From contig JACRPR010000066.1 in assembly GCA_016223105.1 (NCBI GenBank), forward strand, positions 1 to 42,776: a stretch of 42,776 bases of DNA, given 5' to 3'. This document shows, one piece after another, positions 1 through 42,776 of the stretch. The position numbers and the translations under genes are program-made. The DNA is from Chloroflexota bacterium. GTDB taxonomy: Bacteria; Chloroflexota; Anaerolineae; UBA4142. Every line of letters begins with the position of its first letter. The stretch's first letter is position 1. The notes below the pieces were generated by a model, which saw nothing but the letters and a program-made list of their open reading frames with translations, searched no databases and was not told the origin of the DNA.

Positions 1-2391
1 TCGGCGAACGTGTTCGATCAATGGGGCTATCCAGCGAGTGATCTGACCAGCGGCAAAATTCTGTACGCGACCCTGGTCTATCCGGCGGATTTAGAACGCG
101 TTGCGCGCGAAGTGCAAACGCACAGCGACGCGGGAGCGTCCTCGTTCAAACAAGTCTACCGGATCATCCGCGCCGACGGGCAGGTTCGCTGGGTGGACGA
201 TTATCCCGTCGTCCAACGCGATGAACAGGGAACGATCACCCATTATGCGGGCTATGTGTTGGACATTACCGAGCGCAAGCAAGCCGAAGATGAATTGCGC
301 GCGCGCGAGCGTTTCCTCACCGTGCTTAAAGATATCACCCGCGCGGCGATTAGCACCGACAATTTCCAAGCGATGCTCCAGACGGTCGCTGACCGGCTGA
401 ATGAACTCATTAATGCCGACGGCTGTTACATTACATTGTGGGATGAGACCCATCAGCGCACGATCCCCGCCGCGGCGTACGGTCCGCTCCGTGAGATGTA
501 TCCGCGCCCCTTTTCCGACCCCGGCGAAATCACGATGACTGAATCGGTTTTGCGCGCCGGGCATGCGCTGGTCGCCGAAGATGTTTTCGATTCACCGTAC
601 CTCAGCCCGCGCATCGCCGCGCGGTATCCCGCGCGCGCGCTCCTCGGTTTGCCGCTGATTGTCGGCGACCAGAAATTGGGCGCGGCGCTCATCAGCTTTA
701 ATACGCCGCATCACTTTGTCGCCGACGAGATCGAACGCGGCGAACAGGCGGCGCGGCACATCGCGCTGGCGATTGCCAAAGTCAAATCGTTCGAACAAAC
801 CAAAGTCCAATTAACGCGTCTGCGCGCACTCTACGAGATCGCGCACGAGATGCTGGGCTCGACTGATATCGCGGGACCGATGGCGTTGGTGTGTCGCCGC
901 GCGGCAGAATTGGTGTCTGCGCCCAAGTCGGTCATTTGCGCGTGGGATGTCGCGAACCAGCACGCGATGGTTGCCAGCTTCGGGTTGAGCGATCCGGCAC
1001 AAGCCACCCAGGAGTACGCGCGCCAAGCGCGCGCGGGAATTTTCGATCAAGCGGAATTGCTAAAGCGCGGCACGTTTGGCATTGATGAAATTCCGGGGCC
1101 CGTCAAGATCATGCCCGAGTTCGTCTATCGCGAAGACATCCGTTCACTCGCCCACGCGCCCTTACGCGTCGCGCAAAATCAAATCGGCGTTTTGCTCGAC
1201 TTTGACACCCAGCCGCGTCTGTGGAGCGCCGACGAATTGCAGGTGTTGGATTTGTTGGCGGATCAAGCCGCACTCGGTTTGGACAAGGCGCGCTTGTTTG
1301 AACAGACGCGGCGCCGCCTCGCCGAACTCGAAGCGGTGAATCGCATTTCGACCGCGCTCCGTTCTGCGACCGCGCTCGCTGAAATGTTGCCCTTGTTCCT
1401 GGATGAAACGCTCGCCGGGTTGAACGCGCCCGCTGGCGCGATTTATTTGTTCGATGCGTCGAAGGATGAATTGGGCATCGCGGTTGCGCGCGGTTGGTAT
1501 GCCCAGCTCCCGCGCGTCCCGATCCATCAAAACGAGGGCGTGGTCGGGCATGTCTTTGCGACGGACCAAGTCTACGTTGCGCGCGAATTTGCCAGCGACC
1601 CGTATGTGCGTCCAGCGACGCGTGCACAAATTCCGTTGGGCTATGGCGGCATCGTCGTGCCGATTCACAGCGCGCACGCGATCCTCGGCGCGCTGGCGAT
1701 CTCGATGCAACTGCCGCGCGCGATCACCGACGAAGAAATTCACCTCGTGTCCACGTTGGCGGAGATTGCCGGCAACGCGATTCATCGCATGCACTTGCAC
1801 GAGCAGACCGAACGCGATGCGGTCGAACTCGCGCGCGCGTACGACGCGACGCTCGCGGGCTGGTCGCGCGCGCTCGAACTGCGCGATGAAGAGACCCAGG
1901 GTCATTCCCGGCGCGTAACGGAAATGACGATGCGGCTGGCGCGCGCGCTGGGCGTGAGCGAGCCAGACCTGGTGCACATTCGGCGCGGCGTCCTGGTTCA
2001 CGACATCGGCAAAATGGGCATCCCCGATTCGATCTTGCTCAAACCGGGTCCCCTCTCCGACGCCGAGTGGGAAATTATGCGTCGCCATCCCGTTTACGCG
2101 AACGCGATGCTTGCGCCGATTGAGTATCTACGCCCCGCGCTAGAAATTCCCTATTGCCATCACGAACACTGGGACGGCTTGGGGTATCCGCGCGGATTAA
2201 AAGGCGCGGACATTCCATTGGCGGCGCGAATTTTCGCGGTCGTGGATGTGTGGGACGCGTTGACGTCGGATCGTCCGTATCGTCCGGCGTGGACAAAAGA
2301 CCAGGTGCGCGAATATATTCGCGCGCAAACCGGCACGCATTTTGATCCGCAAGTGGTCGAAAAGTTTTGGCAGATGATTGATGCCGAATAA
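1..2391 (+). CDS. PAS-GAF-GAF-GAF-HD-GYP sensor phosphodiesterase, 5'-partial
   Basis: Predicted cyclic-di-GMP phosphodiesterase of the HD-GYP class with an array of sensory domains. The frame is open from the first base and the protein begins inside a PAS fold, so the true start lies outside the window. Counting the GTG at 10 as residue 1, the order is PAS (about 1-90, ending in the usual DITERKQAE linker), three GAF domains (about 105-260, 270-425, 440-590) and HD-GYP (about 610-790). The metal-binding HDIGK starts at H664, and HHEHWDGLGYP covers 717-727, so both diagnostic motifs are intact. No membrane segment is visible in the part present, which suggests a cytoplasmic protein that senses small ligands or redox through the GAF domains. 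Nothing downstream is clearly co-transcribed with it. The family call is secure; the ligands are unknown. Confidence 0.93.
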   Translation, partial: SANVFDQWGYPASDLTSGKILYATLVYPADLERVAREVQTHSDAGASSFKQVYRIIRADGQVRWVDDYPVVQRDEQGTITHYAGYVLDITERKQAEDELRARERFLTVLKDITRAAISTDNFQAMLQTVADRLNELINADGCYITLWDETHQRTIPAAAYGPLREMYPRPFSDPGEITMTESVLRAGHALVAEDVFDSPYLSPRIAARYPARALLGLPLIVGDQKLGAALISFNTPHHFVADEIERGEQAARHIALAIAKVKSFEQTKVQLTRLRALYEIAHEMLGSTDIAGPMALVCRRAAELVSAPKSVICAWDVANQHAMVASFGLSDPAQATQEYARQARAGIFDQAELLKRGTFGIDEIPGPVKIMPEFVYREDIRSLAHAPLRVAQNQIGVLLDFDTQPRLWSADELQVLDLLADQAALGLDKARLFEQTRRRLAELEAVNRISTALRSATALAEMLPLFLDETLAGLNAPAGAIYLFDASKDELGIAVARGWYAQLPRVPIHQNEGVVGHVFATDQVYVAREFASDPYVRPATRAQIPLGYGGIVVPIHSAHAILGALAISMQLPRAITDEEIHLVSTLAEIAGNAIHRMHLHEQTERDAVELARAYDATLAGWSRALELRDEETQGHSRRVTEMTMRLARALGVSEPDLVHIRRGVLVHDIGKMGIPDSILLKPGPLSDAEWEIMRRHPVYANAMLAPIEYLRPALEIPYCHHEHWDGLGYPRGLKGADIPLAARIFAVVDVWDALTSDRPYRPAWTKDQVREYIRAQTGTHFDPQVVEKFWQMIDAE

Positions 2392-2431
2392 AAACAGAGC
2401 GACGCGTTGGCAGAAATTGTAGAGCCGGTAA

Positions 2432-3325
2432 AGAAATCGCGACAATGAAGCCGGGTTGATGTTTTACAACGCGCGGTATTACGACAGTACGATAGGACGC
2501 TTTACGCAAGCGGATACGATTGTGCCGAACCTGTACAATCCGCAGTCGCTGAATCGGTACGCGTATGTGCGGAATAATCCGGTCAAGTACACGGATCCGA
2601 CGGGGCATGAATATATACCGCGTCCAGACCAGGATGATGGAAATGATGGCGGCTCTGGACACGGCAGTGGAGCATCCTTGGTACCCAAGCCTCCAATTGT
2701 GTCGCGCGAGGAATGGGGAGCACTAAGACCTGGGATACACTATATCTGTGGACGTGGAGTGTGCATCAGCAGTGGATGGGATGAAGGATATTACGACCAC
2801 GACCAGAATGGTGATGGGTATGCACTCTACAGCATATACAAAAAGAGGATGTCTTTGTCAGATATCCTCGACACGATTGTCATCCACCATGAAGGGAATT
2901 GGCAGACCTATGACATACGAAGCGTGCAATCGAAGCACATGTTCGAAAGAGGCATGTGGGATATTGCTTATCATTATGTCATAGGTCAGGATGGAACAAT
3001 CTACGAAGGTCGCGATGTTGGCGTTCGGGGACGCCATGTGGAGGAGTCCAATACTGGTAAGATCGGAGTACTCTTTCTTGGGGATTTTGAGCCAGGATGG
3101 GTACTGAATAGCGGAACATAATTCCCGCTCGATCTTGATGATCCTAGACCAACTCTACCCCAACTCCAGAGTGCTGGGGCTCTGATTTCCTGGCTCAACA
3201 AGGAATATGGTATCACCACAGTGATAGGGCATAATGAGGTTCCTGGGAACCGTGACAATGTTTGCCCAGGCCGGAACCTCACACCGTTTATTCCCTACCT
3301 CAATAAATTCCTTACGCCGTGGTGA
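2432..3325 (+). pseudogene. orphan RHS core tip fused to PGRP/amidase_2 domain, interrupted by in-frame TAA
   Basis: The frame carries the end of an RHS-repeat-associated core (AGLMFYNARYYDSTIGRF, then LNRYAYVRNNPVKYTDPTG), a Gly/Asp-rich linker, and a peptidoglycan-recognition amidase domain starting at SREEWGA. The N-terminal several hundred residues of an RHS protein are absent: a stop at 2429-2431 precedes the fragment, and the first ATG is at 2459. A TAA at 3119-3121 interrupts the amidase, but the same frame continues to a TGA at 3323-3325 with good homology. In T7-lysozyme-like amidases zinc is held by His, His and Cys. Here the first His lies at 2885-2890, while the other two (His 3230-3232 in IGHNEVPG, Cys 3263-3265 in NVCPG) fall after the TAA. 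The truncated product should therefore be inactive. Probably the displaced C-terminal toxin tip of an RHS polymorphic toxin. Confidence 0.8.
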
Positions 3326-3394
3326 TAAACGATACCAATCAAGTATTATGGTCATTCTGATGTTTAAACATTAACATTATTGAGGAGGAATAGA

Positions 3395-3751
3395 ATGAAG
3401 ATCAGGAATCTGTCGCTGGTGCTCTGCAGTTTCTTTGTCTTGCTTGTTTCTGGCTGTGCAGATACATCCCGAGAAATAGAAAGGGTGAATCAACAACGAG
3501 CACAGCCAATCATCGAAGCCCTTGACAAATACATGCAGGACCGCGGGGTTGCACCACCAAAACTCGGTGTACTTGTCCCGGAGTATCTACCGAAACTTCC
3601 GATGAGCTTAGAGAACGCAGAGTTCGAGTACAGCACTGTCGTTGACATCTACACGCTCTGCTTTGGGGAAAGAACGTGGAATGGAAAGAGTTATGGCTGT
3701 TGTTATCTCAGGAGATTTGAGGAATGGGATTGTACAAGAGGAGTAGAATAA
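3395..3751 (+). CDS. small lipoprotein, candidate immunity protein
   Basis: 118-residue predicted lipoprotein. ATG 3395 was chosen because GAGGAGG (3382-3388) lies 6 nt upstream. The N-terminus has a hydrophobic signal and the lipobox LVSGC. The mature part has an N-terminal helix and the pattern ALDKYMQDRG...PKLGVLVPEYLPKLPMS, which resembles the C-terminal 'ALxxYxxDxGxYPxxLxxLVPxYL' pattern of pseudopilin-like small lipoproteins. Several Cys follow (CFGE, CCYLR, DC). It starts about 70 nt after the end of the amidase frame and shares that region's lower CGCG content. A membrane-anchored partner next to a peptidoglycan amidase tip fits an immunity role, but this is inferred from position only. 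Confidence 0.6.
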   Translation: MKIRNLSLVLCSFFVLLVSGCADTSREIERVNQQRAQPIIEALDKYMQDRGVAPPKLGVLVPEYLPKLPMSLENAEFEYSTVVDIYTLCFGERTWNGKSYGCCYLRRFEEWDCTRGVE

Positions 3752-3806
3752 ACGGAATGACATGTTTGCAAAACATCCGGTCTAGTGTTGCCTGTTAAAG
3801 AACTAC

Positions 3807-3945
3807 CTAACTCGAGTGACCGTAGGCGGCGCGGGTTCACAGTACACCTGCAACGCGGACAACGCACGCGTGAAAAAAGTTGTCGGCAGTACGACCACGT
3901 ACTATGTCGGCAACCGGTACGAAGTAACGAACGGCGTCGCGAGGA
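3807..3945 (+). pseudogene. RHS repeat fragment
   Basis: The frame reads SQYTCNADNARVKKVVGSTT followed by TYYVGNRYEVTNG, a recognisable stretch of an RHS/YD-repeat protein. In intact RHS proteins this comes shortly before the core found here at 2432. No start, RBS or continuation is visible and homology ends at about 3945. The remainder of 3752-4141 holds no gene I can support. With the tip-amidase and lipoprotein this gives a rearranged RHS locus, either an insertion of a tip cassette or decay of tandem RHS genes. Confidence 0.65.
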
Positions 3946-4141
3946 TTACAACGGACGCACAGGATTCACCGGACATTGCCCGCGCCAGGTCTGTCCGTTC
4001 AATCCGATTTTGTCCGTTGTCATCCCCGCCGCGTCGCGATGAAACAAGGAAGCGCAGGCACACATCTTTCGGGATTACACAAAATAATTTTTGCGCGGCA
4101 GACCATCGTACGCCCAGCGCAAATTTTTGGGGGAGGAATCT

Positions 4142-4681
4142 ATGTTCACCAAAACCCGGCTTTTCTCGCTCACCCTCTTGCTCGCTTTCATCCTGGTCGC
4201 GTGGCTCGTGTGGGCGCGCGATGCCAGCCCGCTCGCGCGCGCGCAATCATCCCCGCTCTACTCCACGCTCATCGCGCAAAACCAGGATGCGCTCAACACG
4301 ATGAACGCGCGGATGACGTACTACAATCTCAGCGGGAGCATCGCGCTCACCACCACGCACACCGTCGCGCCGTATCGAAGCATCACGCTCAACCAACCCA
4401 GCCAACCCGGTCTCGCGACATCCTACGCCGGCGCGGGCTTGTTTGAATCGGATCGTCCCTTCGGGCTTGTCATCAGCGAGTACAACGGCACGGTCGGCGC
4501 GCTCGGCGCAAACTTTCGCGCCGATAGTTACATTGGCGCAACCACCCCGGTGACCGAGAGCGTGTTCCCGCAACTGCTCAAAAACGTGTACGACTCTGGC
4601 ACCGCGTTGACATTCAATTCGCGCCTCACGCTTCAAAACGTGAACAGCGCAAAAACGAAACTTGCCGGGCATTATAAATAA
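4142..4681 (+). CDS. secreted/anchored beta-rich surface protein, short
   Basis: 179-residue protein; ATG 4142 is preceded by GGGGGAGGAA. An N-terminal hydrophobic segment (LFSLTLLLAFILVAWLVW) followed by SPLARAQSS looks like a signal peptide or anchor. The rest (MTYYNLSGSIALTTTHTVAP, FESDRPFGLVISEYNG, FPQLLKNVYDSG...LTLQNVN) follows a repeat pattern of large secreted Chloroflexota proteins. In these, short beta-domains alternate 'xVTYYdxsGs', 'SDRPvaxvVnEY' and 'PLlmKNxy...xIQN' signatures. Only about one and a half such units remain before the stop, so it may be a truncated copy of a longer protein. Function unknown. A hairpin follows directly. Confidence 0.6.
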   Translation: MFTKTRLFSLTLLLAFILVAWLVWARDASPLARAQSSPLYSTLIAQNQDALNTMNARMTYYNLSGSIALTTTHTVAPYRSITLNQPSQPGLATSYAGAGLFESDRPFGLVISEYNGTVGALGANFRADSYIGATTPVTESVFPQLLKNVYDSGTALTFNSRLTLQNVNSAKTKLAGHYK

Positions 4682-4683
4682 CA

Positions 4684-4712
4684 CGACCTCCGCTCAAACT
4701 GAACGGAGGTCG
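4684..4712. terminator. bidirectional hairpin between convergent genes
   Basis: CGACCTCCG (4684-4692) and CGGAGGTCG (4704-4712) form a perfect 9-bp stem with an 11-nt loop, just after the stop at 4681. On the minus strand it is followed by a T-rich tract (TGTTATTTATAA), so it could also end the FIST gene transcript. On the plus strand the T tract is weak. Confidence 0.6.
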
Positions 4713-4771
4713 CGCATTTCGACAACTCGACGATGCAACGATCCAACGATCCAACCATCCCTCTAAACAAC

Positions 4772-6007
4772 TCACTGCCCCGGTCGAAACAACACCATAC
4801 TCGCGGTATGCCCGTGCAGAAAATTTTTTCCGCCGATCGGTCCGATTTCTCCCGCGCAGAAAAATCCGGCGAGACTGATGCCGCCTAAAATTTTTTGAAT
4901 CGTGGAAACGTCGCCGTCGGGATGATTGTACATTCGCGTGCCGCGCCCGTTGCACGAAAACAAGAGCGCGCCGATCGGCGGCTCAAAAAACGTTTGCGGC
5001 GTCAGCATCATTTCCAAATCTTCTTCCGCGGTCGTCGCGTCGCGCAAATGAAATTGAATCGTCTCACCCGCGCGAATGTGATCGCCAACCGCAATCGCGC
5101 CCGACGCGTGATCCACACCCATCAACCCGCGCACCAAAAAATCGCCGCGCCCCAGCGCAGATTTATCCGCGCCAATCGCGCGCCCCACAAAAAGACCGTT
5201 GTTCAACAACGCGCGATCCGCCGGCGAAAGTTGCTCGATCATATTTTGAATTTGCGGAAGCGGCGGTTCGCCGCCGAGTTTGAAAATCACATTTTCGCGC
5301 GCTTCGGTGACGGTGTACGCGCGCCCAATCGGACGACAACCTTGCGAGACGATAACGTCCAAATCGAACGCGCCCGCGAGCGCGACGCCCACCGCGCCTT
5401 CGATAAAGACGCGCTCGTTCAACAACAATGAATTGCCTTTCGCGCGCGCCGAGCCGCTCGCCATTCCGCCGATCACCGGGATGCCGGCATAGTGCGCGTT
5501 GAACGCGTCGAGCACGCGATCCGTTGGCGTCGAAAAGGGATCCGCGAGCATCAAGAAAATTTTCGGATCACGCGGCGCGATCAGCGTTTCTTCAAAGCGC
5601 AACCGCGATCCCAGGATCGTGTCCCAGTGTTCCGCGTCGAACGCGAACGGTGCGAGGTTCACGCCCGGCAAATGCGCGGCAACGAGCGTGATCGCGGCTT
5701 CGCGTTCAATCTCGGCATCGCGCGCGATGACGCCTTCCGCCGTGCAACCGAGCAAAACGCGCGGATGCAACGCATCGCGCAAACCGTCCGCGATGAACAC
5801 GGCGGCGCGCGCGAAATGCGGCGAGAGAAACGCGAGCGCGAGATCAACCGGGTGATGCGCGAGTTGATCGAAAATTTGCTCGGACAGCGCGCGCGTCAAT
5901 TCGGCAATGTCGCGCCCGCGCGCGCTGGCGGAGGCAAAAAGCAATTCGTTTTCCATTGCCCCGATTCTAACCCAACTATTCTGCCGCGTCAATCGCCCGC
6001 GCCACAT
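4772..6007 (-). CDS. FIST-domain sensory protein
   Basis: Predicted FIST_N plus FIST_C protein, a sensory module thought to bind small ligands such as amino acids. The N-terminal domain spans about residues 35-235 (LLGCTAEGVIA, PVIGGMASGSA). The C-terminal domain ends with GFFCAGEIGPIGG and HTASMVLFRP, typical for FIST_C. Two starts are possible. ATG 6007 overlaps the upstream stop as TAATG, which suggests translational coupling. ATG 5956 (MENELLFASASA) matches the usual family N-terminus better. No signaling output domain is fused to it. It is the last gene of a minus-strand run with membrane glycosyltransferases, but a functional link to them is not evident. Confidence 0.85.
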   Translation of the reverse strand: MWRGRLTRQNSWVRIGAMENELLFASASARGRDIAELTRALSEQIFDQLAHHPVDLALAFLSPHFARAAVFIADGLRDALHPRVLLGCTAEGVIARDAEIEREAAITLVAAHLPGVNLAPFAFDAEHWDTILGSRLRFEETLIAPRDPKIFLMLADPFSTPTDRVLDAFNAHYAGIPVIGGMASGSARAKGNSLLLNERVFIEGAVGVALAGAFDLDVIVSQGCRPIGRAYTVTEARENVIFKLGGEPPLPQIQNMIEQLSPADRALLNNGLFVGRAIGADKSALGRGDFLVRGLMGVDHASGAIAVGDHIRAGETIQFHLRDATTAEEDLEMMLTPQTFFEPPIGALLFSCNGRGTRMYNHPDGDVSTIQKILGGISLAGFFCAGEIGPIGGKNFLHGHTASMVLFRPGQ

Positions 6008-7833
6008 TATGGCACAACCTTAAATGATTCGATCACAATCGAATCGTGATCTACGCCGGTGATCGGCACGCGTTGTTGCGTCGCGCTATCGTACATTCCG
6101 ATTTCGAGCCGGTACTGATCGCCGAGCGGCGCGTCCACCGGAATCGGCAAAACAATCGCGTCAACGATTTCGCGATTGGGTTCCCACGCGCGCGTCGGCA
6201 GTGCGCCGCGGCGCGGCGGACTATCGCTCGTCGCGATTTTTTCGCCGCGCGCGTTGACGAGATGCGCGAACATTGTGTACTCGTTTTCGATTTTCGCGCC
6301 GGCGCGCCAATTCAAAATCACCACGAGCGCGCTATTGCGTTGAAACGTCGCGCCGGTCGCGTCAAAACTTGCCAGCGTGATGCCGGATTCAAAATTCACC
6401 GGCAAAGTCGGCGCGGATCGCAACGCGAGATTTTTTTCGACCGGCACTTGAATCGGCTTGCCGGTCGGATCGAAATAGTACACGAACGCGGCATTGTGCG
6501 AACGCAGTTCGACCGGGTAACCGGAATCGGTCGCGTCCACCTTCACGGTGTTGCCATACCGCACAAAAAACAAGCCCTTGAAATCCCAGACCGACGTTAC
6601 CGGCGAGTACACAAAATAAATGTACGCGTCATCGGGAAACGTCGGATGCTTTTGCGCGATATCGCGAAACGGCACGCGCAGTTGGCGCGTGTACTCGGAC
6701 AGCGTCGCGGCGGCATCGGCGACGCGCGCGCTACTCGCGATGATCGCAAGCACAACTATCGCTGAAGCGATGATGCCAAACGCGCGGCGCGGCAAAAATT
6801 TTTGCGCGAGTGCGTGAAAGACGAGCGCGGCAACAATCGCGGTGGACATGAGCGAGAGATACAAATAGCGCGTGTTGAAATAGTCGAGCGGAAAACCGGT
6901 GAGCGGTGAAATGTTCAAGCCGGCGACGAGCGCGATGAACAGCAAAACCAAATTGCGTTTGTATAGCGTGATTGCGAGGTACGCGAGCGCGCACGCGATC
7001 AGCCAAATAAAATAAAATGGCTCGGTCGGCAATTCGTTCGTCCAGGGCAACGTCAGCACCGCGAGGTACGGCATCAAGTTGCCGAGCATATGCGCGCCGA
7101 TTTGGAATCCGAACTGACTCGAAAATTCGCCGTGGCTTTGCACACTCACAACCAAATACAAATACGGAATCAGCAAAACCAGGAATGGCGCAAAGCGTTT
7201 CACGGTTGACGCGGTGAACACGTTGCGTTTGTACATCCACCACTCGATCAAAAATAAAATCGGCGCTAAAAAGATCGCGACCTCTTTGCTGAACAACGCG
7301 AACAAGTACGCGAGAAACGCGAGCCAATAATCCGCGCGCGTGCCGGTCTCAAGATATTTCGACCAGAGCAAAATCGTCAGCAAATAAAAAAATGCGGAGA
7401 GCGGATCGACGACCGCGTGCCAAAAGACCGCGAGCGTAATCACCGGCGACACCGCGTACACCAGCGCGGCGATCAACCCAATTTGCGCGGCGCGCGTTTC
7501 CGCGCTCACGCGCTTGCCGATGCGCGCGACAATCAGAAATAATAAAATCGCGTTCGCCGCATGCAAGAGTGTGTGCGCGTGATGATAGCCGTCGGGATTG
7601 AATCCGAAAAGCCGGTACAAAATCAAAACGTAAAGACCTTGCACCGGGCGATAGCCCTGCGTGATGTTCGCCGGATCGAGAAATTGAATCGCGTAACGCG
7701 GCACGTCCATTGTCGCGACCCATTCGAGGTACCACCACCCGTCGTAGAATTGAATTTTGAGCGCGGGCTGGTACGCAATGAACGCGACCGCCGCGATCAC
7801 CAACGAACCAATCAACGCGATTTTGCGCGACAT
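6007..7833 (-). CDS. GT-C family membrane glycosyltransferase-like protein with one C-terminal beta-sandwich module
   Basis: 608-residue integral membrane protein of the PMT/ArnT-like GT-C type. The first hydrophobic helix leads to an extracytoplasmic loop with Asp (FYDGWWYLEW), the position of the catalytic acid in GT-C enzymes. About ten further hydrophobic segments follow to roughly residue 370. A soluble stretch (390-465) comes next, and then a beta-sandwich module (about 468-608) with the pattern EYTMFAHLVNARGEKIATSD, ALPTRAWEP, GDQYRLEIGMYD. That module recurs in seven other proteins here. Expected to move a sugar from a polyprenyl-phosphate donor to an acceptor outside the membrane; donor and acceptor are unknown. 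Its stop overlaps the FIST start by one base, and 36 nt separate it from the YfhO-like gene. The closest architecture in the window is the frameshifted gene at 10617-12346. Confidence 0.8.
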   Translation of the reverse strand: MSRKIALIGSLVIAAVAFIAYQPALKIQFYDGWWYLEWVATMDVPRYAIQFLDPANITQGYRPVQGLYVLILYRLFGFNPDGYHHAHTLLHAANAILLFLIVARIGKRVSAETRAAQIGLIAALVYAVSPVITLAVFWHAVVDPLSAFFYLLTILLWSKYLETGTRADYWLAFLAYLFALFSKEVAIFLAPILFLIEWWMYKRNVFTASTVKRFAPFLVLLIPYLYLVVSVQSHGEFSSQFGFQIGAHMLGNLMPYLAVLTLPWTNELPTEPFYFIWLIACALAYLAITLYKRNLVLLFIALVAGLNISPLTGFPLDYFNTRYLYLSLMSTAIVAALVFHALAQKFLPRRAFGIIASAIVVLAIIASSARVADAAATLSEYTRQLRVPFRDIAQKHPTFPDDAYIYFVYSPVTSVWDFKGLFFVRYGNTVKVDATDSGYPVELRSHNAAFVYYFDPTGKPIQVPVEKNLALRSAPTLPVNFESGITLASFDATGATFQRNSALVVILNWRAGAKIENEYTMFAHLVNARGEKIATSDSPPRRGALPTRAWEPNREIVDAIVLPIPVDAPLGDQYRLEIGMYDSATQQRVPITGVDHDSIVIESFKVVP

Positions 7834-7869
7834 TCAAACTCCATCTTAAAAATTTCTGGGGTCGAGCGT

Positions 7870-10620
7870 TTACGCGGTTGTTTTGCGAATGAACCACCCG
7901 CTCAAGCGTCGAGTCCAGAACACGGCTAAAGCCGTTACTACAAACAAAGTTGCACAACTGATGATCGCGCCAAGCGTGAACGACAGTGGGCGATATTCAA
8001 AAACAATCGTGTGTGCGCCGGGCGCGAGCGCAAGCGCGCGAAAAATATAATCGGCGCGCTGAATCGGCGTTTCAATTCCATTTACAAACGCGACCCAGCC
8101 GGGAAACCAGGAATCGGTCAGCACGAGATAGCCGGGCGCGTCGGTTTGCGCTTGGATGACAACGCGATGTGCGGTGGATTCGATCACCGCGACGCGCTCA
8201 TTCGCGGCGGCGTTGCCCGGTAAATTGATCGGCGGCGCATCGTTGAGCAACACCAAGCGCGCGGGATCGAAATCCGCGCGTTGCATGCGCGCAAGCGTTT
8301 GATCGTCCGGCACAAATTCGGCGCGCGGCGCGATGAACGCGCGCGGCAGTGCATCGCGATTTTCCCATTGCGCCGCGACGTTGCTTCGAAACGCGAGCGC
8401 GAGATCGTTCCGTCCCAGCAACGCGGACAGTGCAACGGATTTCCCGGTTTCATCGCGCAGTTCGACGCGCTCGATCATCAATCCAGCCAATGGCAAATTC
8501 GAACGCGCGCCGATTGCGGTGATCACACTCGCGGGAATTTGAAAACGCGCGACGAATTTGCGTCCGGTGAAATCGCGCCCGATCTCACGCAAGTACGCCG
8601 GGAACGCGAGCGACGCGTCGGGCTTGCGATGATTGGCGCGCGCGAGTCCGTCCATCGCCCAGTCCGCGGTTTCGATACCGAGTCGAATCGGCAAAGATAT
8701 TGTTTCGCCATTTTGCAATTGGAGCAACACTACGCCCGCGACAAATTCATCCGGCAAATCGGTGGTTTGATCGGTGTACGAAATAATTTCGATCTGTGTC
8801 GCGCGCGTCGGCGTGATGCCGGGCATTTGGCGCAACAGTTCGAGCGTGAGTCCGCCGTGCGGTTCCATTTCATCGAATTGCGGCGCGTCGCCGGCAACGA
8901 CCGTTTCGAGCGGCAAAATATAATAACGCACGTTCAGCAAATTTCGCATCGTCGGCGTCATTGCGCGCACATATTCATCGTTGCGCGCCAGCGCGAGCGG
9001 CGCGTAAATTTCAATGCCTTCTTTTGCGTACTGGAGCGCGAAATTCGGAATCAGCGCGGCGCGCACCGCGCTCGCCGACAATGCCGGGATGCGATTCGAG
9101 TACGCCCTGCCCGCGCGCATTTGCTGGAGATTTCGCAACGCGCGCGTTACTTCAGTCGGCGGAACGGTTGGATTGAGCGGTTGCAACATCACCGCAAACA
9201 GCGCGAGATCGAAAATCGCGAGCGCGAGAATGATCGTCGCGAACAATCGCCGATTGAGCGCGCGTCGCCACGCGCCGATCAGTGTCGCGCCGATCCCGAG
9301 CATCAGCGCGAACGGCAACCACGTCCACACGTCCGACCACATTTCAAATGGCGCGTTAGCCGCGAGCCAGATTGTTCCCAGCGCGCCAATCATTCCGATC
9401 ACACCAACGAACCACGCGGCGCGCGATCGTTCAGCGCGCAAACGATTTTGCAATTCTTGAAATCCAAACGCGGCGAGCCATGCGAACGCGAAGGTGAACG
9501 GGAAAAGAAAACGCGCCGGGACGCGAAAGCGATTAAAGACCGGCACATTGTAGAGCCACTCGTACAGCGGATTCGATCTGCCGAGCGCGAGCGCGAGCGC
9601 GAGCAATCCGAACGCGAATAAAAACCAGGTTCGCGCATCGCGGCGCAGAATCGGCGCGAGGAGCGAGAGCGCGAACGGCGCGATTCCCAGGTACGCCCAA
9701 AATTCCATCGTATCGCTCGCCGCTGAATCGAAATACCAAAACGGCAAAACAAATTGCGTGAGCGCGCCCGGATCGAGCGAGAGAAAGGTGAAAAAACTAA
9801 AGCCCATTTCCTTGCCGCGAATCGAATAATCCATCAATTCAAACGTGGGCAGTAACTGTACCGCGCCAATGCCCGCGCCGATCACAATTGGCGCGAGGGT
9901 TGTGAGCGTCGCGCGCACGTAGGGCAAATTTATAAATTTACCCCACCGCGTTGACGCGCGCGCGTAGGGCAAATTGGAAAATTTGCCCCACAGCATCGGC
10001 GCGGCGATTCCAAAAAACCCAAACGCAAATAAACTGAGCAAGGTCATCGGCGGAAAACCGGCGAGAAATTGCAAACCGATGATCGCGCCGGCGAACAACA
10101 ACCAGCGCGCATCGAATGGCGCGCGCCAATAGCGGTGTTGGCACAATACCAACCAGGGCAACCAGGACGCGACGGTGAGGTGCGGCGCGTGTTGCAAATG
10201 GGCAATAAAAAAACCGCCGAAGCCGAAACAAAAACCGGCAAGTGTCGCGCTCGCGACATTCAAACCGATGGAACGGGCAAGCGCGTACATTCCAACCGAT
10301 GCCCACGCGACGTGAAATAAAATCGTGAACGCGACCGCGTGATGCGCGGGAAAAATCAAAACGGACACCAGGTTGAGCGGATAGAGCGCGCCGATTTGTC
10401 CTTCGGCGAAAAGCGGAAAGCCGCCTTGCAAGTACGGCGTCCACAACGGCACGCGCCCTTGCGCGAGCGCGCGTTGCAATTCCAGCCGCGTCGGATAAAA
10501 TAGCCGGAAAATATCGTTCGCAAAAAAAACTTGGGCACCCAGCGTTACCGGCAAATAGAAAACAAAATGCCAGAGCGCGAAAAATGCAAGCGCGAAAAAA
10601 TCCGGCAACTTGTTTTTCAT
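7870..10620 (-). CDS. YfhO-like large membrane protein
   Basis: 916-residue protein resembling the YfhO family of bacterial membrane proteins, a GT-C-related group implicated in cell-envelope glycosylation. The N-terminal loop has FFANDIFRLFYPTR and PLWTPYLQGGFPLFAEGQ. About a dozen membrane helices follow to around residue 480, then a long extracytoplasmic part. The C-terminus has the hallmark APGYLVLTDSWFPGWVAFVN and PGAHTIVFEYRP, ending in a last membrane helix. Start ATG 10620 overlaps the preceding stop as ATGA, so it is probably coupled to the gene upstream. Two in-frame copies of a 27-bp palindromic repeat lie inside it (9919-9990). It lacks the beta-sandwich module of its neighbours and has the family's own C-terminal domain instead. 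Confidence 0.85.
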   Translation of the reverse strand: MKNKLPDFFALAFFALWHFVFYLPVTLGAQVFFANDIFRLFYPTRLELQRALAQGRVPLWTPYLQGGFPLFAEGQIGALYPLNLVSVLIFPAHHAVAFTILFHVAWASVGMYALARSIGLNVASATLAGFCFGFGGFFIAHLQHAPHLTVASWLPWLVLCQHRYWRAPFDARWLLFAGAIIGLQFLAGFPPMTLLSLFAFGFFGIAAPMLWGKFSNLPYARASTRWGKFINLPYVRATLTTLAPIVIGAGIGAVQLLPTFELMDYSIRGKEMGFSFFTFLSLDPGALTQFVLPFWYFDSAASDTMEFWAYLGIAPFALSLLAPILRRDARTWFLFAFGLLALALALGRSNPLYEWLYNVPVFNRFRVPARFLFPFTFAFAWLAAFGFQELQNRLRAERSRAAWFVGVIGMIGALGTIWLAANAPFEMWSDVWTWLPFALMLGIGATLIGAWRRALNRRLFATIILALAIFDLALFAVMLQPLNPTVPPTEVTRALRNLQQMRAGRAYSNRIPALSASAVRAALIPNFALQYAKEGIEIYAPLALARNDEYVRAMTPTMRNLLNVRYYILPLETVVAGDAPQFDEMEPHGGLTLELLRQMPGITPTRATQIEIISYTDQTTDLPDEFVAGVVLLQLQNGETISLPIRLGIETADWAMDGLARANHRKPDASLAFPAYLREIGRDFTGRKFVARFQIPASVITAIGARSNLPLAGLMIERVELRDETGKSVALSALLGRNDLALAFRSNVAAQWENRDALPRAFIAPRAEFVPDDQTLARMQRADFDPARLVLLNDAPPINLPGNAAANERVAVIESTAHRVVIQAQTDAPGYLVLTDSWFPGWVAFVNGIETPIQRADYIFRALALAPGAHTIVFEYRPLSFTLGAIISCATLFVVTALAVFWTRRLSGWFIRKTTA
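9919..9990. repeat. two palindromic repeat units inside the YfhO-like gene
   Basis: Units 9919-9945 and 9964-9990, 45 bp apart, each run from GTAGGGCAAATT to an inverted AATTTG/ACCCCA end, so each is itself an imperfect palindrome. They encode the near-duplicate peptides WGKFSNLPYARA and WGKFINLPYVRA in tandem. The 45-bp period equals 15 codons, so the frame is kept. This looks like a dispersed intergenic palindrome that has invaded a coding region. Confidence 0.8.
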
Positions 10621-12346
10621 TCAATCACTCGAAACGATCCCAGCAGAATCGTATCGCCGGACGCATCCGCGCGCGCGAGCCGTTGCATCGTTTGTAAATC
10701 GTACCAGCCGATTTGCACTTGGTATTCGCCGGGTGGAACGTCGGCGTCAATCGGAATAATCAAATAGTCGAGCACGCGTTGGCGCGCGCGCCAGGTTGTC
10801 GTCGGCGCGCGCCCGCGTTGCGGCTGGCTATCCGCGCCGGCGATACTTGCGCCGGCGGCAGTCGTTAGGTGCGCGAACAGCGTGTAATCTCTCGCCGGGC
10901 GTTGCGCGGCGCGCCAATGCAAAATCGCGATGAACGCTTCGCCGCGCCGCGCGGTCGTGTTGACGATTTCGATTTTTTCGAGCGCAATCGAATTTTCAAA
11001 TTGAATCGGCAGGGCAACTTCCACGGTCGCATTCGGCTGAACTGCTTGTTCTTTAAAGCGTCCCGGTTCGTCGTAATAGTACACGAACGCGGCGGAATGA
11101 TTTTGCAACGCCGCGTCGCGCGGCTGATCAATTCCGTTCACGGTAACGTTCGCGCCGTACCGCAAAAACATCAAGCCGGAAATATCGAGCGTTTGCAGAG
11201 GCATCTCCAAAAAATACAGATAGGTGCCGGGCGCGACCGTCGGATGCGTTTGATAAATCGCGCGAAATTGTTGGCGCAGTTGGCGCGTAAACCCGGCGCG
11301 ATTTTCGATCCGTTCGCCAATCGTCGCGCTGTTGAAAAAAATAAACAGCGCGAGCGCGAGCCACACAATCGCGCGCGCCCAACGTGAGTTTGCAAACGCG
11401 ACCAGGATCGCATCAAACGCAATCGCGTACCCCGCGGCAGTCGCGAGCAGGGGCAAGTACAAATAACGCGGATTCGTGAGATGCGCGGGAATCGGCGAGA
11501 GAATGAGCGTGGGCAAAATCGCGGCGGCGAGCAAAAACCTCCAGCGCCGGTCGCGCGTGAATGCCAACACGATCAAGCTTACAAGCGCAATGATCAGCGC
11601 GACGCGTCGCGCGGTTTCGTCCAGCTCCAGCGGCAGAGCGTCTGCGTAAAAACGCTTTGCGTCGCGACGATCAGATAGAGCGGCGCATACGCCAGCACGA
11701 TGACCAGAAACACGGTGTAACGTTTCATCAACGCGAAAAATGAAACCGGCTTGCCGATCAACACGCGGTCGGCAATGCACAAGAGCGCGGGCAAAACCAC
11801 GGTGATTTCTTTCGAGAGGATCGCGCCGATAAACGCGAGATGCGCGAACAAAAATTTTTCGCGTCGCGCCGTTTCGAGATAATCCAGCCACGCCCACAAC
11901 GCGCTCAGCGCGAAAATGCCGGCGAGCGGATCGTGCACGGCGGGCCAGAACACGGTCATGCTCGGCAACGCAAAGGTCGCGTACAGCAAACCCGCGATCA
12001 AGCCGACGCGCGCTTTGCCGGTGATGCGCCGGGCGAGCGCGTAGAGCAATATCGAATTGAGCGCGTGATATGCGATCTGAATGAAATGATAGCCACTCGG
12101 CTCGCCGCGTAAAAACGCGTACGCGATTTTCCATTGCAGACCAACGAGCGGACGATACCAAAAGATCTGCCGCCACGGATCGAAAATGCGCGCGAGAAAT
12201 TCAACGCCGTCCGCGCGCGCGACCAGGTCGAGATGCAAATAATCGTCCGTCCAAAATCCCAGCCCCAGCGCGGGAAAATACGCGATCAATCCCGCGCTCG
12301 CAATGATCAACGCATGAAACCAGGTTAAATGTCGAGTCAGCAACAT
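10617..12346 (-). pseudogene. GT-C membrane glycosyltransferase-like gene with a 1-nt frameshift
   Basis: The N-terminal half (from ATG 12346, preceded by GGGGAG) reads FWTDDYLHLDLVARADG, with the GT-C acidic loop, and several membrane helices up to APLYLIVATQSVF. The frame then runs into a stop at about 11594. The next frame continues as YADALPLELDETARRVALII and on to a complete C-terminal beta-sandwich module (DYTLFAHLTTAAG, PTTTWRARQ, PPGEYQVQIGWYD). Adding one base at the A5 run 11648-11652 (T5 on the coding strand) joins both halves into about 576 residues, close to the 608-residue paralogue downstream. It could be a real pseudogene or a homopolymer sequencing error. Its stop overlaps the YfhO-like start (ATGA). 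A strong divergent promoter lies upstream. Confidence 0.8.
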
Positions 12347-12394
12347 CCGCTCCCCAACGCGCGGCGTGGATGCGCGCGCCGCGCGAGTACGCGT

Positions 12395-12423
12395 ATTGTA
12401 TTCCGGGCGTAACACGGTGTCAA
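12395..12423 (-). promoter_or_regulatory. sigma70-like promoter for the leftward GT-C/YfhO/FIST run
   Basis: On the minus strand, TTGACA (12418-12423) and TACAAT (12395-12400) are separated by exactly 17 nt. Transcription would begin near 12388, about 40 nt before ATG 12346. It lies back to back with the rightward promoter at 12459-12486. Confidence 0.65.
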
Positions 12424-12458
12424 TTTTGAATTGGATGACCGCCCGCGCGCAAATAGTT

Positions 12459-12486
12459 TTGACCCACGCGCGGAAACGCGTATAAT
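12459..12486 (+). promoter_or_regulatory. sigma70-like promoter for the rightward GT-C/GNAT/DegT/flavoprotein run
   Basis: TTGACC (12459-12464) and a perfect TATAAT (12481-12486) are separated by 16 nt. Expected start of transcription is near 12493, about 29 nt before ATG 12522. With the leftward promoter it occupies the 175-nt divergent intergenic region, where nothing else was seen. Confidence 0.7.
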
Positions 12487-12521
12487 GTCCGCGCATTGGT
12501 CCATTGGATAGGATTCGTGAA

Positions 12522-13841
12522 ATGTCGGCTAGGCAACGAACGGCGTTGGCGCTCTTTATCGGCGCGTTTCTCGTTTATAATTTTCCACTCGCGTATGATC
12601 TGATCCACAAACCCTTCTTTGGTTGGGTGGCGGGACAAGATGTCGTCTCCACCACGTTCTTGCCGCTCGCGCTGTTCGAGCGTGGCGATTTCACCCTCGC
12701 CCAATACGAAAATTTTTTCCGCACGAATTGGCGCAGTCCCTACTTTATCGCGGACGTGAACGGGCAAATCGTATCGCGTTATCCGGTCATCGGCGCGGTG
12801 CTCGCACTCCCGTTTTACGGCGTGCCATTGGGCACGGGCTGGATCGCCAATCCACAAAAAAGTTGGTTGCAATTTCCGTGGAGCGTCTTTTTTCCCGGCA
12901 AAGTCGCGGCGGCAACGCTCACCGCCCTCGCGGTGGTGATGTTCTTTTTTTGTGCGCGCGCATTGACGGATCGCGCGACGAGCGCGGCATTGGCAATTGG
13001 GTTCGGATTCGCGACGAGCGTGTGGTCTACCGCCTCGCAAGGATTGTGGCAACACACGCCGAGCATTTTGTTGCAATTGATCGCGCTCTGGTTTATTTTG
13101 CGCGGCACGCGCGGCGATCCGCGCGCGCTTGCGCCGGGCGCGTTTTTTCTTTCCGCCGCGACGATGGCGCGTCAAAGCGTCGGATTGACCGCGCTCGTCT
13201 GGACGCTCTATGTTGTGATCGCGGCGCGCCCGGCAATCTGGCGATGGATCGTGTGGGCGATTCCGCCGGTCCTCCTCACGCTCGCGTACAACGCGACGTA
13301 TAACGGATCGCCGTTCGTCTTTGGTTATCAGGACGGCGTCGCTGAAGTTTTGCGCGTGCCGCGCGTCGAATCCATCGCCGGGTTGTTGATTAGTCCGAGT
13401 CGCGGGTTGCTGGTGTACTCGCCATTTTTTATTTTTGTGTTATGCAGTTTCAAAAATTTTGGCGCGCGGCGTTTATTTTATTTTTTCACCGCGATCACAT
13501 TCGGGCTGGGCTTTTTTCTGCTCGCGTCATTCGAAGCGTGGGACGGTGGCTGGGGTTATGGCACACGCCTCTTGACCGATGTCCTGCCGTACGCGATGTT
13601 CTGGCTCATCCCGGCGTACACGCAATTACGCGGCGCGGGACGCACGATTTTTTGGTCGCTCGCCGGGTTCGCGCTGATGTTGCAAAGTTTTGGCTTGTGG
13701 GATTATGGCGCGCGCTGGCATTGGCACTGGGAAAATTATCATCCCGATTTTTGGAACATTGCGCGCAACGAACCCTGGTTTTATCTGAACGAGTACGCGG
13801 CAATGGCGCAACATTTTTTCCGGGTTTATTTTGGGCGATGA
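12522..13841 (+). CDS. GT-C-like integral membrane protein
   Basis: 439-residue membrane protein. ATG 12522 (MSARQRTALAL) is preferred over the in-frame TTG at 12504. It fits the general GT-C/ArnT-like plan: a first helix, an extracytoplasmic loop with an acidic residue (GWVAGQDVVSTTFLP), then about ten helices. The loop EAWDGGWGYGTRLLTDVLPY after the middle helices is typical of a family of uncharacterised bacterial membrane glycosyltransferase-like proteins. It lacks the C-terminal beta-sandwich module found in the minus-strand paralogues. First gene of a plus-strand run; its TGA overlaps the next start as ATGA. Enzyme activity is inferred from fold-level resemblance only. Confidence 0.7.
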   Translation: MSARQRTALALFIGAFLVYNFPLAYDLIHKPFFGWVAGQDVVSTTFLPLALFERGDFTLAQYENFFRTNWRSPYFIADVNGQIVSRYPVIGAVLALPFYGVPLGTGWIANPQKSWLQFPWSVFFPGKVAAATLTALAVVMFFFCARALTDRATSAALAIGFGFATSVWSTASQGLWQHTPSILLQLIALWFILRGTRGDPRALAPGAFFLSAATMARQSVGLTALVWTLYVVIAARPAIWRWIVWAIPPVLLTLAYNATYNGSPFVFGYQDGVAEVLRVPRVESIAGLLISPSRGLLVYSPFFIFVLCSFKNFGARRLFYFFTAITFGLGFFLLASFEAWDGGWGYGTRLLTDVLPYAMFWLIPAYTQLRGAGRTIFWSLAGFALMLQSFGLWDYGARWHWHWENYHPDFWNIARNEPWFYLNEYAAMAQHFFRVYFGR

Positions 13842-14242
13842 ATCGATCCTTCATTTTGCGCGCGTCCGATCATCCGACACTCGCGCTTTGCACCATAAAA
13901 CGCGCGGATTGCGAAAACTTGCGCGAATGGAAAAACGCCAATCGGTTCGCGTTTTTCCATCAAGCGTTGATCACGCCCGAACAACAAGCGCAGTGGTTCG
14001 AAAATTATTTGACACGCGCGTACGATTATATGTTCATCGTCCAGGTGGATGCGCGCGCGCTTGGATGTATGGGCTTTCGGCTGATCGAAAATCACGCCGA
14101 CGTGTACTATGTGATTTTGGGTGACCGCGCGATGGGCAAACGCGGTTGGATGCGCGCGGCGCACGACATATATTTTGATTTCGCGCTCGATGCGGATGAA
14201 TTCCAAGCGTGTCAATTTGAAATCGTTCGCTATAGACGTTAA
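13838..14242 (+). CDS. GNAT-type N-acetyltransferase, short
   Basis: 134-residue protein starting at ATG 13838, overlapping the upstream stop (ATGA). It has the layout of a GNAT acetyltransferase of the sugar- or ribosomal-protein type: an N-terminal strand (FILRASDH), NLREWKNANRFAFFHQALIT, then EQQAQWFENYL, YDYMFIVQVD and LGCMGFRLIE. The acetyl-CoA loop (GDRAMGKRGWMRAAHD) is degenerate. The usual C-terminal strand and helix after the loop are short, since homology stops near FEIVRYRR, so it may be C-terminally truncated. Placed directly before a DegT-type aminotransferase, it could acetylate an amino sugar, as WecD does beside WecE; this is inferred from context. Confidence 0.6.
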   Translation: MNRSFILRASDHPTLALCTIKRADCENLREWKNANRFAFFHQALITPEQQAQWFENYLTRAYDYMFIVQVDARALGCMGFRLIENHADVYYVILGDRAMGKRGWMRAAHDIYFDFALDADEFQACQFEIVRYRR

Positions 14243-14256
14243 GAAAATGAATTGGA

Positions 14257-14297
14257 ATTCAAACTTCCGAAATCGCGGAGATTTCGGAAGTTTGAAT
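14257..14297. repeat. 17-bp-stem palindrome, copy 1
   Basis: ATTCAAACTTCCGAAAT (14257-14273) is followed by a 7-nt loop and its exact inverse (14281-14297). It sits between the GNAT stop and the aminotransferase start. The same core palindrome occurs at 21029-21073, so it is a dispersed repeat and not merely a local terminator. Confidence 0.85.
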
Positions 14298-14321
14298 CGC
14301 CGCTTGAACAGGAGCAATCTC

Positions 14322-15425
14322 GTGATCTCTGTATTCGGTTCGAAAGTGGGAATGGAAGAAGTGGAAGAAATTCGGTCGAGCATCGACGCGCAATGGATGG
14401 GCATCGGACCCAAGTCGCGCGCGTTTGAGCAAGCGTTCGCCGAACGTTTGGGTTTGACCGGCTTGGCATTGTTGGACAGCGGCTCGAACAGTTTATACCT
14501 GGCGGTGAAACTTTTGAACCTGCCCGCCGGCGCCGAAGTGATCTTGCCCTCGTTCACTTGGATTTCGTGCGCGCACGCGGTTGTGCTTGCCGGGTGCGTG
14601 CCGGTTTTTTGCGACGTTGATCTCGCGACGCAGAACGTTACCGCTGAAACCATCGCGCCGCATCGCACTGCCAAAACCGGCGCGATTATGGTCGTGCATT
14701 ACGCCGGCAAGCCGGTGCGAATGAAACCGATTCTTGATCTAGGTTTGCCGGTGATCGAAGACGCCGCGCATGCAGTGGATTCCAAACTCGGCGGCGTCGC
14801 GTGCGGCGCGTTGGGCGATGTCGGCATCTACAGTTTCGACGCGGTAAAAAATTTGGCGATGGGCGAAGGCGGCGGCGTAACTGCGCGCAACCCAGACTGG
14901 ATCGCGCGCGCGCGCACGTTGCGCTACTGCGGCATCGGCAAATCCGGCTTTGAGGCATCCGCGAATAAAGACCGCTGGTGGGAATACAACATCGTGGATT
15001 TCTTTCCGAAATTTTTGCCCAACGACATTATGGCTTCGATTGGGCTGGCGCAGTTACGCAAGCTTGATCAGATGCAAGCGTATCGCAAATTCATTTGGGA
15101 AACGTATCAACGCGAATTTGCGAACCTGGGTTGGTTGCAGTGTCCGCAAGACCCGGCGCGCGACGAACAACATTCGTACTTTACGTATTTCGCGCGCGTG
15201 CCCGGCGGCAAACGTGATCGGCTCGCGAAATATCTGTACGCGCATGGCATCTATACCACTCTGCGGTATCATCCGTTGCACCTGAACGCGATCTATCAAT
15301 CGTCCGCGCGCCTGCCGAATTCGGAACAGTTGAACGAAGACGGCTTGAATTTACCCCTCCATCCCAATTTGAGCGCGGCGGACATTGACCAGATCATTAC
15401 CACGCTCAAACAATTTGCCGCGTAG
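14322..15425 (+). CDS. DegT/DnrJ/EryC1-family sugar aminotransferase
   Basis: 367-residue PLP-dependent enzyme that would aminate a nucleotide keto-sugar. GTG 14322 is chosen because AGGAG (14310-14314) lies 7 nt upstream; the longer open frame runs back through the palindrome and is unlikely to be translated. Visible motifs: LDSGSNSLYLAVKLL (substrate/phosphate region), EVILPSFTWISCAHAV, PVIEDAAHAVDS (Asp that contacts the PLP ring), and SFDAVKNLAMGEGG with the Schiff-base lysine at K176. The length is normal for the family and no gap is evident. Together with the adjacent GNAT it suggests an acetamido-sugar route feeding the local glycosyltransferases. The exact sugar cannot be read from the sequence. 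Confidence 0.9.
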   Translation: MISVFGSKVGMEEVEEIRSSIDAQWMGIGPKSRAFEQAFAERLGLTGLALLDSGSNSLYLAVKLLNLPAGAEVILPSFTWISCAHAVVLAGCVPVFCDVDLATQNVTAETIAPHRTAKTGAIMVVHYAGKPVRMKPILDLGLPVIEDAAHAVDSKLGGVACGALGDVGIYSFDAVKNLAMGEGGGVTARNPDWIARARTLRYCGIGKSGFEASANKDRWWEYNIVDFFPKFLPNDIMASIGLAQLRKLDQMQAYRKFIWETYQREFANLGWLQCPQDPARDEQHSYFTYFARVPGGKRDRLAKYLYAHGIYTTLRYHPLHLNAIYQSSARLPNSEQLNEDGLNLPLHPNLSAADIDQIITTLKQFAA

Positions 15426-15466
15426 GTTTGTCAAAATTAAATTGTAGAACTGCACACAATCGTGGC

Positions 15467-15506
15467 GCGGCTTTTCCAAGCCGCTAATGCGGGCTAGAAA
15501 GCCCGC
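15467..15506. repeat. paired short hairpins (REP-like)
   Basis: Two adjacent stem-loops: GCGGCTT (15467-15473) with AAGCCGC (15478-15484), and GCGGGCT (15489-15495) with AGCCCGC (15500-15506). They occupy the intergenic region 15426-15578 between the aminotransferase and the flavoprotein and could attenuate or stabilise the transcript. Confidence 0.65.
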
Positions 15507-15578
15507 ACCACATCCGTGACCAGGATTGCGTGGGGGCTACCCAATCACCCGAACGCTAGAAAAATAACGAGAAGTGAA

Positions 15579-16985
15579 TTGACCCAATCAACAATCAATC
15601 CATCCAATTCCGGTGTCATTGCGATTTTAGGCGCGGGATGCGCCGGGCTGTCCGCGGCACTGCGCCTGACCCAGCGCGGTTACGCGGTGGTCCTGCTCGA
15701 ACAGGCGGATCATGTCGGCGGACTCGCCGGGGGCGTGCATCTCAACGGCAACACGTACGAATACGGACCGCACACGTTTCACACCACCGATCCCGAAATC
15801 CTCAATGATATTTTGACGTTGATGGGCGACGAGTTGATTCCATATCGCCGCACCATCTTGATCAAATTCCTGGGAAATTATTTTAGTTTTCCGCTCGCGA
15901 TTCGCGACGTGTTGCACAAACTGCCGCCGCAAACCGTTCTGCATGCCGGGCTTTCCTTGGTGCGCCACTTTGTAAGCGGTCTGCTTCGCCCGCCCGCCGT
16001 CGAAACCTCCGAGACGATTTTGAAACGGTACTATGGCAACGTGCTTTACGAAATTTTTTTCAAGACGTACATCACGAGCGTGTGGGGCATCAGCCCGGCG
16101 GAATTTTCGCCGGCGTTTGCGCGCGAACGCATTCCGCGCATGAATGTGTTGGATGCGCTTGAAAAAATCCGGCTCGCGATTCGAAATCGGATCAAGCAAC
16201 CAGTGCAGACCGCGGGCTTTGTCGAAAACGTCGAAGGCAAACTGTACACCACGCGCAAAGGTTTTTCGCTGATCACCGAACGAATGGCGGAGCAAGTTAC
16301 GCAACGCGGCGGGCGCATCGAATTGAACGCGACGGTAACGCGCCTCACGCGGCAAGCCGCGCGCGTGCAACGGATCGAGTACACGCAAGCCGGCGAAACG
16401 CGACAGATTGAATGTGCCGGCGCGATCAACACGCTTGCGATCAATGAAATGGTTTTGATGACTGAACCTGGTTTTGACGCGTCCACGCTCACCGCCGCGC
16501 GCGCGTTGAAATTTCGCGCGCTCGTGTTCGTCGGGTTACTCGTGCGCCGCCCGACCGTGTTGCCGTCGTCGTTTATGTACTTTCGCCAACACTCGTTCAA
16601 TCGCATTTCGGATTTGGCGCAATTCGGTTTTCACATCACGCCGGCGGGATGTACTTTGCTCGTCGCGGAAATCAGTTGCGATGTAACCGATCGCGCGTGG
16701 ACGGATGAACCGTTCGCCAAGACTGCAGTGATCGAGGATTTGATCGCGGAAAAATTATTGGGCGCGGATGAGGTGATCGAAACGCATGTCTTTCGCGCGC
16801 GGCAGGCGTACCCGATTTACACCTTGAACTATGAAGCGCATTTGCAAACGCTCTTGCAAACCATCGCGCAAATGACCAATCTCGAAACCGCCGGACGCCA
16901 GGGGCGCTTTCAGTACGTCAACACGCATATCGCGATGAAGATGGGCTATCAAGCCGCGGATCGCTTGATCGCGAAATTAACCTAG
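15579..16985 (+). CDS. FAD-dependent oxidoreductase of the UDP-galactopyranose mutase/protoporphyrinogen-oxidase-like superfamily
   Basis: 468-residue flavoprotein. The dinucleotide-binding motif GAGCAG (G18, G20, G23) is followed by the acidic end of strand 2 (VVLLEQAD) and HVGGLAGG, then NTYEYGPHTFHTTDPEI. FLGNYFSFPL and YITSVWGISPAEFS are typical of the branch that includes UDP-galactopyranose mutase and related sugar-associated amine-oxidase-like proteins. The C-terminus has YPIYTLNYEAHL and the second FAD contact GRQGRFQYVNTHIAMKMGYQAAD. TTG 15579 is the preferred start; the open frame reaches GTG 15516, but that lies beside the hairpin repeats. Its context with an aminotransferase and GT-C genes favours a sugar role over tetrapyrrole metabolism. 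Confidence 0.8.
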   Translation: MTQSTINPSNSGVIAILGAGCAGLSAALRLTQRGYAVVLLEQADHVGGLAGGVHLNGNTYEYGPHTFHTTDPEILNDILTLMGDELIPYRRTILIKFLGNYFSFPLAIRDVLHKLPPQTVLHAGLSLVRHFVSGLLRPPAVETSETILKRYYGNVLYEIFFKTYITSVWGISPAEFSPAFARERIPRMNVLDALEKIRLAIRNRIKQPVQTAGFVENVEGKLYTTRKGFSLITERMAEQVTQRGGRIELNATVTRLTRQAARVQRIEYTQAGETRQIECAGAINTLAINEMVLMTEPGFDASTLTAARALKFRALVFVGLLVRRPTVLPSSFMYFRQHSFNRISDLAQFGFHITPAGCTLLVAEISCDVTDRAWTDEPFAKTAVIEDLIAEKLLGADEVIETHVFRARQAYPIYTLNYEAHLQTLLQTIAQMTNLETAGRQGRFQYVNTHIAMKMGYQAADRLIAKLT

Positions 16986-17001
16986 TTTTTTTGGCTCTTC
17001 A

Positions 17002-17094
17002 GGAATTAGTGGGGTAGCATAGCCCCTTGTGGGCGTTGAAATGGAAAAGTACGCGCACAAGGCGCTATGCTACGCGACTAACCCCACTAATTCC
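17002..17094. repeat. long imperfect inverted repeat
   Basis: GGAATTAGTGGGGT (17002-17015) pairs with ACCCCACTAATTCC (17081-17094), and AGCATAG...CCTTGTG pairs with CACAAGG...CTATGCT, apart from one mismatch and a 7-nt insertion on the right arm. Weaker pairing extends outwards. The element is about 93 bp with no coding content of its own, resembling a MITE-size palindrome. It lies between the convergent flavoprotein and LamG genes. Confidence 0.7.
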
Positions 17095-18884
17095 CGGAGA
17101 ACCATTTTTTTCACCAACAAAATCAAAAAACACGCGAGCACGTTTGCTGTTCGCGTGTTTTTGATTTTGGACAATTCGCGCCACTCAATTTGCAAAATAC
17201 AATTCGTGCCGGGATCGCATCCCACGCGATACCGGTAAATCGGCTCGTGCAATCCGCCGGTGACTGCGGGATTGACATTGCGGCGAATTCCATCCACCCA
17301 GATTTCGAGTCCGCGCGCGCCCCAAGTGCCGGCAACGTGGTGCCATCCGCCAACTAAAGTGGTCATTGGAACTCCGCTATCCAACCAATAAAAAGTCTCT
17401 CCGTCATCCAAGCCAAATTGGAGCGTGCTGGAGTTGGGCGCGCCCAAAAATAATTTTGATCCGTTGCTGTAGGGCGATTCGCTCACCGTCATCAGCGGCA
17501 TCAAGTTGGCGGTAGCGCTCAAATTCACCCACATCTCAACTACGCCGGCAATCGGCGCGCCGACTGCGCCCATATCGAGATAAGCATTTCCGCCCAGATA
17601 CAACGCGGAATTATATCTGCCGCCCGGCGACAACGAAAAGGGCGAGCTACCACCGATTCCAAAATACTGACCGGACACTTGATCCAAAGTGGTCATCAAA
17701 ATTCCGCTCGGCACGAGCGAATTCAAATGAAACAAACTGAGCGTGTACGCATCCACCGCGTATTCGCCGGTGATATACACCGGCGTTGAGGTCGGCGTTG
17801 GAGTAGTCGTCGGCACCACGGTCGAGTCAAAAGTGCGTTGAAGGTTGCTCACGCGCACTTCATCAATGCGCCCTCTGAAATACAATCCATCCATGTCGCC
17901 GCCAATTCGCAAAGTCGTGTACGGCGGGAGCCCCCCAACATAGTTGCCCGGGGGAAGCACCGGCGTCAGCATCTGGTTCAGCATCACTGGCGTCGAACAA
18001 CGCGGATAGGTGGACGATGCCATTTGCGATTGCGGATTACAACTGTAGGGATAGGGCGCGATGCCGGCATTGGGATCGTTCGTGCCGACGCCATGCAAAA
18101 CACCGTCCACCCAAATTTCCGTGCCGCGCGGACCCCAGGTTGCGGCGACATGATGAAACCGCCAGGTCTCATAGGGCCACAGCGGACCAGCCGGCGGATA
18201 CGGTCCATTCAAATAGCGACACGAATTGATGCCACTGTTTGCCCACAGCCACGCGCCATTGACAAACACGCCAAATACCAAGCCGGTATGTTCGCCAAGA
18301 TAAAGCACGGTTTTGCCGGTGGATTCATTCACCGCGGAAATAATTGCAAAGTTACTCTCAACACCTGAACACGCCGCCACGAAATCTACGAACGCTTCAA
18401 TCGTCCCGGCGGATAAATTGCCAAGATACCCGGTGCGCGCGTACGAATTATTTCCACTGGTGGAGAGCGCGCCGGAGTACAAGCCCGGCACAATCGTCGC
18501 GTCGCCGACGAGCGTGCCGGTAAAATTGCCGGTCGCGTCGATCACCACGCCGCCATTGGGTGCGTCGAAATGATAGAGCGCGATGGTGTTCGCATCCACC
18601 TGGGTTTGTCCCGGGATTGAACTATGCGCTTGATTGGGACGCACAAGCGTTGGCGAAATGCGCCGGAGCGGCGGTGCGGTGGGGCTGTGCGTGCGCGAGG
18701 GAAGCGGGACCGGCGTGCGCGTAACCGCAGATTGCGCGCTGACATTCGCATACAAACGCAATGGCGATTCGGACATTCCGCCGAACGCGATAATGAAGCC
18801 AATTGCGAGCGACAGATAAACCAGCGCTTGCAACGCGATTCGAAGGTTGGATTTGATATATTTCAAAAAACGAAACTCGCCCAT
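17070..18884 (-). CDS. secreted protein with two LamG (concanavalin-like) domains
   Basis: 604-residue exported protein. ATG 18884 is chosen because AAGAGG lies about 10 nt upstream; GTG 18905 is the alternative. An N-terminal hydrophobic segment (LVYLSLAIGFIIAFGG) is a signal or anchor. A Pro/Ser/Thr-rich linker leads to LamG 1 (about residues 95-360; TIALYHFDA, WRFHHVAATWG, EIWVDGVLHG, RIDEVRVSNLQRTF). A TPTPT linker leads to LamG 2 (about 375-550; WHHVAGTWGARGLEIWVDG). LamG domains bind glycans or proteins, so a surface adhesion role is likely. The last 45 codons are odd: after LEIWVDG...YRVGCDPGTN the normal LamG end is missing and the frame runs through a hairpin terminator (17121-17166) into an inverted repeat. 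This suggests a frameshift near 17200; the neighbouring frame stops at TGA 17185-17187, just before the hairpin. Confidence 0.8.
   Translation of the reverse strand: MGEFRFLKYIKSNLRIALQALVYLSLAIGFIIAFGGMSESPLRLYANVSAQSAVTRTPVPLPSRTHSPTAPPLRRISPTLVRPNQAHSSIPGQTQVDANTIALYHFDAPNGGVVIDATGNFTGTLVGDATIVPGLYSGALSTSGNNSYARTGYLGNLSAGTIEAFVDFVAACSGVESNFAIISAVNESTGKTVLYLGEHTGLVFGVFVNGAWLWANSGINSCRYLNGPYPPAGPLWPYETWRFHHVAATWGPRGTEIWVDGVLHGVGTNDPNAGIAPYPYSCNPQSQMASSTYPRCSTPVMLNQMLTPVLPPGNYVGGLPPYTTLRIGGDMDGLYFRGRIDEVRVSNLQRTFDSTVVPTTTPTPTSTPVYITGEYAVDAYTLSLFHLNSLVPSGILMTTLDQVSGQYFGIGGSSPFSLSPGGRYNSALYLGGNAYLDMGAVGAPIAGVVEMWVNLSATANLMPLMTVSESPYSNGSKLFLGAPNSSTLQFGLDDGETFYWLDSGVPMTTLVGGWHHVAGTWGARGLEIWVDGIRRNVNPAVTGGLHEPIYRYRVGCDPGTNCILQIEWRELSKIKNTRTANVLACFLILLVKKMVLRELVGLVA
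17121..17166. terminator. bidirectional rho-independent terminator
   Basis: Left arm 17121-17137 (AATCAAAAAACACGCGA) and right arm 17151-17166 (TCGCGTGTTTTTGATT) pair over 16 bp with a single bulged A and a 13-nt loop. Either strand shows a GC stem followed by a T run. It lies between convergent genes but inside the annotated 3' end of the LamG frame, which supports the idea that the original LamG stop was upstream of it. Confidence 0.75.
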
Positions 18885-18960
18885 GGGTCTTGTGCCTCTT
18901 CGCACGCGTCAAAAATTACACGGAAATTTTGGAGACTGTAGCATGTTCGCCGATTTTCGA

Positions 18961-19020
18961 CACAGATTTCACAGATTACACAGATTTAATTTTTAATCCG
19001 TGAAATCTGTGAAATCTGTG
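18961..19020. repeat. inverted cluster of CACAGATTT repeats
   Basis: CACAGATTTCACAGATTACA and its continuation (18961-18989) face AATCCGTGAAATCTGTG...AAATCTGTG (18996-19020) as an inverted repeat, each arm being made of tandem 8-9-bp units. It lies in the 229-nt gap between the two LamG genes. I saw no convincing gene or promoter in the rest of that gap. Confidence 0.75.
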
Positions 19021-19113
19021 GTGAGAACATGCGAGTTCGATAACATGGTTACACTGTCAAATTTCGTGGGGACATTTTATACCGGTTCGCGCTTTTGTCA
19101 AAGCGTTTTGAAA

Positions 19114-20754
19114 TCAACGCCGGAAAATATACGGAATGAATGTAAACGGATCGCGACCCTTGATCGGCGTAACCCCGGGATAGCGATTATTGCTCTCGTT
19201 ACGTTCCAGGTTATAGCCGTACGTCGAACTGCACATTGCGCCGGTCGGATCATCGCACGTATCCAACTGCGCGTAAAACGTGTGCGCGCCCGGGCCCAAC
19301 CAACAATCAATCGGCACAGCAACCGTTTGCCCAACCGCGAGACTGTAGACCCAAGCCCAATTCGTGCCGCCATTTTGCGTCGGACAATTGCCCAGGTCGC
19401 TCACCCCGCTCGGACGCGCGCGATCCACGTACAAGTCAACGTAGAAAAAATAATTTTGCGTGCCGGTATAACTCGCCGATGCGCGCAATGGATTGCCGCG
19501 CGGTTGCCCGTTCCCTTGACCGACACGCGCCGGCGCGGCTACAATCGGCGCGTTGTAATTTTGATTGCCCTGGTTCGTTACATTCACGACGATCGTTTTC
19601 AACCCGGTATCGAACGCGACCACGGGCACCTGAAGATTTGCAACGACCAGATCGGGAAAAAATCCGGTCGGCGTCGGCGTGGGATTTGGAACGGCTTGCG
19701 GATCGTTCATCGGCTCAAACGTGCGTTGGAGATTGCTGACGCGCACTTCATCCAACTTGCCGCTAAAACACAACCCAGTCGAATCACAACCGAAACGGAA
19801 ACTAGTGTATGGCACAAGCCCGCCGGTGTACGCGCCGGGAGCAAGCGGCGGCGCGATTGCCGGGGCGGGACATTTGGGATATACCGCCGATTCAATCTGC
19901 ATTTGCGGAGAGCACTTGTATTGATAGGGCGGAACATTCGCGAGCGAATCTGTGGTATTAACTCCGTGCAGTACACCGTCTACCCAAATCTCAATCCCGC
20001 GCGGTCCCCAGGTCGCGGCGATGTGATGAAAACGCCACTTGTCATAGGGCCACACCGGACCCGCCGGGGGAAACGCACCGGTCAAATAGCGACACGGATT
20101 GATCCCGCTATCCGCCCAACGCCATCCCCCATTTCCCACAATCCCAAACAACAATGCCGTATGCGCGCCGAGATATAAAACAGTTTGCCCGGACGTTTCG
20201 TTGACCGCAGACGCAAGCGCAAAATTATCATTGACATTCCAGCACGCGGTCGAAAAATCTACAAACATTTCGAGCGTGCCTTGCTCCAAATATCCGAGAT
20301 GTCCCGTTCGCACGTACGAATTACTCCGATCAGTTTGTAACGCGCCGTCAAACCATCCCAAACCAGTAACCGCCGCGTTGCCGACAAACGTTCCCGGAAA
20401 ATATCCGGTTTCATCGCGCGCGTGCGAATCACCCAATGTATCAAAACGATAGAGCGCGATGGTGAACGGGTCCACTTCGGGCCGAACGGCGGGAGGAATA
20501 GGGGGTGGCGTTGGTGTGATCGTCGCGACTGGCGCGGCTTGGTCTCGGCGCGCGATTGGGGAATGAGTACGCGCGGGCGGAATGGCGCGCGCGAACTCGA
20601 TGGACATTTGCGCGTCCGCGCGCGGCGATGACATCGCACTAGAACCGGACACGGCGATAAAAACCAGGACGATCAAAAAAAGCGCGCCACATTTCAGCGC
20701 GGCGCGCCAGCGATGGTGGGCAACCTTGTCTGCGCCGACATCCGTGTTTGACAT
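19114..20754 (-). CDS. secreted protein with LamG domain and CARDB-like domain
   Basis: 546-residue exported protein, paralogous to its downstream neighbour. ATG 20754 is chosen because GAGAGGGA lies upstream. The signal segment (ALFLIVLVFIAVSGSSA) is followed by a Pro/Thr-rich linker (TITPTPPPIPP). LamG comes next (about residues 95-355; IALYRFDT, WRFHHIAATWGPRGIEIWVD, KLDEVRVSNLQRTF). A TPTPT linker leads to a C-terminal domain (about 370-546; FPDLVVANLQVP, IVVNVTNQGNQNY, HTFYAQLDTCDD, NLERNESNNRY) like the CARDB/APHP Ig-like adhesion modules. Both LamG domains share long identical stretches with the neighbour, including GINPCRYL and PAGPVWPYDKWRFHHIAATW-type blocks. This implies a local duplication followed by exchange of the C-terminal domain. 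Confidence 0.82.
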   Translation of the reverse strand: MSNTDVGADKVAHHRWRAALKCGALFLIVLVFIAVSGSSAMSSPRADAQMSIEFARAIPPARTHSPIARRDQAAPVATITPTPPPIPPAVRPEVDPFTIALYRFDTLGDSHARDETGYFPGTFVGNAAVTGLGWFDGALQTDRSNSYVRTGHLGYLEQGTLEMFVDFSTACWNVNDNFALASAVNETSGQTVLYLGAHTALLFGIVGNGGWRWADSGINPCRYLTGAFPPAGPVWPYDKWRFHHIAATWGPRGIEIWVDGVLHGVNTTDSLANVPPYQYKCSPQMQIESAVYPKCPAPAIAPPLAPGAYTGGLVPYTSFRFGCDSTGLCFSGKLDEVRVSNLQRTFEPMNDPQAVPNPTPTPTGFFPDLVVANLQVPVVAFDTGLKTIVVNVTNQGNQNYNAPIVAAPARVGQGNGQPRGNPLRASASYTGTQNYFFYVDLYVDRARPSGVSDLGNCPTQNGGTNWAWVYSLAVGQTVAVPIDCWLGPGAHTFYAQLDTCDDPTGAMCSSTYGYNLERNESNNRYPGVTPIKGRDPFTFIPYIFRR

Positions 20755-20807
20755 CAAAGAATCCCTCTCCTTTGAGAAACCAACGTGCGAACGGACAACC
20801 CACTTGT

Positions 20808-20835
20808 ATTCTATGCGCCGCGCGAAAAATGTCAA
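20808..20835 (-). promoter_or_regulatory. sigma70-like promoter for the LamG gene
   Basis: On the minus strand, TTGACA (20830-20835) and TAGAAT (20808-20813) are separated by 16 nt, about 50 nt upstream of ATG 20754. Confidence 0.55.
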
Positions 20836-20903
20836 CCGCCAGCGTAGTCACGGCTGTTGCAAAGTCGGATCGGGCGAATAAATTCGCGGCAACGTAAGGC
20901 AAA

Positions 20904-20974
20904 GCCGACCTTCGTCGGCAGGAATCCAAGCGACGCAGGTCGCTTTCGCTATGCGTTGAAGCGGTTTCAACCGC
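20904..20974. repeat. array of three small hairpins
   Basis: GCCGAC/GTCGGC (20904-20909, 20914-20919), AAGCGAC/GTCGCTT (20928-20934, 20939-20945) and GCGGTT/AACCGC (20961-20966, 20969-20974) follow each other with 2-4-nt loops. The block looks like a composite REP/BIME-type intergenic element. It shares the 346-nt gap 20836-21181 with the nested palindrome that follows; no gene is visible there. Confidence 0.7.
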
Positions 20975-21015
20975 CCTGTCAAGTGACTTTTGAGAAGCCG
21001 AGGTAGCTTAAACAA

Positions 21016-21097
21016 ACCTTCGCCAACGGGTTTCAAACTTCCGAAATCTCGCAGATTTCGGAAGTTTGAAACCGCATCCACGCGTTTTGGCGAAGGT
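21016..21097. repeat. nested palindrome carrying copy 2 of the CTTCCGAAAT repeat
   Basis: The inner palindrome has a perfect 21-bp stem (21029-21049 with 21053-21073) and a 3-nt loop; its core CAAACTTCCGAAAT is the same as in the copy at 14257-14297. Around it, ACCTTCGCCAA (21016-21026) pairs with TTGGCGAAGGT (21087-21097). It lies 3' of the seven-gene operon and may also stop transcription. Confidence 0.85.
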
Positions 21098-21181
21098 ATT
21101 GAGCTTAATGAATAGGATTGCAAAACGGACGCCGCCGCGCCTTGTCGAGATTGCGCCACATTTCGGATTCTATATCAATCG

Positions 21182-23074
21182 TCAGCGCGGGCACGCGCAC
21201 CGATCCCGCGCGTCGCTGGAACAGCGCGCCAAAACGCGAATCGTTTTGATCGCGATCTCACCGGGCGAGTTCATCGGATCAACACGCAAGCGCGTGATGC
21301 GATCACCCACAAAGAGCATACCCGTTTGCGCGAGGTTGAGACGATAGGTGTGAAATTCGCCATCGGGTCGCACTGCGAATGACACACTCAATCCCGGTTG
21401 AAAATCGGCTTGCCCCGCCGCCAACCAAAAGACTGTTCCTTGCGGACTGGGAGGATCGGCGCGGACGCGCATTTCGATTTCAACATCGCCGAGCGCGAGC
21501 GCGGGAATGTCGAACGCGGGACTCGCCATATACGGATCCGCGCCGAGCGCGCGCGTCGCGAGCGCGCCAGCGCGGATTTCAAAACGTTCCAATTCGTTCC
21601 ACTCTTCCCAGTCGTGAACGCCTTCCGCAAAATTCCACACGATCACCGGCGTTGTGAACGTTTCGCACTGTTGGCGCGCCTGCAAAACTTCGCGCACCTC
21701 CGCGCGTTCGATCACGCGCCGCCGATCCACCTGAAAGAAAAATGTGCGCTCCAACTGATCGAACCACATTGGAAATTTGCTCGCGCGAAAAATCGTGAGC
21801 GGATGTTGATGATAGATCATTTGCACCGCGTTCGTCAAACCAGTCGAAAAAACCGGCGCGCCTTCCGGCACAAGATCCGGCACGCCGATAAAGATCAAGC
21901 GCGCGTCGGGCGAAAACGTCGGATGCAATTCTTGGACGCGTTCCAAAATCGCGCGCGCGACATCGCTCGCGCGCGCATACGCTTGATTGCGCGCAAATAA
22001 ATTCGCGCCGTACCCAGCGAACAAAATACATAGCGCGGCGATTGCGCTCGCGCGGATCAGCGCGTTGCGTCGCGCGAACAAGGTCATCAGCACAAGCGCG
22101 AGTAGCAACGCGACGCCGAACGAAGGAATGTAGAACGAGCGATCCGAAACTCCGCCGACCAAAGTTGGAATGAGCGTTATTGGAATCCAGACCAAAGCAA
22201 ACAACGCGACCGGGCGCGCGCGCAAAATCCAAATCAAGCTCAGCGCGCCGATCAGCGCGAGCCAACGCGTGCCGTCGTGCCACTCAAACACGATGGGATC
22301 CACCACGCGCACCAGGTTAAGATCCACATAGTACTGCCAACCTTCCGGCGTAAACGTCAACCCGCGATAGCCGTGTCCGAAAAAAATAAATCGCCACGCG
22401 AAAATGATCCAGAACGGCGCGTACCGCAAGGCGGCTTGCGCGATCCGCGCGCGTTCTTGCGGCTGAAAGAAAAAATCGTACAGAAATAAAATCAGCGGCA
22501 ATGTGATCGCGGTTTCTTTTGAGCCGACGGCAAACAGAAACACACCGAGCGCGATCCAATAAAAGCGCGCCGCGCGTTTTTGCATATACAAAATGTAAAA
22601 AATCAGCGCGATGAAAAAGTACATCCCGCTCAACACATCGTAGTTCGCGGCGATCCACGCGACCGCTTCGGCATGCACCGGCATCGCCGCAAAAATCAGC
22701 GCGGCAAGCGCGGCAGTCGCGCGGTCGCGCGTCAGTTGCCGGGCAAGTAAAAACGCGGCGAACGATGCGATCAGTTGAAACAGAATCGTCGCGAGGTGAT
22801 AGCCAGGCGCGTCCAAGCCGAACGCGAGATAACTGACCAGCCAAAACAATCTGCCGATGGGTCGAAACACAGAATAATTTTCAACGCCGCCGATGAACCA
22901 CGCATCCCAGGATCGCCCCTGCATCAAGTTTTGAATTTCGCGTTGCGCGAATCCGACGAACGTAAAATCGTCCGCCTGAAAATACGCGTTCATCACTGGG
23001 CTGTAGAGCGCGGCAATCAATACAATCAGCGCGACAAAGACGGTTCGATTTTGCGTCAACCGTTGTAGAGTCAT
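21182..23074 (-). CDS. GT-C-like membrane protein with C-terminal jelly-roll-like domain
   Basis: 630-residue protein. An N-terminal helix and an acidic extracytoplasmic loop (YFQADDFTFVGFAQRE) come first. HAEAVAWIAANYDVLSGMYF and GSKETAITLPLILFLYDFFF follow, a pattern shared with TPR-less PMT/Tmtc-like membrane proteins, and there are about ten helices to residue 400. The C-terminus (about 475-625; YMASPAFDIPALALGDVEIE, PGEIAIKTIRVL) differs from the module of its neighbours and resembles a carbohydrate-binding jelly roll. ATG 23074 overlaps the upstream stop (ATGA). Last gene of the seven-gene overlapping operon. Probably a glycosyltransferase for extracytoplasmic sugar transfer; acceptor unknown. 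Confidence 0.77.
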   Translation of the reverse strand: MTLQRLTQNRTVFVALIVLIAALYSPVMNAYFQADDFTFVGFAQREIQNLMQGRSWDAWFIGGVENYSVFRPIGRLFWLVSYLAFGLDAPGYHLATILFQLIASFAAFLLARQLTRDRATAALAALIFAAMPVHAEAVAWIAANYDVLSGMYFFIALIFYILYMQKRAARFYWIALGVFLFAVGSKETAITLPLILFLYDFFFQPQERARIAQAALRYAPFWIIFAWRFIFFGHGYRGLTFTPEGWQYYVDLNLVRVVDPIVFEWHDGTRWLALIGALSLIWILRARPVALFALVWIPITLIPTLVGGVSDRSFYIPSFGVALLLALVLMTLFARRNALIRASAIAALCILFAGYGANLFARNQAYARASDVARAILERVQELHPTFSPDARLIFIGVPDLVPEGAPVFSTGLTNAVQMIYHQHPLTIFRASKFPMWFDQLERTFFFQVDRRRVIERAEVREVLQARQQCETFTTPVIVWNFAEGVHDWEEWNELERFEIRAGALATRALGADPYMASPAFDIPALALGDVEIEMRVRADPPSPQGTVFWLAAGQADFQPGLSVSFAVRPDGEFHTYRLNLAQTGMLFVGDRITRLRVDPMNSPGEIAIKTIRVLARCSSDARDRCACPR

Positions 23075-24945
23075 TTCACCATCAACTCGCCGAGCGTAAA
23101 GACATTGCCGCGCGGCGTTTCCAACGCGAAAAATCCAACATCGTCTTGCACGATTTCTTCCGGCGCCCAGCCAATCGTCGGACGCAAGCCGCTCGCCGGT
23201 TCGGCATCGCGCTGAACGAGCTTGTTATTCTGCGCGTCGATCAACCGGAATGAAATCGTGAATCGCGCGTTCACCGGTTGTGGCGCGCGCCACAAGAGCG
23301 TGAGCAAAACAAAATCACCCGCGCGCGGATTTGCCGGTGTTAACGCGTAACCCAGCAATTCGATTGCGCGCCCTTCCTGATCCGAAAACATCGCGCGCAC
23401 ATCTTTGATCGGCGATCCGCAATCCGCAATCTGCAATCCGCAATTTACGACGCGCCACAACTCGCCGACGCGCGTCAATCGAAATTCATCCGCGAGCGCG
23501 CCGAGCGTTTCGGTTTCGCTCGGATGAAACGTGAGATACACCGGTCGCCCCGCGCGCACCGCGCGCTCAATGTCGGCTTGGCGCGAATCGTATGCGGCGA
23601 GATCGAGATACAATTTTTGCGTGATGACTTTCCAGCGTTCGAGATCGCGCCGCGCACCGTCCACATATTGCGCGTATTCGAGCGGCGTCAACGCTTCCCA
23701 GGGTCCGACGATCAGCGCGTTTTGCTCCAACGGTTGCGCGAGATTTTCTTGCCACAGCGTCGCAATTTCCGTGCGCCGACTCCAATCGTTGCGCGCGTAA
23801 TTTTGTTGGAGCAAAAAACCGGTTGCCGCGAGAAAAATCGCGATGAACGCAATTTGGCTTGCGCGATATCGCGCGAGCCAATCCCAGATGACGGCGAGAC
23901 CCATCGCGGCGAGAAATAAAAATGTGATGTACGACGGGATGAAAAATTTTTCGACATCAATCGTAAAAAAGAAAACGCAAAACGCGCTGTTCGCGAGATT
24001 CGCCAACGCGATAAAGAGCAAGGTTTCGCGCGCGGGCAAATCGCGCGGGAAATAGCGCGGCGCGCGATTTAGCGCGAGCGCGGCGATGCCGATTAACCCA
24101 GTGATGATCGCAAGCGGCGTGAATTGTTCGATCAACAACGGAACGTAGAGATCTGTTACGCGACTAGTGATCCAATCAAGCGGACCGTACTTCATCCACC
24201 GACCCGCGTTGCCGCCGAGAATCATCTCGCCAAAATCTTTCAGATGAAACTCGACGCCGACATCGCTCTCGCCGCGCCAAAACACATAGCCGTACAAAAT
24301 CAGCGGCGCGAGAAACGCGAACGCGAGCGAAATGAGTCGGCGCGGGTGAAAAATCGCGAGACCTTCAAAACGTAAAACGTAAAACGCGATGGCAGGCACG
24401 AACCAGATCATTGTGCGATGATTCGTGAGCGACAAGCCGAACGCAAAGACCGGGACGAGCAAATCAATTTTCCCGGCGCGCCACAAGAAAAATAAAAACG
24501 GGATGATGACGACGAAAAACGCGTTGAGCGTGTACGGACGCGGGATGATCGCCTGCGACCACTCGACGCGTGACGCCGCGAGCAAGAGCGCGCTCACGAG
24601 CGCAACCCAGCGATTGCCGGTGAAAAATTTTAGGAAAACAAAAATCGCCGCGACGGACATTGCGCCCCAGAATGCCGCGAACAAATTTGCGCGCGTCGCC
24701 ATCGTCCCAATCGGCACAAGGATCGTAAACAATTTGCCAAGCAAAAAGAAAAGCGGATAGCCGGTGTGACTCACGCCGAGCCGCGCGATGTTTGTTTGAA
24801 ATTCGCCTTCGTCGCCGTCGAGCAAACCGGGCGCGGCAGTGCGCGCGTAGAGCGCGAGGGACGCGAGGAAGAGCGCGAGCGCGAGGAGCGTGTCGTAAGT
24901 GGTAAGTGGCAAGTGGTAAGTTTTGATGCGCGAAAATATTTTCAT
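23071..24945 (-). CDS. DUF2723-type membrane protein (GT-C-like)
   Basis: 624-residue protein with the DUF2723 hallmark in its first third: RTAAPGLLDGDEGEFQTNIA, GVSHTGYPLFFLLGKLF, ASRVEWSQAIIPRPYTLNAF. Helices continue to about residue 385. The C-terminal part (about 510-624) is a shortened version of the beta-sandwich module found in the neighbours (NARFTISFRLIDAQ, LRPTIGWAPEEIVQDDV). Three heptamer tandem repeats lie inside the frame: 24895-24922 at the N-terminus (TYHLPLTTY), 24367-24387 in a helix (FYVLRFEG) and 23415-23442 before the C-terminal module (NCGLQIADCG). ATG 24945 overlaps the upstream TGA. DUF2723 proteins are proposed protein O-mannosyltransferase relatives; activity here is inferred. 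Confidence 0.82.
   Translation of the reverse strand: MKIFSRIKTYHLPLTTYDTLLALALFLASLALYARTAAPGLLDGDEGEFQTNIARLGVSHTGYPLFFLLGKLFTILVPIGTMATRANLFAAFWGAMSVAAIFVFLKFFTGNRWVALVSALLLAASRVEWSQAIIPRPYTLNAFFVVIIPFLFFLWRAGKIDLLVPVFAFGLSLTNHRTMIWFVPAIAFYVLRFEGLAIFHPRRLISLAFAFLAPLILYGYVFWRGESDVGVEFHLKDFGEMILGGNAGRWMKYGPLDWITSRVTDLYVPLLIEQFTPLAIITGLIGIAALALNRAPRYFPRDLPARETLLFIALANLANSAFCVFFFTIDVEKFFIPSYITFLFLAAMGLAVIWDWLARYRASQIAFIAIFLAATGFLLQQNYARNDWSRRTEIATLWQENLAQPLEQNALIVGPWEALTPLEYAQYVDGARRDLERWKVITQKLYLDLAAYDSRQADIERAVRAGRPVYLTFHPSETETLGALADEFRLTRVGELWRVVNCGLQIADCGSPIKDVRAMFSDQEGRAIELLGYALTPANPRAGDFVLLTLLWRAPQPVNARFTISFRLIDAQNNKLVQRDAEPASGLRPTIGWAPEEIVQDDVGFFALETPRGNVFTLGELMVK
23415..23442. repeat. 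heptamer tandem repeat, ATCCGCA x4
   Basis: Four consecutive 7-bp units (ATCCGCA, ATCCGCA, ATCTGCA, ATCCGCA) inside the DUF2723 gene, encoding NCGLQIADCG on the minus strand at the hinge before the C-terminal module. Confidence 0.9.
24367..24387. repeat. heptamer tandem repeat, AAAACGT x3
   Basis: AAAACGT, AAAACGT, AAAACGC inside a membrane segment of the DUF2723 gene, encoding FYVLRF. The same heptamer recurs at 32561-32582, 32749-32776 and 40645-40658. Confidence 0.85.
24895..24922. repeat. heptamer tandem repeat, GTAAGTG x4
   Basis: GTAAGTG, GTAAGTG, GCAAGTG, GTAAGTT at the very start of the DUF2723 gene, encoding YHLPLTTY. The same heptamer recurs at 33331-33351. Confidence 0.9.
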
Positions 24946-26798
24946 TCGGGAGCAATCCTAATTTGTCCGATGAAGGGCGTGATGATTTCGCCGCGCGGAT
25001 CGCGCGCGATCAAATCGCGTTTGTCGCGGCGATTGTAGAGCGACACAAGAATTTGCGCGGTCGAATTTTCAGGCGCAATCGGCAACCAGTACACATCGCG
25101 AATGATTTGCCCAGCGCGCATCACGCGCGTCGGCAACATGCCGTGACCGGGATAACTGTCGCGCGTGCCGATCACGCGTTGATGCGCGTCCAGCACGCGG
25201 ATCGCAATCGTATAATCTTCGTCCATCGCCGCGAGCGCTTGCCAATAGAGCGTCAATTCGCGCGCGTCGCCGGGATAAATCGCGCGCGCCGAAATCGTGT
25301 AACCAAGTAATTTTATTTTGCCCTCGTACTCAATATCCACGCGATTTGGAATTTGCGCGAGGTCGCTTTCGTGTAACGTTTGCGGATACGCATACGCGGG
25401 ACGGATGAGTGTGAATGGCGCGCTTGCCGAGATCGCGAACAGAAAAATGACAAATGACAAATGTGCAAATGACAAAATGCGCGCCGCGATTTTCCAACTT
25501 CCAACTTCTAACTTCCAATTTCCAATTTGCGCGAGTCCGAATACGACCAGCACCGCAATCGCCGGGAGCGCGGGAAAGAGCAAGCGTCCGTGCGGGGCTT
25601 GCGTTACCATCATCCAGCGCACGAGCGCGGCGAGGACGATGATGAACCACAGCGCGGGAATCAGGATTTGTGATTTGTGATTTATGATTTCTGATTTCTG
25701 CTTTGAGCGAACGCGTGATGCAACGAAACTCCTAAATCCTAAATCATAAATCATAAATTTGATCAGTCCGATCAAACTTGCCAGCACCGCAACCGCAATG
25801 ATCGAATAAATCGCCGGTTGCGCGCGCACATTGCCCCAACCGAAACCGACCCAAAAAGTTTCCCACACTTCGGCGAGTTGCGCGATCAATTGATCGAACG
25901 TGAGCGGCGTTTCGCGCGCGAAAAAAATGCGTGTCATCAGTTCGGTGCCGGTTAGTTCGCCGTACAAAACCAGGTTGCGCGCGTACCACCAACCCGCGAC
26001 AAGTGAAAAGGTAAAAGTGAAAAGTGAAAAGTTTAAAATGATGTTGCGAAAAAAATTGGGTTGCTGGCGCGTGTGCCACATTTGCCAGCCCAGCGCAACC
26101 AGCGCGAGTGCAAACAATCCCGCGCCGCTCACTTTTGAAATCGCGGCGAGTCCGCACGCGATGCCGAGCGCAAGCACATTGCGCGTCGTCGGTTGCGCGC
26201 GCATCATCCGCGCGATCAGCCACAGCGCGAACGCGCTCGTCGCGGCGATGGTCGAATCGTTGCTGACCGCGCCGCTGATGAAAATAAATTGCGGCACAAA
26301 CGCGACGACCGCGCTTGCGAGCACGGCGAGAAATGGATCGCGCAAAATTTCGCGCGCAAATAAAAAAGTAAACAGCACCGCGAGCGCGCCGATCAAAACC
26401 GCAAGCCAGCGCGCGATCCGAATCGCCAAGACCGCGCCGCGATACGGAAAACTTTCGAGCGCTGTGTGAATGAATAAATTTTTATTGTCGTTCACGATCC
26501 CAGGAACGGTGTAACCGTAATGCGGATTTTCCCAAACGATGCCGGGAAAATCGGACGTGTCAATCCAAAACGTCAACGCCGCGCCGAGCAAATAATACAA
26601 CGGCGGCTGACTCCCCTCTTGCCGCGCGAAATGATCCGGTGGTTCTGCTTGCACCGGCAAGCCGCGCCCGGTCGCGATGTGTTGAATCACCGCGAAATGT
26701 TCACGCTCGTCCGGCGTTTCAAAGAGCGGCGTGGTGATGCTGTAAAAAATTCCGAGCGCGCCGAACGCGACCAGGATCAATATAAATGCGCGGTACAT
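24942..26798 (-). CDS. DUF2142/GT-C-like membrane protein with one C-terminal beta-sandwich module
   Basis: 618-residue protein. After the first helix comes the loop PLFETPDEREHFAVIQHIAT with acidic residues, then EGSQPPLYYLLGA, as in DUF2142/PMT_2-type proteins. About ten helices follow, with VPQFIFISGAVSNDSTIAAT and SKVSGAGLFALALVALGW in the middle. The C-terminal module (about 485-618; DYTIAIRVLDAHQRVIGTRD, LPTRVMRAGQIIRDV) is the common one of the operon. Five heptamer-repeat tracts interrupt the frame without breaking it (26001-26028, 25731-25758, 25665-25699, 25492-25526, 25447-25476), giving odd peptides such as FSLFTFTFSL and NWKLEVGSWK. Its start overlaps the upstream stop by one base (TAATG) and its stop overlaps the next ATG (ATGA). 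Confidence 0.8.
   Translation of the reverse strand: MYRAFILILVAFGALGIFYSITTPLFETPDEREHFAVIQHIATGRGLPVQAEPPDHFARQEGSQPPLYYLLGAALTFWIDTSDFPGIVWENPHYGYTVPGIVNDNKNLFIHTALESFPYRGAVLAIRIARWLAVLIGALAVLFTFLFAREILRDPFLAVLASAVVAFVPQFIFISGAVSNDSTIAATSAFALWLIARMMRAQPTTRNVLALGIACGLAAISKVSGAGLFALALVALGWQMWHTRQQPNFFRNIILNFSLFTFTFSLVAGWWYARNLVLYGELTGTELMTRIFFARETPLTFDQLIAQLAEVWETFWVGFGWGNVRAQPAIYSIIAVAVLASLIGLIKFMIYDLGFRSFVASRVRSKQKSEIINHKSQILIPALWFIIVLAALVRWMMVTQAPHGRLLFPALPAIAVLVVFGLAQIGNWKLEVGSWKIAARILSFAHLSFVIFLFAISASAPFTLIRPAYAYPQTLHESDLAQIPNRVDIEYEGKIKLLGYTISARAIYPGDARELTLYWQALAAMDEDYTIAIRVLDAHQRVIGTRDSYPGHGMLPTRVMRAGQIIRDVYWLPIAPENSTAQILVSLYNRRDKRDLIARDPRGEIITPFIGQIRIAPE
25447..25526. repeat. two adjacent heptamer repeat tracts
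   Basis: 25447-25476 holds 7-8-bp ATGACAA-type units, and 25492-25526 holds five exact 7-bp units (TTCCAAC, TTCCAAC, TTCTAAC, TTCCAAT, TTCCAAT). Both are inside the DUF2142-like gene and encode HLSFVIF and NWKLEVGSWK respectively. Confidence 0.9.
25665..25758. repeat. two heptamer repeat tracts in inverted relation
   Basis: 25665-25699 is five GATTTGT/GATTTAT/GATTTCT units; 25731-25758 is CCTAAAT x2 then CATAAAT x2. The cores are roughly complementary (ATTTATG against CATAAAT). They lie within the DUF2142-like gene around a cytoplasmic-looking loop and encode MIYDLGFRSF and KSEIINHKSQI. Confidence 0.9.
26001..26028. repeat. heptamer tandem repeat, AAGTGAA x4
   Basis: AAGTGAA, AAGGTAA, AAGTGAA, AAGTGAA within a membrane helix of the DUF2142-like gene; encodes FSLFTFTFSL, which keeps the segment hydrophobic. 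Confidence 0.88.
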
Positions 26799-29218
26799 TA
26801 TGGCGCAACCTCCAGCGCAGTATCGAGCAAGACAAAATCGGTTCCATCGCTCAAGGTTAAGCGCGCGCCCGATTGCAAATCGTACCAGCCGATGCGAAGC
26901 GTGTATTTGCCCGGCGCGTGCGGAACGTTTATGCTAAATTCATCGCGAATGATTTCGCCCGCGTCCCAGATCGAGGTTGGATAATTGCCGGCTTGCGGTT
27001 GATGATCGGCTTGCGCGACGATTTGCCCGTTCGCATCGAGCAAATGCACGAACACAGTATAATCGCGATCCATTTCCGCGCGCGCGCGCCAGTACAATTT
27101 GAGCGTCGCCGCTTCGCCCACGCGCGCGTTCGGCAAATCGTACCCTTCGAGCGCGATGCGCGCGTCGAACGTCGCGACCTGGGATCGGCTCGGCGCGAAT
27201 GATGCAGTTGCGCGCGGCGCGATTTTGATCGCGCCGACGATCACGCGATTGTCCGTCGCGTCAATCCGCTCCAACCGATTTTGCGCGAGATCGTACATTC
27301 CAATTTCGAGTGTATATTTTCCGGCGCGCGTCCGCGCGGGCACGGGGATGCGATGATGCGTTGGAATAATTTCGTCTGGCTTCCACAGATACGTCGGATA
27401 CGCGTTGAGCGCGGGAATCAAATCGGCAATCGCGACTGTGTCATCATTCACGTCGAGCGCGTGCGCGAAAATCGTGTAATCGGTCAAGGTTTTATTCGCG
27501 ATGCGCCAATACAACGAAAGCAATATCATTTCGCCCGGTTGAATTCGCGATGCACCGATGGACGCGCCGACGAGTTCGATGCCATCCGCAAAACGCGCGC
27601 GCGGCGCGGTTGCCGCGCTTTCAAATCGAAAAAAATTTTGATCGACCGCGTACGCATGCGCGGCAATCTCGCCGCGCATTTCGCGAATGATGTGATCCGG
27701 CGCGCGCGCGCGCAACTCGTTTTCGATTGCGCGCATCGGCGGCAAAAGATACGCGACGCCGTTCGTGATCAGAACGTATGCGGCTGGATCGTGCACGTAC
27801 AATTTACCTTCCGAACGTCCGTGATCCAAAAATGCCGGAAGCACGACCGATGCGCGCGCCGGTTGCGCTTCACGCACGAGCGCGCCGTTCGCGTCGAGCG
27901 CGGATTGCAAACGCGGCGCGCGCGCGCCGGTGAGATAGCGCACCGGACTGCGCGCAAATTCGTTGAGCGGCAAATAGACCGGCTCGGTTTGAAGATTGAT
28001 CCATTCGGCTTCGGCGACCTCGACGCGGCTCACGTTGAAATTGTCGTACTCGGCATTGCGCGGCGAATCCGCGATGCGCGCGATAAAATACGCGTGCAGT
28101 GAACTCGCGACATTCAACACCACGAGCGTCGCAACGATTGTCGCGACAATCGTTCGCGGGCGCGCGTGAAAAAAATCAATCAGCGCACTCGCGCCCGCGC
28201 CGACAAAGAAAAACGCCGGTGGAAAAATTCCGATCAGCCGGACTTTGTTGAGCGTCGGCTCATCGGCGGCGAGTAGATCGGGCAGAAACATCACGCCGAT
28301 CATCACCGCCGCCCACACCCATTCGATTTTGCGCCAGCGCGCGAGACACACGATCACGCCAATCACGAACAGCGCGAACAGCGCGGGATCGAACAATGGA
28401 ATTCCGAACGTGCCATCGCGCCATTCGATGCCAAACATTTTCGCGTACGCGATCATGCGCGGAAAAATCACGTCGAGCAGATCGGCGCGTTGCCACACGT
28501 TGACCTGGTTGACACGCGCGAGCGCGACCTGCGGGTACACGATTTGAAACGCGAGACGCGGCAACGCGATCACGAACGCGATTGTCCACAGCGCGAGCAT
28601 CGGTTTGAAATGCGCGCGCCAGCGCGCGCGATCAAACACGAGCGCGAATATCCACAGCGCGAACAATCCGACCGGCACAAAAATCGCGGCGAGGTAGGTG
28701 TAAATGCTCAAACCCAGGACGATGCCGCCGAGAATGAACGCGCGCCAACTCCCGGTGCGCCAACCGCGCGCGAAAAAATAAAGCGCGGCGAGTTCGAACA
28801 GCGTAACAAAAATAAATCGGATGCCATAGCGCGATAGGTTGAACAATTCGAGCGAACCGGCGAGCGCGAGCGCGGCGATGAACGCGACGCGCTGATCGCG
28901 CGTAAATTCGTACGCGACGCCGAACAACGCGGCGACGCTCAGCACACCGGCAAGCGCGGTGACCAGGCGCAACGCGAACGCACTCGGTCCGAACAACCCA
29001 ACCGTGAGCGTTTGCAAATAAAGAATCAACGGTTCGGGCGCGCCCATCGCGTTGACGAAAAACGGACGCGCGCCGTCGTAGATCATTCCCAGGATCGTCA
29101 TTCCATTCGACGCGGCGTCGTACTTGAGACCGGGCGGCAATATGTCGAGCGCGTACAATCGCGCGAACGCGGCGATGGCGATGACGAACGCGAATACGAG
29201 CCAGGCGCGTTTACTCAA
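26798..29218 (-). CDS. GT39/PMT_2-like membrane glycosyltransferase with two beta-sandwich modules
   Basis: 806-residue protein. The N-terminal loop reads LPPGLKYDAASNGMTILGM. GAPEPLILYLQTLTVGLFGP and NLSRYGIRFIFVTLFELAAL follow, matching PMT_2-type enzymes, with about eleven helices to residue 380. A soluble stretch (400-530) comes before two tandem beta-sandwich modules, about 535-670 (DYTIFAHALDVNDD, YPTYLWKPDEIIP, AGKYTLEIGMYD) and 679-806 (DYTVFVHLLDANGQIVAQAD, YPTSIWDAGEIIRDE, PGKYTLRIGWYD). The catalytic-loop position where the next gene has HDE reads YDA here, so one acidic residue is missing; activity may be reduced or the specificity changed. It overlaps both neighbours in the operon (1 and 8 nt). 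Confidence 0.83.
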   Translation of the reverse strand: MSKRAWLVFAFVIAIAAFARLYALDILPPGLKYDAASNGMTILGMIYDGARPFFVNAMGAPEPLILYLQTLTVGLFGPSAFALRLVTALAGVLSVAALFGVAYEFTRDQRVAFIAALALAGSLELFNLSRYGIRFIFVTLFELAALYFFARGWRTGSWRAFILGGIVLGLSIYTYLAAIFVPVGLFALWIFALVFDRARWRAHFKPMLALWTIAFVIALPRLAFQIVYPQVALARVNQVNVWQRADLLDVIFPRMIAYAKMFGIEWRDGTFGIPLFDPALFALFVIGVIVCLARWRKIEWVWAAVMIGVMFLPDLLAADEPTLNKVRLIGIFPPAFFFVGAGASALIDFFHARPRTIVATIVATLVVLNVASSLHAYFIARIADSPRNAEYDNFNVSRVEVAEAEWINLQTEPVYLPLNEFARSPVRYLTGARAPRLQSALDANGALVREAQPARASVVLPAFLDHGRSEGKLYVHDPAAYVLITNGVAYLLPPMRAIENELRARAPDHIIREMRGEIAAHAYAVDQNFFRFESAATAPRARFADGIELVGASIGASRIQPGEMILLSLYWRIANKTLTDYTIFAHALDVNDDTVAIADLIPALNAYPTYLWKPDEIIPTHHRIPVPARTRAGKYTLEIGMYDLAQNRLERIDATDNRVIVGAIKIAPRATASFAPSRSQVATFDARIALEGYDLPNARVGEAATLKLYWRARAEMDRDYTVFVHLLDANGQIVAQADHQPQAGNYPTSIWDAGEIIRDEFSINVPHAPGKYTLRIGWYDLQSGARLTLSDGTDFVLLDTALEVAP

Positions 29219-31625
29219 CGTTCACCTCGCTCAACACAATCGAATCGCCGTGCGCTGTCGGCAAACGTTCGCCGGTCTGCGCGTCGTACCAACCGATGAT
29301 GACGCGCAATTTGCCGCGCGCGTCCGCCGGAAACGCGAGCGTGATTTCATCCGGCACAAATTCATTCGCGTCCCAGATTAAAGTTGGATACGCGCCGCCG
29401 CGCGGGGGCGCATCGCTTTGCGCGATGATGCGGTTCGCGTCGTCAAGCGCGTGCACGAAGAGCGTGTAATCGCGCGTGATAAATTTTTCGCTTTGCCACA
29501 ACAGAATCAATTTCAAATCCTCGCCGCGTTTTATTTTTGGCGCGGCATCAAATCCGATCAGCGTGATCGCATCGCCAAAACGCGCGTGGATCAATCGCGA
29601 TGGCATTGGCGGTGTGGCGCGCAAACCGATTTTCAATGGCGCGATTAAAATGCGATCATCCTCCGCGCGTTTGCCGTTGATCTCAACCGGCACGCGCGCG
29701 TTTTGCGCGGGCGAAAATAATCCAACTTCAAGCATATATTTTCCCGGCGGCAAGCCATCGTTTATTTTGAGATCATACCGCGCGGGCAAGCTTTGATCGC
29801 GCGGCAACAGCGCGAGCGGATATTCAAAAAATAATTCCGTGTCCGCGCCACCGACGACGTTGCCGGACGCGTCAAGGATGTGCGCGAACATTTTCATGCT
29901 GGATTGAATCGGCGCGCGATTCATCCAAAATAATCCAAGCGGAAACGATTGCCCCGGCGCGATGTCGCGCGAATAGGATGCGCCGATCAAGATCATTCGA
30001 TCCGCGAATCGCGCGTCAAGCGATTGCGCGGACGGCGCATCGAACAGCATGGCTTTGCTCACGCGCGCAAACGCGCCAATCGGCTTGCCGAATTGATCGC
30101 GTAAAGTTTGCGCGTCCGCAAGTGCTGGAATTAGCGCGCGCGGATTTAGCCACAACGCTTCGCGTCCACGCAAAAGAATCGGCGCGCCGTTTGCGAGCGT
30201 CGGCGGAATCAGCGCGAGCATTGGTTCGTGTTCGATCTGTGCGCGATCAGGAAATGGCAAAGCGCGGCTTGAAGCGTAACGCGACCGAATCAAAAATTGA
30301 ATCGTCGGATGGGCGTATGTTTCAAACGGGACGATGACATTTTCATCGCGCGTGTTGAGCCACTGCGCGAGTTGCACGAGTTCGCCTTGGTAATCAGAGT
30401 ACGCGCGCGGATGATTTGCCCACACGAAAAAATAATCGCGCGCGCTCCACGCGCCACTGCCGATCAACGTGATCAACGCGCCGAATGCGCGCGCGCGTTG
30501 CGGCATCCAGCGCGAGGCAATCGCTTGCCAGCCCCACGCGACGAACACAAACATCGCCGGGAGCGCGCCAATCGCGCGTTGTGTGTCGGGCGCGTCTTGC
30601 GACAAAATCGTCGGCGCGAGCAAGAGCGCGAACCAGATCAAGGCGAAGCGTGCGCGCGGCTCGCGCCAGCGCCACAACGCGGCGAGCAAACCGATCGCGA
30701 ATGGAATGAGCGTGAACCAATCCAATACCGGGCGATACGCGATACCGTGTCGCCATTCCGCGTCGCCGCGCGCGAAAAACATTTGCGCGACGCGCCACGC
30801 GTTCGCAAGCAAATCGTTTGCGCCGCCCGCGAGCGCGACATCACTCACGCGAAACAAAAGCGCGCTGGGATGCGTCGCGAAATAAAAACCGAGTGGCGCA
30901 AAGACGACGAGCGCGGCAATCACCAAGACGGTCGGCGCGATCAGAAATCGCGAATTGAAACGCGCGGAGATTTCTCGCTTCGCTCGAAATGACATTCCGA
31001 GATCGGGGAATTCTCGCTTCGCTCGAAATGACAAGGCGAGTTCGGTGATCCAAAACAGCGCGAGCACAATCGGCAAAAAGCGCGCGGACAGGTACGTGTA
31101 CAAACTCGCGCCGAGCACCGCGCCGGCAAAAATATGATCGCGCAATTTTTGCGTGCGCCGCGCGCGCCAGAAAAAATAAAATGCGAGCGTCGCAAAAAGC
31201 GGAAGCGCAATCGTGCGCCAACCCATTCGACTAAAATTGAGATGCCAGTACGACGTCGCCAAGCCCGCCGCGCCGATCAGCGCGATCCAAGTCGCGTGCT
31301 TGCCGCGCGTGAGCGCGCGCACGAGCGCGAAAAACGCGGCGATGGTCAGGATGCCGACGAACGCCGCCGGAATTCGCAGTGCCCACGGCGTTGCGCCGAA
31401 CAGTGCAATCGAAAGCGCGTGTGCGTAAATAAAAAACGGTTCGCGTCCGCCGTTGCCCTCGAAAAAAATCGGCAAGCCCGCGCCGTGCAAAATGCCGAGC
31501 GCATCGAGTCCGCTAAACGCTTCGTCATGATACAAGCCGGGCGGAATCGTATCAAGCGACGCGACGCGCAACGCGGTCGCGAGCAATAAAATCGCGATGA
31601 GCGCGCACCAGATTTGCCGCGTCAT
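29211..31625 (-). CDS. GT39/PMT_2-like membrane glycosyltransferase with two beta-sandwich modules
   Basis: 804-residue paralogue of the downstream gene. The N-terminal loop LPPGLYHDEAFSGLDALGIL has the classic DE pair. EGNGGREPFFIYAHALSIAL and NFSRMGWRTIALPLFATLAF follow, then helices to about residue 400. Two C-terminal modules: about 550-675 (MKMFAHILDASGNVVGGAD, PPGKYMLEVGLF) and 680-804 (DYTLFVHALDDANRIIAQSD, YPTLIWDANEFVPDE, RVIIGWYDAQTGERLP). Between helices the frame carries a duplicated FRAKRE block (30972-31033) derived from a dispersed repeat. It overlaps its neighbours by 8 and 4 nt. Expected to use a polyprenyl-phosphate sugar outside the membrane. Confidence 0.85.
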   Translation of the reverse strand: MTRQIWCALIAILLLATALRVASLDTIPPGLYHDEAFSGLDALGILHGAGLPIFFEGNGGREPFFIYAHALSIALFGATPWALRIPAAFVGILTIAAFFALVRALTRGKHATWIALIGAAGLATSYWHLNFSRMGWRTIALPLFATLAFYFFWRARRTQKLRDHIFAGAVLGASLYTYLSARFLPIVLALFWITELALSFRAKREFPDLGMSFRAKREISARFNSRFLIAPTVLVIAALVVFAPLGFYFATHPSALLFRVSDVALAGGANDLLANAWRVAQMFFARGDAEWRHGIAYRPVLDWFTLIPFAIGLLAALWRWREPRARFALIWFALLLAPTILSQDAPDTQRAIGALPAMFVFVAWGWQAIASRWMPQRARAFGALITLIGSGAWSARDYFFVWANHPRAYSDYQGELVQLAQWLNTRDENVIVPFETYAHPTIQFLIRSRYASSRALPFPDRAQIEHEPMLALIPPTLANGAPILLRGREALWLNPRALIPALADAQTLRDQFGKPIGAFARVSKAMLFDAPSAQSLDARFADRMILIGASYSRDIAPGQSFPLGLFWMNRAPIQSSMKMFAHILDASGNVVGGADTELFFEYPLALLPRDQSLPARYDLKINDGLPPGKYMLEVGLFSPAQNARVPVEINGKRAEDDRILIAPLKIGLRATPPMPSRLIHARFGDAITLIGFDAAPKIKRGEDLKLILLWQSEKFITRDYTLFVHALDDANRIIAQSDAPPRGGAYPTLIWDANEFVPDEITLAFPADARGKLRVIIGWYDAQTGERLPTAHGDSIVLSEVNVE
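30972..31033. repeat. direct repeat encoding FRAKRE, inside a coding region
   Basis: A 23-bp unit beginning TTCTCGCTTCGCTCGAAAT occurs at 30972-30994 and again at 31011-31033. The 39-bp period is 13 codons, so the reading frame is preserved. On the minus strand both copies encode SFRAKRE, a peptide typical of a widely dispersed intergenic repeat that has been read into a gene. Confidence 0.85.
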
Positions 31626-33835
31626 TTGTTCGTCCCCGCGAGATTCAATTCAAATGAATCGCCGTTCGGCGTCGGCAAACGTTCGCCGGTGTCCGCGCGA
31701 TACAAACCGATAATCACACGCGGGCTAAGCGGCAAAATAAATTCATCGCGAATGATTTCGCCCGCGCTCCAAATCGAGGTCGGATAATTTCCGGCTTGCG
31801 GTTGCTGATCCACTTGCCCGATCATTTTTCCGTTCGCGTCGAGCGCGTGCGCGAACATTGTGTAATCTTGTTCGATTGTAGTTCGCGCGCGCCAATACAA
31901 AATAATCCGCGTGTGATCCTGGGTCGTCTCGACGGCGTAATCGGCAAGTTCAATCGCGTCGCCGAATGGCGCGCCCACGCGCGGCGCAATTGTAATCGCG
32001 TGGCGCGGCGCGATTTTGATCGCGTCCACAAGCGCGCGATCATCGCCGGTTTCAATCACGCTCAAGCGCGCGCCATTTTTTTCGACCGGATACAAACCGA
32101 TTTCGAGCGCGTACTTGCCCGGCGTCGCGTTCGGCAAAATCGGAATCGTTACGCCATCGCGCAACGCGTCGCCCGGTTTCCAATACAACGTCGGAAACGC
32201 GCCGCGCGCCGGAATCACATCCGCGCCGCCCGCGCTCACGTCGTTTTTGCCGATGACGTGAACGAACACGCGGTACGATTCGCGCATCGGCGCGCGCGCG
32301 CGCCAATACAAGGTAACGCGCAAATTTTCGCCTGGCTTGACGACGCGCGATTCAAGATCGTACCCAAGCAATTCGATCTGATCCGCAAAATTAAATTGCG
32401 CGTGATTCGTGATCCGCGCGAGATCGTTGGCGGAGGCGCGCGCGGGGCGCGCGTAGGCGGGGAGCGTGTACGCGAAGGGGACGAAGAGCGCAAGAATGAA
32501 AAATGAGCAAATGACAAATGAAGGAATGACAAATGAAAAATGGGCAAATGACAAATGCGTAAAACGTAAAACGTAAAACATAATTTCCTGGAATACGAGC
32601 GCGAGAATGAGCGCGATGACGGAAATTGCCGGGAAGAGATAGCGACCTTGATCCGCGCCGGTCGTCATTGTGATAAAGCGGAGTTGCGCGATAAAGATGA
32701 AGGCGAGCCAGGCGGTGAGGAAGAAAAGTGGAATGCGTAAGACGTGATGCGTAAAACGTAAAACGTAAAACGTAAAACCGAGCAACGCGACGAATGTGAA
32801 CAGCGCGAGCGCGATTAAAAGTGCGGGCGAAAAATCGCCGGGCGTGGGTCCGCCCCAAAACGTTTGCCACATCCAGGGCAGTGAAATCTGAAATAATTCC
32901 GGCGGCGTGAGTTCGCCGGAACGCGGAAAGAGCGCGGAGACCTGCACGAGTTTTAGCGCGAGCGGATCGCCGTACACCATTTGATTGCGCGCAAACCACC
33001 AGCCCGCGACGAATAAAATGATCGCGAGAAAAATGCCGGTCGTGGAAATGAATAAACGCAGGTTGCGCGCGCGAAATGCGAGATACGCGAAAACCAGGAT
33101 CGCCAATGGCACGAGTCCGAGCGCGGTTGTTTTGGTGAGCAGGGCAAGCGCGAGCAACACGCCGATCAGCGCGGACGATTTGAGATCGCACGCGGCGCGC
33201 GCGGCGAGCCAGCGCGTCCACATCAACAACACGAGCGATGACAACGCGGCAAGTGACGCGTCGTTCGAGACGAGCGCGGACGCGAAGAGAAAACTGGGAT
33301 TGAAGGCGACGAACGCGGCGGCGAGTAGTGGTAAGTGGTAAGTGGTAAGTGGTAATTCGTGATGCGATTCTAAAATGGTCGCGGTGATAAAAAAGGTTGC
33401 GGCGACAGTGATCGCGCTGAAGAAAATTGAAAGCAGGCGCGCGAGGTGAACCGCGAGCGGCGTGCGCGTGTACGGAAAATTTTGCGAATCGAAATGATAA
33501 TAAATGTTGCGCCCGCAACACGCGGGATCGCCGACGAAGGTCGCGGCATAGTTGCGCGTCAGGTGTTGTTCATGATCCGATGTGTCAAGCGGCGCGATGA
33601 CGAGCGCGACGAGTGAATAGTACAGCGGCGGATGCCAGCCCTGATGCCCGGCGATGCCGCCGCCCGGCTCGAACAATTGCACCGGCAACGCGCGGTTGTC
33701 CGCGATAAATTTCGCGAAACGAAAATGATCGTCCTCGTCGGGTCCCTCGAAAATCGGAATAATGATCGAGTAGAACAACGCGACGAGCGCAAAGACGATC
33801 AGCAAAAGGGCAAGCGCCCGCGGAAATTTTTTCAT
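31622..33835 (-). CDS. DUF2142/GT-C-like membrane protein with two beta-sandwich modules
   Basis: 737-residue protein, related to the gene at 24942-26798. The loop IPIFEGPDEDDHFRFAKFIA has acidic residues, followed by GGGIAGHQGWHPPLYYSLVAL and NPSFLFASALVSNDASLAAL. Helices continue to about residue 455. Two modules follow: about 480-610 (YRVFVHVIGKNDVSAGGAD, FPTLYWKPGDALRD, PGKYALEIGLYP) and 615-737 (DYTMFAHALDANGKMIGQVD, YPTSIWSAGEIIRDE, RVIIGLYRADTGERLP). Three heptamer tracts lie in frame within or beside helices (33331-33351, 32749-32776, 32495-32582), encoding LPLTTYHLPL, FYVLRFTHHV and HLSFAHFSFV-type peptides. It overlaps its neighbours by 4 nt on each side. Confidence 0.82.
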   Translation of the reverse strand: MKKFPRALALLLIVFALVALFYSIIIPIFEGPDEDDHFRFAKFIADNRALPVQLFEPGGGIAGHQGWHPPLYYSLVALVIAPLDTSDHEQHLTRNYAATFVGDPACCGRNIYYHFDSQNFPYTRTPLAVHLARLLSIFFSAITVAATFFITATILESHHELPLTTYHLPLLAAAFVAFNPSFLFASALVSNDASLAALSSLVLLMWTRWLAARAACDLKSSALIGVLLALALLTKTTALGLVPLAILVFAYLAFRARNLRLFISTTGIFLAIILFVAGWWFARNQMVYGDPLALKLVQVSALFPRSGELTPPELFQISLPWMWQTFWGGPTPGDFSPALLIALALFTFVALLGFTFYVLRFTHHVLRIPLFFLTAWLAFIFIAQLRFITMTTGADQGRYLFPAISVIALILALVFQEIMFYVLRFTHLSFAHFSFVIPSFVICSFFILALFVPFAYTLPAYARPARASANDLARITNHAQFNFADQIELLGYDLESRVVKPGENLRVTLYWRARAPMRESYRVFVHVIGKNDVSAGGADVIPARGAFPTLYWKPGDALRDGVTIPILPNATPGKYALEIGLYPVEKNGARLSVIETGDDRALVDAIKIAPRHAITIAPRVGAPFGDAIELADYAVETTQDHTRIILYWRARTTIEQDYTMFAHALDANGKMIGQVDQQPQAGNYPTSIWSAGEIIRDEFILPLSPRVIIGLYRADTGERLPTPNGDSFELNLAGTNK
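32495..32582. repeat. long mixed heptamer repeat tract
   Basis: About twelve 7-8-bp units: nine AATGACA-type followed by three AAAACGT-type. The tract encodes a hydrophobic stretch beginning MFYVLRFTHLSF within a predicted helix. It is the longest such tract seen in the window. Confidence 0.9.
32749..32776. repeat. heptamer tandem repeat, ACGTAAA x4
   Basis: GCGTAAA followed by three ACGTAAA units, preceded by a degenerate 14-bp unit from 32735; encodes FTFYVLRFTHHVLRI inside the DUF2142-like gene. Confidence 0.88.
33331..33351. repeat. heptamer tandem repeat, GTAAGTG x3
   Basis: Three exact GTAAGTG units inside the DUF2142-like gene, encoding LPLTTYHLPL; same heptamer as at 24895-24922. 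Confidence 0.88.
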
Positions 33836-36750
33836 CGCGCGGACACCTCGATCTCGAATGTAATCGCGCGATTTGGCAATTCATTTCCTTGCGCGTCGAA
33901 CGCGGGGAGACGTTCGCCGGAAATTGGATCGTACATTCCAACCCGGATCGTGTATTTGCCGGGCGCGACATTCAACGCGTGAGCGTCCGGCACGCGCTCG
34001 CCCGCGTCCCAGATGCGCGTCGGGTAACGATTGCCGCGCGGCGCGCCATCGGTCTGCGCGACGAGTTGACCGCGCGCGTCAACGATGTGAACAAAGACGT
34101 GATAATTTTTTTCGGGACGCGCGCGCGCGTGCCAATGCAAAATCAATTCGCGTGATTGCAGATCGTATCCCAGGAATTGAATCGCGTCGCCGAGTTGCGC
34201 GCGCAGAGCGGTGCGCGGATTCGCGTTCGGCGCGTTGATCGGCACGATCACCTCGCCCAAATCCACCACCGCGTCCGGCGATTCGCCATCGGCGGTAACG
34301 ACCGGCAAGCGTTCGAGATTTTGCGCGCGATACAAACCGATGAGCAACCGATAAATGCCGGGCGACGCGTCGCGGGCAAGCGCGAGCGCGCGTTGATCGG
34401 AAACGATTCGACCGGGCGACCAAAGCATCGTTGGAAAAAACATATCTTGCGTCATTCCATCGCGTTGCGCGATCACGTTGCCATCCAAATCTACGAGTTG
34501 CGCCAAGACGGTGAAATCTTCAAACAGATCGCGCGTCGCGCGCCAATCCATTTTGATCGAAAGCGAATTACCCGCGTTCACGCGCGCCGGAAAAATCGCG
34601 TCCATCAATTCAATCGCGTCGCCGATGCGCGCGCGCGGATTCATCGCGATGGATTGACGCGGTGCGGATTGGATCAATTCGACAAACGCGACCTGAACAA
34701 AACGCGGCGACGCGCCGTAGCCGACTTGCAATTGATATTTTCCGGCGGGCATTTCACTCGCGAGCGGCAAATCGAAATGATCCTCGACAATTTCGTTCGG
34801 CACCCACACTTCGGGAAATCCGGTCGCATAGCGCGACGATTGCGCGCGCGTCGCCCACATGCGCCCGGCGTCATCCACCAAACGCCAGGTGAATGGCGCG
34901 TCCGCGATTTGTTGACGCGCAAACCACACAACTTGGAGATCAAGCGAATCGGATTGCGCGCGCCACGCGGTTGATGCGAGCGTCGCGTTTTCGATCCGCA
35001 AACCGATCAAGCGCAACGCGGGCGACACTTCGATTTGCGTGGATTGGATCGCGCGGCGCGGCGCGGTGAGCGCGACGAATGTTGATGGCAAAACCAGGAC
35101 GAGCACACTCGCGATCAAAATCAGTGCGATGCGCGTGCGCGCGAATCGAATGATCGCGCCAACCAGGATCAATGCGGCAAGCCCGGAAATAATCGCGCCG
35201 ATTTGACGCGCGAGTGTATCGCCAAACCAAATCACAACACGATGCGTGCCCGGCGGCAAATCCAGTGTGATCAATCCGAGCGGCGTGCTGGGAAATAGAT
35301 CGAGCGGCGCGCCGTCGAGCGTGGCTTGCCAGCCGGGAAAATAAAACGCGCGCAGTAAAATCGTTTCGGAATGTGACGACGATACGCGCAACGCGATGCG
35401 TTGTGGATCGAACGATTCGACCGCGATGCTCGGCGCGGGAAACGCGGAAGTTACATCGAGTTTCGGCGCGAGCGTTTGCACGGTCAACGGCAAATACTCG
35501 GCGAACGATCCGAAACCCAAGCCACGCGTGTTCGCTTCAAAACGCGCGATTTGTCCGATGGTCAGATCGCCACGCGGGTTGTCGAGTTTGCGCGCCGCGA
35601 GATTCGCGAGTCCGTTCCACGCGAGAATCGCGATCACGATCAACGCCATCGCGCGGCGCGATGCGAGCGCGCCGGTAATGATCGCGATGCCCAAGCCGAT
35701 CAAAACCTGGATGCGCCACGCGAATTGAATCGTTTTGAGCAAGGGCGCGTTCAACCAGAAATCGCGCGCGAAATCGAGCGAGAGCGCGATGCCGATCAAC
35801 GCGGTCGCGCCAAAAATCGCGAGCAAACCGCGATGCGCGCGCCACGCGAAAAAAATCGCGAGTAGTGCAATCGCGAGTGTGATCGGCGCGAACGGGTACG
35901 GTTGATCCACGTATTGAAACGGAACGCTCGCTTGAAGCGCGTGCGCGGGCGCGAGAAAACTGCCGACGAGCAAATCGGTGAGCGCTTTGTTCGCGCGACT
36001 GATCGCGACGAGCGGCAATTCGATCAGCATCGGCAACCAATAAAATGCCGCAAGTCCCGCGCCGATGATGCCCGCGCCAATCGCGCGCGCGAGCGCGCGC
36101 CGTTTCTCGCTAACGCGCGCGAGTTGCCACGCGAGAAACGCGATTAAAAATGGCGCGCTCAACAACGCGGTCAAGTTATGCGCGAGCAGAATCGCCGCGC
36201 TGAAAAATGCAAGCGCGACCATCGCGCTAACATCGCGCTGGAGAATGACGCGGCGGATCGCCCACGCGAACCAGGGCAAGAGCGCGGCGGCAAGCGCTTC
36301 GGCAAGCGCGCCGCGAATGTACACATCGAGCAAAAAGTACGGAAAGAAAATATACGCCGCCGCGACAAGCAAGCCGGCAAAATCGGAATCGAAGAGATCG
36401 CGACCAAGCACGAACGCGCCAAGCGCGGCGATGGCGACGATCAACGCGAGCGTTAATTGAAGCGCAACAGGCAAATCGAATCCGATGATGTGAAAAGTTT
36501 CCGCGAGGTAATACGCCAATGGCGGATAGAAATTGAAAATCGGATAACCGTAGCCGGACGCAAAATCGGATGCCCAGCGCGGATACACAATGCCTTGCCG
36601 AATCATTCGATCCAATTCGTCAATGCGAAAGAGATGCAAAAATCCGTCGTCGAGAAAAAGAAATCGCGACGGCGGAAGCAAGGGCGAAATTCCTAGCGCG
36701 ATCAGCGCGACCAGGACGAGGCGCGTGATCCAACGAGATTGATCGGTCAT
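33832..36750 (-). CDS. large membrane protein of the 6-pyruvoyl-tetrahydropterin-synthase-related type with three beta-sandwich modules
   Basis: 972-residue protein, first gene of the seven-gene operon. ATG 36750 (MTDQSRW) is preferred over the in-frame codon at 36762. The N-terminal loop FLDDGFLHLFRIDELDRMIR and YPRWASDFASGYGYPIFNFYPPLAYY match the membrane family loosely named PTPS-related, which is GT-C-like despite its name. Helices extend to about residue 385. A domain with FYFPGWQATLDGAPLDLF and PPGTHRVVIWF recalls the YfhO C-terminus, and a further helix follows near 540. Three tandem modules complete the protein (about 575-705, 710-840, 845-972; FTVLAQLVDLDGNVIAQRD, YHVFVHIVDARGQLVAQTD, PGKYTIRVGMYD). 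It overlaps the next gene by 4 nt. I saw no clear promoter upstream. Confidence 0.82.
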   Translation of the reverse strand: MTDQSRWITRLVLVALIALGISPLLPPSRFLFLDDGFLHLFRIDELDRMIRQGIVYPRWASDFASGYGYPIFNFYPPLAYYLAETFHIIGFDLPVALQLTLALIVAIAALGAFVLGRDLFDSDFAGLLVAAAYIFFPYFLLDVYIRGALAEALAAALLPWFAWAIRRVILQRDVSAMVALAFFSAAILLAHNLTALLSAPFLIAFLAWQLARVSEKRRALARAIGAGIIGAGLAAFYWLPMLIELPLVAISRANKALTDLLVGSFLAPAHALQASVPFQYVDQPYPFAPITLAIALLAIFFAWRAHRGLLAIFGATALIGIALSLDFARDFWLNAPLLKTIQFAWRIQVLIGLGIAIITGALASRRAMALIVIAILAWNGLANLAARKLDNPRGDLTIGQIARFEANTRGLGFGSFAEYLPLTVQTLAPKLDVTSAFPAPSIAVESFDPQRIALRVSSSHSETILLRAFYFPGWQATLDGAPLDLFPSTPLGLITLDLPPGTHRVVIWFGDTLARQIGAIISGLAALILVGAIIRFARTRIALILIASVLVLVLPSTFVALTAPRRAIQSTQIEVSPALRLIGLRIENATLASTAWRAQSDSLDLQVVWFARQQIADAPFTWRLVDDAGRMWATRAQSSRYATGFPEVWVPNEIVEDHFDLPLASEMPAGKYQLQVGYGASPRFVQVAFVELIQSAPRQSIAMNPRARIGDAIELMDAIFPARVNAGNSLSIKMDWRATRDLFEDFTVLAQLVDLDGNVIAQRDGMTQDMFFPTMLWSPGRIVSDQRALALARDASPGIYRLLIGLYRAQNLERLPVVTADGESPDAVVDLGEVIVPINAPNANPRTALRAQLGDAIQFLGYDLQSRELILHWHARARPEKNYHVFVHIVDARGQLVAQTDGAPRGNRYPTRIWDAGERVPDAHALNVAPGKYTIRVGMYDPISGERLPAFDAQGNELPNRAITFEIEVSAR

Positions 36751-36774
36751 AAAAAAAATCAAAACCGTTCAAAT

Positions 36775-36863
36775 GTCATTGCGAGCAAAGCGAAGCAATC
36801 CCCGCGTTGCGGATCCGGATCGATCACATCGGGGATTGCTTCGCAAAAACCGCTCGCAATGAC
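36775..36863. repeat. inverted repeat of the CATTGCGAGC type
   Basis: GTCATTGCGAGC (36775-36786) and CGAAGCAATCCCCG (36791-36804) are mirrored by CGGGGATTGCTTCG (36830-36843) and GCTCGCAATGAC (36852-36863), with a 25-nt spacer. This is a dispersed palindrome common in bacterial intergenic DNA. It fills most of the gap between the operon start and the GT2 gene (36751-36918), which has no gene. Confidence 0.85.
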
Positions 36864-36892
36864 GGACGGGATTGAACGCTCACAAAAAATCA

Positions 36893-36912
36893 AGCGGGCA
36901 AAAATGCCCGCT
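36893..36912 (-). terminator. rho-independent terminator after the GT2 gene
   Basis: AGCGGGCA (36893-36900) and TGCCCGCT (36905-36912) form an 8-bp stem with a 4-nt loop. On the minus strand it follows the stop at 36919 within 10 nt and is followed by TTGATTTTTT, a good U tract. It separates the GT2/thioredoxin/radical SAM run from the large operon. Confidence 0.8.
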
Positions 36913-36918
36913 CATTTT

Positions 36919-37650
36919 CTACACATTTGGTTCTTTTTGCAAATCGGCGCGCGCAACGAGTGGCGGCGCGCTACCGAGCAAACCGAAACGTTTGCGAAAG
37001 AGAAAAAACAAATTGTAAAATCCGTCGCGCCAGATTCGCAATTTGCTAACGCCGTGCCGTTCTTTGTAATAGACCGGCAGTTCGATGCCGCGAATGATTT
37101 TCTTTTTCGACATCGCTTCGAGTTTGATCTCTTCCGAAAACGCCATTCCGTCGCTCGTGAGCCGCAGGTGTTCGAGAATCGCGCGTTTGAACACCCACAT
37201 GCCCGATTGCGAATCGCGCACGCGAAACCAAAATAAAATGAGGATGAAAAAATTTAGCACGTCGTTGCCGAACACGCGCAACCAATTACTCGGTTTGTCT
37301 TTATGCCCGGTGCGATCACAAGTGATGAAATCGAAATTTTCATCAATCATCACGTCGAGCAGGATCGGAATAAAATTGCGCGGGTACGTGCCGTCGGCGT
37401 CCATCGTTACGATGATGTCGCCGGTCGCATTCCGCAAGCCGGTTTTGTACGCCGCGCCGTATCCTTGTTTCGATTCGCGAATCACGCGCGCGCCAAAACT
37501 GCGCGCGACCTCCGCGGTGCGATCGGTCGAGTTGTTGTCCACCGCGATCACTTCGTCAATGAGCGCGGGCAGATCGCGATAGACCTCGGGCAAGCCGTAT
37601 TCTTCGTTAAAGCACGGCATCACGAGCGAGATGCGATGATTTTTGTACAT
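36919..37650 (-). CDS. family 2 glycosyltransferase, polyprenyl-phosphate-sugar synthase-like
   Basis: 243-residue GT2 with the GT-A fold: ISLVMPCFNEEYGLPEVYRD, IDEVIAVDNNSTDRTAEVA, GYGAAYKTGLRNATGDIIVT, and the metal-binding DADGTYP. The acceptor region DSQSGMWVFKRAILE and the C-terminal GIELPVYYKERHGVSKLRIWRDG match dolichol-phosphate mannose synthase-like enzymes. It would load a sugar onto undecaprenyl phosphate on the cytoplasmic face, giving the lipid-linked donor that GT-C enzymes use. ATG 37650 shares one base with the upstream stop (TAATG), pointing to coupling with the thioredoxin-like gene. A terminator follows. Confidence 0.87.
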   Translation of the reverse strand: MYKNHRISLVMPCFNEEYGLPEVYRDLPALIDEVIAVDNNSTDRTAEVARSFGARVIRESKQGYGAAYKTGLRNATGDIIVTMDADGTYPRNFIPILLDVMIDENFDFITCDRTGHKDKPSNWLRVFGNDVLNFFILILFWFRVRDSQSGMWVFKRAILEHLRLTSDGMAFSEEIKLEAMSKKKIIRGIELPVYYKERHGVSKLRIWRDGFYNLFFLFRKRFGLLGSAPPLVARADLQKEPNV

Positions 37651-38150
37651 TACGGTTTCGCTACCAACTTGAGTTGTTGCTCCAATTCTTCGCCGGTCAC
37701 AAAGCCGCGTTTTTTCCAAATCACTTTGCCGGTCCCATCCAACAGAAACATATCCGGTTGAACCGTGTAACCGAGTTTACGTTTCGCATCCTGGGTCGCG
37801 GGGTTGTCAATATCGAGATAGACAAAATCTATACAACCACCATACTTGGCTTCGAGCCCGTGCACGACGGGTTTGATCGCGTTGCACGTCGTTCACCAAA
37901 ACGCGAAAAACTCGACGAGTTTCGGTTTCGCGGACGCTTCGAGTTTTTTCGGATCGTCGGAGCGAAATTGATCCGGCGGCGCGGCGTTCGTCGTCGTGCA
38001 CGATGCCGCATTCGATGCGGCGGCTTGGGTTGGCGCGGGCGCAACCGATGGTTGAACATTCGATTGAGTTGGCGCGCTAGTCGGCGCGGCAGTCGGCGCG
38101 CACGCGACGAGAGTCATCACCACAAGCACGAACAAAATTTTTGATTTCAT
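37650..38150 (-). CDS. thioredoxin-fold lipoprotein with in-frame UGA at the first active-site Cys (candidate selenoprotein)
   Basis: Read through TGA 37893-37895, this is a 166-residue exported thioredoxin-like protein. ATG 38150 follows GGAAAAATTG. A signal peptide with lipobox LVAC (Cys17) precedes a long Pro/Thr/Ala linker. The domain follows: KPKLVEFFAFW-UGA-TTCNAIKPVV, then CIDFVYLDIDNPATQDAKRK, VQPDMFLLDGTGKVIWKKRG and EELEQQLKL. The UGA (codon 86) stands exactly where WCxxC proteins have their first Cys, and Cys89 is kept. About 80 codons after the UGA are intact and typical, including the proline preceding the strand (VQPD). Either UGA encodes selenocysteine or a TGC-to-TGA mutation has killed the gene. 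Short stems are possible just after the UGA (37864-37869 with 37887-37892, or 37859-37864 with 37883-37888), but they are not a convincing SECIS by eye. Confidence 0.75.
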
Positions 38151-38164
38151 CAATTTTTCCTTTT

Positions 38165-38192
38165 CACGCTTTACGTTTCACGTCTTACGTTT
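38165..38192. repeat. 14-bp tandem repeat at the radical SAM 3' end
   Basis: CACGCTTTACGTTT and CACGTCTTACGTTT in tandem, a doubled form of the ACGTAAA heptamer family. It overlaps the final codons and the TAA (38185-38187) of the radical SAM gene, so the repeat supplies its stop codon. Confidence 0.8.
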
Positions 38193-39384
38193 CAACGCGA
38201 TAACTTTCGACCGCGCGCGGCGCAGAGTTCATCACTTCAGGCGAAAGACCGTGACGCAATTGCGCCCATTTCAAACTCGCCCACTCTTTGAGAATGACCG
38301 GGTACATCAACGGGTTGAACAAAATGTTGACGGTCATAAAACATTCGTAGGTGCAATAGCATTTCGTTTTCGAAATCCACTCGCGCACGTCGTCGGCTTT
38401 TTGCGATTCCCAGATTTTTTTGAAATTGTAATCGAAATCGCGCACGTTGCCGAGAATTTTTTCTTCGAGCAATTCACACGCCAGCACGTCGCCGTTCGCG
38501 TACATCGCGCCGCCGAGCGAACCGGCATAACACGGAATCACAAAGCGGCGTTCCTTCACCATCTTGGTAATCATCTTGGGGCGAATGATGCGCTTGGCGT
38601 TGATGAAATCGCCGAAGGGCAATTTGTAATAGCCGGACAATTCGCGCGATTTGTTATCCGCTTCGAGCCGATAGTGAAAGTTCATATAGTTGTCAATGTC
38701 GAATTGATTCGCCTTCGGATCAATCGGCGGCGTGAATTTCGCCGCGGGGTCTTTCGGTCCACCGCGCAGAAGCAGAGTGAACACGGTGTTGACGCCGACG
38801 TACGTGCGGAGGTAATCGTAAATTTCATCGAGCCGATCGTGATTGTACGCGCTGACCGCGATTTGAATGCACGCGGAAAAACTGGGATAGTGTTTTTCGA
38901 GCACGCGCAATTCGCGATAGGTACGAATCGCGCGGTCGAACAAACCTTTAAAGCCGCGAAACTTGTCGTGATCTTCTTCCACGCCGTCAATCGAAATGTC
39001 AATGTGCAAATCCATCTCGGGGCACGCGTCGAGCATTTCGCGCGCGCCGTCCACAACGCGACTCGTGAGCGAGCCGTTCGTCGGGATGCCGACGTTCGGC
39101 GCGTGATTGTTCTTGTGAAAAATCTTGACGATTTCCGGTAAATCTTTTCGCAAGAACGGTTCGCCGCCGGTCGGCGTGAAGAAAATCATATCGTCCATCG
39201 TGCGACTAACTTTTTCGATTTCGTCAATCGTCAGTTCGCCGGTGTGCCGTTCGTGCGAACCGAGCAAACAGTGCCCACAGCGCGCGTTGCAATTTTTCGT
39301 GATGAAGAGGACAAAGTATAACGGCGACGCGCCTTTTTTGTACAAGATGCGCGGCGCGAATTTCATATAGTTCATCAGAGACAT
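38185..39384 (-). CDS. radical SAM protein with SPASM-like C-terminal cysteines
   Basis: 399-residue radical SAM enzyme. The cluster motif CNARCGHC places Cys at 32, 36 and 39, with FFTPTGGEPFLRKDL as the GGE (SAM-binding) motif and DLHIDISIDGVEEDHDKFRG downstream. The C-terminus has further Cys (IPCYAGSLGGAMYANGDVLACE, then KTKCYCTYECF), which would bind auxiliary iron-sulfur clusters as in SPASM enzymes. The last 40 residues are hydrophobic or basic and may contact the membrane. Substrate unknown: it could be a peptide, as for many SPASM proteins, but no precursor peptide gene was found beside it. It lies 34 nt upstream of the thioredoxin-like gene in the same orientation and may depend on its reducing power. 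Confidence 0.9.
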   Translation of the reverse strand: MSLMNYMKFAPRILYKKGASPLYFVLFITKNCNARCGHCLLGSHERHTGELTIDEIEKVSRTMDDMIFFTPTGGEPFLRKDLPEIVKIFHKNNHAPNVGIPTNGSLTSRVVDGAREMLDACPEMDLHIDISIDGVEEDHDKFRGFKGLFDRAIRTYRELRVLEKHYPSFSACIQIAVSAYNHDRLDEIYDYLRTYVGVNTVFTLLLRGGPKDPAAKFTPPIDPKANQFDIDNYMNFHYRLEADNKSRELSGYYKLPFGDFINAKRIIRPKMITKMVKERRFVIPCYAGSLGGAMYANGDVLACELLEEKILGNVRDFDYNFKKIWESQKADDVREWISKTKCYCTYECFMTVNILFNPLMYPVILKEWASLKWAQLRHGLSPEVMNSAPRAVESYRVET

Positions 39385-39407
39385 CGCGTTACCTCTTTCA
39401 TTTGATT

Positions 39408-39770
39408 CTACGCCGCGACCTGGTCCGGCAAAGGCGGAACGTGCGGCGACAGAGACAATCCAACACTCAAGAAATCATTGACGGGTGGCGTAGTCAGCAC
39501 TGCCAAAACCGCTTGCCAGAGATCTTCCGGCAGATTTCGCAGATTTGCCAATGGCACACTGAGCGGCGTGTTGCGGTAATGCGCCATCATTCGCGCGAAA
39601 CTAATAAAAGTCAATCCGACCGCGCGCGGCGGCGTGCCGGTCGTTTTGCCGGTATCAAGGCGTAACAAGATATTGTCAGCCAACTCGACGCCGGTTACAT
39701 GCTCGCTTTTACCAAACGAGACATAGAGCACATCCGCCTCTTCGTCATAGTCGGTTTTTATTTCGTTCAT
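39408..39770 (-). CDS. DUF2283 protein, likely antitoxin partner
   Basis: 120-residue protein. The first 55 residues match DUF2283: YDEEADVLYVSFGKSE, then ELADNILLRLD and RAVGLTFISFARM. A C-terminal extension (NLRNLPEDLWQAVLAVL, SVGLSLSPHVPPLP) is unlike the compact family members. DUF2283 genes are often beside small toxin-like genes; here the PBECR-like gene ends 3 nt upstream, so the two are probably translated together. Role as antitoxin is inferred. Confidence 0.72.
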   Translation of the reverse strand: MNEIKTDYDEEADVLYVSFGKSEHVTGVELADNILLRLDTGKTTGTPPRAVGLTFISFARMMAHYRNTPLSVPLANLRNLPEDLWQAVLAVLTTPPVNDFLSVGLSLSPHVPPLPDQVAA

Positions 39771-39773
39771 ACT

Positions 39774-40106
39774 CTACTCCTCGAAAGATTGGCAATACGC
39801 GGTCGTCACAAATTTTTCTTCGCGCATCGAGCCATCCGGATCGGTGTGCCAACGAAAACGCACACAAACAACCAAATGCGTATTATCATCCGGCAAGTCC
39901 GCAAAGAATCGGTAATATCGGTAGCCGTTGGGATCGTACGGGTCTTGACGACGACGCCCCAAGCGAATCGTTTCCGCGACCTCGTCAAAAAATGGCGCAA
40001 CTTCGGGATGATTGTCTGGATCAATAATGTGCGCCCACCGTTCACGCGTCAAATAGATTTCATTGCCAAAACGATCGCGCTGAGTCCAGAGTTTGCCGCC
40101 GGGCAT
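39774..40106 (-). CDS. PBECR-like (barnase/EndoU/RelE-related) small nuclease-like protein, possible toxin
   Basis: 110-residue protein with the pattern DRFGNEIYLTRERWAHIIDP, FFDEVAETIRLGRRRQDPYD, YRYYRFFADLPDDNTHLVVC and MREEKFVTTAYCQSF. The 'LTxERWxHI...Yy+f...VVVxF...FvxTAY' layout belongs to a small family I associate with PBECR-type RNase-fold domains. The conserved Arg-Trp-x-His and the final Thr-Ala-Tyr are present. It sits immediately upstream of DUF2283 on the same strand, forming a two-gene unit. Toxicity is inferred, not shown. Confidence 0.55.
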   Translation of the reverse strand: MPGGKLWTQRDRFGNEIYLTRERWAHIIDPDNHPEVAPFFDEVAETIRLGRRRQDPYDPNGYRYYRFFADLPDDNTHLVVCVRFRWHTDPDGSMREEKFVTTAYCQSFEE

Positions 40107-40142
40107 ATTGATTGTCTCCGAATAAAATCGTTCTGGAAATTG

Positions 40143-40495
40143 TTATGCTTTTGCTCTACCGCGCACCTGGTATAATCGAATCAACTCGCGCACAACCGGC
40201 AATAGTTCACGCGGCACTTGAACCGTCGTTCGTTCTTTGCGCGCCATTTCATCTTCTGCAACGGCTTGGTCCTCGGTTTGCGTTTCATAATGGCGCAACA
40301 CTTTACGCACGCGTTTTTCGTTCCATCCTTTTGGAAGATGATTCGTTTCCGCCCAGAGTTCCATTGCAACTTTGATTTCAGCTAATGCGGCTTCTTCCGT
40401 TTCGCCAAACGCGGAACATCCCGGTAATTCAGAAACAATCGCGACGTACCCCGCATCTTTTTCGCTGTAGAAATTTGGATCGCGTATTTGGACAT
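40143..40495 (-). pseudogene. hicB: HicB-like antitoxin gene with a 5' frameshift
   Basis: From ATG 40495 the frame reads MSKYAIQI. One base must then be gained near the AAA/TTT run at 40471-40476 to continue as FYSEKDAGYVAIVSELPGCS, AFGETEEAALAEIKVAMELW. This is a standard HicB fold, and a C-terminal helical part (KRVRKVLRHYETQTEDQAVA, then VPRELLPVVRELIRLY) follows. Read without correction, only a 73-residue C-terminal piece starting at an internal ATG is open. No HicA toxin gene lies on either side. It is either decaying or affected by a homopolymer error. Its start is 2 nt after the upstream GT2 stop. Confidence 0.7.
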
Positions 40496-40496
40496 T

Positions 40497-41486
40497 TCAA
40501 TACCGTTTGCCCTGCACAAACTCGATCCCCGCCATCACCATCCCACATCCAACCGCGCTCACATCCACCGGTTGAAACAACCCGGCAAGCATCGTGAACC
40601 GCGCGCCGCGTTCGCGCGCGAGATACGCGAACCAGGGAAAGAATAAAACGTAAAACGTAACGAGTAAAATTCCGCCCACACTGGCCACGAACCAATTACC
40701 AATTACGATTCCCGCGCCGAGCGCGCTCATCGCCGCAAACAACGTCGGCACCGCGAGTTGGTAAAACACCGGGACGCTCGTGTAAAAGGGTTGACCGCGT
40801 TTCCGCAGGCGCATCAGCATCAACGCGCGCGCGCGGAGGAAATCGGTACGCAAAACTTCGGCGAGCGTGTACTGTTTGTGATGCACCGCCGCGACAGCGG
40901 GATCCAGAATAATGGTGTGCCCCGCGCTCCACGCGCGCTGACCGAACTCGGTATCCTCTGCAATGCTCGCGCCGGCATAATTTTCATCAAAGCCGCCGAG
41001 TTGCGAAAAAATTGCGCGGCGCATCGCGGCGATGCTCGTGTAAAATAAACCGATCCGTTCGCGCGGCACGCGCGCGTACGTGAACCGCATCCATAAATTT
41101 TTAAAGTTGCTCGCGAAATCGTCGAACGGAATTTTGCGATCGAGCAAGCCGACCACGCCGGCGACACGCGCATCCGCGAAATTTTCCGCGAGCGATTGCA
41201 ATGCGTCGCGCGCGACGATCACATCGTCGTCGGTGAAAAAAAGCACATCGCCGGTCGCGATGTCTGCGCCGCGATTTTTCGCGCGCGCCGCGCCGATGTT
41301 TTCGCGCAGACGGATCACGCGACAATCGAATTGCGCCGCGATGCGCGCGGAATCATCGGACGACGCGTCGTCCACGACAATGATCTCGTGCGGCGGCATA
41401 GACGAAGCGCGCAACGCGCGCAGACATTCGGACAAGGTTTCTGCGCCGTTGCGCGTGGGGATGACAACAGAAATTCGACAATTCAT
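40497..41486 (-). CDS. family 2 glycosyltransferase with C-terminal membrane helices
   Basis: 329-residue GT2: ISVVIPTRNGAETLSECLRA, HEIIVVDDASSDDSARIAA, NIGAARAKNRGADIATGDVL, and the DXD-like FFTDDDVIV. GGFDENYAGASIAEDTEFGQ supplies the acidic acceptor-side ED motif. The last 100 residues contain two or three membrane helices, so it is a membrane-associated cytoplasmic enzyme. Heptamer repeats at 40645-40665 and 40692-40705 fall inside these helices (VTFYVLFF, VIGNW). A promoter lies just upstream, which makes this the first gene of the leftward run down to 36919. The sugar is unknown. Confidence 0.87.
   Translation of the reverse strand: MNCRISVVIPTRNGAETLSECLRALRASSMPPHEIIVVDDASSDDSARIAAQFDCRVIRLRENIGAARAKNRGADIATGDVLFFTDDDVIVARDALQSLAENFADARVAGVVGLLDRKIPFDDFASNFKNLWMRFTYARVPRERIGLFYTSIAAMRRAIFSQLGGFDENYAGASIAEDTEFGQRAWSAGHTIILDPAVAAVHHKQYTLAEVLRTDFLRARALMLMRLRKRGQPFYTSVPVFYQLAVPTLFAAMSALGAGIVIGNWFVASVGGILLVTFYVLFFPWFAYLARERGARFTMLAGLFQPVDVSAVGCGMVMAGIEFVQGKRY
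40645..40705. repeat. two heptamer tracts in the GT2 gene
   Basis: 40645-40665: AAAACGT, AAAACGT, AACGAGT. 40692-40705: CCAATTA twice. Both fall within C-terminal membrane helices of the GT2 protein without breaking the frame. Confidence 0.75.
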
Positions 41487-41503
41487 TTCGCGGCTGTGGC
41501 GCG

Positions 41504-41533
41504 ATTATAGCACACCGGTCAAGCGTTCGTCAA
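41504..41533 (-). promoter_or_regulatory. sigma70-like promoter for the leftward GT2-to-GT2 run
   Basis: On the minus strand, TTGACG (41528-41533) and a perfect TATAAT (41504-41509) are separated by 18 nt. The start of transcription would be only about 10 nt before ATG 41486, so the leader is very short. Confidence 0.6.
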
Positions 41534-41589
41534 AGTAACACACGCGCGCGGCTTGACACTTTTCTTACATCCGCGATTCCGCAAGAGTG

Positions 41590-41598
41590 TGTTATACT
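41590..41598 (+). promoter_or_regulatory. possible extended -10 promoter for the PLP enzyme
   Basis: TGTTATACT gives an extended -10 (TGnTATACT) about 35 nt before ATG 41633. No good -35 lies at the right distance; a TTGACA at 41553-41558 is too far (34 nt). Confidence 0.4.
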
Positions 41599-41632
41599 TG
41601 CCGCACAAATAAAAAAACACAAGGAGCAAACG

Positions 41633-42776
41633 ATGGCTGATCTTCGCGCTAAAGGATTCACGACGCGCGCGGTGCACGCGGGTGAACGCGTTCCGCCCGG
41701 CGATTTTATGCCGGTCGCGACACCGATTCATCCCAGCGTTGGATTCGTGTACGAAAGTATGGACGACCTCGACGCGATCTTTGCGACGACGCGACCGGGT
41801 TATGTGTACCCGCGTTATGGCAGTCCGACCGTCGCGGCATTTGAGGCGTTCGCCACCGGGATGGCGGCGATCCACGCCGCGTTGTTATCCGCCAGTGTGC
41901 GCGCCGGCGCGACGATTGTCGCCGCGCAAGATTTGTATGGCGCGACTACCGTGTTGATTGCGCGCTTGCTGAATGAACTTGGCGCGCGTGTTGAACTAGT
42001 TGATTGCACGGATCACAGCGCGGTTGAGCACGCGGTCGCGCAAACGCGCCCGGTTGTTTTGCTCGCCGAAACGATTTCGAATCCCCTGCTCAAAGTCGCG
42101 GACATCGCCGCGCTTGCGGCGATCGCGCAAAGGCACGGCGCGCAGTTGTTGATCGACAACACGTTCGCGTCGCCGTACTTGTGCAATCCGCTCTCGCTCG
42201 GCGCGGATTACGCGATCCACAGCGCGACGAAATATCTCGGCGGGCATGGCGATGTGATGGCGGGGGTTGTGATCACTTCAAAAGAGAATCGCGCGAAATT
42301 GTACGAGGTGAACAAACTAGTCGGCGGAACGCTCGGCGCGTTTGAAGCGTGGCTGGCGTTGCGCGGCTTGAAAACGTTGTCTCTGCGCGTGCGCCAACAA
42401 TGCGCGAACGCGCAAATGATTACCGAATGGTTGATCGCGCATCCGCGCATCGCGCGCGTCAATTATCCGGGATTGCGCGATCATCCGCAGAACGATCTCG
42501 CGCGCCAACAATTTGGCGCGCGCGGTTTCGGCGGCGTGTTATCATTTGAAATCCGCGACGCGGATCGCGCACAGACATTTCGATTTATGGAATCGCTCGA
42601 ATTGTGTCTCGCCGCGACGACACTCGGCGATATTTACACGCTCGTGCTTCATCCCGCGACCTCATCGCATCGTGCGTTGACGGCAGAGCAACGAAACCAG
42701 GTCGGCATCACCGAAGGATTGGTGCGCTTGTCGGTGGGGATTGAAGACGTGGAAGATATTCGCGCGGATCTCGCGC
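41633..42776 (+). CDS. Cys/Met-metabolism PLP enzyme (cystathionine gamma-synthase/lyase or methionine gamma-lyase type), 3'-partial
   Basis: The frame runs off the right edge after 381 codons, close to the full family length of about 390. ATG 41633 follows AAGGAG with 7 nt spacing. Motifs: FTTRAVHAGE, TPIHPSVGFVYES, YVYPRYGSPTVAAFEAF, FATGMAAIHAAL, VAAQDLYGATTVLI, ETISNPLLKVADI, LLIDNTFASPYLCNPL, and SATKYLGGHGDVMAG with the PLP lysine at K200. The C-terminus reads HPATSSHRALTAEQRNQVGI, followed by GLVRLSVGIEDVEDI, as in trans-sulfuration enzymes. It would act on sulfur amino acids such as cystathionine, O-acylhomoserine or methionine; sequence alone does not separate these. Divergent from the GT2 gene. 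Confidence 0.92.
   Translation, partial: MADLRAKGFTTRAVHAGERVPPGDFMPVATPIHPSVGFVYESMDDLDAIFATTRPGYVYPRYGSPTVAAFEAFATGMAAIHAALLSASVRAGATIVAAQDLYGATTVLIARLLNELGARVELVDCTDHSAVEHAVAQTRPVVLLAETISNPLLKVADIAALAAIAQRHGAQLLIDNTFASPYLCNPLSLGADYAIHSATKYLGGHGDVMAGVVITSKENRAKLYEVNKLVGGTLGAFEAWLALRGLKTLSLRVRQQCANAQMITEWLIAHPRIARVNYPGLRDHPQNDLARQQFGARGFGGVLSFEIRDADRAQTFRFMESLELCLAATTLGDIYTLVLHPATSSHRALTAEQRNQVGITEGLVRLSVGIEDVEDIRADLA

Follow-up and report, generated by a model that had tools for sequence, protein, structure and literature searches.

Known UxxC Selenoproteins and the Present Locus

Bacterial selenoproteins in which selenocysteine (Sec) occupies the first position of a UxxC active site are already known. 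A thioredoxin selenoprotein (PF00085, UxxC) has been catalogued as experimentally verified, and the same catalogue holds a thiol:disulfide interchange protein (PF13098, UxxC) and a Prx-like thiol:disulfide oxidoreductase with UxxU (PMC13188914). The accompanying bSECIS model is defined by a loop of 3-9 nt, a stem of 4-16 bp, a G in the first two loop positions, a spacing of 16-37 nt and an MFE <= -7.5 kcal/mol (PMC13188914). Only three selenoproteins of Chloroflexi were counted in a 2006 survey, and in the literature on Chloroflexota selenoproteins we found no description of a UxxC lipoprotein family.

Here we describe a gene on the minus strand of a 42,776-nt contig of a Chloroflexota bacterium (JACRPR010000066.1, assembly GCA_016223105.1; hereafter the window, meaning this whole stretch). 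Judged by its sequence, it is very probably an intact selenoprotein gene, with Sec in the UxxC active site of a thioredoxin-like lipoprotein. The original prediction regarded an exported UxxC protein as unusual, which is only partly right, since UxxC selenoproteins of the thioredoxin-like and thiol:disulfide interchange kinds are already catalogued (PMC13188914); the exported-lipoprotein subfamily, with its own motif and SECIS, we found in none of the catalogues or curated families.

The relation to each of the described systems can be stated through profile scores and predicted structure. The domain matches Pfam Thioredoxin (PF00085) with 42.2 bits, above the gathering score of 23.5, and the score for every matched NCBI family lies below its cut-off. 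For residues 61-167, AlphaFold2 predicts a thioredoxin fold with confidence (pLDDT ~90 over the domain), and the best PDB matches in Foldseek are thioredoxins. With the thioredoxin selenoprotein the lipoprotein shares this fold, Sec in the first place of the motif, the retained second Cys and a bacterial SECIS just after the UGA. Unlike it, the present protein appears to be exported, has WU[TGVPA][TA]C instead of WCGPC, carries a VHGLE motif that overlaps the hairpin, and remains under the cut-off of the canonical TrxA profile TIGR01068 (42.8 vs 96.8 bits). The PF13098 selenoprotein is likewise thioredoxin-like, with UxxC, and its name suggests that it exchanges thiols and disulfides outside the cytoplasm; in profile score the lipoprotein stays below that family, with 22.1 bits against a gathering score of 27. 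The Cys-based reductases CcmG/DsbE and ResA have in common with it a membrane-tethered thioredoxin fold and a WCPTC-like motif (WUPTC in the homologue L015), and further likeness is seen in a weak DsbE match (TIGR00385, 33.7 bits vs a cut-off of 123.15) and in Foldseek matches to a Bacillus thiol-disulfide oxidoreductase. They differ in that here Sec stands for Cys, a lipid anchor is predicted, the gene neighborhood is another one and all matches fall under the family cut-offs. The Prx-like UxxU protein shows that Sec can fill both places of the active site, as it apparently does in the relative L061/L113 (WUPTU), but it belongs to another Pfam family (PF00578).

The Gene, Its Product and Its Neighborhood

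The gene (37650..38150, minus strand) was delimited by read-through translation, Pfam, homologues and AlphaFold2. Its product of 166 aa starts at the ATG 38150-38148, just 5′ of which stands AGGA, and ends at the TAA stop 37652-37650; the program's list of open reading frames starts the same gene at a TTG, one codon before the ATG. With the TGA read as open, complement(37650..38153) gives LMKSKILFVLVVMTLVACAP...KPKLVEFFAFW-U-TTCNAIKPVVHGLEAKYGGCIDFVYLDIDN...KLVAKP*. The read-through translation confirmed the claim that a TGA (37893..37895) stands at the first Cys of a WCxxC motif, and placed it on the minus strand, which had not been given before. This putative Sec codon opens the UxxC motif (WUTTC) and is the same codon in 44/44 aligned TGA homologues; the second Cys is kept and the frame runs on for 80 codons from TGA 37895-37893 to the TAA, much as had been proposed.

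From the N-terminus, the protein consists of a signal with lipobox, a Pro/Ala/Thr-rich linker and the thioredoxin domain with W-U-T-T-C. The lipoprotein signal peptide and lipobox (38100..38150, minus strand; LVAC followed by A) were recognized as a pattern by eye, as MKSKILFVLVVMTLVAC followed by A, and the lipobox Cys is invariant among seven full-length homologues. Two further residues, Cys 52 and Cys 107 in the numbering of the first alignment row, are invariant in seven close homologues; they are apparently lost together in farther ones, which suggests a structural disulfide.

The lipoprotein gene lies in a tightly spaced, unidirectional series. Directly upstream, after a 34-nt gap, is a gene for a radical SAM/SPASM protein (38185..39384, minus strand; Pfam Radical_SAM 57 bits, SPASM 24 bits) whose stop is at 38185. 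Directly downstream follows a glycosyltransferase family 2 gene resembling polyprenyl-phosphate sugar synthases (36919..37641, minus strand; Pfam Glycos_transf_2 106.6 bits), which starts at ~37641, and the same conserved cluster includes a large membrane protein (PTPS_related, PF10131; 33832..36762, minus strand). Relatives of the same family keep the order radical SAM, lipoprotein, glycosyltransferase, large membrane proteins. A second glycosyltransferase gene lies upstream of the radical SAM gene, where relatives also have a DUF4058 gene; in the window the space between the two (39408-40364, minus strand) is occupied by a DUF2283 gene and two small genes. The radical SAM gene is still nearby in the sister family f2 (L112, L113), and it was not found nearby in the more distant homologues examined. 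The composition of the cluster hints at a role in envelope or glycan assembly.

Conservation of the TGA and Selection on the Downstream Codons

Close homologues were compared over 14 genomes of the same family. With the own genome set aside, the five best matches, from four other genera and with 55-70% identity, have exactly one TGA each, as does a paralogue of 52% identity in the own genome. In all six, whose sequences were inspected, the TGA is the first position of UxxC; the nearest homologues thus carry UGA, and not the Cys that a chance mutation in this one allele would imply. After the TGA, dN is 0.117 and dS 0.774 relative to the nearest orthologue, values that indicate purifying selection on the codons 3′ of the TGA.

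At a larger scale, 133 of the 396 genomes of the class hold a homologue at E <= 1e-10, and most of these have one TGA, the matches beyond the inspected ones being scored for the presence of TGA alone, whatever its position. The 53 distinct homologues inspected comprise 45 Sec forms, with the in-frame TGA at the active site, and 8 Cys forms, so a redox position is marked by UGA in the orthologues and by Cys in some other homologues (e.g., that of genome G290). A scan of named genomes gave orthologues in four, all of them Chloroflexota metagenome assemblies. On these sequence matches, the family is widespread in its class of Chloroflexota.

Two variants deserve mention on their own. The relative L061/L113 (G018:C213:13299-13643) has two in-frame TGAs, and both of its active-site positions are apparently Sec. 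In G184:C408 and G341:C153, TGA-bearing thioredoxin domains lie in open frames of ~550-560 aa and are possibly fused to a larger protein.

A Covarying Hairpin Downstream of the UGA

When the homologues were scanned for the bSECIS shape as published, a hairpin was detected, with the loop mostly 26-27 nt after the UGA, and a check of the region following the UGA thus yielded a bacterial SECIS-like structure. In the family alignment it appears as a seven-pair helix (37855..37873, minus strand), defined by hairpin scan, covariation and RNAalifold. The gene of the window has the core CCCGU-CGUGC-ACGGG (37871-37857), whose loop begins 27 nt after the UGA. Against the model, it shows a 5-nt loop (CGUGC), a spacing of 26 and, for the extended hairpin, -7.5 kcal/mol, just at the limit; the bare core in L056 reaches -5.6 kcal/mol. 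The support for a SECIS comes mainly from covariation.

In a gap-free alignment of 44 TGA sequences, the helix forms in 90.3% of cells, and compensatory changes on both sides occur in 6/7 pairs, with 34 doubly changed cells vs 6.7 in shuffles. Pairing collapses when the helix is shifted along the alignment, RNAalifold alone recovers 6/7 pairs of the same helix, and the loop residues G31 and T32 are invariant over the 44 sequences. Synonymous codons follow the helix as well: CAC serves for His alongside GTC, and CAT alongside ATC or ATG, while for Gly within the helix GGG or GGA is nearly always used, GGC being common a few codons further on. A strict test, requiring the five inner pairs and G[GT] in the loop, was passed by 42/44 TGA homologues vs 7 of 7,946 codon positions in the other genes of the window. 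The 17 distinct Cys homologues retain at best 6/7 pairs, the number in L070, and the rest have fewer.

As a free strand, the window's own 56 nt from the UGA favor another fold, and the SECIS hairpin is the favored one only when the first 15-18 nt, the part that the ribosome would cover, are omitted. An Rfam search of the UGA region gave no match, and a covariance model of this region run over the own genome detected only three thioredoxin-like genes, the weaker matches inspected having no protein-like frame across the TGA.

Selenocysteine Machinery and Other In-Frame TGA Genes

The genome to which the window belongs, as one of 250 contigs, is a 5.5-Mb draft, 93% complete. As the original prediction correctly stated, no selA, selB, selC or selD lies within the window; all four were found on other contigs, each above its curated cut-off: SelA with 585 bits, SelB with 342, SelD with 363, and a tRNA-Sec with 72 bits (cut-off 47) whose anticodon is TCA by ARAGORN. 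SelD itself has an in-frame TGA at its known Sec position, in the motif CAGUASK. The possibility that the genome has no Sec machinery is thereby set aside.

The presence of selA can be related to the form of the active site by taking the best homologue of each genome, with lists drawn by hand from two tables. selA occurs in 97 of 101 TGA-form genomes vs 8 of 20 Cys-only genomes (Fisher p = 1.5e-8, which is not a strict probability because the genomes are related), and three of the four TGA genomes without it are only 67-78% complete. By the tree, which has weak support in places, Sec and Cys have replaced one another at least four times. In G290 (L070/L120) the form is Cys, no selA was detected and the hairpin persists with one broken pair; on these sequence traits, it is apparently a recent Sec-to-Cys change. 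In genus g134, with G244 and G383 among its genomes, selA is matched in two separate pieces (best E ~1e-95), single-contig genomes included, which has the look of a split or interrupted gene.

The own genome encodes two further thioredoxin-like proteins with TGA at the UxxC position, L024 (G000:C48:31881-32270) and L037 (G000:C100:1705-1980), the latter distant and apparently membrane-anchored. It also encodes a VKOR thiol oxidase (L127:1459-1911; G000:C103, about 9740-10190; PF07884, 78 bits) with an in-frame TGA in place of the codon for the first Cys of the active site (VIYSV-U-GWC) and a stable hairpin 3′ of it, the z-score of which, -1.66, is unexceptional by itself. VKOR is absent from the published selenoprotein catalogue (PMC13188914), our literature search found no paper on a Sec-VKOR, and no match came from viral contigs or from the 1.73 Mb of the closest relative that were searched, about 28% of its genome. 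As a lead from one genome, a Sec-containing VKOR is probably real.

Proposed Function and Alternative Readings

On these elements a mechanism can be proposed. With the hairpin 26 nt past the UGA as its guide, SelB would deliver Sec-tRNA-Sec to the ribosome, and we infer that Sec is incorporated at the UGA, as the opening residue of UxxC. The product, once exported, would presumably sit lipid-anchored on the outside of the cytoplasmic membrane, where the thioredoxin fold would trade electrons through the Sec and Cys of UxxC. As to the direction of electron flow, the protein would act mainly as a reductase, in the manner of CcmG/ResA, with exported disulfides as putative substrates and a CcdA/DsbD-type membrane protein as the putative partner that recharges it. 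Two CcdA/DsbD-type proteins in the genome could supply electrons, and its one VKOR could withdraw them. The xx dipeptides of the family (TT, GT, VT, PT) resemble the CPTC of CcmG/DsbE, and this closeness makes us lean toward a reductase, a role that we hold as slightly better than an even bet.

VKOR enzymes oxidize thioredoxin-fold partners. For this reason, the occurrence of a VKOR with UGWC in the same genome counts for a selenoprotein whose main work would be to oxidize or isomerize exported proteins, with VKOR recharging it. This possibility, which we regard as less likely, has to contend with the electron carriers of the CcdA/DsbD type that are also present, with the reductase-like dipeptide of the active site and with the fact that the VKOR gene does not adjoin that of the selenoprotein.

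Whichever way electrons flow, the decoding of UGA as Sec is generally inefficient, and the UGA might both stop translation and be read through, yielding in addition a functional truncated lipoprotein of 85 aa. In favor of such a dual product, the N-terminal part keeps its conserved Cys and an FRSDDP stretch in close homologues. But the truncated form would end within the thioredoxin fold, at the active site, and there is no sign of a separate function, for which reasons it seems unlikely.

TGC and TGA differ by a single base and the window comes from a draft assembly of 250 contigs, so a nonsense mutation, or an error of sequencing or assembly, could in principle have produced the TGA in a gene that is dead or truly Cys-coding; the mutation was the alternative named in the original prediction. 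It is contradicted by a TGA common to all close homologues of other genera and present at the active site in 45 of the 53 inspected homologues, by the purifying selection on the 80 codons that follow, and by the covarying hairpin. A base-call error is untenable in view of five genera whose genomes, assembled separately, share this TGA; conservation of the TGA across genera rules out the explanation, to which we attach next to no probability. A genome-wide reassignment of TGA to Trp, Gly or Cys, which the in-frame TGAs of selD, VKOR and the two other thioredoxin-like genes might suggest, is extremely improbable and is refuted by TGA being the apparent stop of 8 of the window's 17 genes and by the restriction of the in-frame TGAs found to redox Cys/Sec positions, for which tRNA-Sec with SelA and SelB accounts.

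Concluding Remarks

The reading of the locus as an intact selenoprotein gene, supported by the Sec machinery, the conserved TGA, the covarying hairpin and purifying selection, has consequences for the annotation of these genomes. The TGA arrangement is conserved over many Chloroflexota and the gene likely missed by automatic annotation: callers that take TGA only as a stop will cut or drop it, and a family present through a good part of a large environmental phylum would thus be hidden. Furthermore, with Sec where selA is kept and Cys where it is often lost, the family would offer a clean system to ask when selenium is worth its cost.

It is conceivable, though doubtful, that the extracytoplasmic thiol-redox system of this lineage is selenium-based as a whole, with several anchored or membrane-bound Sec thioredoxin-like proteins and a Sec VKOR (UGWC). 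If the VKOR were confirmed, a quinone-linked membrane enzyme and a thioredoxin-like partner would both make use of Sec. For Chloroflexota, the lipoprotein would bring selenium into extracytoplasmic disulfide chemistry, and its study has pointed to a possible Sec-containing VKOR.

Follow-up and report, generated by a model that had tools for sequence, protein, structure and literature searches.

Thioredoxin (Trx) selenoproteins with a PF00085 domain and a UxxC active site are listed among the experimentally verified families (PMC9312934, PMC13188914). A second UxxC family, the thiol:disulfide interchange protein selenoproteins with a PF13098 domain, has been predicted (PMC9312934). For the phylum Chloroflexota, a survey from 2006 listed three selenoproteins in three families (PMC1794560).

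We analyzed a window of 42,776 nucleotides, which is one contig (C24) of a 5.5 Mb Chloroflexota assembly (250 contigs, 93% complete, 2% contamination). A gene on its minus strand, a strand not given in the original prediction, runs from an ATG (38150-38148) through an in-frame TGA to a TAA (37652-37650). For the coordinates of all features see Table 1. The read-through product, with TGA translated as U, starts with MKSKILFVLVVMTLVACAPT and ends in KPKLVEFFAFWUTTCNAIKPVVHGLEAKYGGCIDFVYLDIDNPATQDAKRKLGYTVQPDMFLLDGTGKVIWKKRGFVTGEELEQQLKLVAKP before the TAA. U86 occupies the place of the first Cys in the thioredoxin WCxxC motif (FFAFW-U-TTC-N), the second motif Cys is retained as C89, and between the TGA and the TAA stand 80 sense codons. 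The translation thus confirms the original prediction of a TGA at the first Cys of WCxxC with the second Cys kept and about 80 codons in frame. A plus-strand reading of the 37650-38150 region gave an unrelated frame and was dropped.

Table 1. Features of the selenoprotein locus and its direct neighbors.
Feature	Positions	Strand	Evidence
Selenoprotein gene (almost certainly), 166-aa thioredoxin-like lipoprotein, WUTTC active site	37650..38150	minus	read-through translation, PF00085, AlphaFold, TGA orthologues
In-frame TGA, residue 86 (U86)	37893..37895	minus	aligned codon in homologous loci
SECIS-like hairpin CCCGU-CGUGC-ACGGG; loop 37866-37862 with invariant GU	37857..37871	minus	RNAalifold and pair counts
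Codon of lipobox Cys17 (L-V-A-C17), predicted lipid anchor after signal peptide	38100..38102	minus	sequence
Radical SAM protein, directly upstream	38185..39384	minus	PF04055, E 2.8e-15
Family 2 glycosyltransferase, directly downstream	36919..37650	minus	PF00535, E 1.7e-30

Protein architecture and gene neighborhood

The Pfam thioredoxin domain PF00085 matches residues 69–160 on both sides of the TGA (E 8.7e-11, 42.2 bits against a cut-off of 23.5). The PF13098 match stays below its cut-off (22.1 vs 27 bits), so that PF00085 is the better fit. With the thioredoxin equivalog TIGR01068 of NCBIfam the protein scores 42.8 bits, under the curated cut-off of 96.8; it would thus act like a thioredoxin but does not classify as TrxA. 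In the AlphaFold model, strands and helices follow each other as in thioredoxin; pLDDT is about 90 across much of the domain, drops around the active site and is low at the N-terminus. A search against PDB structures placed thioredoxins on top, with TM scores up to 0.82 by target length. The lipobox was recognized by eye and its C17 is invariant in alignment A1. From this signal the protein is predicted to be exported and lipidated. Outside the UxxC motif, the seven closest sequences of A1 share two more invariant Cys codons, at 37833-37835 (C106) and 37998-38000 (C51) on the minus strand, which may form a second redox pair or a disulfide.

The window protein and the Trx selenoprotein have the PF00085 domain and a UxxC motif with Sec in first position in common. 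In contrast to the latter, the window protein carries a predicted N-terminal lipoprotein signal and a low-complexity linker, its family shows WUTTC/TUGTC-type motifs where thioredoxin has WCGPC, and it falls under the NCBIfam thioredoxin cut-off. The PF13098 selenoprotein is likewise a UxxC protein with a thioredoxin fold of the thiol:disulfide interchange type, but its Pfam domain is found here only at a sub-cut-off level. The Cys-form homologue L034 from Chloroflexi bacterium Centralia_MAG_208 is likewise a putative lipoprotein (WCTTC, 39% identity over the matched part); here TGC takes the place of TGA, the SECIS stem is missing, and a membrane protein of CcdA/DsbD type is encoded close by.

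A gap of 34 nt separates the end of the radical SAM gene (38185) from the selenoprotein ATG, and the glycosyltransferase ATG overlaps the selenoprotein TAA by one base (TAATG). For neither neighbor does an NCBIfam model reach its cut-off. In all seven members of the order that we examined by tblastn, a radical SAM homologue (86–95% identity) lies directly upstream of the best match. The glycosyltransferase (70–90% identity) follows directly downstream in six of them; in the seventh (L040) the locus is cut short. Both neighbors are absent from the paralogues L021, L022 and L043, and the loci that we read elsewhere in the class, outside the order, have different flanking genes. A functional coupling to the neighbors, as raised in the original prediction, is thus supported by the conserved gene order within the order, but not by these more distant loci.

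Elsewhere in the window, a long run of large proteins with multiple membrane spans and a repeated C-terminal domain (DYTxFAHLVDA-type) is encoded on the minus strand at 6007-12496 and 21182-36762. These are probably cell-surface glycosyltransferases. Two adjacent, similar large secreted proteins resembling LamG-type (concanavalin-like) domains are located at 17070-20835, also on the minus strand.

The most likely role of the protein is that of an extracytoplasmic, lipid-anchored selenol/disulfide oxidoreductase. Instead of a general reductase it could be an oxidant or isomerase of secreted proteins, or a partner of either neighbor, radical SAM protein or glycosyltransferase. This would be in line with the radical SAM – UxxC – GT2 arrangement conserved within the order, whereas the lack of this arrangement in the loci read elsewhere in the class speaks against it. 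So do, weakly, the surroundings of L034, the distant Cys homologue: besides another thioredoxin-like stretch they include a membrane protein that matches DsbD_TM marginally, and this CcdA/DsbD-type protein weakly suggests an electron supply (import) across the membrane. We regard the oxidant or partner role as unlikely, with perhaps a quarter of the weight. For the favored oxidoreductase role, export and lipidation, the redox direction (reductant rather than oxidant), the substrate and the electron donor are inferred.

Decoding of the in-frame UGA

The genome encodes selA (585.3 bits), selB (341.8 bits, full-length match) and selD (362.6 bits), all above cut-off, together with a tRNA-Sec with UCA anticodon (72.1 bits, above the gathering score; called tRNA-SeC (tca) by ARAGORN). 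All four components had been named as targets of a genome search, and all four were detected. In line with the original prediction, the larger ORFs of the window revealed no sel gene; the sel genes sit elsewhere in the genome. The selD gene (L018, position 1531) contains an in-frame TGA too: it lies in GUASK, which corresponds to the known UxxK Sec site, and a strong hairpin with a loop GU comes after it. SelD of this genome is probably a selenoprotein itself.

An alternative is that UGA specifies a different amino acid (Trp, Cys or Gly), through suppression or through a reassigned code as known for some bacteria. In the window, however, 9 of the 22 large ORFs chosen terminate at TGA, which is thus an ordinary stop, and the genetic code is not reassigned. 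The paralogue L022 makes the same point within one gene: one TGA is internal, a second one is its stop. The presence of tRNA-Sec, selA, selB and selD argues against such a reading as well, as does the confinement of the TGA to the Cys column with Cys as the substitute where selA is missing. Taken together, reading as an amino acid other than Sec is very improbable.

A hairpin follows the UGA inside the coding sequence at a distance of about 21–37 nt, its loop starting 26–27 nt past the UGA. We analyzed it in an alignment of 28 Sec sequences that is gap-free from the UGA onward. RNAalifold yielded one helix (columns 24–29 with 35–40), in which four of the six pairs change on both sides yet stay paired. 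Pair counts in the same sequences gave 97% paired cells and 14 double-change cells, compared to 3.3 after shuffling; sliding controls reached 48% paired cells or less. When all 59 Sec rows were counted, 97.2% of cells were paired (at most 87.3% in shuffles), the five inner pairs were complete in 56 rows and the loop GU (columns 31–32) was present in every row. In the 11 Cys rows only 50% of cells were paired and the stem was kept in one. Rfam had no match at the hairpin site.

The folding energy gave a weak signal: for single sequences against synonymous shuffles, z averaged about -0.6. In a 51-nt piece of the window gene the minimum-energy fold pairs partly differently, and an overlapping alternative competes with the hairpin. 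The evidence for a SECIS is therefore the comparison, i.e. the covariation, and not the energy. On this comparative basis we assign the hairpin as a bacterial SECIS element, and the proposed search for one after the UGA has yielded a covarying hairpin with an invariant loop GU.

The codon at the aligned column was read in 70 homologous loci, which comprise other genomes and paralogues, with some paralogous copies from genomes already counted: 59 have TGA, 10 TGC and one TGT, and the remaining motif and its flanks are conserved. Two paralogues with a TGA at the same place occur in the same genome. L021 (contig C48) is a lipoprotein with WUAAC and 51% identity; L022 (contig C100) has YULAC and an apparent membrane helix instead of the lipobox. 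The genome also encodes a conventional thioredoxin with a WCGPC motif, L023, which lacks a TGA. Between the window gene and its nearest relative, dN is 0.118 and dS 0.801 over the 79 codons after the TGA, and in other pairs dN is likewise well below dS. Since dN is much smaller than dS, the stretch past the TGA is evidently translated and useful. A double-Sec UxxU motif, with TGA at the second Cys codon as well, occurs in L040 (genome G018, WUPTU) and L093 (genome G492, WUSTU), which belong to separate families of the class.

The same TGA in dozens of independent genomes leaves a nonsense mutation at one site or a sequencing error without explanatory value. A change from TGC to TGA, the plain alternative considered in the original prediction, takes only one base at a single point and would make the gene a recent pseudogene; the recurrence of TGA at this codon across many genera and families refutes it, and with purifying selection past the TGA, a covarying hairpin and an intact downstream frame in the homologues we give it practically no weight. 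An assembly or sequencing error at 37893-37895 is equally far-fetched despite the fragmented source assembly (250 contigs), because two paralogues of the same genome and homologues from independent assemblies share the TGA.

We conclude that the in-frame TGA almost certainly encodes selenocysteine, as judged from comparative data. The candidate UxxC thioredoxin-like lipoprotein of the original prediction is borne out by the Sec machinery, the conserved TGA, the hairpin and a Cys form found for the most part in genomes lacking selA. Comparison of sequences and models firmly supports Sec coding, the conserved SECIS, the thioredoxin fold and the conserved gene order. With high confidence we propose a selenoprotein in which UGA codon 86 is read via SelB and the hairpin, and which is predicted to be a secreted, lipid-anchored protein, most likely an extracytoplasmic thiol-disulfide oxidoreductase. 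SelB with Sec-tRNA(UCA) would decode UGA codon 86, guided by the coding-sequence hairpin 22–37 nt downstream with its loop GU. The product would be a secreted, lipid-anchored thioredoxin-fold protein with the active site Trp-Sec-Thr-Thr-Cys. In the catalyzed reaction the selenolate of Sec86 would attack disulfides or oxidized thiols of the substrate, and Cys89 would resolve the resulting selenyl-sulfide.

Sec and Cys forms across the class

Within the family, the gene is present in 6 of 14 genomes with one TGA each, and within the order also in two genomes of a second family, again with TGA. A phylum sample of 400 genomes gave 18 matches at E 1e-22, all with TGA. Among 298 genomes of the class we found 54 matches at 1e-15; TGA is present in most and absent from some. 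The site is thus conserved as TGA across families of the class, and the allele of the window gene is not unique among its homologues, a point on which the original prediction could have failed. Protein scans retrieved a single distant Cys homologue from the genome contig collection and no homologue from viral contigs.

The form of the gene follows the presence of selA, which was detected in 53 of 54 TGA-form genomes and in two of eight Cys-form genomes (Fisher p about 3e-6; the test counts related genomes, so that p is optimistic and indicative). In the phylum sample all 18 carriers have selA, compared to 323 of the 400 genomes overall. In the family, selA occurs in all six carriers, and the four genomes without detected selA also lack the gene. 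The one TGA-form genome in which selA was not detected (G620, locus L068) has the SECIS stem; it is fragmented into 570 contigs, and the missing selA is probably due to an incomplete assembly.

Three Cys branches of family f4 (G612; G056 with G655; G368) are placed separately among Sec branches, and all of them lack selA. G612 (L078; UGC, no selA) and G302 (L096; UGA, selA) belong to the same genus and their proteins are sisters. The Cys form of G612 retains a stem-loop resembling the SECIS of G302, and a recent change from Sec to Cys is likely. Overall, the tree, built from few columns, needs at least 5–7 label changes. On balance we favor a class-wide Chloroflexota family of lipid-anchored, thioredoxin-like UxxC (sometimes UxxU) selenoproteins, of which the window protein would be the first described member; Sec would be the usual and perhaps ancestral form, with Cys regained repeatedly upon loss of the Sec machinery.

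Searching the text of PMC9312934 and PMC13188914 for Chloroflexi and lipoprotein did not reveal this lipoprotein family, and a literature search for Chloroflexota or Anaerolineae selenoproteins of the UxxC thioredoxin-like lipoprotein type returned nothing apparently relevant. Given this absence from both papers and the fact that the family passes no NCBIfam cut-off, we consider it new at the subfamily level. The UxxC Chloroflexota lipoproteins would form a new subfamily among the well-known thioredoxin-fold UxxC selenoproteins, and other databases may hold members. They probably represent a previously unlisted family of exported selenoproteins common to many bacteria of the class.

The family would be an example of extracytoplasmic selenium use in a phylum for which few selenoproteins are listed. 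Since standard annotation halts at UGA, many genomes of the class are likely to have its members truncated or overlooked. The conserved pair of neighbors, the radical SAM protein and the glycosyltransferase, is a concrete lead to the substrate. Finally, switching between Sec and Cys alongside the presence or absence of selA, for example in G302 compared to G612, provides a natural test of the benefit of selenocysteine.
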